This document shows, piece after piece, positions 1-40,323 of a DNA stretch of 40,323 nucleotides; position 1 is the first letter of the stretch; each line of letters begins with the position of its first letter. The notes below the pieces were generated by a model, which saw nothing but the letters and a program-made list of their open reading frames with translations, did not search any database and was not told the origin of the DNA. Origin of the DNA: Phaeospirillum sp. (lineage in GTDB: Bacteria > Pseudomonadota > Alphaproteobacteria > Rhodospirillales > Magnetospirillaceae); the NCBI GenBank assembly GCA_030824585.1, contig JAVBXM010000029.1, positions 1-40,323 on the forward strand, in the 5' to 3' direction. The position numbers and the translations under genes are program-made.

Positions 1-92
1 AGCCGAAAATGACAGCCCTGGTCGCTTGCATGCGAAAGCTCCTCGTCATCCTCAACGCCATCGTCCGGGATGCTCGCGCATGGAACACTTGA
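1..92 (+). pseudogene. IS110-family transposase, C-terminal end (cut by window edge)
   Basis: Reading in the frame that starts at base 3 gives about 29 residues ending at TGA 90-92. The tail contains ACMRKLLVILNAIVRD followed by ARAWNT, which is the typical C-terminus of IS110-family (DEDD) transposases. Only the end lies in the window, so I cannot say whether the full gene is intact to the left. Bases 93-207 are non-coding and probably hold the 3' end of that element; IS110 elements usually lack clear terminal inverted repeats and I could not place its boundary. Confidence 0.65.
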
Positions 93-207
93 CGCGCAAC
101 ACAGTCGCTTCGTGGTGAAACAGCCTATCCTCCGGCACCCGGAAATTTAGACCGGACACCCGTGGAACAAGCCCGGGCATGACGCGCAAAATCGATCCGC
201 CTCATAT

Positions 208-1188
208 TCAGGACATGCCTCCCTCATCCAGCAACCCGCCGACACCCAGTTCCATGATGTGGCGGCCATTGGTGGGAAGGTCGGCCATGATCCGGCGCAG
301 CACCAGGTCGAGGCCGTTCAGCGCCTCGGCGCGGGCGCAACTGGGCAGGACCAGCACCGGGACCGGGCCGATCCGGGCGAGCAGCAGCATGTTGCCCGGC
401 TCCACCGGCATGCCGAAATGCTCGATGGCGCCGCCGGCCCGCAAGATGGCCGTCGGCACCATGTCGCGGCGGTCGGTGGTCACCAGGGCGCCGGAGATCA
501 GCAAGGCCCCGCAGCCGTCGTCCAGGGACTGGAGAATGGCCCGTTCCAGCGCATCGGGCCGGTGGGGGCAACGGATGTCCCGGTCCAGGCGGCCGCCCAG
601 GCCCTCGATCCTTTGGCGGGTGACGGCCACGGCGGCATCCAGGGCCGCCTCGGCGGTGCCGGGCAGGGCGGTCAGCACCATGCCGACCGGTCGGGAGCGG
701 AAGGGATGGACCTGGACGGGCGCCTTGCCGGCGGCGGCGATGCAGGCATGGACGGTTCCGGCCTCCACCGCGAAGGGGATGACCTTCACCGTGGCGATGC
801 GCTGGCCCGGCGTCACCACCGCCCAGGGGGCGGCGGTGGCCGCCGTCACCGCCTCGTCCACCCGGTTGAGGCGGCCGACGCGCTCGGCATCCACGGCCAG
901 AAGCCCATGATGGTGGGCGAACAGGTTGCAGCGCCCGGTGGACGCCGGGCCGAGCCGGATGCCGTCGCCGGCCAGGGCCTGGGCGACCATCCGCGCCGCC
1001 TCGTTCTCGTCAAGGTCGCCCGGCTCGACGGTGGCGCCGGTCACATGGGATAGGCCGGCCGCCCGCAGGGTCGCCACCTCGGCGATACCGAGCCGGCGGC
1101 CCTTGATCAGCTTGTCCGGCCCCAGGACCATGGTGTGGGCCAGGATCACCCCCTCGGCCCGATCGAGCGGAACCTCGCCGAAGATCAC
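208..1188 (-). CDS. MoeA/MogA-like molybdopterin-binding protein
   Basis: A 326-residue protein. The open frame runs much further upstream, but that part is a shadow of nnrS. The real start is taken as GTG at 1188, which overlaps the nnrS stop (GTGA) and has a GGGGGG stretch just upstream. The N-terminus (VIFGEVPLDRAEG, then ILAHT) is typical of the family. The C-terminal half is a MoCF-biosynthesis fold with SGALVTTDRRDMVPTAI and the late motif LPSCARAEALNGLDLVL. Relatives are often fused to a MobA-like nucleotidyltransferase; here only the molybdopterin-binding part exists. It is translationally coupled to nnrS. A role in molybdenum-cofactor handling for the nitrate reductase nearby is inference. 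Family assignment is good; the exact reaction is not known. Confidence 0.75.
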   Translation of the reverse strand: MIFGEVPLDRAEGVILAHTMVLGPDKLIKGRRLGIAEVATLRAAGLSHVTGATVEPGDLDENEAARMVAQALAGDGIRLGPASTGRCNLFAHHHGLLAVDAERVGRLNRVDEAVTAATAAPWAVVTPGQRIATVKVIPFAVEAGTVHACIAAAGKAPVQVHPFRSRPVGMVLTALPGTAEAALDAAVAVTRQRIEGLGGRLDRDIRCPHRPDALERAILQSLDDGCGALLISGALVTTDRRDMVPTAILRAGGAIEHFGMPVEPGNMLLLARIGPVPVLVLPSCARAEALNGLDLVLRRIMADLPTNGRHIMELGVGGLLDEGGMS

Positions 1189-2387
1189 CGGCTTGCCCCC
1201 CGGGGCAGGCTGGGATTGAGCAGGAACCGGCCGTAGAGGCCGAGATAGATGGCGATGGACGCCGCCCACAGCATGGCCGAGGCCGCCAGCATGGCGCCGC
1301 CGTCGGCCGTCACCCGCAAGGCGGCGGCCAGCCCCATGCCGGCGAACCCGGCGACCATGAGCGCGGAAAGGCGCAGGTCGCGGCCGGTATGCTTGAGCGC
1401 CACCCGGGTCATCAGGCTGAGCTTGGTCAGTCCCATGGCGCCGATGGTGAAGGCATGCACCGCCGCCGAGGCGGGGATGGCACCGCTCAGCACCGTCGCC
1501 GCCTGCAGGATCAGCGAGACGATCAGGCAGGCGTAGCCGGCATGCATGGCCGCCAACATGGGAGAGCCGAGGACGGCGCCGCTCCGCCACGATGCCATGC
1601 GCAGCGCATGGATCAGGGCGGTGGCCAGGGCCGCCCCGCCGACCGCCCCGTTTCCCAGGCCGGCAAGTTCGCTCGCGGCGACGACCAGCAGCCCGGCGGG
1701 GGCCAGGATCTCGACGGGGCGGCGAAAGCCGATGGCGGCGGCGGGATCGCGCTCGCGCAGGTGGGATTCGGTGAAGACCGGGGTCAGCAGGCCGCCGACG
1801 AAGCTGAACAGCACCATCAGGGTGTAATAGGCGGCGCGGATGCCCTGATGGGCCAGGCCGGGATCGGCCCGGAAAACGCCGAGGTGGAAGGCCAGATTGC
1901 TCAGCGCCAGCAGGACCAGGATGGGAATCAGCAGGCGATAGAGCCGGTTGGCGACCCTCCACACCTGCGGTCCGACCACAGCCAGCAGCAGCGGCACGAA
2001 GGCCATGTCGAGAAGGGCGGTCGTCACGGGGGGAAGCTGCGGCGCCGCCAGGATGGCGGCCCGGCCCAATCCCCAGGCGCCGACCAGCAGCATCAGCACC
2101 CGGCCATGGATCGCCGCCGTTCCCGCCCAACTGGGCAGGGCGGTCAGGATGAAGCCGCCGCACAGGGCGGCGACGAAGCCGAAGATCATTTCATGGGCGT
2201 GCCACAGCGAGCGGTCGTAGGGCAGGACGAGCCCTCCGCCGAACTGCCCCGCCGCCCACAGGCCCAGCGCCAGCAGGCCGTACAGGCAGCCGGCCAGGTA
2301 GAACGGCCTGAAGCCGCTGCTCCACAGCGGCGAGGGGGATCGGGATGCGCCCGGATGGGGCCGCACGGACATTGGCTGATGCTCCAT
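1185..2387 (-). CDS. nnrS: NnrS family heme/copper membrane protein
   Basis: A 400-residue polytopic protein with about 12 hydrophobic segments. The N-terminal signature LWSSGFRPFYLAG, then YDRSLWHAHEMIFGF and GGFILTALPSW, is characteristic of NnrS. NnrS proteins are membrane proteins linked to denitrification and to protection against nitric-oxide-derived stress, often under NNR/DNR-type control. That fits the nitrate and nitric oxide genes 7-21 kb away. It overlaps the downstream MoeA-like gene by 4 bases, so the two form an operon. An inverted repeat lies 30-49 bases upstream of the start. Confidence 0.9.
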   Translation of the reverse strand: MEHQPMSVRPHPGASRSPSPLWSSGFRPFYLAGCLYGLLALGLWAAGQFGGGLVLPYDRSLWHAHEMIFGFVAALCGGFILTALPSWAGTAAIHGRVLMLLVGAWGLGRAAILAAPQLPPVTTALLDMAFVPLLLAVVGPQVWRVANRLYRLLIPILVLLALSNLAFHLGVFRADPGLAHQGIRAAYYTLMVLFSFVGGLLTPVFTESHLRERDPAAAIGFRRPVEILAPAGLLVVAASELAGLGNGAVGGAALATALIHALRMASWRSGAVLGSPMLAAMHAGYACLIVSLILQAATVLSGAIPASAAVHAFTIGAMGLTKLSLMTRVALKHTGRDLRLSALMVAGFAGMGLAAALRVTADGGAMLAASAMLWAASIAIYLGLYGRFLLNPSLPRGASR

Positions 2388-2416
2388 TCCGCCATGACGC
2401 CTAAAAAACTTTATGC

Positions 2417-2436
2417 TTGAATTATCTCGAATTCAA
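2417..2436. promoter_or_regulatory. Palindromic operator candidate between nnrS and the CoA ligase
   Basis: Perfect 7-base arms TTGAATT / AATTCAA around a 6-base centre (ATCTCG), in the 176-base divergent gap. The arms offer a -35-like TTGAAT on both strands. On the minus strand a CATAAA follows about 15 bases on; on the plus strand GATCAT follows after 18. It is not an FNR box, because TTG and CAA are 14 bases apart rather than 8. The cognate protein is unknown; the nearby MarR protein is one candidate. Confidence 0.5.
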
Positions 2437-2563
2437 CGGCGATCATGGAAATCCGGAGAACGATACCCCACCTCGAAATGACCCGAAGCGGAAGGACGGC
2501 TTTAGGCCTAAAGGGGCATGGGGGATGTCGGCTTGAGGCCGATGTGGAGAGGAGGTCGTGGAG

Positions 2564-4198
2564 ATGACGCAATCCCTTGGCCGTTCGGCCCATCTGGACG
2601 GCTTTGCCCGTGACGGCCTGCCCCCCGGGGAATTATGGCCGGTGATGGATTCCTCCCGGCCGCCGCTTTGCGACTATCCCGCCGGCCTCAACATCGGGAC
2701 GGTCCTGCTGGACGACGCGGTGGCGGCCGGCCGTGGGGACCGGCCGGCGGTGCTCTACGGCGATCAGGTCTGGACCTACGCCGACCTGCGCGACAGGGCC
2801 AACCGCATCGCCAACGTCCTGACCCATCGGATGGGGCTGGTTCCCGGCAACCGGGTGCTGTTGCGCGGGCCCAACACCCCCATGCTGCTGGCCGCCTGGT
2901 TCGCCGTGGTCAAGGCGGGAGGAATCTGCGTCGCCACCATGCCGCTGCTGCGCGGCCGCGAACTGGCCTACATCGCCGCCAAGGCCAAGGTCAGCCATGC
3001 GCTGTGCGACATCCGCTTCGCCGAGGAACTGGAGGCCGCCCGGGCCGAATCGCCCGGCCTCGTCCATTTGGCCCATTTCAGCGCATTGGGGCAGGCGAAC
3101 GAGAGTCTGGACACCGCCATGGCGGCGGAAGCGGCGGCTTACGCCGATGTGCCGACCTCGGCCCTGGACGTGGCGCTGATCGCCTTCACCTCGGGCACCA
3201 CCGGCCCGGCCAAGGCCACCATGCACGTGCATCGCGACCTGCTGGCGGTCTGCGACTGCTTTCCCCGCCATGTGGCGGGGGTGAGCGAGGACGACCGCTT
3301 CTGCGGCTCGCCGCCCCTGGCCTTCACCTTCGGGCTGGGGGCGCTGGCCCTGTTCCCGCTGCGGGTCGGAGCCTCGGTGGTGCTGGTGGAGAGCTTCACC
3401 CCGGAAACCATGCTGAAGACCATCCAGGACTATCGGGTCACCGGGCTCTATACCGCGCCCACCGCCTATCGCGCCATGACGGGGCTGTCCATCGATTGGG
3501 ACCTCTCGTCGCTGCGGATGTGCGTGTCGGCGGGCGAGCACCTGCCGCTGGCCACCTCCAACGGCTGGCATCAGGCCACCGGCCTTCGGATCATCGACGG
3601 CATCGGCAGCACCGAATTGCTGCACATCTTCATCTCGGCGGCGGGCGACGATATCCGGCCCGGCTCGACCGGCAAGGCGATCTTCGGCTACGAGGCGCGC
3701 ATCGTCGACGGTTCCGGCCATCCGGTGCCGCCGGGAACGCCCGGCCGTCTGGCGGTGCGCGGGCCGACGGGCTGCCGCTATCTCGACGATCCCGAGCGCC
3801 AGCGCAAATACGTGGCCGACGGCTGGAACCTGACCGGCGACGTCTACACCATGGATGAGGACGGCTATTTCTGGTACCAGGCGCGCGCCGACGACATGAT
3901 CGTTTCCGCCGGCTACAACATCTCGGGCCCCGAGGTGGAGGGCGTCCTGATGGAACATCCCAAGGTGGCCGAATGCGCCGTGGTCGGCCTGGCCGACGAC
4001 GAGCGCGGCCAGGTGGTTTCCGCCTTCGTGGTGCTGCGCGACCCCGCCGACGGGGGCGATGCGCTGGTCCAGGAGCTGCAGGCCTTCGTCAAGGGGCGGA
4101 TCGCCCCCTACAAGTATCCGCGCCGGGTGAGGTTCGTCCACATCCTGCCGCGCACCCCCACGGGCAAGCTGCAGCGCTTCGCCCTCAGGGATTTGTGA
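2564..4198 (+). CDS. 2-aminobenzoate-CoA ligase-like acyl-CoA synthetase
   Basis: A 544-residue adenylate-forming enzyme of the benzoate/2-aminobenzoate-CoA ligase family, expected to activate an aromatic acid with ATP and CoA. Visible motifs are the P-loop-like AFTSGTTGPAKATMHVHRD near residue 205, the IDGIGSTELLH acceptor motif, the ADDMIVSAGYNISGPEVE hinge, and the C-terminal catalytic lysine in TPTGKLQR. The long N-terminal stretch before YADLRDRANRIAN is as in 2-aminobenzoate-CoA ligases. ATG 2564 is chosen because AGGAGG at 2550-2555 lies 8 bases upstream; an in-frame GTG at 2558 is too close to it. The gene abuts the convergent marR gene. A different aromatic substrate (benzoate, hydroxybenzoate) cannot be excluded from sequence alone. 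Confidence 0.85.
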   Translation: MTQSLGRSAHLDGFARDGLPPGELWPVMDSSRPPLCDYPAGLNIGTVLLDDAVAAGRGDRPAVLYGDQVWTYADLRDRANRIANVLTHRMGLVPGNRVLLRGPNTPMLLAAWFAVVKAGGICVATMPLLRGRELAYIAAKAKVSHALCDIRFAEELEAARAESPGLVHLAHFSALGQANESLDTAMAAEAAAYADVPTSALDVALIAFTSGTTGPAKATMHVHRDLLAVCDCFPRHVAGVSEDDRFCGSPPLAFTFGLGALALFPLRVGASVVLVESFTPETMLKTIQDYRVTGLYTAPTAYRAMTGLSIDWDLSSLRMCVSAGEHLPLATSNGWHQATGLRIIDGIGSTELLHIFISAAGDDIRPGSTGKAIFGYEARIVDGSGHPVPPGTPGRLAVRGPTGCRYLDDPERQRKYVADGWNLTGDVYTMDEDGYFWYQARADDMIVSAGYNISGPEVEGVLMEHPKVAECAVVGLADDERGQVVSAFVVLRDPADGGDALVQELQAFVKGRIAPYKYPRRVRFVHILPRTPTGKLQRFALRDL

Positions 4199-4744
4199 TC
4201 ACTCGGCGGAGGGGTCTTCGTCGCCGCGCGGGCGCTTCGGCACCTTGGCGACCGAGGCCTTCAGCTTGCCCAGCAGCGACTGCAATTGCCGCAACTCGCC
4301 CTCGCTCAGTTCCGCCATGGCTTCGGTGACCCAGGCCTGATTGGCCGGGGCCATGCTGGAAAACACCTTGTTGCCCTTGGGGGTGAGGCGGACCCACTGG
4401 ATGCGGCGGTCGTCCTCGTCCTGCAGCCGGTCCACCAGTCCTTCGTCCACCAGGCGGCCGATCAGGCCGGTGACGTTGCCGTTGGTCACCATCAGCCGGG
4501 CCGAGATTTCGCCCATGGTCAGGCCGCCCGGCGAGCGGTAGAGCTGGGACAGCAGGTCGAAGCGCGGCAGGGTCGAGCCGAAGGATTCGCGCAGGTTGGT
4601 GCGCACCACCGCCTCGATCTGCTTGACCGAACTGAACAGGGCCAGCCAGACCCGCAGGGGCAGAAGCTGGTCGTCCGGGATTCCGGCCTCGATGGTGGCG
4701 GGATCATTCATGGCGCTCACTCGCTCTGAGGGTGATTGAGACAT
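4199..4744 (-). CDS. MarR family transcriptional regulator
   Basis: A winged-helix repressor-type protein of about 181 residues. The MarR core is clear: LPRFDLLSQLYRSPGGLTMGEISARLMVTNGNVTGLIGRLVDEGLV (spanning the HTH), followed by the wing QDEDDRRIQWVRLTPKG. The start is uncertain. ATG 4744 has GGAG just upstream; ATG 4711 (MNDPATIE) and an upstream in-frame start at 4816 are alternatives. The gene lies convergent with the CoA ligase (stops abut) and divergent from the bcrB-like gene. This suggests it senses an aromatic acid or acyl-CoA and controls both, as MarR-type regulators of benzoate and related pathways do. The effector is unknown. Confidence 0.85.
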   Translation of the reverse strand: MSQSPSERVSAMNDPATIEAGIPDDQLLPLRVWLALFSSVKQIEAVVRTNLRESFGSTLPRFDLLSQLYRSPGGLTMGEISARLMVTNGNVTGLIGRLVDEGLVDRLQDEDDRRIQWVRLTPKGNKVFSSMAPANQAWVTEAMAELSEGELRQLQSLLGKLKASVAKVPKRPRGDEDPSAE

Positions 4745-4852
4745 AAAGCTCCGTGCCGGTCCGATCAAGGCCAAATTTCCGCGTGCGCCGCCGTTCTGGG
4801 CATACCTCGGTTGCATCCCGGCCTCGCCGGGGGCGCAGGGCGGAAAGCCGTA

Positions 4853-4881
4853 TTGATGGCGAGATATATTTTATGTATAAA
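4853..4881 (+). promoter_or_regulatory. Sigma70-like promoter for the bcrB-like gene
   Basis: TTGATG (4853-4858) and TATAAA (4876-4881) are separated by exactly 17 bases in an AT-rich patch standing out from the GC-rich surroundings. It lies 57-85 bases upstream of the bcrB-like start and downstream (divergent) of marR. The spacer begins with CGAGATATAT, a motif that also occurs in the nnrS/ligase gap. It is the only promoter in the window that matches consensus this well by eye. Confidence 0.55.
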
Positions 4882-4937
4882 CTATTTTTGAAAGCGGGGG
4901 GACCCGCCCAATCCCGTCACGGTGTGGAGCCCAAGCC

Positions 4938-6239
4938 ATGAGCGCCGAAGTCATCAAGGAAATGTCCATGGTCAAGCAGAAGGCGATGATCGCCCGAAAC
5001 TACGACCTGCTGACCAGCACCCAGGACCATGGCCGCAAGGTGGTCTCCACCTTCGTTCCCGGCAATCTCAACGAACTGATCATGTCGTTCGGCATGCTCA
5101 ACAACCTGCCGGAGATCAACGCCATCCAGGGCGGCCTGCGCAAGCAGTCGGGCGCCTACATCATGGACGCCGAGAAGAACGGCCATTCCGAGGACGTCTG
5201 CACCTATGTGAAGGCCGATATCGGCATGATGGGGCGCGGCAACCTGGCACCCAACGGCCAGCCGTTTCCGGCGCCGGACATGCTGCTGCTCAGCTATACC
5301 GGCTGCTACACCTTCATGAAGTGGTTCGAGTTGCTGCGCGAGGAGTACAAGTGCCCGACCGCCATGCTGCACGTCCCCTATGAGGGCGACGGGCATTCGA
5401 CCCGGAACATGCGCGACTACATCGTCAAGCAGCTGAAAGAGGTGGTCATTCCCACCATGGAGCGGGTGTCGGGGGTCAAATTCGACATCGACCGTCTGCG
5501 CGAATGCCTGAAGCTGTCGGCCAAGGCCGAGGAGGACCTTGTCTGGGTGTTGCAAAGCGCCAAGCACAAGCCGTCGCCCATCGACGCCTATTTCGGCGCC
5601 GTCTATTACGTCGGCCCCATCTTCACCGCCTTCCGCGGCACCCAGGACGCGGTCGAGTTCTATCAGATCCTGCGGACCGAGATCGAGGAGCGCATCCGCC
5701 AGGGCAAGGGGCCGGTCACGCCGGAGGGCGAGATGGGGCCGGAGCGCTACCGCCTGGTCACCGAGGGTCCGCCCAACTGGACCCATTTCCGCGAGTTCTG
5801 GAAGATGCTCTACGACGAGGGCGCGGTGGCGGTGGCCAGTTCCTACACCAAGGTCGGCGGCGTCTACGATTACGACGGCTTCCGCCACGACCCCGACCAT
5901 CCCCTGGAGAGCCTGGCCGATTACTGCCTGGGCTGCTACACCAACCGCAACCTGCCCGAGCGCATCGACATGCTGTCCAAGTATGTGCAGGATTACGAGG
6001 CCGACGGCCTGCTGATCAACTCCATCAAGAGCTGCAACAGCTTCGCCGCCGGCCAGTTGATGATCATGAAGGAAGTGGAGAAGCGGACCGGCAAGCCCGG
6101 CGCCTTCGTCGAGACCGATCTGGTGGACCCGCGCTACTTCTCGGCCGCCAACGTCAAGAACCGGCTGGAAAGCTATTTCCAGATGATCGAGCAGAAGCGG
6201 CGCGGCGGCGGTTCCGTTCCGCTGGCCGCCGCCCAGTAG
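4938..6239 (+). CDS. bcrB: Benzoyl-CoA reductase subunit B-type protein (2-hydroxyacyl-CoA dehydratase family)
   Basis: A 433-residue protein that closely resembles BcrB/BadE of the ATP-dependent class I benzoyl-CoA reductase along its whole length, for example STFVPGNLNELIMSF, SEDVCTYVKADIGMMGRGN, LLLSYTGCYTFMKWFELL, VASSYTKVGG and LINSIKSCNSFAAGQL. Conserved cysteines are at C88, C123 and in LGCYTN and SCNSF; in the family some of these bind a [4Fe-4S] cluster. The known enzyme needs a partner subunit (BcrC) and an ATP-hydrolysing activator pair (BcrA/BcrD). None of these is in the window, so the gene is an orphan here. GGAG lies 8 bases before the ATG. It is followed 12 bases later by a Rid-family gene. 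A role on an aminobenzoyl-CoA substrate is inferred from the neighbours only. Confidence 0.85.
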   Translation: MSAEVIKEMSMVKQKAMIARNYDLLTSTQDHGRKVVSTFVPGNLNELIMSFGMLNNLPEINAIQGGLRKQSGAYIMDAEKNGHSEDVCTYVKADIGMMGRGNLAPNGQPFPAPDMLLLSYTGCYTFMKWFELLREEYKCPTAMLHVPYEGDGHSTRNMRDYIVKQLKEVVIPTMERVSGVKFDIDRLRECLKLSAKAEEDLVWVLQSAKHKPSPIDAYFGAVYYVGPIFTAFRGTQDAVEFYQILRTEIEERIRQGKGPVTPEGEMGPERYRLVTEGPPNWTHFREFWKMLYDEGAVAVASSYTKVGGVYDYDGFRHDPDHPLESLADYCLGCYTNRNLPERIDMLSKYVQDYEADGLLINSIKSCNSFAAGQLMIMKEVEKRTGKPGAFVETDLVDPRYFSAANVKNRLESYFQMIEQKRRGGGSVPLAAAQ

Positions 6240-6251
6240 GAGACCGGACCG

Positions 6252-6650
6252 ATGATACGCATTCTCGCCCCCGGCCACTGGCCGAAACCGCGCGGCTATT
6301 CCGACGGCGTGGCGGCGCGCGGCACCGTGGTGGCCGTCGCCGGGCAGGTGGGGTGGACGCCGGAACACCGGCTGGCCGGGCCGGATTTCGTCGCCCAGGC
6401 CCGCCAGGCGCTGGAAAACATCCGCACCGTCCTGGCCGAGGCGGGCGGCAGGCCCGAGCACATTATCCGCATGACCTGGTTCGTCACCAGCAAGTCGGCC
6501 TACCTCGCCGACCGCGAGGGACTGGGCGAAGCCTACCGCTCGGTGATGGGCAAGCACTATCCGGCCATGACGGCGGTCCAGGTGGTCGCCCTGATGGTCC
6601 AGGACGCCCTGGTGGAAATCGAGGCCACGGCGGTCGTCCCGGAGTCCTGA
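6252..6650 (+). CDS. RidA/YjgF-YER057c-UK114 family protein lacking the catalytic arginine
   Basis: A 132-residue single-domain Rid protein with recognisable core features: VAVAGQVGW, QALENIRTVLAEAG, ITRMTW-like IIRMTWFVTS, and the C-terminal VEIEATAV. RidA proper hydrolyses reactive enamines and imines using an arginine in the PARS motif (Arg105 in E. coli). Here the aligned segment is YPAMTAVQVV, with methionine 106 in place of that arginine. It therefore belongs to a Rid subgroup without the classical deaminase residue. It is co-transcribed with the bcrB-like gene. Rid proteins also occur in 2-aminobenzoyl-CoA degradation clusters, where enamine intermediates arise, so a substrate-binding or hydrolytic role on a ring-reduced amino compound is plausible but unproven. 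Confidence 0.85.
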   Translation: MIRILAPGHWPKPRGYSDGVAARGTVVAVAGQVGWTPEHRLAGPDFVAQARQALENIRTVLAEAGGRPEHIIRMTWFVTSKSAYLADREGLGEAYRSVMGKHYPAMTAVQVVALMVQDALVEIEATAVVPES

Positions 6651-6660
6651 TGGACTCCGG
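6639..6660. terminator. Hairpin over the ridA-like stop codon
   Basis: Perfect 9-base arms CCGGAGTCC / GGACTCCGG around TGAT, spanning the stop codon at 6648-6650 in the convergent gap with the yegD-like gene. There is no T run, so it may be a bidirectional or factor-assisted terminator, or an mRNA 3'-end stabiliser. Confidence 0.45.
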
Positions 6661-6703
6661 GGTGGCGATCGCTCGATTTACCGAGCCGATCCTCGCCCCG
6701 GCG

Positions 6704-8002
6704 CTATGGTTCGGTTCGACCGCCGAATACCTCGCGGGCCCGTTGGGCGAGGCCGGTGGCGACCGAGATGAACTCGCCGCCGGCGCTGAGGCGGTCCTCG
6801 CCGAAGCGGCGGGCGAAGATGGCGCGCACCGCCGGCACCAGGGACGAACCGCCGGTGAGGAAGACGCGGTCCACCTGGGCGAGCCCGGTGCCCGTGCTCT
6901 CCAGCAAGCCGTCGACGCAGCTCTCGATGGCGGTCAGTTCCTTGGCGATCCAGCCTTCGAACTCGGCGCGGGTGACGCGGCGTTCCACCACCACGGGATC
7001 ATGATCGAAGCGCAGCGTGGTCTCGTCCGCCTGGGACAGGTCGCGCTTGGCCTGTTCCACCGAGCGATAGAGGTGGTAGCCGAGATTGTGCTCGATCAGC
7101 GCCAGCAATTGCTCGATCTGGTCGGGGTGCTCCACCTGCCGCATCAGGTCGCGCAGCAGGCGGAGCGTCGAGGGCGTGTTGAGGAAGGCGACGTGGTGCC
7201 AGCGTTCCAGCTTGGCGTAGACCCAGGCCGGCATGGGCAGGATCTTGCCGTCGCTGACATAGGTGGTGCGCTTGCCGAAATGCCCGGACAGGCCGTGCTC
7301 GACCATGCGGCGGTCGAAGGCGTCGCCGGCGATGCCGACACCGGCGGTGCCGATGATGGCGTCTTCGGGCCGGCCCAGTCCGGCCCGGCCCGGCCCCAGG
7401 CGGATCAGGCAGAAATCGCTGGTGCCGCCGCCGAAATCGGCCACCAGCACGGTCTGGTCCCGGCGCAGCGTGCTTTCGTAATAATAGGCGGCGGCGATGG
7501 GTTCGTACTCGAACACCACCTCGCCGATCCCGGCCTTGGCGAAGGCCTCGACCAGCCGGCCGGTGGCGTAGGCATCCTCTTCCTCGCCGCCCTCGGCGAC
7601 GAAGCGGACCGGCCGGCCGGCCACCACCCGCTCGACCTTGGCTCCCGCCGCCTCGGCGGTCCGCCGCAATTGGGCGACGATCAGCGCCACCAGCTCCTCC
7701 AGGGAGTAGGGCGCCCCATAGATGGCGGTGCTGGTGAAGGACCGGCTGGTCAGGTAGGACTTGAAGGATTGCAGGAAACGGCATTCCCCGTCGCCATGCA
7801 GATAGGCCTCGATGGCGTCATGGCCGGCCAGCGGCACCATGCGGCGCTGGGCGTCGCGCCGGGCATTCTCGAAGGCCAGCACCGAGCGCAGCGTCGAGGC
7901 CGGGCCGGTCGCCGTGGCGAAGTTCAGCACTTCGACGTTCCGGTCGGCCCTGGCCAGGGCCACGGCGCTGTTGGTGGTGCCGAAATCCATTCCGACGAAC
8001 AT
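6704..8002 (-). CDS. yegD: Hsp70-like (YegD family) chaperone ATPase
   Basis: A 432-residue actin/Hsp70-fold ATPase. Phosphate-1 loop GMDFGTTNSAVAL at the N-terminus, phosphate-2 loop VADFGGGTSDFCL near residue 190 and adenosine motif FLTGGSSLVPAVR near residue 395 are intact. It lacks the substrate-binding and lid domains of DnaK (about 640 residues), which matches the YegD group. Function in this group is poorly known; a chaperone or assembly-factor role is presumed from the fold. The next gene upstream, 180 bases away, is a Crp/Fnr regulator on the same strand, but the gap contains a palindrome, so co-transcription is doubtful. Confidence 0.85.
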   Translation of the reverse strand: MFVGMDFGTTNSAVALARADRNVEVLNFATATGPASTLRSVLAFENARRDAQRRMVPLAGHDAIEAYLHGDGECRFLQSFKSYLTSRSFTSTAIYGAPYSLEELVALIVAQLRRTAEAAGAKVERVVAGRPVRFVAEGGEEEDAYATGRLVEAFAKAGIGEVVFEYEPIAAAYYYESTLRRDQTVLVADFGGGTSDFCLIRLGPGRAGLGRPEDAIIGTAGVGIAGDAFDRRMVEHGLSGHFGKRTTYVSDGKILPMPAWVYAKLERWHHVAFLNTPSTLRLLRDLMRQVEHPDQIEQLLALIEHNLGYHLYRSVEQAKRDLSQADETTLRFDHDPVVVERRVTRAEFEGWIAKELTAIESCVDGLLESTGTGLAQVDRVFLTGGSSLVPAVRAIFARRFGEDRLSAGGEFISVATGLAQRAREVFGGRTEP

Positions 8003-8044
8003 GTGACGGTCCCGTGCGATACGCCTGACGGGGTTCTCGCCCCG

Positions 8045-8060
8045 GCCTCCGGCCGGAGGC
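8045..8060. terminator. GC-rich palindrome between the crp/fnr-like gene and yegD
   Basis: A perfect 16-base palindrome, GCCTCCGGCCGGAGGC, about 125 bases past the end of the Crp/Fnr-type gene and 43 bases before the yegD-like start. As RNA it would fold into a tight stem. It may end the upstream transcript; no T run follows, so this is tentative. Confidence 0.3.
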
Positions 8061-8184
8061 GAGCCGCTGTCGTCCCCAATCCTCGTCGAGGCGGGACAGC
8101 GCGGTCGCAGTCATAGTGTCGGCCATCTGAAAACGCCAGACAGATTCGTGGCGCGAATCCGCGCTCCTGCCCTGCATCGGGGTG

Positions 8185-8889
8185 TCAGAGAATATCCTCG
8201 TCCAGGTGGCAGAAGGCGGAGAGGGTGGCGATGTTGCTCACCGAGACCTGCGCCCCGGTGGTGGTCACGCCGCATTGGCGCAACTGGGCCAGGGCCCGCG
8301 ACAGCGTCTCCTGGCGCACCCCGATGCGGGCGGCGATGACCCCCTTGCTGTGGGGAAGCCACAGGGCGACCGAGCCCTCGCGCTTGTTGGTGAGCGACAG
8401 CAGGTAGAGCCCGAGCCGCTGGGTCGGCGACTTCAGCTTCAGGGCCTTGGCCTCCCGCACCAGCTTGCGGAAATGGATGGACAGCGACGTCAGCATCGCC
8501 AGGGCGAGATCGGGAATCGTCAGCAGATCCCGCCGCAGCCGGTCGGCCGGCAGCAGCATGATCCGGGCCGGCAGCAGCGCCTTGGCCCCCATCAGGTATG
8601 GCAGGTCGGTGAGCACCGCGGCGGCGATGAAGCATTCACCGGCTTTCATGATTTCCATCATGGTCTCGCCGCCGTCGTTGCCGACGCAGTAAAGGCCGAT
8701 CTCGCCTCCGAGGACGATATGGAGGAATTCCGGGGTCTCGCCTTGACGGAACAGCATTTCCCCCGGCAGGTAGCGGTGGACGATGCCGTCGGACAGAAGG
8801 GCGTCGATCAGGTGCTGCGGCAACTCGCTCAGCAGCGGCGCCCGCCGGATCTGGTCCAGGTCCTCCGGCTGAAACTGCCGCCTCTGCAT
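8185..8889 (-). CDS. Crp/Fnr family regulator (DNR/NarR-like)
   Basis: About 234 residues from ATG 8889, which has AGGGAG 7 bases upstream; an in-frame ATG at 8934 would add 15 residues. The cyclic-nucleotide-type beta barrel (YLPGEMLFRQGETPEFLHIVLGGE, in two parts) is followed by a long dimer helix and a Crp-type HTH ending GVRQETLSRALAQL. The N-terminal cysteine cluster of oxygen-sensing FNR is absent; only isolated cysteines occur. This fits the DNR/NNR/NarR branch, which responds to NO or nitrite via heme or unknown means. It is divergent from narK1, with a TTGAT-type box between, so it is the likely regulator of the nar operon and perhaps of itself. Confidence 0.85.
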   Translation of the reverse strand: MQRRQFQPEDLDQIRRAPLLSELPQHLIDALLSDGIVHRYLPGEMLFRQGETPEFLHIVLGGEIGLYCVGNDGGETMMEIMKAGECFIAAAVLTDLPYLMGAKALLPARIMLLPADRLRRDLLTIPDLALAMLTSLSIHFRKLVREAKALKLKSPTQRLGLYLLSLTNKREGSVALWLPHSKGVIAARIGVRQETLSRALAQLRQCGVTTTGAQVSVSNIATLSAFCHLDEDIL

Positions 8890-8998
8890 GAATCCGCTCC
8901 CTGGAGACCTTGTGGAGGCACTGAGTACCTGCATTCGTCATTCCCCCAGAATGGGCCGCACCTGATTGTTGCGGAACGCTGTCATTAGCTCTCGCTAA

Positions 8999-9012
8999 TT
9001 GATCTGGGTCAA
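8999..9012. promoter_or_regulatory. FNR/DNR-type box upstream of narK1
   Basis: TTGATCTGGGTCAA matches the FNR/ANR/DNR consensus TTGAT-N4-ATCAA at 9 of 10 defined positions. It sits in the divergent gap, 147 bases before narK1 and 110 bases before the Crp/Fnr-type start, so it could serve either promoter. The proteins able to bind it are Crp/Fnr regulators with a DNR/FNR-like recognition helix, including the adjacent one. Confidence 0.75.
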
Positions 9013-9158
9013 CACGCAAAAGGTTTTGTTTCGCGTTTCGTTCCCCGCGTCAATTTGTCGCGACCGACGGCTCGGTCAAAACCCGCCTTTCAGCCCGTGG
9101 ATATGGTCGGCCCATCGTTTTCGGCGGGCCTGGCCCGTCTTCGGATTGCGAGGGGGCA

Positions 9159-10493
9159 ATGCACGATCTGACTCAAGTCTCCAAGGGCGAACAGAGATTG
9201 GCCCTGTGGTCCAGCACACTCGCCTTTACCGTGTGCTTTGCTGTCTGGACGATTTTCAGCATCCTCGGCATCCAGATTAAGAAGAATCTCGGGCTCAACG
9301 AGACACAGTTCGGGCTGCTGATCGCCACTCCGATCCTGACGGGGTCGCTGGTGCGCCTGATGCTTGGCGTCTGGACCGACCAATACGGCGGGCGGGTGGT
9401 GTTTTCCGTCGTGATGATGATCTCGGCCGTCGCCACCTGGCTGGTGACCACGGCCAGCACCTATGAGGGTTTCCTGCTGGCCGCGCTGGGCGTCGGCATC
9501 TCCGGCGGCGGCTTCGCCGTGGGCATCGCCTATGTGTCGCGCTGGTACCCCAAGGAACGGCAGGGCACCGCCCTGGGCATCTTCGGCATGGGCAACGTCG
9601 GAGCGGCGGTGACCAAGTTCGTCGCGCCGTGGGTGATGGTGGCGTTCGGCTGGGAGATGGTCGCCAACATCTGGGCGGCGGCCATTTTCGTCAGCGGCAT
9701 CCTGTTCTACCTGTGCACCAAGGACGATCCCGTCCTGCGGAGCCGCCGCGCCGTCGGCAAGGAGGCGGATTCACTGGCCAGCATGCTGGGGCCGCTCAGG
9801 GAAGTCCGGGTGTGGCGCTTCTCGCTCTATTACTTCTTCGTGTTCGGCGGCTTCGTGGCGCTCGCCCTGTGGCTGCCGCGCTACTACATGGGCGCCTACG
9901 GCATGGACGTCCAGACGGCGGGCATGCTGGGGGCGGCCTATTCCATTCCGGGAAGCATCTTCCGCGCCATGGGCGGCTGGCTGTCCGACAAGGTGGGAGC
10001 CCGCCGGGTCATGTACTGGACCTTCGTGGTCGGCGCGGTCTGCCTGCTGATCCTCTGCTACCCGGCCACCGACTACGTCGTCCACGGCTTCAAGGGCGAC
10101 ATCAAGTTCAGCCTGTCGCTGGGCTTCGTGCCGTTCACCATCGTCGTCTTCGTCCTGGGCTTCTTCATGTCCCTGGGCAAGGCGGCCGTCTACAAGCACA
10201 TCCCCGTCTACTACCCGCACCACGTGGGCGCGGTCGGGGGCGTGGTCGGCCTGATCGGCGGGCTGGGCGGCTTCATCCTGCCCATCGCGTTCGGCGCCCT
10301 CAACGACCTCACCGGCGTGTGGACCAGCTGCTACATGCTGCTGCTGCTGGTGGTCGTCGCCTCGTTGGCCTGGATGCACTACGCCGTTCGCCGGATGGAG
10401 ACCGAGGCCCTGCGGCGCATGGGCATGCTCGATGGGCCCGCCCTTCCGGTGGGTGACGGCCTGGACCGCATCATGCCGGCGGCCAGCGAATAA
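9159..10493 (+). CDS. narK1: NarK1-type nitrate transporter (MFS)
   Basis: A 444-residue major facilitator with 12 predicted helices. The nitrate/nitrite porter signatures are visible: GISGGGFAVGIAYVSRWYP in helix 5 and GLIGGLGGFILPIAFG in helix 11, together with LGVWTDQYGGR in loop 2-3. Its compact N-terminus and sequence place it with NarK1 (proposed nitrate/proton symport) rather than NarK2. ATG 9159 is preceded by AGGGGG. It is the first gene of the nar operon and lies downstream of an FNR-type box. In Paracoccus the two NarK types are fused into one protein; here they are separate neighbours. Confidence 0.9.
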   Translation: MHDLTQVSKGEQRLALWSSTLAFTVCFAVWTIFSILGIQIKKNLGLNETQFGLLIATPILTGSLVRLMLGVWTDQYGGRVVFSVVMMISAVATWLVTTASTYEGFLLAALGVGISGGGFAVGIAYVSRWYPKERQGTALGIFGMGNVGAAVTKFVAPWVMVAFGWEMVANIWAAAIFVSGILFYLCTKDDPVLRSRRAVGKEADSLASMLGPLREVRVWRFSLYYFFVFGGFVALALWLPRYYMGAYGMDVQTAGMLGAAYSIPGSIFRAMGGWLSDKVGARRVMYWTFVVGAVCLLILCYPATDYVVHGFKGDIKFSLSLGFVPFTIVVFVLGFFMSLGKAAVYKHIPVYYPHHVGAVGGVVGLIGGLGGFILPIAFGALNDLTGVWTSCYMLLLLVVVASLAWMHYAVRRMETEALRRMGMLDGPALPVGDGLDRIMPAASE

Positions 10494-10520
10494 TCCGCAC
10501 GACAACGGATCAAGCGACAT

Positions 10521-10548
10521 GCGGCCAGCAAAGGCTGGCCGCCTTTCT
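10521..10548 (+). terminator. Intercistronic hairpin between narK1 and narK2
   Basis: Perfect 9-base arms GCGGCCAGC (10521-10529) and GCTGGCCGC (10534-10542) with an AAAG loop, followed by CTTTCTT. This resembles an intrinsic terminator, but the T run is short and interrupted. Because narK2 and narGHJI follow with no obvious promoter, it is more likely a partial terminator or an mRNA processing/stability element that lowers expression downstream of narK1. Confidence 0.6.
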
Positions 10549-10568
10549 TGCCAAAATAGGGGGCGAGT

Positions 10569-11978
10569 ATGCATGTTGATGAATCGGGAAAACTCCACCC
10601 GCGGCATGTGCTGACCAACTGGACGCCAGAGGATCCCGATTACTGGGAGAACCAGGGCCGCAAGGTGGCCATGCGCAATCTGTGGATTTCCATGCCGGCC
10701 CTGCTGCTCGCCTTCGCCGTATGGATGGTCTGGAGCGTGGTGGTGGTCAACCTGCCCAATGTCGGGTTCAAGTTCGACACCGATCAGCTGTTCTGGCTGG
10801 CCTCCATGCCCGGCCTGGCCGGGGCGACGTTGCGCATCTTCTATTCCTTCATGGTGCCGATCTTCGGCGGCCGGGCCTGGACGGCCCTGTCCACCGCTTC
10901 GCTGCTGCTTCCGGCGGCGGGAATCGGCTTTGCCGTGCAGGACCCGACGACGCCCTATGCGGTGTTCCTGGGCCTGGCCCTGCTGTGCGGCTTCGGCGGG
11001 GGCAACTTCGCCTCGTCCATGGCCAATATCAGCTTCTTCTTTCCCAAGCATAAGAAGGGCATGGCCCTCGGCCTGAACGCGGGCATCGGCAATCTCGGCG
11101 TCTCGGTGGTGCAGTTCGTGGTTCCCATCGTCATCGCCTCGGCGGTGTTCAGCACCCTGGGCGGCGATCCCCAGACCTGGGTCAAGGGCGCCGAAACCAA
11201 GCGGATGTGGCTGCAGAACGCCGGCTTCATCTGGCTTCCCTTCATCCTGCTCTGCTCCATCAGCGCGTGGTTCGGCATGAACGACATCGCCAGCGCCAAG
11301 GCCTCGTTCCGGGAGCAGGCGGTGATCTTCAAGCGCAAGCACAACTGGATCATGTGCTGGCTCTATCTCGGGACCTTCGGCTCGTTCATCGGCTATTCCG
11401 CCGGCTTCGCGCTCCTGACCAAGACCCAGTTCCCCAATGTCAATCCCCTGGCCTACGCCTTCCTCGGGCCGCTGGTCGGGTCCGTCGCCCGGGTGATCGG
11501 CGGGTTCCTGTCCGACCGTTTCGGCGGCGGCCGCGTCACCTTCTGGACCTTCCTGGTGATGATGTTGGCGGTGTGCGGCGTGCTGTACTTCCTTGGGCAC
11601 AAGGGAGAAGCCATGGCCTTCAACGGCTTCCTGGCCATGTTCCTGCTGCTGTTCGCCGGCACCGGCGTCGGCAACGCCTCCACCTTCCAGATGATCCCGG
11701 TGATCTTCGCCACCTTGAAGCGGCGCGAGGGCAAGACCCGCCATATCCCGGAGATCGAGGCCGGCAAGGAGGCGGCCAAGGAGGCGGCCGCCGTCCTGGG
11801 CTTCAGCTCGGCCCTCGCCGCCTATGGCGCGTTCTTCATCCCGCGCAGCTTCGGGACCTCCATCTCCCTGACGGGCGAGGCCCAGGGGGCGCTGTACATG
11901 TTTCTGGCTTACTACGTCACGTGTCTGTTGGCGACATGGTGGTGGTACACGCGAAACAACGCGGAAATCAAGTGCTGA
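10569..11978 (+). CDS. narK2: NarK2-type nitrate/nitrite transporter (MFS)
   Basis: A 469-residue major facilitator of the E. coli NarK/NarU type. It has a soluble N-terminus with LTNWTPEDPDYWENQG, the signature CGFGGGNFASSMANISFFFPK, and a second signature region LFAGTGVGNASTFQMIPVIF. A charged cytoplasmic loop (KRREGKTRHIPEIEAGKEAA) precedes the last helices, as in NarK2-like proteins. Proteins of this type exchange nitrate for nitrite, which supports the cytoplasm-facing nitrate reductase encoded just downstream. AGGGGG lies 7 bases before the ATG. It is separated from narG by about 37 bases. Confidence 0.9.
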   Translation: MHVDESGKLHPRHVLTNWTPEDPDYWENQGRKVAMRNLWISMPALLLAFAVWMVWSVVVVNLPNVGFKFDTDQLFWLASMPGLAGATLRIFYSFMVPIFGGRAWTALSTASLLLPAAGIGFAVQDPTTPYAVFLGLALLCGFGGGNFASSMANISFFFPKHKKGMALGLNAGIGNLGVSVVQFVVPIVIASAVFSTLGGDPQTWVKGAETKRMWLQNAGFIWLPFILLCSISAWFGMNDIASAKASFREQAVIFKRKHNWIMCWLYLGTFGSFIGYSAGFALLTKTQFPNVNPLAYAFLGPLVGSVARVIGGFLSDRFGGGRVTFWTFLVMMLAVCGVLYFLGHKGEAMAFNGFLAMFLLLFAGTGVGNASTFQMIPVIFATLKRREGKTRHIPEIEAGKEAAKEAAAVLGFSSALAAYGAFFIPRSFGTSISLTGEAQGALYMFLAYYVTCLLATWWWYTRNNAEIKC

Positions 11979-12015
11979 CCACCGCTGGCGGAAATAAGTG
12001 AAAGGCGATCACAAA

Positions 12016-15000
12016 ATGAGTAACTTTATTGATCGGTTGCTGTTCTTCAAGCGTAACGTCGACACCTTCTCCGGCGATCACGGCGTGGTCACCAATGAAA
12101 GCCGGGATTGGGAGGAGGGCTACCGTCGCCGCTGGCAGCATGACAAGGTCGTCCGCTCGACCCATGGCACCAACTGCACCGGGTCCTGCTCGTGGAAGAT
12201 CTACGTCAAGGGCGGCATCGTCACCTGGGAGACGCAGCAGACCGACTATCCCCGCACCCGCCCCGGCATGCCCAATCACGAGCCGCGCGGCTGCCAGCGC
12301 GGAGCCAGTTATTCCTGGTACATGTATTCGGGCAACCGCGTGAAGCATCCGCTGATCCGGGGCGACCTGCTGCGGCTGTGGCGGCACGCCCGGAAGAATC
12401 TGGCCCCGGTCGAGGCCTGGCGCTCCATCGTCGGCGATCCGGAGAAAGCCCGGTCATACAAGTCCATCCGGGGGCTGGGCGGCTTTGTCCGCGCCTCCTG
12501 GGACGAGGCCCAGGAAATCATCGCCGCCGCCAACATCCACACCATCAAGGCCTGGGGGCCGGACCGGGTGGCGGGCTTCTCGCCCATTCCGGCCATGTCC
12601 ATGGTGTCGTTCGCCGCCGGGACGCGCTATCTGTCGCTGATCGGCGGCGTTTCGCTCAGCTTCTACGACTGGTACTGCGACCTGCCGCCGGCCAGTCCCC
12701 AGATGTGGGGCGAACAGACCGACGTGCCGGAATCGGCCGACTGGTACAATTCGAACTTCCTGATTCTCTGGGGCTCCAACGTCCCGCAGACCCGCACCCC
12801 CGACGCCCACTTCTATACCGAGGTCCGCTACAAGGGGGCCAAGAGCGTGGTGGTCTGCCCCGATTATTCGGAAGCCTCCAAGTTCGCCGATCTGTGGCTG
12901 GCCCCCAAGCAGGGAACCGACGCGGCCCTGGCCATGGCCATGGGGCACGTCATCCTCAAGGAATTCCACCTGGGGGAAAACAAGTCCGCCTATTTCGAGG
13001 ATTACTGCCGCCGCACCAGCGACATGCCGCTGCTGGTCCGGCTGGTGCGGCGGGGCGACGCGCTGGTGCCCGACCGCTTCGTGCGCGCCTCGGATTTCGA
13101 CGGCAAGCTGGACCAGGCCAACAATCCCGACTGGAAGACCGTCGGCATCGAGGAGGGCAGCGGCCGCATCGTGGTCCCCAACGGCTCCATCGGCTTCCGC
13201 TGGGGCGAGAAGGGCAAGTGGAACATCGAGCCCAGGGACGGGCGCGACGGCGCCGAGGTCAAACTGGCGCTCAGCCTGATCGACGGCCGTGACGAGGTGG
13301 CCGGCGTGGCCTTCCCCTATTTCGGCCATATCGACCACGAGCATTTCCACAACAATCCCCACCCCGACATCCTGGTGCGCAATGTCCCGGTGAAGCGTCT
13401 GGCCCTGGCCGGCGGCGAAACCCTGGTGACCACCGTCTTCGACCTGATGGCCGCCAATTACGGCATCGACCGGGGATTGGGGGGGCTGCACGTCGCCTCG
13501 GCCTACGACCAGAACGTGCCCTATACCCCGGCGTGGCAGGAACGCATCACCGGCGTGAAGGCCGCCGACGTGATCACCGTCGCCCGCCAGTTCGCCGACA
13601 ACGCCGACCGCACCCATGGCCGGTCCATGGTGATCATCGGTGCGGCCATGAACCACTGGTACCACATGGACATGAACTACCGCAGCATCATCAACATGCT
13701 GGTGATGTGCGGCTGCATCGGCCAGTCGGGCGGCGGCTGGGGCCATTACGTGGGCCAGGAAAAACTGCGGCCGCAGACCGGCTGGGTGCCGCTGGCCTTC
13801 GCCACCGACTGGGTGCGGCCGTCGCGCCAGATGAACTCGACCTCGTATTTCTACAATCACACCGACCAGTGGCGGCACGAGAAGCTGTCGGTGAAGGAAA
13901 TCCTCTCGCCGCTGGCCAATCCCGACGATTTCAAGGGAGCGCTGATCGACTTCAACGTTCGCTCGGAACGCATGGGCTGGTTGCCCTCGGCGCCGCAATT
14001 GGAGAAGAATCCGCTGGACCTGGTCCGCGAGGCCCGCGCCGCCGACAAGGACCCGGTGCGTCACGCCGTGGAGGGGCTGACCTCCGGGGCGCTGCGGATG
14101 TCGTGCGAGGACCCCGACAATCCCCGCAACTTCCCCCGCAATCTCTTCGTCTGGCGCTCCAATCTCCTGGGTTCGTCGGGCAAGGGGCACGAGTATTTCC
14201 TGAAATACCTGCTGGGCACCCAGCATGGCGTCATGAACGACGACAACGGGGATTCGGGCGGCGAGAAGCCGACCGAGGTGACCTGGCGCGACGCGCCGGC
14301 CGACGGCAAGCTGGACCTGCTGGTGACGCTGGATTTCCGCATGTCCACCACCTGCCTGTACTCCGACATCGTCCTGCCGACCGCCACCTGGTACGAGAAG
14401 AACGACCTCAACACCTCGGACATGCATCCGTTCATCCATCCGCTCAGCCTGGCGGTGGACCCGGCCTGGGAGGCCCGTTCCGACTGGAACATCTACAAGG
14501 GCATCGCCAAGCGGTTCTCCGAGCTTGCGGTCGGCCATCTGGGGGTCGAGTCCGATCTGGTGCTGACTCCCATGATGCACGACACCCCCGGTGAACTGGC
14601 CCAGGCCCTGGATGTCAAGGACTGGAAGGCGGGCGAGATCGAGGCCATTCCCGGCAAGACCATGCCGGCCATGACCATCGTCGAGCGCGACTATCCCAAC
14701 ACCTACAAGCGCTTCACCGCGCTGGGCCCGCTGATGAAGACGCTGGGCAACGGCGGCAAGGGCATTTCGTGGAACACCGACGAGGAGGTGGACGCCCTGG
14801 GAGCCCTCAACCGTCTGGTGGCCGAGGACGGCGTGACCAAGGGTATGCCCCGGCTGGACACCGACATCGACGCCGCCGAGGCGATCTTGATGCTGGCGCC
14901 CGAGACCAACGGGCACGTGGCGGTCAAGGCCTGGGAGGCCCTGTCCAAATCCACCGGCCGCGATCACGTCCACCTCGCCCTGCACCGCGAGGACGAGAAG

Positions 15001-15750
15001 ATCCGGTTCCGCGACATCCAGGCGCAGCCGCGCAAGATCATCTCGTCGCCCACCTGGTCGGGCCTGGAATCCGAGAAGGTCAGCTACAACGCCGGCTACA
15101 CCAACGTGCACGAGATGATCCCCTGGCGGACCCTGACCGGGCGCCAGCAATTCTACCAAGACCACAAGTGGATGCTGGGCTTCGGCGAGGGCTTGTGCGT
15201 CTACCGCCCGCCCATCGACACCAAGACCATCCGGCCGGTGATCGAGTCCAAGGCGTCGGGCGCCAAGCAGGTGGTGCTCAACTGGATCACCCCGCACCAG
15301 AAATGGGGCATCCACAGCACCTACACCGACAATTTGATCATGCTGACCCTGTCGCGCGGCGGGCCGATCGTCTGGCTGTCGGAAAAGGACGCGGCCAAGG
15401 CGGACATCGAGGACAACGACTGGATCGAGGTCTTCAACGCCAACGGCGCCATCGCGGCCCGCGCGGTGGTCAGCCAGCGCGTCAAGGAAGGCATGTGCAT
15501 GATGTACCACGCTCAGGAGAAGATCGTGAACACCCCCGGCGCCGAGACCACCAAGCTGCGCGGCGGCATCCACAATTCGGTCACCCGGGCCAGCGTCAAG
15601 CCGACCCATATGATCGGCGGCTACGCCCAGCAATCCTACGGCTTCAATTACTACGGAACGGTCGGCTCCAACCGCGACGAATTCGTGGTGGTGCGCAAGA
15701 TGACCAATGTGGACTGGCTCGAAGGCCGTCTTGAAGGAAGGGGGGCCTGA
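12016..15750 (+). CDS. narG: Respiratory nitrate reductase alpha subunit
   Basis: A 1244-residue molybdo-bis-PGD catalytic subunit (E. coli NarG 1247), near-identical in layout to NarG throughout. The FS0 cluster ligands are His50, Cys54, Cys58 and Cys93 (HGTNCTGSC and RGCQRG). The Mo ligand Asp222 lies in DWYCDLPPASP. Strongly conserved blocks include QDIQAQPRKIISSPTWSG-like DIQAQPRKIISSPTW and GIHSTYTDNLIMLTL. There is no twin-arginine signal of the periplasmic type, so the enzyme faces the cytoplasm. ATG 12016 (MSNFIDRLLFFK) aligns with other NarG proteins; a GTG at 11998 would add six residues. It is followed after 3 bases by narH. Confidence 0.98.
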   Translation: MSNFIDRLLFFKRNVDTFSGDHGVVTNESRDWEEGYRRRWQHDKVVRSTHGTNCTGSCSWKIYVKGGIVTWETQQTDYPRTRPGMPNHEPRGCQRGASYSWYMYSGNRVKHPLIRGDLLRLWRHARKNLAPVEAWRSIVGDPEKARSYKSIRGLGGFVRASWDEAQEIIAAANIHTIKAWGPDRVAGFSPIPAMSMVSFAAGTRYLSLIGGVSLSFYDWYCDLPPASPQMWGEQTDVPESADWYNSNFLILWGSNVPQTRTPDAHFYTEVRYKGAKSVVVCPDYSEASKFADLWLAPKQGTDAALAMAMGHVILKEFHLGENKSAYFEDYCRRTSDMPLLVRLVRRGDALVPDRFVRASDFDGKLDQANNPDWKTVGIEEGSGRIVVPNGSIGFRWGEKGKWNIEPRDGRDGAEVKLALSLIDGRDEVAGVAFPYFGHIDHEHFHNNPHPDILVRNVPVKRLALAGGETLVTTVFDLMAANYGIDRGLGGLHVASAYDQNVPYTPAWQERITGVKAADVITVARQFADNADRTHGRSMVIIGAAMNHWYHMDMNYRSIINMLVMCGCIGQSGGGWGHYVGQEKLRPQTGWVPLAFATDWVRPSRQMNSTSYFYNHTDQWRHEKLSVKEILSPLANPDDFKGALIDFNVRSERMGWLPSAPQLEKNPLDLVREARAADKDPVRHAVEGLTSGALRMSCEDPDNPRNFPRNLFVWRSNLLGSSGKGHEYFLKYLLGTQHGVMNDDNGDSGGEKPTEVTWRDAPADGKLDLLVTLDFRMSTTCLYSDIVLPTATWYEKNDLNTSDMHPFIHPLSLAVDPAWEARSDWNIYKGIAKRFSELAVGHLGVESDLVLTPMMHDTPGELAQALDVKDWKAGEIEAIPGKTMPAMTIVERDYPNTYKRFTALGPLMKTLGNGGKGISWNTDEEVDALGALNRLVAEDGVTKGMPRLDTDIDAAEAILMLAPETNGHVAVKAWEALSKSTGRDHVHLALHREDEKIRFRDIQAQPRKIISSPTWSGLESEKVSYNAGYTNVHEMIPWRTLTGRQQFYQDHKWMLGFGEGLCVYRPPIDTKTIRPVIESKASGAKQVVLNWITPHQKWGIHSTYTDNLIMLTLSRGGPIVWLSEKDAAKADIEDNDWIEVFNANGAIAARAVVSQRVKEGMCMMYHAQEKIVNTPGAETTKLRGGIHNSVTRASVKPTHMIGGYAQQSYGFNYYGTVGSNRDEFVVVRKMTNVDWLEGRLEGRGA

Positions 15751-15753
15751 GCC

Positions 15754-17268
15754 ATGAAGATCCGCGCACAGATCGCAATGGTTCTGAACCTGGACAAATG
15801 CATCGGCTGCCATACCTGCTCGGTCACCTGCAAGAACGTGTGGACCACGCGGGAAGGGGTCGAATACGCCTGGTTCAACAACGTCGAGACCAAGCCGGGC
15901 ATCGGCTATCCCAAGGACTGGGAGAACCAGGACAAGTGGCAGGGCGGCTGGCGCCGCCGCGCCAACGGCACGCTGGTCCCCCGGCTGGGGTCGCGCGCCT
16001 CGCTGGTGGCGAAGATCTTCAACAATCCGCGCCTGCCGGAAATCGACGATTACTACGAGCCGTTCACCTTCGACTACGAGCACCTGCAGAAGGCCGGCGT
16101 GTCGAGGACCCCGCCCACCGCCCGCCCCCGCTCGCTGGTGACCCGCAAGCGCATGGAAAAGATCGAGTGGGGGCCGAACTGGGAGGAAATCCTCGGCACC
16201 GAGTTCCGCAAGCGCTCGAAGGACCAGAACTTCGCCAACATCCAAAAGGAGATGTACGGCGAGTTCGAGAACACCTTCATGATGTACCTGCCCAGGCTGT
16301 GCGAGCATTGCCTCAATCCGGCCTGCGTCGCGGCGTGCCCCTCGGGCTCCATCTACAAGCGTGAAGAGGACGGCATCGTCCTGATCGACCAGGACAAGTG
16401 CCGGGGCTGGCGCATGTGCGTGTCGGCCTGCCCGTTCAAGAAGATTTATTACAACTGGAAATCCGGCAAGGCGGAGAAGTGCATCTTCTGCTACCCGCGC
16501 ATCGAATCGGGGCAGCCGACGGTGTGCTCGGAGACCTGCGTGGGGCGCATCCGCTACCTCGGCGTGGTGCTTTACGATGCCGACCGGATCGAGGCGGCGG
16601 CATCGGCCGAGCGCGAGACCGATCTTTACGAAGCGCAGATGAACATCTTCCTCGACCCCCATTCCCCAGAGGTCCAGGCCCAGGCCCGCCGCGACGGCGT
16701 CCCCGAGGCCTGGCTGAACGCCGCGGCGGAATCCCCGGTGTGGAAGATGGCCATGGATTGGAAGGTGGCCTTTCCGCTGCATCCCGAATACCGGACGCTG
16801 CCCATGGTCTGGTACATCCCGCCGCTGTCGCCCATCCAGGGACGCGCCGATTCGGGAGCCATCGGCGTCAACGGCGTGATCCCCGACGTCACCAGCCTGC
16901 GCATTCCCGTGCGCTATCTCGCCAACATGCTGACGGCCGGCGACGAGAAGCCGGTGGTTTCGGCCCTGGAGCGGATGCTGGCCATGCGCGCCTACATGCG
17001 GTCCAAGACGGTGGACGGGGTGGCCGATCTGGCTCCGTTGCAGCAGGTGGGGCTGACCGAGGCGCAGGCCGAGGAAATGTACCGCATCATGGCCATCGCC
17101 GATTACGAGGACCGCTTCGTGGTGCCCACCACGCACCGCGAATACGCCGAGAACGCCTTCGACCTGAAGGGCAGTTGCGGCTTCTCGTTCGGCGACGGTT
17201 GCGGCGGCAGCTCCCAGACCAGCCTGTTCGGCTCACCCGGGCGCAAGCCCGCCAGCGCGGCGGAGTGA
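15754..17268 (+). CDS. narH: Respiratory nitrate reductase beta subunit
   Basis: A 504-residue iron-sulfur electron-transfer subunit. Four cysteine groups are visible: CIGCHTCSVTC near residue 16, CEHCLNPACVAACP near residue 184, CRGWRMCVSACP near residue 217, and CIFCYPRIESGQPTVC near residue 244. Tryptophan replaces a cysteine in the third group, the hallmark of the [3Fe-4S] cluster of NarH. Electrons pass from NarI through these clusters to FS0 in NarG. It overlaps nothing but sits 3 bases after narG and 5 before narJ, consistent with one transcript. Confidence 0.98.
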   Translation: MKIRAQIAMVLNLDKCIGCHTCSVTCKNVWTTREGVEYAWFNNVETKPGIGYPKDWENQDKWQGGWRRRANGTLVPRLGSRASLVAKIFNNPRLPEIDDYYEPFTFDYEHLQKAGVSRTPPTARPRSLVTRKRMEKIEWGPNWEEILGTEFRKRSKDQNFANIQKEMYGEFENTFMMYLPRLCEHCLNPACVAACPSGSIYKREEDGIVLIDQDKCRGWRMCVSACPFKKIYYNWKSGKAEKCIFCYPRIESGQPTVCSETCVGRIRYLGVVLYDADRIEAAASAERETDLYEAQMNIFLDPHSPEVQAQARRDGVPEAWLNAAAESPVWKMAMDWKVAFPLHPEYRTLPMVWYIPPLSPIQGRADSGAIGVNGVIPDVTSLRIPVRYLANMLTAGDEKPVVSALERMLAMRAYMRSKTVDGVADLAPLQQVGLTEAQAEEMYRIMAIADYEDRFVVPTTHREYAENAFDLKGSCGFSFGDGCGGSSQTSLFGSPGRKPASAAE

Positions 17269-17273
17269 CCCCC

Positions 17274-17933
17274 ATGATCACTCTGAAAATTCTGGCGGCG
17301 CTGCTCGACTACCCCAATGAGGAGGTCATCGCCGATCTTCCCGAATTGGGGGCCATGCTGGCGGCGGACAGCATGCTGCCCGCCCAGGTGACGGAAAGGA
17401 TCGATGAGTTCATCTCCGCCCTGGCGTCGCGGGATCTCCTGGAGGCGCAGGCGGACTGGGTGGAGCAATTCGACCGCAGCCGGTCGCTGTCCCTGAACCT
17501 GTTCGAGCATGTTCACGGCGATTCCCGCGACCGGGGCCAGGCCATGGTCGACCTCCGGGCCATGTATCTGGGGCACGGCCTCGAGATCGGGGTGAGCGAG
17601 CTGCCCGATTATCTGCCCCTGCTGCTCGAATTCCTGTCCACCCGTCCGGAGATGGAAGCGCTCAACCTGCTGGCCGAGGCCGGTCACGTGGTGGCCGCCC
17701 TGGGCCAGCGCCTCGCCTCCCGCAACAGCCCCTACGCTCCCATCATGGCGGCGGTGGCGTCCCTGGCCGGGGCGTCCGCCCGGGAGACGGGCGTGGTCGC
17801 CACCCCCGACGTGGATGACGACCTGGACGAGGTCTGGGCCGAAGCGCCCGTGGAATTCGGGGCGGGATCGGCCCTGGCCGGCTGCCCGGGCGGCGCGGCC
17901 ATGGCGGCCAGATTGGAAGGAACCGGACAATGA
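17274..17933 (+). CDS. narJ: Nitrate reductase assembly chaperone
   Basis: A 219-residue helical chaperone of the NarJ/TorD family that holds apo-NarG during insertion of the molybdenum cofactor. Family motifs are ALLDYPNEEV at the N-terminus, SLNLFEHVHGDSRDRGQAMVDL around residue 75 and ELPDYLPLLLEFLS around residue 110. The C-terminus is acidic and low-complexity. ATG 17274 is used; the frame is open far upstream, but that is a shadow of narH. The stop overlaps the narI start (ATGA). Confidence 0.95.
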   Translation: MITLKILAALLDYPNEEVIADLPELGAMLAADSMLPAQVTERIDEFISALASRDLLEAQADWVEQFDRSRSLSLNLFEHVHGDSRDRGQAMVDLRAMYLGHGLEIGVSELPDYLPLLLEFLSTRPEMEALNLLAEAGHVVAALGQRLASRNSPYAPIMAAVASLAGASARETGVVATPDVDDDLDEVWAEAPVEFGAGSALAGCPGGAAMAARLEGTGQ

Positions 17934-18637
17934 GCACTCTCAATTTCTTTTTCTTCGGCATCTATCCCTATATCGCCGCCAGCGTCTTCCTGATCGGCAG
18001 CCTGGTCCGGTTCGACTACCAGCCCTATACCTGGAAAAGCGGGTCGAGCCAGTTCCTCCGCCAGCGCGGGATGCCGTTCGCCAGCAACGCCTTCCATATC
18101 GGCATCATCTTGCTGCTGCTCGGCCATGCCGTCGGCCTGCTGACGCCCCACGGCCTCTACACCGCCCTCGGACTCAGCGCCGGGACCAAGCAGGTGCTGG
18201 CCATGACCGCCGGCGGCATCTTCGGGACGCTGTGCCTGCTCGGCATGGTCATCTTGGTGCATCGGCGCCTCACCGATGACCGGGTCGCCGCCGCCGGCTC
18301 GGCCATGGACACCTTCATCCTGCTGCTGTTGCTGGTCCAACTGGTGATCGGGCTGCTGACCATTCCGGCCTCGGCCTCCCACCATGACGCCACGGTGATG
18401 CTGGTTCTGGCCGAATGGGCCCAGCGCATCGTCACGTTCCGGGGCGGGGCGGCGGAACTGGTGGCCGGAACCGACATGGTGTTCCAGATTCATCTGGTGC
18501 TCGGCCTGACCATCGTGCTGCTGGCCCCCTTCAGCCGGCTGGTGCACGTGTGGAGCGCTCCGCTCTCCTATCTGGTCCGGCGCTACCAACTGGTGCGCAG
18601 CCGCCATCGCGACGTTTCGCGAGCCCGCGCCGGCTGA
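17930..18637 (+). CDS. narI: Respiratory nitrate reductase gamma subunit (cytochrome b)
   Basis: A 235-residue membrane subunit with five helices that binds two b hemes and oxidises quinol. The four heme ligands are recognisable: the pair in FHIGIILLLLGHAVGL (helix 2) and the pair in FQIHLVLGLTIVLLAPFSRLVHVW (last helix, written here in parts as FQIHLVLG and SRLVHVW). N-terminus FFFFGIYPYIA is typical. The start overlaps the narJ stop by 4 bases. A strong terminator follows 45 bases after the stop, closing the nar operon. Confidence 0.96.
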   Translation: MSTLNFFFFGIYPYIAASVFLIGSLVRFDYQPYTWKSGSSQFLRQRGMPFASNAFHIGIILLLLGHAVGLLTPHGLYTALGLSAGTKQVLAMTAGGIFGTLCLLGMVILVHRRLTDDRVAAAGSAMDTFILLLLLVQLVIGLLTIPASASHHDATVMLVLAEWAQRIVTFRGGAAELVAGTDMVFQIHLVLGLTIVLLAPFSRLVHVWSAPLSYLVRRYQLVRSRHRDVSRARAG

Positions 18638-18682
18638 GGCCGGAATGGGGGCATATCCCTTGCCCGCCGGGGCGAGGGCGGA

Positions 18683-18710
18683 AAAGCCGGGGCTTGTCCC
18701 CGGCTTTCTT
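18683..18710 (+). terminator. Intrinsic terminator of the nar operon
   Basis: Perfect 10-base arms AAAGCCGGGG (18683-18692) and CCCCGGCTTT (18698-18707) with a CTTGT loop, followed by CTTGT. The stem begins 46 bases after the narI stop. Confidence 0.75.
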
Positions 18711-18974
18711 GTCCGCGGCATTCCGATCCGGAAGCGGAAAGCCAGTCTACGGACTGCGACCAAATGACGCAGAGGCGACAAACGTCAAAAGCGGGGAATG
18801 ACACCGGAATACACTTCCTGTAGTTGTGTAACTCGGCAAATAGATATTTTTACGGACCATACATCATTTGCCGACAACTCAATGCGTGCCGCAGCCCTTG
18901 ACTTTGTCCCTGGGGTCGCCGGTGTGTAGGGGGTGGTCCGTAATATGCTGGAATTAAGCATCAGGAGGGGTGTC
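18711..18974 (+). promoter_or_regulatory. Leader/promoter region of the nor-type operon
   Basis: No gene is seen in the gap between the nar terminator and norY (18638-18974 in all). The stretch from about 18830 is AT-richer than its surroundings. A possible -35 TTGACT is at 18898-18903, but I see no convincing -10 and no TTG-N8-CAA FNR/NNR box. AGGAGG at 18963-18968 is the ribosome-binding site for norY. Confidence 0.35.
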
Positions 18975-19487
18975 ATGCAGGATATCGCGTGGAAGGTAAG
19001 TATCTTCCAAATATTATTCATGGTTATCGTATTCATTGTAATATATGCAAAGTCACATATTGTTGCGCCCGTCGATGGTTTGGCCCAGGAAAAGACGCGG
19101 CGCTCGCTATTCATTGTTCTGATTGCCATGGGTATTCCCCTGGCATTCCATACCCTGGCCGACCTTCCCTATGCCGTACCGGATCGGACGGGCGGTCCGG
19201 TGCAGGTGGTCGAGGCCGTCGGGCGGCAATGGGAGTGGACGCTGAGCCGGAATACCTTCCGGGTTGGCGAGACCGTGGAGTTCCGCGTCACCAGCGCCGA
19301 CGTCAATCACGGCTTCGGCATCTATGACGGTTCCATGCGGGTGGTGGCCCAGACCCAGGCCATGCCGGATTACGTCAACACCCTGCGCCACAAGTTCCAG
19401 ACACCCGGAAAGTACACAATCCTGTGCCTCGAATATTGCGGCCTTGCCCATCACGCCATGTCGGCGGAGTTCGAAGTGCGCCCGTAG
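18975..19487 (+). CDS. norY: CuA-type subunit II of an sNOR-like heme-copper enzyme
   Basis: A 170-residue protein with two N-terminal membrane helices (about 8-26 and 44-62) and a periplasmic cupredoxin domain. All CuA ligands are present: His112, Cys151, Cys155, His159 and Met162, the last four in CLEYCGLAHHAM. It is shorter than ordinary cytochrome oxidase subunit II (about 250 or more). Short CuA subunits accompany B-family oxidases and sNOR enzymes. AGGAGG 6 bases upstream supports ATG 18975; a frame start at 18933 lacks this. It is first in a four-gene operon with subunit I, SCO and a membrane protein. The symbol follows the nitrifier norS/norY-senC-orf1 cluster and rests on gene order plus the partner's active site. 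Confidence 0.75.
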   Translation: MQDIAWKVSIFQILFMVIVFIVIYAKSHIVAPVDGLAQEKTRRSLFIVLIAMGIPLAFHTLADLPYAVPDRTGGPVQVVEAVGRQWEWTLSRNTFRVGETVEFRVTSADVNHGFGIYDGSMRVVAQTQAMPDYVNTLRHKFQTPGKYTILCLEYCGLAHHAMSAEFEVRP

Positions 19488-19530
19488 GCGATAGCGTTCG
19501 CCGCACAATATTCATCTCCAGGAGGGGAAC

Positions 19531-20988
19531 ATGAAAGCCGTTTCGGACACTGCAAGGCTGCCGCTGGACAGCTCGGCGAGGCGCGGGGTGCTGGCCTATC
19601 TGGTCGCCACCATCGCCATTTTCGTTCTGATGATGATCTTCGGCCTGCTCATGCGCGCCGCCCAGGCGCAGGCCTTCGGCCTGGATACCGGCCTGTTCTA
19701 TCAGATCATGACGGTGCACGGCATCGGCACGGTGGGAGCCGCCGGCCTGGGCGGTGCCATGATCTGCTGGTATTTCCTGCGTCATTACGTGGTGCTCAGC
19801 ACCGCGGTCCTGGTCCTCAACCTGGGGCTGTTCGTCACCGGCGTGGTGCTGATCCTGGGCGGGGCCTTCCTCGGGGAATTTGCCGGGGGATGGAACTTCC
19901 TCTACCCGCTGCCCGCCATGTCCCAAGGCGCGTGGAGCAATGGCGCGGCGGCGGCGTTCCTGCTTGGCCTGCTGCTCATCGGCAGCGGCTTCCTGGTCTT
20001 CTACCTCGACATGGCGCGGGCGATCCTCGGCAAGTACGGCAGCTTCTCCCGGGCGCTGGGCTGGCCCCAGCTGTTCGGAACCAGCGACGCGCCGCCGCCG
20101 CCGGCCGCGGTGGTGGCGGCGACGGTGATCTTCACCATGAACATCCCCGGCATCCTGGTGGGGGCGACCATCTTGGTGCTGAACCTGGTCAGCCTGTATG
20201 CGCCCGAATACCGGATCGACGCGCTGATGGCCAAGAACATGACCTATTTCTTCGGCCACGTTTTCATGAACGGCACCATCTACCAGTGCCTTATCGCGGT
20301 GTTCGAGATCATGCCGCGGCACACCGGCCGCCCCTGGAAGATCAACAAGTGGTTCCTGGGCGGCTGGACCGCGTCGGGCCTGATGGTCATCTTGGTCTAT
20401 CCCCAGCATCTGCTGATGGATTTCGTCATGCCCGAATGGATGCTGATCGTCGGGCAGGTCGTCTCGTGGGTCCATGGACTGCCGGTCCTGCTGATCTCGG
20501 TGTTCGGCACCCTGGCCAACGTCCATCGTTCGGGCATCCGCTGGAACATGACGTCGGGACTGCTGTTCTTTGCCATGCTGGGCTGGGCGGCGGGCGTGTT
20601 CCCCGGCGTCGCCGACGCGACGATCATCGTCAATCAGGTCATGCACAATACCCAGTGGGTGCCGGGGCATTTCCACACCTACTTCCTTCTCAGCCTGGTC
20701 TCCATGCTGTTCGGCTTCGGCTATCACCTGATGATGGACATGCACGGCGACAAGGCGTCGCTGATCGACCGGGTGGGGTTCTGGCTGTTCACCCTGGGCG
20801 GTTTCGGCTTCATCCTGGCCTTCCTGGCCGGGGGTGCGGCCGGGGTGCCCCGCCGCTACGCGGTCCATCTGGCGGAATGGCTGGTGTACGACCGGGCCGG
20901 CACCATCTTCGCGGCCATGTCGGTGACGGCGGCCCTGGTGTTCATGGTCCGCTTCCTGCGCAACCTGAACAAGGGAGTGTCCTCTTGA
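19531..20988 (+). CDS. norS: Heme-copper subunit I with NO-reductase-like active site (sNOR-like)
   Basis: A 485-residue, roughly 12-helix heme-copper superfamily catalytic subunit. The heme ligands are kept: His63 (MTVHGIGT) and the pair His380/His382 (VPGHFHTY). The binuclear metal site is altered. Helix VI reads GHVFMNGTIY, so the position of the cross-linked tyrosine of oxidases (H-x3-Y) is Asn247. Helix VII reads YPQHLLMDF, with Gln292 in place of the first of the usual two histidines. Loss of that tyrosine argues against oxygen reduction and for NO reduction. A following SenC gene and the CuA subunit match the sNOR clusters of nitrifiers. AGGAGGGG precedes the ATG. Alternative: an uncharacterised B-family-derived enzyme. 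Function is inferred, not shown. Confidence 0.75.
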   Translation: MKAVSDTARLPLDSSARRGVLAYLVATIAIFVLMMIFGLLMRAAQAQAFGLDTGLFYQIMTVHGIGTVGAAGLGGAMICWYFLRHYVVLSTAVLVLNLGLFVTGVVLILGGAFLGEFAGGWNFLYPLPAMSQGAWSNGAAAAFLLGLLLIGSGFLVFYLDMARAILGKYGSFSRALGWPQLFGTSDAPPPPAAVVAATVIFTMNIPGILVGATILVLNLVSLYAPEYRIDALMAKNMTYFFGHVFMNGTIYQCLIAVFEIMPRHTGRPWKINKWFLGGWTASGLMVILVYPQHLLMDFVMPEWMLIVGQVVSWVHGLPVLLISVFGTLANVHRSGIRWNMTSGLLFFAMLGWAAGVFPGVADATIIVNQVMHNTQWVPGHFHTYFLLSLVSMLFGFGYHLMMDMHGDKASLIDRVGFWLFTLGGFGFILAFLAGGAAGVPRRYAVHLAEWLVYDRAGTIFAAMSVTAALVFMVRFLRNLNKGVSS

Positions 20989-21002
20989 CCAGGGAGTCGT
21001 GG

Positions 21003-21593
21003 ATGGCCCTTGCCGTCACGGTTCTCCTGGGGGCCGGCTTTCTGTGGTGGAGCACCGACGAGTTGCGTGCCTTCACCACGGAAGGCGCCCGCCGCCTGGC
21101 CGTCTCGCGGCAGCCGCGCGCCCTTCCGGTGGTTCGCCTGGAAGACCAGGGGGGCAATTCCTTCGGGTTCGACGACTACCAGGGGCAATACCTGGTGGTG
21201 GAGTTCATCTACAGCCGGTGCCCGACCCTGTGCACCACGCTGGGGCAATCGTTTCAGCGCATCGCCGCCGGGGTGGCGCCCGGCCGGCTGGGGCGCGACC
21301 TCTCGCTGCTCAGCATCACGTTCGATACTGTCCACGACGATACCCAGGCCCTGCGGGGCTATGCCGAGCGCTTCGGGGCGGACGGGCGGGGCTGGCGGGT
21401 GGCCCGCCTGAACGAGCCGGACCAACTGGCGCCCCTGCTCCGCACCTTCGGCGTCGTGGTGATTGCCGACGACATGGGGGGATTCGAGCATAACGCCGCC
21501 CTCCATCTGGTCGATCCGGCGGGGCGGCTGTCGCAAATCTACGACTACCGCGCCGCCAGCCGGGTGATCGCCGACCTGGGAGGGGCGCGATGA
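21003..21593 (+). CDS. senC: SCO1/SenC family copper chaperone
   Basis: A 196-residue thioredoxin-fold protein anchored by an N-terminal helix (VTVLLGAGFLWW). The copper-binding motif CPTLC (Cys73, Cys77) and the distal histidine in GGFEHNAAL (His163) are present. SCO proteins load or reduce the CuA centre of subunit II, here presumably NorY. Two starts are possible: ATG 21003 with AGGGAG 6 bases upstream, or TTG 20985 overlapping the subunit I stop, with AGGGAG 7 bases upstream; the latter would add MTRESW. The stop overlaps the next gene (ATGA). Confidence 0.88.
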   Translation: MALAVTVLLGAGFLWWSTDELRAFTTEGARRLAVSRQPRALPVVRLEDQGGNSFGFDDYQGQYLVVEFIYSRCPTLCTTLGQSFQRIAAGVAPGRLGRDLSLLSITFDTVHDDTQALRGYAERFGADGRGWRVARLNEPDQLAPLLRTFGVVVIADDMGGFEHNAALHLVDPAGRLSQIYDYRAASRVIADLGGAR

Positions 21594-23185
21594 ACCGGGC
21601 ATCGGCCGGGATACGGCGGAATTCCGCCGTCGCCGCCATATCCCTGGGAAGCGTGCTGCTGGTTCCGGCGGTGGCGCGGAGCATGGAGGCGACCCTGGTC
21701 GGCCACATGCTGGTGCAGATCCCCTTGCTGATCGTGGCGGGTGGGCTGGCGGCGCTGGCCCTGCCCCACCGGCCGCCGTCCTGGGAGACGCGATTCAACG
21801 GGAACGGCGCCTGCGGACTGGTCCTGGCCACGCTCATCCTGCTGTACTGGATGCTGCCCCGGACCCTGGACGCCGCCCTGGTCGATCCGGTGACGGAGAT
21901 GGCCAAATTCCTGACGGTTCCCCTGGTGGGAGCCGCCATCATCCTCAGTTGGCGGCGGATGGGGTTCGTGGGGCGAAGTTTCGTCCACCTCAATGCCATA
22001 TCCATGTTCGCCGCCGAGGGCTGGCTGTACCGCATCGCGCCGGAACGGCTGTGCAACGCCTATCTGCTCAACGAGCAGGTGAGCGTCGGGACCGGCTTCC
22101 TCGGGCTGGCCGGCATTCTGGCGGCGGCGGTTTTCCGCAAGACGCTGTTCGCTCCGTTTCGCGGCGGCGGCGCGGACGGCATCACCATGCCTGTCGTTCC
22201 CGTCTCGCTGTTCGGGATCATTCTCGGCGTCGCCGGCCTGGGAAATTGCTGGCGGGTGGCCGCCCGCCTCTGGGGGCTGCCCGCGTGGATCGGCGAGGCG
22301 ATCCTGGCCCTGGCGGGCGGCATCTGGGCGGTGCTGGCGCTGCTGTTCATGCTCAAGTGGCTGTTTGCCCGCGCCGCAGCCATCGCCGAGGCACGCCACC
22401 CCGTCACGAGCTGCTTCGTCGGTCTGGTGTTCGTCACCACGCTGCTGACCGCGGTCTCGGTCCTGCCCTATTCGCGCCCGGCGGCGCTGGGGCTGGCGAT
22501 CGTCGGCTGGGGCGGCCACATCGTGTTCAGCGGGGCGGTGACCGGCGGGCTGTGGCGGGCCGAGCGCGATCCGGCAAGCCTGACGGCGGTTCTCTACTTG
22601 CCGACCGTCGCCGGCAACTTCGTCAGCGCCATCGCCGCCGGCGCGCTCGGCTATCCCCAGTTCGGCATGCTGTTCCTGGGGGCCGGGCTGATTTCGTGGC
22701 TGTCCATCGAGTCGGTGCTGATGCACCAGATGTACACCATGGGACCGCTGGCCCCGGCCATCCGCCCGACCCTGGGCATCCAACTGGCGCCGCCGGTGGT
22801 CTGCTGCGTCGCCTATCTGGCGGTGAATGGCGGCGTGCCGGACAGTTTCGCGCAGATTCTGTTCGGTTACGGCCTGCTGCAGGCGGCCATCATGATCCGG
22901 CTGGTTCCCTGGTTCGCGTCCCAGCCGTTCGTTCCCGGCCACTGGGCGTTCAGCTTCGGCGTGGTCGCCCTGCCGCTTTCCGCCTTGCGGATGGTCCAGA
23001 ACGGCGTCGAGGGCCCCATCGCCGAACTGGCCATTCCCCTGTTCGTCGCGGCCAATCTGATCATCGGCTATTTCCTGGCGCGGACCTTCTGGTTGCTGGT
23101 CACCGGCCGCCTGCTGGTTCCGGCCGCCGCCAAGGCGCACGACACGCCGGACCGGATGGCGCGGGCGGATGGGATCACGTCCTAA
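21590..23185 (+). CDS. Two-part membrane protein: unknown N-terminal domain fused to TehA/SLAC1-type domain
   Basis: A 531-residue polytopic protein. Residues about 200-520 align with E. coli TehA along its full length. Examples are VSLFGIILGVAGLGNCWR (TehA: YFGIVLGTIGMGFAWR), YLPTVAGNFVSAIAAGALGY, LGAGLISWLSIESV, TLGIQLAP and LFGYGLLQ. TehA belongs to the SLAC1 anion-channel fold. Residues 1-190 form a separate hydrophobic domain of about five helices with VGHMLVQIPLLIVAGGL, faintly recalling CtaG-type oxidase assembly proteins; I do not recognise it with confidence. Its place matches orf1 in norSY-senC-orf1 clusters. It is translationally coupled to senC. A role in moving an anion such as nitrite, or in metal-centre assembly, is speculation. 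Confidence 0.8.
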   Translation: MNRASAGIRRNSAVAAISLGSVLLVPAVARSMEATLVGHMLVQIPLLIVAGGLAALALPHRPPSWETRFNGNGACGLVLATLILLYWMLPRTLDAALVDPVTEMAKFLTVPLVGAAIILSWRRMGFVGRSFVHLNAISMFAAEGWLYRIAPERLCNAYLLNEQVSVGTGFLGLAGILAAAVFRKTLFAPFRGGGADGITMPVVPVSLFGIILGVAGLGNCWRVAARLWGLPAWIGEAILALAGGIWAVLALLFMLKWLFARAAAIAEARHPVTSCFVGLVFVTTLLTAVSVLPYSRPAALGLAIVGWGGHIVFSGAVTGGLWRAERDPASLTAVLYLPTVAGNFVSAIAAGALGYPQFGMLFLGAGLISWLSIESVLMHQMYTMGPLAPAIRPTLGIQLAPPVVCCVAYLAVNGGVPDSFAQILFGYGLLQAAIMIRLVPWFASQPFVPGHWAFSFGVVALPLSALRMVQNGVEGPIAELAIPLFVAANLIIGYFLARTFWLLVTGRLLVPAAAKAHDTPDRMARADGITS

Positions 23186-23331
23186 ACGCATTCGGAGAAA
23201 TAGAATCTCATATGACGAATAACTTATTCATCCACTTGTCCATTGTTAAATTCCGGGGTCTCCTCGTCTTGTACACTCGTCGCCCTCGCCGCTGAGAGAC
23301 ATCAAAAGGCGAAATCAGCGCTGGAGCGGGC

Positions 23332-24657
23332 ATGGGGGTCGAGGAGGCGCCGGCATCATCGGGAGGGGACGCTCACCACAAGAGCGCCCTGCGGACCCGC
23401 TTGGGGACGCTGATTCTGATCCGCTGGCTGGCCATCGGCGGCCAGTCCGCGACGGTCCTGGTGGTCGAGGTGTTTCTCGGCCATCTGGCGCTGATGCCGG
23501 TGGTGCTGACCATCGGCGCCTCGGCCATCTTCAACGCCGTGCAGAATGTCGACCGTGGCGGCGCGTGGTGCCTCGACCAGCGCCAGGCCACCTGGCACAT
23601 CGCCTTCGACGTGCTGCAGATGTGCCTGCTGATCAGCCTCACCGGCGGGCCGCAGAACCCGTTCTGCATCTTCATCATGGGGCCGGTGGCGGTGGCCGCC
23701 GCCATCCTGCCGGCCCGGAACACGATGCTGATCTGCGGGCTGGCCGTGGCGGGCATCACCGTGGCGGGAGTGGTCCACCTGCCGCTGCCCTGGCCGGTGA
23801 CCCTGGTGTTTCCCGGCGTCTACACCTTCGGCGTCTGGGTCGCCCTGTGCGTCGGCATCGTCTCGGTCAGCTTCTTCACCTGGCATATGGCCAACGAGAC
23901 CCGGCGCATGGACGCGGCCTATGAAGCCAGCCGCACCGCCCTGCTCAAGGAGCAGAAGGCAGCGGCGGTCGGAGGGCTGGCGGCCATGGTGGCGCATGAA
24001 CTCAACACGCCCCTGGCCACCGTCTGCCTCCTGGCCCAGGAGATCGTCGCCCAGGCGCCGCCCGACAGCCCCTATATCGAGGATATGGCGCTGCTGCTGG
24101 GCCAGACGGAGCGATGTCGCGAGATTCTGAAACGGCTGTACCGCCGCCGGGAATACGACGCCATGGTCGGCGACGAGACCGTCTCCATCTCCACCCTGGT
24201 CGAGATGGCGGCGGCGCCGTACCGCGACATGGCCATCGAACTGCACTTTTCCAGCCGGTCCGATACCGGCCCCGCCAAGGCGGAACCCTGGATCGTGCGA
24301 AGCCCGGAAATCCTTCACGGCCTCGGCAACCTCTTCCAGAATGCCTTCCAGTTCGCGGCCACCCGCGTCGACGTCGAGACCGAGTGGGGGGCGGACAGCC
24401 TCTCCGTCCGCATTCACGACGACGGGCCGGGATATCCCGAGCGCCTGATGGAGCATCTGGGAGAGCCCTACATCTCCAACCGGGACCAGGACGGCACCCA
24501 TCTCGGCCTGGGTATTTTCATCGCCAACACGCTGCTGTCCCATACCGGGGGGCAATTGTTCTTCCGCAACGCCGATGACGGCGGTGCGGAGGTGGCGGTG
24601 CGGTGGCGCATGGCTGATCTGCTTGGAACCTCATCGGCACTGGAGCAGCATGGCTGA
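23332..24657 (+). CDS. regB: Redox sensor histidine kinase RegB/PrrB
   Basis: A 441-residue membrane kinase with six N-terminal helices. The RegB hallmarks are all present: quinone-site motif GGPQNPF (105-111), H-box VAHELNTPLATV with His222, and the redox-active cysteine Cys262 in RCREIL. An ATP-binding domain follows, with N-box LFQNAFQFA and G-boxes DDGPG and GLGLGIF-like HLGLGIFIAN. RegB senses the redox state of the quinone pool and controls photosynthesis, denitrification and oxidase genes in alphaproteobacteria. GGAG precedes ATG 23332. It overlaps regA by 8 bases. Its position right after the nor-type operon suggests it regulates it. Confidence 0.92.
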   Translation: MGVEEAPASSGGDAHHKSALRTRLGTLILIRWLAIGGQSATVLVVEVFLGHLALMPVVLTIGASAIFNAVQNVDRGGAWCLDQRQATWHIAFDVLQMCLLISLTGGPQNPFCIFIMGPVAVAAAILPARNTMLICGLAVAGITVAGVVHLPLPWPVTLVFPGVYTFGVWVALCVGIVSVSFFTWHMANETRRMDAAYEASRTALLKEQKAAAVGGLAAMVAHELNTPLATVCLLAQEIVAQAPPDSPYIEDMALLLGQTERCREILKRLYRRREYDAMVGDETVSISTLVEMAAAPYRDMAIELHFSSRSDTGPAKAEPWIVRSPEILHGLGNLFQNAFQFAATRVDVETEWGADSLSVRIHDDGPGYPERLMEHLGEPYISNRDQDGTHLGLGIFIANTLLSHTGGQLFFRNADDGGAEVAVRWRMADLLGTSSALEQHG

Positions 24658-25192
24658 CGATCTTGCCCAGGAAACCATCCTCGTCGTCGACGACGACGAT
24701 CCCTTCCGCCTCAGCCTGACCCGCGCCCTTCAGCGCCGCCACCTGACGGTATACGCGGTCGGCACCATCGCCGAGGCCATGGCGGTGGCGGAGGGAACCT
24801 CCCTCACCTACGCGGCGGTCGACCTCCGGCTGGGCAACAGCAACGGGCTGGATCTGGTCCGCATCCTGCGCGAGACCGCGCCGTCCACCCGCATCGTGCT
24901 GTTGACCGGATACGGCAACATCGCGTCGGCGGTCACCGCCATCAAGGCCGGCGCCGCCGACTACCTGCCCAAGCCGGTGGACGTCGAGCATCTGCTGTCG
25001 GTACTGCGGGGCGAGGAGGCCCGGGCCGAACCGGCCATCGAGGCCGAACCCATGACTCCCGAGCGGGTCCGCTGGGAGCATATCAACCGGGTGTTCGGCG
25101 AGTGCGGCCACAATGTGTCCGAGACCGCCCGGCGCCTGCGCATGCACCGCCGGACCTTGCAGCGCATCCTCGGCAAGCACGCGCCGTCCTGA
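24650..25192 (+). CDS. regA: Redox response regulator RegA/PrrA
   Basis: A 180-residue response regulator. The receiver has the acidic pocket DDDD (14-17), phospho-acceptor Asp58 in AAVDLRLG, and the lysine in YLPKPVD. A short proline/acidic linker leads to a Fis-type helix-turn-helix, NVSETARRLRMHRRTLQRIL, at the very C-terminus, as in RegA. The start ATG 24650 lies inside the end of regB, with GGAG upstream, so the pair is translationally coupled. RegA targets are loosely defined GC-rich sites, which I could not identify by eye. Confidence 0.92.
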   Translation: MADDLAQETILVVDDDDPFRLSLTRALQRRHLTVYAVGTIAEAMAVAEGTSLTYAAVDLRLGNSNGLDLVRILRETAPSTRIVLLTGYGNIASAVTAIKAGAADYLPKPVDVEHLLSVLRGEEARAEPAIEAEPMTPERVRWEHINRVFGECGHNVSETARRLRMHRRTLQRILGKHAPS

Positions 25193-25197
25193 CGCGG

Positions 25198-26268
25198 TCA
25201 CACGGCGTAGCGTTCGACCGCCGCCTCGTTCCAGCGCATTCCCGTGCCCGGCAGGTCGGGGATGACGGCGCAGCCCGCCTCGAAGCGCAGGGGCTGCTCC
25301 AGGATGGGGGCGGCCAGGTCCATGCGCTCCAGCAGATGGGCGGTGGGCGTGACCGCCATGAGGTGGCAGCTCACCTCCTGGAAGATGTGGCTGGACATGG
25401 GGATGCCCCGGCTGTGCGCCAGGGCGGCGGCACGCAGCCAGCCGGTGACGCCGCCGATCTTCATGGCGTCGGGCATGGCGAGGGCGGTGGCGCCGGCATC
25501 CAGCGCCTTGGTCATCTCGTCGATGCCGAACCAGTTCTCCCCCATCTGCACCGGCAGGGCCAGGGCGGCGCGGATGCGGGCATGGCCCTGATAGTCCTCC
25601 TGCCGGGTGGGCTCCTCGATCCAGGCGACGCCTTCGCCCTCCAGGGCCTTGCCGCGCCGGATCGCCTCGGAGACGCTCAGGGACTGGTTGTAGTCCACCA
25701 GAATCTGGATGCCGTCGCCGATTGCGGCGCGGATCGCCCGGACCATCCGGATGTCCTCGGCCAGGGTGGCATGGCCGATCTTGGTCTTGAGGGCGGCAAA
25801 GCCCTGCCCGGCGGCCTTTGCCGCCCGCTCCACCGCCAGGGCCTCGCCATCCATGGAATGGCTGTCATAGGCTGGGATGGGACGGCGGACGCCACCCAGC
25901 ATTTCCACCAGGGGGACGCCCAGCCGCTGGGCGGCGGCATCCCACAGCGCCATGTCGATGCCGGCCATGGCCATGCGGACCAGCCCGGTGGCCCCCAGCA
26001 GGCGGAAACGTCCCTCCAGCAGACGGTCGATCTCGGCCGGCGCCGCCGGGCATCCCGCCAGGGCCGCTCCCAGCGAGGTCAGCAATTCCCGCGTCGCCGC
26101 CAGGGCCAGGGGAGTGTAGGTGAAGACGTAGGAACGGCCGACCAGGCCGGCGTCGGTGCCGATGTCGATCAGCACCAGGGGGGCGGTGGCGACGGTGCCG
26201 ACGCTGGTGCGCACCGGATGTTCCAGCGGAACGTTGACCGCCCGCGCGTTCAGGGAGGTGATGATCAT
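25198..26268 (-). CDS. mdlA: Mandelate racemase
   Basis: A 356-residue enolase-superfamily enzyme that matches Pseudomonas putida mandelate racemase from end to end (for example TAPLVLIDI, AYDSHSMDGE, TPTAHLLERMDLA). Active-site residues are all present: Lys161 and Lys163 (LKTKIG), metal ligands Asp192 (VDYNQS), Glu218 (WIEEP) and Glu244 (MGENW), Asp267 (MPDAMKIGG), His294 (SSHIFQE) and Glu314. It interconverts R- and S-mandelate so that the S-specific dehydrogenase next to it can use both. ATG 26268 overlaps the mdlB stop (ATGA). The open frame extends further upstream but that part is a shadow of mdlB. Confidence 0.93.
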   Translation of the reverse strand: MIITSLNARAVNVPLEHPVRTSVGTVATAPLVLIDIGTDAGLVGRSYVFTYTPLALAATRELLTSLGAALAGCPAAPAEIDRLLEGRFRLLGATGLVRMAMAGIDMALWDAAAQRLGVPLVEMLGGVRRPIPAYDSHSMDGEALAVERAAKAAGQGFAALKTKIGHATLAEDIRMVRAIRAAIGDGIQILVDYNQSLSVSEAIRRGKALEGEGVAWIEEPTRQEDYQGHARIRAALALPVQMGENWFGIDEMTKALDAGATALAMPDAMKIGGVTGWLRAAALAHSRGIPMSSHIFQEVSCHLMAVTPTAHLLERMDLAAPILEQPLRFEAGCAVIPDLPGTGMRWNEAAVERYAV

Positions 26269-27401
26269 GATGGACGAACCAGATGGTGGGGGCCGATATC
26301 GCCGATCGTGGCGGCGCCGATCAGGGTCATGGTGGTCTCGATCTCGGTGACGAAGGTTTCCAGCACCGTCCGCACTCCCCGTTCGCCGCCCGCCGCCAGG
26401 CCATAGAGGATGGGACGGCCGAGCAGGACGCCGCTGGCGCCCAGGGCCAGCGCCTTGACCACGTCGCTGCCCCGGCGGAAGCCGCTGTCCACCAGCACCG
26501 GCAGGCGTCCGGCGATGGCGGCGGCCATGGCCGGCAGGATGGAAATGGTCGACGGCGCCGCGTCCAGTTGCCGGCCGCCGTGGTTGGAGACGATGATGCC
26601 GTCGGCCCCGGCATGGACCGCCCGGACCGCGTCCTCGGGGTGCAGCAATCCCTTGATGACGATGGGGCCCGGCCAGCGGGCGCGCAGCCAGGCCATGTCC
26701 TCCCAGGCCAGGCGGCGATCCATGGCGCGGCTGAGCAGGGCGGCCTGCAATGCCGGCGATTGCCGCGTATCCTCGTCGCGGCCGAGATTGGCGAAGCGGG
26801 GCGCGCCCGACCGGGCCATGCCGGCCAGCCAGCCCGGATGGCGGCAGATGTCGAGAAGCGTGGCGAGCGACGGCCGGAAGGGCAGGCGAAAGCCGTTGCG
26901 CCGGTCGCGCTCGCGGTTGCCGCCCATGGGCACGTCCACGGTGACCACCAGGGCGGTGAACCCGGCGGCCTGGGCCCGCTCCAGCATCTGCTCGGCGATG
27001 GAGCGGTCGGTCATGACGTAGAGCTGGAACCACCGCTCGCCCCGGCCGTCCCCGCCGATCCGCTCCAGCCGGACATTGGAGGCGGAGGACAGGCAGAACG
27101 GCACTCCGGCGGCGGCGGCGGCCCGCGCCACCAGCCGGTCGCCCTCGGGGCGCAGCAGGCCGTTGAAGCCGGTGGGGGCGACGGCGACGGGAACCCGCCA
27201 CCGCCGTCCGAACAGGGTGACGGAGGAATCGATGTCCGACACGTCCCGCAGGCAGGTGGGGGCCAGGGCGACCCCCTCCATGTCGGCGCGGTTGCGGCGC
27301 AGGCAGCTTTCGTCGTCGGCGCCGCCGTCCAGATAGTCGAAGACGAAGCGGGGCAGGCGCCGCCGGGCTCCCCGGCGGTGATCCTCCACGTTGACCAGCA
27401 T
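26265..27401 (-). CDS. mdlB: (S)-mandelate dehydrogenase, FMN-dependent
   Basis: A 378-residue alpha-hydroxyacid dehydrogenase of the glycolate oxidase / lactate dehydrogenase family, closest to P. putida MdlB. Visible features: N-terminal NVEDHRRGARRRLPRFVFDYLDGGADDE, split here as NVEDHRRGA and FVFDYLDGGADDE; APTGFNGLLRPEGD; the catalytic histidine in SNHGGRQLD near residue 255; and the FMN phosphate site DSGFRRGSDVVKAL. It oxidises S-mandelate to benzoylformate (phenylglyoxylate), passing electrons to the membrane. A membrane-binding segment of about 40 residues lies in the middle. It is 10 bases downstream of the binding-protein gene and coupled to mdlA. Another aromatic 2-hydroxyacid is possible. 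Confidence 0.9.
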   Translation of the reverse strand: MLVNVEDHRRGARRRLPRFVFDYLDGGADDESCLRRNRADMEGVALAPTCLRDVSDIDSSVTLFGRRWRVPVAVAPTGFNGLLRPEGDRLVARAAAAAGVPFCLSSASNVRLERIGGDGRGERWFQLYVMTDRSIAEQMLERAQAAGFTALVVTVDVPMGGNRERDRRNGFRLPFRPSLATLLDICRHPGWLAGMARSGAPRFANLGRDEDTRQSPALQAALLSRAMDRRLAWEDMAWLRARWPGPIVIKGLLHPEDAVRAVHAGADGIIVSNHGGRQLDAAPSTISILPAMAAAIAGRLPVLVDSGFRRGSDVVKALALGASGVLLGRPILYGLAAGGERGVRTVLETFVTEIETTMTLIGAATIGDIGPHHLVRPS

Positions 27402-27411
27402 GGCGGCCGCC

Positions 27412-28569
27412 CTACTGGATTTCGGCGAAGCCGCCGTTGCGGATTTCCACCATGCGGAACGACTGGCTGCCCAGCCCCATGTGGTCGGCGGCGGTCATGT
27501 TGTAGATGCCGCTGACCCCGACGAAGCCGGTGGTCTGTTCCAGGGCGGCGCGCACCTTCTCCTTGTCGGTGCCGCCGGTCGCCTTGATGGCCTCCACCAC
27601 CATGCGCAGGGCGTCGAAGGCATAGCCGCCGAAGGTGGAGACGTCGATCTTGTAGCGGGCCTCGAACTCCCGCTTGTATTCGACGCTGACCGCCCGCTGG
27701 GGGTCGGAGGCGGGCAGGGATTCGGCGATCAGCAGGGCCGGCGACGGCATGCGGATGCCCTCGGCGGCCTTGCCGGTCAGCTTGGCGAATTCCATGGAGG
27801 CCTGGCCGTGGGACATGTAGAGCGGAATTCCCAGGCTGAGCTGGGCGTGGTTGCGGGCGATCACCGCCGGCGCCTGGCCGGTGCCGAACACGAAGATGGC
27901 CTTGGCGCCCGACAGCTTCGCCTTGGTCAATTGCGGCGTCATGTCGGTGTCCTTGTCGCCGTAGGACAGGTCCTCGATCACGGGAATGCCCATGGACGCC
28001 GCCATCTTCAGGGTCTCGTCATGCCCCGACTTGCCGAAGCCGCCGGTGTCGGACAGCAGGGCGAAATTGGTGATGCCCCGCTTCTTCATGTCCTCCAGGA
28101 CCTTCTGCGCCGCCATGCGGTCGGAGTGGGGCATCTTGAAGACGTAGGGCTTGACCGGCTCGACGATCACCGAGGCCGCCGCCAGCGACACCATGGGCAT
28201 CCCGGCGGATTCCGCCTGGGGCACCATGCCCATGGTCGAGCCGGTGGTCGAGGCGCCGATCACCACGTCCACCTTGTCCTGCTGGATCAGCCGCCGGATC
28301 ATGGTATTGGCCTTGGCGGTGTCGCTGGCGTCGTCATAGGGGATCAGTTCCAGCTTGCGGCCGAGGACGCCGCCCGCCGCGTTGATCTTGTCGACCAGGA
28401 GTTCCAGCGTCTTCTGCTCGGGGTCGCCGAGGAAGCTGGCGGGGCCGGTGGCCGATACCACCGATCCGATGCGGATCGGCTCGGCGGCCGGGGCCGGCGC
28501 CGAGGCCAGCCCGAGGCCGAGAGCCAAAAGGACCATCAGATGACGCGACAGCGGAGCGTTGCTTCCCAT
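27412..28569 (-). CDS. Branched-chain/aromatic-type ABC transporter periplasmic binding protein
   Basis: A 385-residue periplasmic binding protein of the LivJ-like (Peripla_BP_6) class. A Sec signal peptide is clear: hydrophobic MVLLALGLGLASAPAPAAE with a likely cut after APA. The mature part starts IRIGSVVSATGPASFLGDPEQ and continues with the family pattern GVLGRKLELIPYDD and DVVIGAST. Members near aromatic pathways bind benzoate-like acids; mandelate or benzoylformate is the likely ligand from context. No permease or ATPase gene is in the window, so partner subunits must be elsewhere. ATG 28569 has AGGAAGG 8 bases upstream; an upstream in-frame ATG at 28617 would spoil the signal peptide. 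First gene of the mdl operon. Confidence 0.88.
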   Translation of the reverse strand: MGSNAPLSRHLMVLLALGLGLASAPAPAAEPIRIGSVVSATGPASFLGDPEQKTLELLVDKINAAGGVLGRKLELIPYDDASDTAKANTMIRRLIQQDKVDVVIGASTTGSTMGMVPQAESAGMPMVSLAAASVIVEPVKPYVFKMPHSDRMAAQKVLEDMKKRGITNFALLSDTGGFGKSGHDETLKMAASMGIPVIEDLSYGDKDTDMTPQLTKAKLSGAKAIFVFGTGQAPAVIARNHAQLSLGIPLYMSHGQASMEFAKLTGKAAEGIRMPSPALLIAESLPASDPQRAVSVEYKREFEARYKIDVSTFGGYAFDALRMVVEAIKATGGTDKEKVRAALEQTTGFVGVSGIYNMTAADHMGLGSQSFRMVEIRNGGFAEIQ

Positions 28570-28642
28570 GACGTTGACCTTCCTATCGTGCGTGAATGCT
28601 GTTGGCTTGGCGGCCATTTTGGTTAAGGTAGGCAGATCGACG

Positions 28643-28680
28643 GAATTTTCCTATCAGAAAATTTTCGCATCGGAAAATTT
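28643..28680. promoter_or_regulatory. Double-dyad operator between the mdl operon and its regulator
   Basis: Two overlapping palindromes with a 16-base repeat unit: TTTTC-N6-GAAAA at 46-61 and again at 62-77 of 28600 (28646-28661 and 28662-28677). The outer arms extend to AAATTTTC / GAAAATTT. The array ends 6 bases before the XRE-cupin start and about 74 bases before the binding-protein start. It is probably bound by two dimers of the XRE-cupin protein, blocking its own translation start region and the mdl promoter. Confidence 0.65.
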
Positions 28681-28686
28681 GGACCT

Positions 28687-29280
28687 ATGACCTCGAGCGA
28701 AGCCGATACCCCCGTACCCCTGAGCGAGATGGGATCGCGCCTCAGAGCCCATCGCCTGGCGCGCGGCTGGACCCTCAAGGCGGTGGCCGAGGCCAGCGGA
28801 TTGGCCATCTCCACCGTCTCCAAGGTGGAGCGGGGGCAGATGTCGCCCACCTACGACAAGCTGCTGCAGTTGAGCCGGGGCCTCGGCATCGACATTTCCG
28901 AGATGTTCGGGTCCGAGCCGGACGGGACCGTTCCCCTGCGCTCGGCGGTGACCCGGCGGGACCAGGCCCACCGGGTGACGACGCCCAATTACGATTACGG
29001 CTATCTGGCGGCGACCCTGGCGGGCAAGAGCATGGTGCCCGCCGTCGCCTGGGTGCGGGCCCGTTCCCTCAAGGAATTCGGCCCCCTGCTGCGCCATGCC
29101 GGCGAGGAGTTCCTGTTCGTCCTGTCCGGGATGGTCGAGGTCCATCTGGACGACCACGAGGCGGTGCTGCTGCGCCAGGGGGAAAGCATCTATTTCGACG
29201 CGGCCCAGGGTCACGCCTTCCTGTCGGTGGGCGACGGCGACGCCGAGATCCTGGTGGTACTGTCCGGCGACGACCGCTAG
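28687..29280 (+). CDS. XRE-cupin transcriptional regulator
   Basis: A 197-residue regulator with an N-terminal lambda-Cro/XRE helix-turn-helix (about residues 14-70; TLKAVAEASGLAISTVSKVERGQ) and a C-terminal cupin effector domain (about 110-192; EEFLFVLSGMVEVHLDDHEAVLLRQGESIYFDA, quoted here in two motifs EEFLFVLSG and LRQGESIYFDA). Such proteins sense small metabolites. It is divergent from the mdlA/mdlB operon across a double operator, so it is the probable repressor/sensor for mandelate or a breakdown product. Its TAG stop (29278-29280) lies within the CTAG target of an inserted IS481 element, so the ORF remains intact; whether the protein originally ended here cannot be told. Confidence 0.88.
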   Translation: MTSSEADTPVPLSEMGSRLRAHRLARGWTLKAVAEASGLAISTVSKVERGQMSPTYDKLLQLSRGLGIDISEMFGSEPDGTVPLRSAVTRRDQAHRVTTPNYDYGYLAATLAGKSMVPAVAWVRARSLKEFGPLLRHAGEEFLFVLSGMVEVHLDDHEAVLLRQGESIYFDAAQGHAFLSVGDGDAEILVVLSGDDR

Positions 29281-30242
29281 GTGTTTAGTCCCGGCATTTG
29301 ATGGATCGGATCGAGCCTGAATCGTTCGGGGTCGGCTGTCCAGATTTTGCAGATGTATTCGTAGGGCGTCAGACCCTTGAGGGTCTTCAGGCGTCGGCCG
29401 AAATTATAGGCGTTTACAAAGTTTCCGAGGTGAGCTTCGAACTGCTGGTGGTTGTCGTAGTGGTAGCGTTTGACGGTGGCCTCCTTGATGGTCCGGTTCA
29501 TGCGTTCGACCTGACCGTTGGTCCAAGGGTGCTTGATCTTCGTCAGCCGGTGCTCGATGCCGTTCTCGCTGCAGCGCATGTCGAACATGTGCGTTACGTA
29601 CCGAGCCGTGGGGCCATCGGCGTAACGCGGCGGAAAGGTGAATTGAATTCCGTTGTCGGTCAGGACCGTGTGAATTTTGTAGGGAACGGCCTCGATCAGC
29701 GCGACGAGGAAGGCCGATGCCGATGTCCGACCGGTTTTCCTGACCAGTTGCACGAAGGCGAATTTGCTCGTGCGATCTATGGCGACATAGAGATAGAGCT
29801 TGCCCTCGGCGGTGCGCACCTCGGCGATGTCGATGTGAAAATAGCCGATGGGATAGGTTTTGAACTTCTTCTTGGCAGGCTTGTCGCCTTCCACCTCCGG
29901 CAACCGGCTGATGCCGTGGCGGCGCAGGCAACGATGCAGAGACGATCGGGTCAGGTGCGGGATGGTCGCCTGCAAGGCATATAGGCAGTCATCCAGAGGC
30001 AGCAGCGTATGGCGGCGGAAGGCCACGATGATGGCTTCCTCCTCGACGGTCAGGACCGTCGATTTCGCCTCTTTCGGCCCGGTCGGCAGATCAGAGACCG
30101 AACCGCGCGTCTTCCACTTGGCGACGGTCTTCGGGTTGATCCCATAATGCTTGGCAAGGGATCTCAGGCTCTCTTGACTATCTTGTATTGCTCGACGGAT
30201 TGCCTCTGTCGTGGTGGCGCAGCCGTGTAGAACCTGGCCCAT
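29277..30242 (-). CDS. IS481-family DDE transposase
   Basis: A 321-residue integrase-type transposase. An N-terminal HTH (SLRSLAKHYGINPKTVAKWKTRG) precedes the DDE core: first Asp in YFHIDIAEVRT, second Asp in VLTDNGIQF, Glu in NGQVERMNRTIKE. ATG 30242 has GGAGG just upstream; an in-frame ATG 15 bases further upstream is less well placed. The gene has no stop codon of its own inside the element: the TAG at 29277-29279 is supplied by the duplicated CTAG target. It looks full length and possibly active. Confidence 0.92.
   Translation of the reverse strand: MGQVLHGCATTTEAIRRAIQDSQESLRSLAKHYGINPKTVAKWKTRGSVSDLPTGPKEAKSTVLTVEEEAIIVAFRRHTLLPLDDCLYALQATIPHLTRSSLHRCLRRHGISRLPEVEGDKPAKKKFKTYPIGYFHIDIAEVRTAEGKLYLYVAIDRTSKFAFVQLVRKTGRTSASAFLVALIEAVPYKIHTVLTDNGIQFTFPPRYADGPTARYVTHMFDMRCSENGIEHRLTKIKHPWTNGQVERMNRTIKEATVKRYHYDNHQQFEAHLGNFVNAYNFGRRLKTLKGLTPYEYICKIWTADPERFRLDPIHQMPGLNT
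29281..29304 (+). repeat. IS481 left terminal inverted repeat
   Basis: Begins GTGTTTAGTCCC and ends TTTGATGG; pairs with the repeat at 30276-30299 with four mismatches. Confidence 0.85.
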
Positions 30243-30275
30243 AGTGCCTCCTTCCATTCCGGGGAAAAGATTGCA

Positions 30276-30299
30276 CCATCAAAGCCTGGGACCAAACAC
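30276..30299 (-). repeat. IS481 right terminal inverted repeat
   Basis: Read on the minus strand it begins GTGTTTGGTCCC and ends TTTGATGG. The next bases (30300-30303) are the second CTAG target copy. Confidence 0.85.
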
Positions 30300-30690
30300 C
30301 TAGGCTCTGGACTCATAGTTCTGCATCCACAGACGAGCCGAAGAGAGCATGACATCGGCAAGGAAATTCCTGGCCGATTTGTCGAAGCGCGTTGCAACCC
30401 GCCTGAAATACTTGAGCTTATTAAGGAAGTGCTCGACAAAATTGCGCTATCGGTAAAGGCTATATCGATAGAGCGCTGGGCCTTGCGGTCGCGCGGCGTG
30501 GGGATGTGCGCGCAGCCGCCATTGGCTTTAACCAAATCGACCAAGGCGTAGCCTTGGTCGCCGACAAAGGCCTGAGCCGTCGGCAACCCCACTGGCGTTG
30601 CCGCCTTGTCCGAGGCTTGGCCCAGCGTCAGCAGCAATTTCACCGGCAACCCACGCTCGTCCACGACGGCATGGATTTGAACACCTAAAC
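30300..30690 (-). pseudogene. Decayed IS5-family transposase (C-terminal part)
   Basis: On the minus strand the frame reads IHAVVDERGLPVKLLLTLGQASDKAATP, quoted in parts as AVVDERGLPVKL and GDQGYALVDLVKANGG, then IPTPRDRKAQRSIDIAF, a typical IS5-type DDE transposase. At about 30455 the reading shifts by one base. The correct continuation in the other frame is RNFVEHFLNKLKYFRRVATR, then ARNFLADVMLSSARLWMQNYESRA and a TAG stop at 30300-30302. Just before RNF there is also a TAG where YRQRN is expected (CAG to TAG). So a frameshift and a nonsense change disable it, and the N-terminal half is missing. No terminal repeat of this element is seen. Confidence 0.8.
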
Positions 30691-30814
30691 ACCAGACGAG
30701 CCTCTGTTATCCTTCATCAAAATCAAGGCAAGGACACTGATTGCGGTGGTAGCGCCCATTGCCGCCAACTGGCATTGAGGAGGCAGAGGACCCAGTTATA
30801 TCGAATCCTCTTTT

Positions 30815-32434
30815 TCAACCGTCGGCGTCAGGCATCTGGCAGGGCGTGTCCTCGCCCACCTGGATGCGGAGCGGAGGGGTCGCTCCTGGAGCAGTATAGG
30901 CCAGCCACCCGTCTTCTCGTACCTGGGCATGACCGAACATGCCGAAATTGCCTCGCCAACGCTCTCCCAGGCCGACCAAACGGCCTTGGGCATCTACGAT
31001 GCGTAGGGGAAGGCGTCCGGTTGGAACGCCGCCATGGCCCAGCAGCCGCAAGCCGCCATCAGGCAGCGCTTCGGCTCGGTCGATGCCGCCGGCACAGATC
31101 GGAAGCCCTCTGGGGATGTCTGGATTGGCACCGAGGCTCCGGGCCGCATCAGTATCGAAGGGAGAGAGGCCGCGAGCCCGCATCAGCGGGCGAAGGCGTC
31201 CCATATCATCCGTATAGGCCCGCCGAGTCTCTATGGCCGGGTCGGAGACCCCGACCGTGAGGGCGATTCGCGTTGCCGCCACGATCTCGGCTTGGGTAAT
31301 GGCCCGAAGGCCGAAGGGAACCTGAAGGAACAAGAGCAGCAGTGCCAAGCCGGCCAACGGCCAACCGCCGGCGCGAGGGACCGCCCTTACTGTCAGGACC
31401 ACCAACGCGGCCCAAAACAACGAGACGATGAGATCGTAACGCGACAATACCGGCCCAGGCTCCACGGCGTCGCGCAGGCTGACGCTTCCGCCCCAGATCA
31501 GGGCCAAGGCCAGGATACCCGGCCACAGGGCTGCTTTAGTCCAAGAACGCCCGCCCCGCAAAAATACAAGCCAAGCCCAGACGGCCAAAGTGACTCCGGA
31601 CAGCCCCAGGGCGGTAGCGGCGGGTTCCGCCGCCGCCGCCAGGGGCGAGCCGCCCAGGATACGGGCCAAAGGAGCACCAAAAAAGCGCCCGAGAGCCAAT
31701 ACTACCGGAACCGGGTCTGACAACAGCAGGCGGAGGCCGCCACTGGGAGGTGGCAAATTTATGTGGGTGAAGAACAGGAGGGCCGCTATCGCTCCCGTCA
31801 CCACGACCCCCGCGAGCCGCGCCCAGCCGCCCCGCAGCACAATGACCACCACCACCACCACCGGCAGGCTCAGGAGCCCGATGACTCCCGACAGTGTCGC
31901 CGCCACGATCAGCAGCATGCCCAGGGCGAAGGCCCCGCGGCCAAAGCACGCCTGCCCGGTCAGGTGCAGCGCCAACACGCAGCCGGCAGTGGCCATGGAA
32001 ATCCATAGCTTTTGTGGCTCGGCTAGTACCTCTACATGAGTCGCCGACAAAGTGAAAGCGGCGACCACCGCCGCCAGGGGAAGGCGCAGGGAGGGCTCGA
32101 TAGCCTCGTCGCCGCCGATGGCCCGCACTCCGGCCCAGGCAATGGCCGCCAGCGAAATCAGGGCAGCGGCTTGCGACAGGATGAAGCGCCCACCCCATCC
32201 GGCCAACTCGTCGAGGACGAAGACGATTCGGGGAAGCAGCATCAAGTGGTATTCATTCTGCCTCCAGATGCCGCCGAAAGCCGGTCCTGAATTCCGCTCC
32301 GCCAGGAACACCCAGTAATCTCCGCTGGGCATGATGTGTCGTGCCGCCATGGAAAGCAGGATCGCCGCAACACAGGCCCCCAGGGAGCCCAGAATGGTAA
32401 CTCGCCGGGTCCAGGGCGATAGACGTAACACCAT
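30815..32434 (-). CDS. Polytopic membrane protein, GT-C-like; candidate arabinofuranosyltransferase
   Basis: A 539-residue protein with about 10-11 hydrophobic helices (to about residue 390) and a soluble C-terminal region of about 150 residues, probably periplasmic. The first loop has GDYWVFLAERNSG and, after it, RQNEYHLMLLPRIVF, a motif resembling the NEHR-LLPR pattern found in a family of bacterial membrane proteins of unknown role. The topology suits GT-C glycosyltransferases, which use polyprenyl-phosphate sugars on the outer face of the membrane. It is the last gene of an operon with DprE1/DprE2/UbiA homologues, one base after dprE2. Transfer of D-arabinofuranose to a surface glycan or protein is inferred from that context only. 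Confidence 0.6.
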   Translation of the reverse strand: MVLRLSPWTRRVTILGSLGACVAAILLSMAARHIMPSGDYWVFLAERNSGPAFGGIWRQNEYHLMLLPRIVFVLDELAGWGGRFILSQAAALISLAAIAWAGVRAIGGDEAIEPSLRLPLAAVVAAFTLSATHVEVLAEPQKLWISMATAGCVLALHLTGQACFGRGAFALGMLLIVAATLSGVIGLLSLPVVVVVVIVLRGGWARLAGVVVTGAIAALLFFTHINLPPPSGGLRLLLSDPVPVVLALGRFFGAPLARILGGSPLAAAAEPAATALGLSGVTLAVWAWLVFLRGGRSWTKAALWPGILALALIWGGSVSLRDAVEPGPVLSRYDLIVSLFWAALVVLTVRAVPRAGGWPLAGLALLLLFLQVPFGLRAITQAEIVAATRIALTVGVSDPAIETRRAYTDDMGRLRPLMRARGLSPFDTDAARSLGANPDIPRGLPICAGGIDRAEALPDGGLRLLGHGGVPTGRLPLRIVDAQGRLVGLGERWRGNFGMFGHAQVREDGWLAYTAPGATPPLRIQVGEDTPCQMPDADG

Positions 32435-32435
32435 A

Positions 32436-33170
32436 CTAGAGCTTCAACCGCTTGAAAATTCGTTCAGGAATAGCGCAGATGGCGGCCATGATCAACCACC
32501 AGAAGGTAGGGGCATAGGCTTCATCTGCTCCCTCGCGGGCCAGGGCGAGGCAGCGCCGCGCCACAGTCCGGGGTGAGGCCACCAGAAACATACCGGGGAC
32601 TCCCCAGGTCATGGTGGTATCGATGAAGCCCGGCTTGATGGTGGTGACGCTGACGCCTGAACGCAGCAAGCGTGCGCGAAAGCCCTGCAGGAAGGCGTGC
32701 AGCCCCGCCTTGGCCGAACCGTAGATATAATTGGACAGCCGCCCCCTGTCGCCGGCCACCGAGCCCAGCACCACCACTTTGCCTCTACCCTGACGCTCCA
32801 ACAGTGGAGCCAGATGCAGTAGGGCGGAGACCATTCCGGCGAAATTCACCGAGATCACACGGAGCGCCAGGGTGGGATCGGCTTCAGCCTCCGTCTGGGG
32901 CGGCATAAAACCAAAAGCTGCGAAGATATTGATGCAGCCCGCTCCCTTTAGGGCCTCGGCCAGTTTCCCATGCCGGACAGAGTCTTCGGCGTCGAAAGCC
33001 AGGGTGTGCGCTAGGCTGCCGTGGCGGATGCGAAGGTCGGCGGCCTGGCGCTCCAACTCGTCGCGGTCGCGCCCGGCCAGAATGACGCCGTCGCCACTTG
33101 CCGCCGCCTCTTGGGCGAAGGCGCGGGCGACGGAGGACGTCGCGCCCAGGATCAGCCAAGTTTCGCTCAT
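32436..33170 (-). CDS. dprE2: Decaprenylphosphoryl-2-keto-ribose reductase-like SDR
   Basis: A 244-residue short-chain dehydrogenase. The cofactor motif LILGATSSVARAFA, the NAD(P) residues in GRDRDELER, and catalytic YGSAK (in NYIYGSAKAG) are present, as is GVSVTTIKPGFIDTTMTWG, typical of DprE2. The C-terminus (WWLIMAAICAIPERIFKRL) is hydrophobic/basic and could attach to the membrane, as in DprE2. Together with DprE1 it epimerises polyprenyl-phosphoryl-ribose to polyprenyl-phosphoryl-D-arabinose. Start ATG 33170 (MSETWLIL) overlaps the dprE1 stop by 4 bases; an upstream in-frame ATG at 33215 lies inside dprE1. Confidence 0.82.
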   Translation of the reverse strand: MSETWLILGATSSVARAFAQEAAASGDGVILAGRDRDELERQAADLRIRHGSLAHTLAFDAEDSVRHGKLAEALKGAGCINIFAAFGFMPPQTEAEADPTLALRVISVNFAGMVSALLHLAPLLERQGRGKVVVLGSVAGDRGRLSNYIYGSAKAGLHAFLQGFRARLLRSGVSVTTIKPGFIDTTMTWGVPGMFLVASPRTVARRCLALAREGADEAYAPTFWWLIMAAICAIPERIFKRLKL

Positions 33171-34510
33171 GGAGCCCCCCTCAGGGCCAGACGGCGCGCT
33201 ATGTCCGATTGCCAATGGCCCTCCGGATCGACACGGTGAAGCACTTTGCGGTACAGATCCAGTCCAGGGTACATACGAGGCAATGAAGCCGGGGCCATCA
33301 CGCTGTCCTTGGCCAGATAGATGCGTCCGCCATGGTCAAGGGTCATGGCTTCTAGATGGGCCAGAAGTTCCCCCGTGCCGGGGCGGACAGGAAAATCCAA
33401 CGCCAGGGTCCAACCCTTGAGCGGGAAGGACAGATAGCCCGGGCCATTGCCACCCAAAGTCTTCAGAACAGCCAGAAAAGAAGCACCACGAGCATCGGCG
33501 ATAGCTTCCAGCAACGAGCGTAATGCACGAGGCGCTTCGGCCTCGGGAATAGCACACTGGAACTGGTGAAAACCTCGCCGGCCATAAAGGCGGTTCCAGT
33601 CACCAATGGCGTCGAGAGGGTAGAGAAAGGATTGGGCATCGACCACCCTATGCCGGCCACCCGCAGGAGTCCGCCGGTAATAGGCGCAGTTGAAGGCTGC
33701 CACCACCAGGGGGGACAGGACCTGAGGAGACAGGTCGATGGGCAGGGTCAGGCGACGATGACGCCTCTCGGACAAGACCGTTCCGGCCGGCGCGAGGTTG
33801 GCGGCTTCGACCACACCGCGCCCCAGGCTCTTGCCGCGCGCAAAGGCGTCGATCCAGGCGACGCTGTGCGAGGCGAAATCCCTAGCCCGCACCAATCCAG
33901 CCATGAGTCCATCCAGGTCCGAGGCTCGTTCCTCGGACACCTCGAAGGCGGCCGATGGCACCTGACGCAAGGTCAGGCAAAGTGCGATAACCATGCCGGT
34001 CAGCCCCAGTCCACCGACGGTCGCCTGGAATAACTCCGGCTGATTTTCGAGATCAACCCTGAGCACCTCGCCCGAGGCGGCCAGCAGATCGAACCACACC
34101 ACATGTCGAGCGAAGCTACCGTCACGGTCGTGGTTTTTGCCGTGAATATCGTTGGCCAGGGCGCCGCCCAGGGTAACGAAAGCGGTGCCCGGTGTTACCG
34201 GCGCCATCCAGCCACGCGGTAGAAAGGTGGTCAGAAGATCATTGAAGGTCGCCCCCGCCTCGGCCACTAGCCGGCCAGTGCTCGGGTCAAAGTCGAGGAA
34301 ACGGTTCAGCCGCTCGGTCAGCACTAGTCGCCCGGCACCATTAAGGGCCGCGTCGCCGTAGCTGCGTCCCGCCCCCCGAGGCAGTATCCCTCCCGGTTCG
34401 TCGGTCAGAATGGCGGACCGCAAGGCAGCCATAGTCTCGGGCCGAGCAACGGGCATGTTAGCCCATAGACTACGCCCCCAACCGGACAGGGTGGTCTGTT
34501 TCCAAATCAT
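33167..34510 (-). CDS. dprE1: Decaprenylphosphoryl-ribose 2-oxidase-like FAD enzyme
   Basis: A 447-residue FAD-linked oxidase of the vanillyl-alcohol-oxidase fold. Motifs: LPRGAGRSYGDAALN (FAD site, near residue 55), VTPGTAFVTLGGALANDIHGKNHDRDGSF (in parts TPGTAFVTLGGALAND and IHGKNHDRDGSF), GGLGLTGMV, and the C-terminal GGRIYLAKDSV followed by MYPGLDLYRKVLHRVDPEG. All are arranged as in mycobacterial DprE1. It oxidises the 2'-hydroxyl of polyprenyl-phosphoryl-ribose. ATG 34510 overlaps the ubiA-type gene's stop (ATGA). Confidence 0.88.
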   Translation of the reverse strand: MIWKQTTLSGWGRSLWANMPVARPETMAALRSAILTDEPGGILPRGAGRSYGDAALNGAGRLVLTERLNRFLDFDPSTGRLVAEAGATFNDLLTTFLPRGWMAPVTPGTAFVTLGGALANDIHGKNHDRDGSFARHVVWFDLLAASGEVLRVDLENQPELFQATVGGLGLTGMVIALCLTLRQVPSAAFEVSEERASDLDGLMAGLVRARDFASHSVAWIDAFARGKSLGRGVVEAANLAPAGTVLSERRHRRLTLPIDLSPQVLSPLVVAAFNCAYYRRTPAGGRHRVVDAQSFLYPLDAIGDWNRLYGRRGFHQFQCAIPEAEAPRALRSLLEAIADARGASFLAVLKTLGGNGPGYLSFPLKGWTLALDFPVRPGTGELLAHLEAMTLDHGGRIYLAKDSVMAPASLPRMYPGLDLYRKVLHRVDPEGHWQSDIARRLALRGAP

Positions 34511-35388
34511 AGGTAGAGCAATCCGCCAAACACACCCACCCACCCGACCATGGTAATCAGCAGGAAAGGATCACCGAGAGCAATGTCGGTGGGCGCCCCC
34601 GAGCGCTTCTCCACCATGGTGATCTGGAGATACCGCAGGATGCCGGCCAGTACGAAGGGGACGGTCAGATAGAGATGGGGCGTTCCCAGGCGCCCCATCA
34701 CATCTTTATCCACGGTGTAGATAGTATAGCAAACGAACAAGGCGGCGGTCATGATACCCATGGCCTTATCGACGAACTCCAACGTATAGCCGTCCAAGCT
34801 GCCACGGTGATTCTCATCCAGGCCCCGTACCAGATCATCGCGTCGCTTCGCCACCGCCAAGAACAGGGCCAGTAGCCAGGTGCACAATATGATCCACACG
34901 CTCAGCGTAACGGTCGACAGCAGAGCCCCCCCTTCAAGCCGCAGGACGAACCCGGCGGACAGGATCATGATATCCAGGATAGACACATGCTTGAGCTTGA
35001 AACTGTAGGCGATCGTCATGGCGAAATAGGCGGCTATGATCAGAGCGAAGAGCGGGGATAGGGCCAAGGACAAAGCCAAACCCGCCCCTCCAAGCAGGAC
35101 CGCCAGAGTCATGCCGCCCCTAGGGCTAATGATCCCGGTCGCCAAGGGCCGATGGCGCTTGTCCGGGTGCATGCGGTCAGCCTCACGGTCCACCCAGTCA
35201 TTCAGGACATAGGTGGCGCTGGCCGTCAGGCAGAAGGTCAACATACCCAACAGCGTCAGCCGCAGGTGAAGCGGATTAATAGCGCCAGGCGTCATCAGCA
35301 ATGGCGCCAAGACAAACACGTTCTTAACCCACTGGCTGGGACGCAGAACGGACAGGTATGCAAGCGTTCTGGATTTGGGCGGCGGCAT
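34507..35388 (-). CDS. UbiA-type prenyltransferase, probable 5-phosphoribosyl-polyprenyl-phosphate synthase
   Basis: A 293-residue membrane prenyltransferase with about eight helices. The first Asp-rich motif NDWVDREADRMHPDKRHRP and the start LRPSQWVKNVFVLAPLL are those of DPPR synthases (mycobacterial Rv3806c/UbiA, rhizobial NoeC) rather than of ubiquinone-pathway UbiA. It would join phosphoribosyl pyrophosphate to a polyprenyl phosphate, the first step to the arabinose donor. The start ATG 35388 overlaps the upstream stop (TAATG). The frame is open further upstream, but only as a shadow of the ligase gene. Confidence 0.88.
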   Translation of the reverse strand: MPPPKSRTLAYLSVLRPSQWVKNVFVLAPLLMTPGAINPLHLRLTLLGMLTFCLTASATYVLNDWVDREADRMHPDKRHRPLATGIISPRGGMTLAVLLGGAGLALSLALSPLFALIIAAYFAMTIAYSFKLKHVSILDIMILSAGFVLRLEGGALLSTVTLSVWIILCTWLLALFLAVAKRRDDLVRGLDENHRGSLDGYTLEFVDKAMGIMTAALFVCYTIYTVDKDVMGRLGTPHLYLTVPFVLAGILRYLQITMVEKRSGAPTDIALGDPFLLITMVGWVGVFGGLLYL

Positions 35389-36710
35389 TATGGCGGACTC
35401 TCCCTCGGATTCGGGGGCCTCCACAGCAGGACGATAAAGAGCGCAATGGCCAAGCAATGGAACGACAGTATCCACGATTGCCAAGCCCCAAAGCTGAACT
35501 CGCTCACCACCAATCCCGAGACTATGGACGCAACCCCACCAGCCCGAACAGCTGGAGAGGCAGAAAGGTGGCCAGCCTGACGCAATAGCCATAGCACGAT
35601 CATCAGGGCCAGTGTCGCACCGATCCCCCCAAGTTCCAGCCACCATTGTAGAAATGCGTTGTGGGGATGAAGCGGAAGATTCTCCGATGTGAAACCAACC
35701 GCGAAAGAGCGCCAGGGGACCTGTATTTCCTTCAAGACCACGGCTCCCCCCTCGGGCAAGTCTCGTGACGCATCCAAACCCCAGCCAGTTACCGGACGCT
35801 GGCTGATCTTATGGACGGTGAATTTCCAGATGTAGTAGCGGTGATAGGCTGAATTCGGTAGATAACCGACATCACGCGAAAAAGCCTCCCAACTTGGCAT
35901 GGCGGCGACCATCAACGGCTGTAACATGACCATAGCTGAAACTACAACCTGGACGGCGATCAGGGTGCGCCGTGGCATGCGCAACATGGCTAAAAGTGTC
36001 AGCCCCCCCAGAAGGAGAGCGACAATGCTGGCATGGCTGCCCATGACATAGGCGAAGATCGTAATGGCCCCAGCGAAAAGCCATGCGAGAACCGTCATCC
36101 CTTGGCGCCAAAGTGTGATGGTGAGGAGGGGGGTCAAGACGGCAAGAACCGTGCATCCATTCTTGCTAAGGATCAGTTCCGACGAAATATTCGCCATGCT
36201 GAGTACCCAATGGCCAACGGCAGATTGTGACAGCACACTGCCCAGAATTAGCATTAGGGCGCTCAAGACCCCTGTAATCAGCGCTTTTCCTGCCATCGCA
36301 CCCAGCGATGGACCAAGATGCATGGCGCCAACCACGACGAGGAACCCGGCAGCCATCAATCCCCCTATGTTGGCACAGCGATGGAGCGAGGTGACGGGGT
36401 CCACAGCCCACAGGCTGGAGGCGAAGGCCCAGGCTAAGAATGGGAGAACTATAATTAACGGCTTTTGAATTATCGAAAACGTATTGATCCCACCCTTAAA
36501 ATATAAAGGCAGGCATGTGACTGCCAGGATTATTAGAATAACAACAACCCCCTTGCTGGCTACAACGGCCACAATGGGCAGACTAAAACAGGTCAAGATA
36601 AATGCTATCTTCAGAATAATCTCTGAGCGGCCGCTAAGGTGGCAGGCGGATTTCTCAGAAATTCTTTGTCTCCCACTGTGCCGGCTACACGGAACGCTAC
36701 GTTGAACCAA
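35388..36710 (-). CDS. O-antigen ligase/polymerase-like (Wzy_C) membrane protein
   Basis: About 440 residues and about 11 helices. The family's large periplasmic loop is visible: YHRYYIWKFTVHKI, GWGLDASRDLP and the diagnostic LHPHNAFLQWWLELGGIG. Such proteins join or polymerise lipid-linked glycans, or glycosylate pilins. The start is uncertain: no ATG lies near the first helix, and TTG 36710 is the only upstream candidate, without a clear ribosome-binding site; the true N-terminus may be around the residues SEIILKIAF. The gene leads the arabinose-donor operon. It is noticeably AT-richer than the dehydrogenase and nar genes, hinting at horizontal origin. Confidence 0.78.
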   Translation of the reverse strand: MVQRSVPCSRHSGRQRISEKSACHLSGRSEIILKIAFILTCFSLPIVAVVASKGVVVILIILAVTCLPLYFKGGINTFSIIQKPLIIVLPFLAWAFASSLWAVDPVTSLHRCANIGGLMAAGFLVVVGAMHLGPSLGAMAGKALITGVLSALMLILGSVLSQSAVGHWVLSMANISSELILSKNGCTVLAVLTPLLTITLWRQGMTVLAWLFAGAITIFAYVMGSHASIVALLLGGLTLLAMLRMPRRTLIAVQVVVSAMVMLQPLMVAAMPSWEAFSRDVGYLPNSAYHRYYIWKFTVHKISQRPVTGWGLDASRDLPEGGAVVLKEIQVPWRSFAVGFTSENLPLHPHNAFLQWWLELGGIGATLALMIVLWLLRQAGHLSASPAVRAGGVASIVSGLVVSEFSFGAWQSWILSFHCLAIALFIVLLWRPPNPRESPP

Positions 36711-37116
36711 GCCCCGACGAGTGCAGCCTTATTGCTGGCCCGATTGAAAGTGATAGGCTTGCCCGAAAGAGCAGTCAACAGCCTATGCCAACCGACAGGG
36801 TGGGAAGGTAAGAGGAGAGGCGACCCGTGGCCCGACCCTGCGGCTGGACGCAGACCTTATCGAGAAGCCGCGGGCCGGTGGTCGGGGGTAGTGATCTCGG
36901 GTTAACGACACACTGCGCAAGGCGACAGGTCTGTAGGACTGCGCCTTCTCGGCAACGCCGAACGACCCGCGCATTCTTGCTGCGTAAAGCGCCGTGGGCC
37001 GAACGCTGAAATTTTGCTGCATTCACAAAACAAGGCGAAGCCGCTCACGCCCTCCTCCGCCGGGCCGGCGTTTTCCCGGCCATCCCGGATACGGGCGGCG
37101 AGTACCGGCCGATCCG
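36711..37116. other. Gene-free stretch with nested self-complementary segments
   Basis: No convincing gene on either strand between the ligase-like gene and mipA. Bases 36831-36886 fold well: CCCGACC (36831-36837) pairs with GGTCGGG (36880-36886), and inside it GCGGCT pairs with AGCCGC. A competing pairing, GGCCCG (36829-36834) with CGGGCC (36871-36876), excludes the outer stem. It may be a structured leader of the minus-strand glycan operon or an unrecognised small RNA. I could not match it to tRNA, tmRNA, RNase P, SRP RNA or a known riboswitch. Confidence 0.3.
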
Positions 37117-37953
37117 TCAGAAGCGGTAGGCCAGCCCCAATCCGGTCTTGAACTGGTTCTCCGACCCCTGATCCTTGACGATGGGGCTGTCGGCCGCGTC
37201 GCCCAGCAGGCGCCCGACCTCGGCAAGCGCGAACAGGTTGACCGAGGATGTGATGTCATAGCCGGCATTCACGCCGATCTTGACGTCCTTCATTCCAGAC
37301 TGGGCATCGTACCTGGAATAGTGTTTGACCGAGTTTCGCGCCTGTTCCGGGGTAATACCGAAGAGGCTTCCCATATAGTTGTCGTCAGCCCATGTGGCTG
37401 AGAGTTCCGTGCTCACCTTGAAGTCCCGGCCCTGGTAGATCTTATAGCCGCCCTTGAGGGTGATGGTCGTCCCGTCACGATCGCCTCCGATGTCCCTGGC
37501 CAGGTTCAGACCGGCGGAGATCGCCTTGTATTGGTAGGCCACTCCCAGTTTGCCGACGGCATTGCTGGACAGGTTGCCCAGGCCGCGAAGCGCGTCGTCA
37601 TGCTCTTTGTCGGCGCTTTCCTTGCGCCCGCCCCAATAGCCGATGCCGCCGCTGATCGAAAAGTCCTTGTCGTTGAGCGGCCGGACCGTGGCCATCAGAC
37701 CGCCCATGGGGCTCAGCGAAACAGTTTTCCGCCACGAAACCTCCGCCACGGGAAGCGGACCGACCTGATAGTGCTTCGATCCCTCATAGGTCGGTCCGAC
37801 CATCGCGCCGGCACCGATCTTGAAGGCCCAGTCGGAAGGCTTTCCGTTGGCCGGCTTCGCCTCCTCGGCCAAGGCCGGCGCGACGGCGGCCAAGCCAAGC
37901 GCGGCGGAAAGAGACAGGGCAATGGGTGCCGATCGGAAGAATTTCATGGTCAT
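37117..37953 (-). CDS. mipA: MipA/OmpV family outer-membrane protein
   Basis: About 278 residues. A signal peptide (FFRSAPIALSLSAALGLAAVAPALAEE, cut after ALA) leads to a beta-barrel-type mature chain with alternating hydrophobic residues and a C-terminal aromatic (LGLAYRF). Family features are GAGAMVGPTYEGSKHY at the start of the barrel and GYDITSSVNLFALAEVGRLLGDAADSP towards the end (in parts GYDITSSVNLF and RLLGDAADSP). Three ATGs lie within 12 bases (37959, 37953, 37947); 37953 has GGA at the best distance. MipA/OmpV proteins are frequently controlled by a divergent two-component system, as here, and respond to envelope or antimicrobial stress. Confidence 0.88.
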   Translation of the reverse strand: MTMKFFRSAPIALSLSAALGLAAVAPALAEEAKPANGKPSDWAFKIGAGAMVGPTYEGSKHYQVGPLPVAEVSWRKTVSLSPMGGLMATVRPLNDKDFSISGGIGYWGGRKESADKEHDDALRGLGNLSSNAVGKLGVAYQYKAISAGLNLARDIGGDRDGTTITLKGGYKIYQGRDFKVSTELSATWADDNYMGSLFGITPEQARNSVKHYSRYDAQSGMKDVKIGVNAGYDITSSVNLFALAEVGRLLGDAADSPIVKDQGSENQFKTGLGLAYRF

Positions 37954-37999
37954 GGCCATTCCGGTACTGGTTAAACTCGCGGAATGATGTCCGGCGGGA

Positions 38000-38038
38000 A
38001 TTACCGCAGCATTACCGGGATTTGTAATGCTGCGGTAA
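38000..38038. promoter_or_regulatory. Response-regulator operator between mipA and the two-component genes
   Basis: A perfect inverted repeat with 15-base arms, TTACCGCAGCATTAC (38001-38015) and GTAATGCTGCGGTAA (38024-38038), and an 8-base centre. Within the left arm ATTACCG occurs twice, at 38000 and 38011, exactly 11 bases apart, the usual spacing of OmpR/PhoB-type half-sites. It lies 47 bases from the mipA start and 66 from the response regulator start, so it probably controls both directions. Confidence 0.75.
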
Positions 38039-38103
38039 CGGGCCGGCATCACGATTGACGGTCTCCCCCGCCTTGGAACGTCGCTCGGAAAGCCCGGTTG
38101 CCC

Positions 38104-38781
38104 ATGAAAATTCTCCTGATCGAAGACAACCACAGACTGGCCTCGTATGTTTCGGTCGGGCTCGGCAAGGCGGGCTTTGCCGTCGATACCATGGCGACGG
38201 CCTCGGATGGCGAGGAGGCGATGGCGGTCGGCGCCTACGACGCCGTCATCCTCGACCTGGGATTGCCGGATCGCGATGGCATGGACCTGCTGGCCAGGAT
38301 GCGGCGCGACGGCGACAGCACGATCGTGCTGGTCCTGACCGCGCGCGACGCGCTCGACGACCGGGTGAAGGGATTGACCGCCGGTGCCGACGACTATCTG
38401 GTGAAGCCGTTTGCCATGGCCGAACTGGCCGCCCGGTTGCGCGCCCTGGAACGGCGCCAGCCTCATGCCCTGGAACTGGTGCTGGCGCGGGGCAATGTGC
38501 GGTTCGATCCCAGCTCCCGCGAGGTGCGGGTGGGCGACCGCGCGGTACCGTTGCGCCGAAGGGAGGGGGACGCGCTTGAATATCTCCTGCGACGGGCTGG
38601 CCGCGTGGTGTCGCGAACCGCCATGGAGGAAGCCCTCTATCCCGCCGGAGAGGAACTGGCGTCCAACGCCATCGACGTGCTGATCCACCGCCTGCGCAAG
38701 CGCATGCAAGATGCCGAGGCGGATGTTTCCATCGTCACCATGCGTGGCGTCGGCTACATGCTGTCGGTCAGGACGTCCTGA
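38104..38781 (+). CDS. OmpR-family response regulator
   Basis: A 225-residue two-domain regulator. The receiver (1-120) has IEDN, Asp51 in VILDLGLPDRDG, and Lys in DDYLVKPF. The winged-helix output domain (about 125-222) has LRRREGDALEYLLRR, then NAIDVLIHRLRKRM and the closing VRGVGYML-like MRGVGYML, as in QseB/BasR-like regulators. ATG 38104 is used; TTG 38098 has a better-spaced GGAA and would add two residues. It is 2 bases upstream of its kinase gene and near a symmetrical operator it likely binds. Confidence 0.9.
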   Translation: MKILLIEDNHRLASYVSVGLGKAGFAVDTMATASDGEEAMAVGAYDAVILDLGLPDRDGMDLLARMRRDGDSTIVLVLTARDALDDRVKGLTAGADDYLVKPFAMAELAARLRALERRQPHALELVLARGNVRFDPSSREVRVGDRAVPLRRREGDALEYLLRRAGRVVSRTAMEEALYPAGEELASNAIDVLIHRLRKRMQDAEADVSIVTMRGVGYMLSVRTS

Positions 38782-38783
38782 GG

Positions 38784-40142
38784 ATGCGCCGCCCGCTGCC
38801 CCTGTCGCTCAAGACGACGCTCAGCTTTGTTGTCGTCAACCTTGTCGCCGCCGCCTTGATCATCCTGCCGTTCTACCTGACGTTCTGGAATAATATTTCG
38901 CATCGCTATGTCCCGGGATTCCTGGACCCCGTCCGGAATAAATGGGAGAAATTCTGGGAAAATGGCGGCACCGATCCTGCGCTGCTCGCCGACATCACCG
39001 AGACCCTGGCTGAAAATCGCGTCCAATTCGTCGCATTTGACGATACCGGCCGCGTCATCGCGGCCTCCGAGGGTGTGAACGCTCCGTTCTTTCCCCAATC
39101 CCATGGCTGGTTCGACGAGCATTTCAGCACGCCGGCCTCGGACTCGCGGCCAGCGCTGTACGGCATTTCCAAACGCAAGCAAGGCATCACCGTTCAACTG
39201 GGGACCACCGATTCCGCATTCTTCTACGAAGCCTTCATCGACCGATTGATGAACCGGCTGGCCATCATCGGCGGGGCATTCCTGGCGGTGACGTTGGGAG
39301 CGAACGTCGTGATCCTGCGCCGGTCGCTTCAGCCGTTGCGCCGCGTGTCCGAGGAGGCCGCGGCCATCGGACCGCAGAGCACATCCCGGCGGCTGTCGGA
39401 GCAGGGGCTGCCTGTCGAGGTGCTGCCGCTGGTGCGGGCGATCAATCAGGTTCTCGACCGGCTGGAGGACGGCTACAAGGCCCAGCGCGACTTCATCGCC
39501 GACGCGGCCCACGAACTGCGCACACCGCTGGCCGTGCTGAAAGCCCATCTGGATGTGCTCGATGATCGCCAGATCGCCCAGTCCCTGGAAGGCGATCTCA
39601 GCGGCATGGAGCGTCTGGTCTCGCAGTTGCTGGCCATGGCCCGGCTGGACGGCATTCACATCGAGGACGGCGACACCGTTGATCTATCCGCCCTGACCGT
39701 CGAAGTCGCCCGTCACCTCGGCCCGATCGCCTTCGAGCAGAATCGGGAAATCGAGGTGGTTGGCGGCGAACGCCCCATATGGGCGCGCGGCCTGCACGAT
39801 TTCCTGTTCCGCGCCTTGCGCAATCTGGTTGAGAACGCGCTGCGGCACGGCCCGCCCGGCTCCGTCATCACGCTTCGCCTCGCGTCCGATCCCCCAAGCG
39901 TCAGCGTGGCGGACCACGGCCCAGGCGTTCCGGCGGAACTGCGCGAAACCATCTTTCACCGTTTCTGGCGTGGCGAGCGCGACCGAGCCGGCGACGACGG
40001 TGTCGGCCTCGGCCTCGCCATCGTCGCGGCAACCATGAAGGCTCATGACGGCAGCATCCATATCGGCGACGCTGCGGACGGCGGAGCGGTATTCACCATG
40101 CGGCTGCCTGTCTCCCGAAGAATCGGCGCACATGGGGAGTGA
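38784..40142 (+). CDS. Sensor histidine kinase (QseC/BasS-like)
   Basis: A 452-residue membrane kinase with two transmembrane helices (about 10-32 and 155-177) enclosing a periplasmic sensor domain of about 120 residues. A HAMP-like linker follows (LQPLRRVSEEAAAIGP). The H-box FIADAAHELRTPLAVLKAH, N-box NLVENALRHGP, and G-boxes DHGPGVP and GVGLGLAIV are intact. It partners the response regulator immediately upstream. The signal is unknown; a divergent mipA gene points to an envelope stress or a cationic compound. The last 180 bases of the window (40143-40323) hold nothing I recognise. Confidence 0.9.
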   Translation: MRRPLPLSLKTTLSFVVVNLVAAALIILPFYLTFWNNISHRYVPGFLDPVRNKWEKFWENGGTDPALLADITETLAENRVQFVAFDDTGRVIAASEGVNAPFFPQSHGWFDEHFSTPASDSRPALYGISKRKQGITVQLGTTDSAFFYEAFIDRLMNRLAIIGGAFLAVTLGANVVILRRSLQPLRRVSEEAAAIGPQSTSRRLSEQGLPVEVLPLVRAINQVLDRLEDGYKAQRDFIADAAHELRTPLAVLKAHLDVLDDRQIAQSLEGDLSGMERLVSQLLAMARLDGIHIEDGDTVDLSALTVEVARHLGPIAFEQNREIEVVGGERPIWARGLHDFLFRALRNLVENALRHGPPGSVITLRLASDPPSVSVADHGPGVPAELRETIFHRFWRGERDRAGDDGVGLGLAIVAATMKAHDGSIHIGDAADGGAVFTMRLPVSRRIGAHGE

Positions 40143-40323
40143 ACAGGCCGACGCCATAACGTCCCATACGAGCGGCCGCACCGCAGCCCGGGGATTCCAG
40201 CCGGATTCGGTTGTCCCTCGGGCTCCCGTCACCCCGGATTTTCTTCGAGTCGATGCTTCGGAATCGTACCAACGCCGTTTCTGAAACGTGAACTTCAAAG
40301 TAGAATGCGGCCCCAGGAACGGG

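What the first reader, a model, noticed from the sequence alone, without database searches (positions are those of the whole stretch)
18975..23185. sNOR-like nitric oxide reductase operon in an alphaproteobacterial nitrate-respiration island
Subunit I keeps its heme histidines (63, 380, 382) and helix VI His243, but has Asn247 where oxidases carry the cross-linked tyrosine and Gln292-His293 where two copper histidines are usual. The gene order CuA subunit, subunit I, SenC, membrane protein matches the norSY-senC-orf1 clusters described in nitrifiers. The substitutions are seen directly; the NO-reductase function is inferred. Such a protein is easily mis-annotated as cytochrome c oxidase, so this may be an overlooked NO reductase in a denitrifier.
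Basis: partly seen in the sequence, partly recalled or inferred. Interest (0 to 1): 0.78.

Follow-up and report, generated by a model that had tools for sequence, protein, structure and literature searches.

The report
sNOR-lineage enzyme missing one copper histidine
A denitrifying bacterium carries an operon for a rare, usually mislabelled class of suspected nitric-oxide reductase, and in this one copy an otherwise fixed copper-binding histidine of the active site has become glutamine, so it is either an altered enzyme or a failing one.

Summary
18975-23185 encodes a CuA subunit, a heme-copper subunit I, SenC/Sco and a membrane protein, with H63, H243, N247, Q292-H293, H380 and H382 as stated. 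Subunit I falls in the clade of named sNOR carriers (Nitrosomonas, Nitrosospira, Ruegeria pomeroyi; SH-aLRT 100), with norSY-senC-orf1 gene order (113 of 119 loci). Asn247 is family-wide. Gln292 is not: the 98 other distinct lineage proteins examined all have His there, as do 146 of 148 heme-copper proteins. The window is the sole dissenter at five near-invariant columns (no other row more than two), while its CuA, SenC and Orf1 partners dissent at none. The fourth gene fuses Orf1 to a TehA/SLAC1 anion channel, not seen in the other loci held; 37 of 80 named loci carry a formate/nitrite transporter nearby. The genome also has cNOR- and eNOR-type subunits and NosZ. Most likely: an electron-fed sNOR derivative with an altered metal-B site. 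A sequencing error at one codon, loss of activity, oxygen reduction, or NO-dismutase-like chemistry are not excluded. New variant of a known kind; function untested.

The parts
18975..19487 (+). CuA subunit (NorS/coxB2-like), CuA ligands intact
   Evidence: Pfam COX2 28 bits over cut-off 22; 0 of 17 near-invariant columns departed from
19531..20988 (+). Heme-copper subunit I of the sNOR lineage (NorY-like)
20269..20271 (+). Codon of Asn247, where oxygen reductases have the cross-linked Tyr
   Evidence: Asn in 97 of 98 other sNOR-lineage rows, the other one an unread X
20404..20406 (+). Codon CAG of Gln292, where the other sNOR-lineage proteins examined have the first helix-VII CuB histidine
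   Evidence: 98 of 98 others His; 146 of 148 heme-copper proteins His
20985..21593 (+). SenC/Sco1-like protein, overlapping subunit I by four bases
   Evidence: PF02630 51 bits; Cys and His ligands intact, 0 of 9 near-invariant columns departed from
21590..22189 (+). Orf1 domain (residues 1-200) of the fused fourth protein
   Evidence: 35-46% identical to Orf1 of 19 other loci; 0 of 15 near-invariant columns departed from
22190..23185 (+). TehA/SLAC1 anion-channel domain fused in frame to Orf1
   Evidence: NF008032 395.6 bits over cut-off 342; PF03595 106 bits; no TehA match at E 1e-6 in any locus held other than copies of the window
9159..11978 (+). Two NarK-family nitrate/nitrite transporters
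   Evidence: the first below, the second above the TIGR00886 cut-off
11998..18637 (+). narGHJI nitrate reductase operon, directly upstream
   Evidence: the same adjacency within the fetched flanks of 1 of 80 named related loci, L018
23332..24657 (+). RegB/PrrB/ActS redox-sensing histidine kinase (context)
   Evidence: NF033792 425.6 bits over cut-off 350
24575..25192 (+). RegA/PrrA/ActR-like response regulator (context; start codon uncertain)
   Evidence: NF033791 216.7 bits, below its cut-off of 250

Best explanation
A membrane complex of the sNOR lineage. The CuA subunit takes electrons from a periplasmic donor and passes them to subunit I, whose low-spin heme (H63, H382) and active-site heme (H380; ligand roles recalled from the superfamily) face a metal-B site. 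In relatives metal B is held by three histidines plus a nearby Asn in place of Tyr; here it is held by H243, H293 and Gln292. SenC (and perhaps Orf1) serve copper delivery and assembly, and the fused TehA/SLAC1 channel moves an anion, plausibly nitrite or nitrate, next to the nitrate reductase. The enzyme most likely still reduces NO, or disposes of it, at a metal-B site of altered affinity or reactivity during nitrate respiration. Shown: genes, motifs, lineage, partner integrity, uniqueness of Gln292 in the samples. Inferred: cofactors, substrate, activity, and that Gln binds the metal.
For: Inside the sNOR clade with Nitrosomonas, Nitrosospira and Ruegeria; profile score 795 bits against at most 55 for any protein outside the lineage in 200 genomes. 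Operon order in 113 of 119 loci. CuA, Sco and Orf1 near-invariant residues all kept (0 of 17, 9 and 15 departed from) beside a private H292Q. The open frame is intact with high third-position GC (0.90), and genes 2-4 overlap. Four further sole departures (T122N, T323S, A359G, G388S) and Y258F (one other row also departs there, to D), of which Y258F and T323S align to Thermus ba3 Y248 and T315 (their K-path role is recalled), suggest a co-ordinated shift of subunit I. It lies among nar genes in a genome with NosZ.
Against: No activity, spectrum or expression is known. Gln292 rests on one base of a 262-contig draft. Whether Gln can hold the metal is unknown. The genome has two other NOR-type subunits, so the gene may be dispensable. 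The literature disputes NO reduction as the main role of sNOR.
Confidence: 0.5

Rival explanations
1. Codon 292 is a sequencing or assembly error (CAC/CAT read as CAG) and the protein is an ordinary sNOR.
For: One-base difference; draft of 262 contigs; no second genome of the species could be searched (genus search: 16 others, 3 with an sNOR, 52-54% identical).
Against: The protein also departs alone at four other near-invariant columns and has the second longest end branch of 72 (1.1 against a median of 0.27), so it is divergent whatever codon 292 reads.
Confidence: 0.15
2. Subunit I has lost activity: relaxed constraint after cNOR and eNOR made it dispensable.
For: Loss of a CuB ligand, accelerated divergence, and two other NOR-type subunits in the genome.
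Against: No stops or frameshifts, high third-position GC, and partners with no departures from near-invariant columns, which a decaying operon would not be expected to keep.
Confidence: 0.2
3. It is a high-affinity oxygen reductase, as PMC6967387 proposes for sNOR of Nitrosomonas europaea.
For: A CuA donor, and the same fold as B-type oxidases; the proposal and the sNOR up-regulation under oxygen limitation are in print (passages read).
Against: The cross-linked tyrosine is absent, a CuB ligand is lost, the genome has aa3- and cbb3-type oxidases, and the setting is nitrate respiration.
Confidence: 0.1
4. NO-dismutase-like or other non-reductive NO chemistry, parallel to the putative NODs derived from qNOR, in which one metal-ligand histidine is replaced by asparagine.
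For: His-to-amide change at a metal-B ligand, with an amide already at the Tyr/Glu position; the NOD changes are in PMC3413370 (passages read).
Against: Putative NODs lose their electron entry, whereas here the CuA subunit is intact.
Confidence: 0.05

Closest known systems
sNOR (norSY-senC-orf1) of ammonia oxidisers, e.g. Nitrosomonas, Nitrosospira
   Same: Clade, 51-53% identity of subunit I to the Nitrosomonas and Nitrosospira loci, Asn247, gene order and CuA subunit
   Different: Gln292 instead of the CuB histidine; sole departures at four further near-invariant columns; Orf1 fused to TehA/SLAC1; next to narGHJI
sNOR on the megaplasmid of Ruegeria pomeroyi DSS-3
   Same: CuA-subunit I-Sco-Orf1 operon; annotated as oxidase
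   Different: His292; a separate formate/nitrite transporter gene follows Orf1; a cbb3 operon is the neighbour
B-type oxygen reductases (Thermus ba3, 1ehk)
   Different: Tyr and the CuB histidine pair present in ba3; weak sequence similarity (49 bits for the profile)
Putative NO dismutases (NOD) from the qNOR family
   Same: A metal-B histidine replaced by an amide residue (Asn there, Gln here)
   Different: Different family; NODs lack electron entry (PMC3413370, passages read)

Membership tests
sNOR | Subunit I groups with named sNOR carriers | tested here: met
   64-row tree: 35-row branch SH-aLRT 100, 34-row branch without Thermomicrobium 97
sNOR | Asn in place of the active-site Tyr (PMC8756737 Table A4, passage read) | tested here: met
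   N247; 97 of 98 other rows N, one X
sNOR | CuA-bearing second subunit encoded directly upstream | tested here: met
   18975-19487, ligands intact
sNOR | norSY-senC-orf1 gene order | tested here: met
   Same order in 113 of 119 loci; Orf1 is fused to TehA here
sNOR | Three CuB histidines, as in the other members examined | tested here: not met
   Gln292; 98 of 98 others His. Hence described as of sNOR descent, not filed as a canonical sNOR
Heme-copper oxidase superfamily | Signature sextet of histidines (PMC3413370, passage read) | tested here: not met
   Five of six kept: H63, H243, H293, H380, H382; the sixth is Q292
sNOR | NO reduction to N2O | not testable with these tools
   Needs biochemistry; also unsettled for the family
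sNOR | No proton channel (PMC8756737 Table A4) | not tested
   Only two positions compared with ba3
bNOR (CuANOR) and B-type oxidase | Grouping with Bacillota bNOR-like or ba3-like proteins (labels inferred from motif, both from one genome) | tested here: not met
   L158 (Asn) and L152 (Tyr) pair with each other and then with eNOR-type proteins, not with the window
eNOR | Gln in place of the active-site Tyr | tested here: not met
   N247; the genome's eNOR-type subunit is a separate gene, L004
NO dismutase | Metal-ligand His replaced, no external electron entry, qNOR descent | tested here: not met
   CuA subunit intact and sNOR descent; no NOD or qNOR was in the tree

The most novel reading that the evidence does not exclude
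A natural heme-copper enzyme of sNOR descent whose metal-B site is built from two histidines and a glutamine, tuned for a different NO chemistry, and coupled through an Orf1-TehA fusion to anion movement beside the nitrate reductase: a second, independent case of His-to-amide change at metal B after the NO dismutases.
Probability: 0.12. Interest if true: 0.8.

Novelty: new variant of a known kind. Interest (0 to 1): 0.5.

Why it matters
If Gln292 is real, this is a natural test of whether all three CuB histidines are needed in the sNOR lineage, and a natural variant for asking what separates NO reduction, O2 reduction and NO dismutation. It also shows that sNOR operons, labelled as oxidases in public records, must be checked ligand by ligand before being counted as NO reductases in N2O budgets. 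The recurrent formate/nitrite transporter beside sNOR operons (37 of 80 named loci), and an anion channel fused in here, suggest that nitrite movement may belong to the system.

Tried and rejected
Orf1 as a CtaG copper-insertion factor: Thermomicrobium has a Caa3_CtaG gene in its cluster, but profile comparison gave probability 0.2%; 3 of 20 Orf1 members touch DUF1404, best E 3.5e-06, the window's member none; no PDB relative at E up to 1. Rejected.

Horizontal transfer of the window's operon: the trees place it apart from the three same-genus sNORs, but holding them in one clade is not rejected (AU p 0.458), so no claim is made. The neighbour named by the 64-row tree (Thiohalobacter/L092, SH-aLRT 82) changed in the 72-row trees.

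Anion channel in place of the nitrite transporter: weakened by the fact that 43 of 80 named loci gave no formate/nitrite transporter match within their flanks, and the three same-genus operons gave none either, also with longer flanks (L093-L095, L097-L099).

Regulation: an FNR-like site (8999-9012) lies before narK1, none was listed before the CuA gene; over the whole window such sites number 11 against 6.75 expected by chance. The promoter scan gave nothing usable.

Viral contigs: no match. Distances in the model could not be measured, as no coordinate file was found. No NOR is among the 50 structures shown, which says nothing.

Overall divergence is only modest in plain identity: subunit I has rank 11 from the bottom of 74, CuA 28 of 79, SenC 48 of 83, Orf1 26 of 87.

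Literature on CuB-ligand replacement: one search listed none, one search listed 6 of 11 and one search listed 13 papers; of these only PMC3413370 was opened for it, so I claim nothing about what is or is not in print there.

Full report
What is there. Four genes on the + strand: CuA subunit (18975-19487), heme-copper subunit I (19531-20988), SenC (20985-21593) and a membrane protein (21590-23185); genes 2 and 3, and genes 3 and 4, overlap by four bases. Pfam names COX2, COX1, SCO1-SenC and SLAC1, all above cut-off. The curated NCBIfam oxidase models CoxB and CtaD_CoxA match only far below cut-off (50.1 against 147.7 bits, 38.1 against 670.75 bits). Upstream lie two narK genes and narGHJI; downstream a RegB/PrrB-type kinase and a RegA-like regulator. 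Further upstream are NnrS, a benzoate-CoA ligase-like protein (358.3 bits, just below the cut-off of 375.25) and benzoyl-CoA reductase subunit B (821 bits, cut-off 486.55).

Lineage. Profile A1 scores the window at 795 bits; in the 200 Pseudomonadota genomes searched the four lineage members score 772-840 bits and nothing else exceeds 55. One scan of named genomes gave 519 pattern matches and 396 relatives; only the best 80 were kept, among them Nitrosomonas, Nitrosospira, Nitrosovibrio, Aromatoleum, Roseomonas and the Bacillota species Alkalibacillus aidingensis. In a 64-row tree, chosen from the 148 heme-copper proteins (L006 left out), the window sits in a branch of 35 proteins, all Asn-type (SH-aLRT 100), apart from bNOR-like, ba3-like, eNOR-type, A-type, cbb3-type and cNOR-type proteins, whose labels rest on motifs. 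Silicibacter and betaproteobacteria are among the sNOR carriers listed in Table A4 of PMC8756737 (passage read; that Ruegeria pomeroyi is the former Silicibacter is recalled), and norSY-senC-orf1 is the published name of the N. europaea cluster (PMC4940428, passages read). The gene is sporadic: 4 of 17 genomes of the genus, 5 of 55 of the family, 5 of 317 of the order, 5 of 385 of the class sample and 6 of 398 of the phylum sample, own genome included; in the family of G338 it is 8 of 299.

The private change. Over 99 distinct lineage proteins held (score over 350 bits; L158 fell below), position 292 is His in all 98 others and Gln in the window. The 316 further relatives were not fetched, so the sample is partial. 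Over 148 distinct heme-copper proteins of all types, 146 have His; the exceptions are the window and L006, a protein of the same genome without either helix-VII histidine. Position 247 is Asn in 97 of 98, the other one unread. Of 73 columns with at most two dissenters among 99 rows, the window departs at six (T122N, Y258F, H292Q, T323S, A359G, G388S); the distant Thermomicrobium protein departs at 16 and no other row at more than three. Without Thermomicrobium, 21 columns have exactly one dissenter; the window is that dissenter in five, and no other row in more than two. In the partners, the same kind of count gives none of 17 (CuA, 97 rows), none of 9 (SenC, 94 rows) and none of 15 (Orf1, 96 rows); hits covering under 55% of the query were dropped, and the tolerance was slightly looser. 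The end branch of the window is 1.1 against a median of 0.27 in a 72-row tree thinned from the 99. By plain identity the window is only moderately remote, and it is not shown to be foreign to its genus (AU p 0.458).

Neighbours. CuA-subunit I-SenC-Orf1 is complete in 113 of 119 loci, some of which are one place fetched twice. narGHJI lies next to it in 1 of 80 named loci, L018, Rhodocyclaceae, in the same order and orientation; flanks were at most 8 kb and often cut by contig ends. A formate/nitrite transporter (PF01226 for the Ruegeria copy) was matched in 37 of 80 named loci, 24 of them downstream on the same strand; among 67 loci with at least 2.5 kb on both sides the number is 31; the three same-genus operons gave none. 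In the window the place after Orf1 holds a TehA/SLAC1 domain in one frame with Orf1; no locus held, other than copies of the window, has a TehA match at E 1e-6. I infer, and did not test, that it stands in for a nitrite channel. A search for papers holding two of sNOR, norSY, nirC, tehA and 'formate nitrite transporter' listed 10 papers; no title names this link, but the papers were not read for it.

The genome. Six PF00115 proteins: aa3-type (L001), cbb3-type (L002), cNOR-type with Glu (L003), eNOR-type with Gln (L004), the window and L006. Four cytochrome d1 domain proteins score over 350 bits; their split into NirS, NirN and NirF was not resolved. NosZ is of the Sec-dependent type (885.9 bits, cut-off 625). 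The organism is therefore probably a full denitrifier with three NOR-type subunits. It is not named by the tools; the same family holds G422, whose contig has the length (240,755) of the contig of L072, titled 'Rhodospirillales bacterium'.

Function. I read no direct proof that an sNOR reduces NO: PMC6967387 cites indirect evidence in Nitrococcus mobilis and argues for high-affinity oxygen reduction in N. europaea (passages read); PMC11388526 says that sNOR has been proposed as a NOR and counts it as one (passages read). The main description of the newer NOR families (PNAS 2024, recalled) is not held. The nearest published parallel that I saw to a His-to-amide change at metal B is the putative NO dismutase, His to Asn, with loss of electron entry (PMC3413370, passages read); here electron entry is kept. 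I therefore favour an electron-fed sNOR derivative with an altered metal-B site, with loss of activity (0.2) and a base-calling error (0.15) as the main alternatives.

Noticed in passing
L006:1363-2715 (own genome, C75:6311-7462): A heme-copper-fold protein without both helix-VII CuB histidines lies about 4.4 kb from the eNOR-type gene L004 (C75:11828-13132); no NCBIfam match at E 1e-5.
   Followed up: no
L014-L091, 37 of 80 named loci: A formate/nitrite transporter gene recurs beside sNOR operons, 24 times downstream on the same strand.
   Followed up: partly
window 8999-9012: FNR-like site TTGATCTGGGTCAA between a Crp/Fnr-family regulator (8185-8934, -) and narK1.
   Followed up: no
L105:6638-7839: A second SenC-Orf1 pair directly upstream of the CuA gene of the same operon in genome G366.
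   Followed up: no
L173:5444-9238: Thermomicrobium roseum plasmid has a distant Asn-type relative (34%) with CuA subunit, formate/nitrite transporter and CtaG, without Sco or Orf1 matches.
   Followed up: partly
window 1185-6239: NnrS, a benzoate-CoA ligase-like protein and a benzoyl-CoA reductase subunit B upstream of the nar operon.
   Followed up: no
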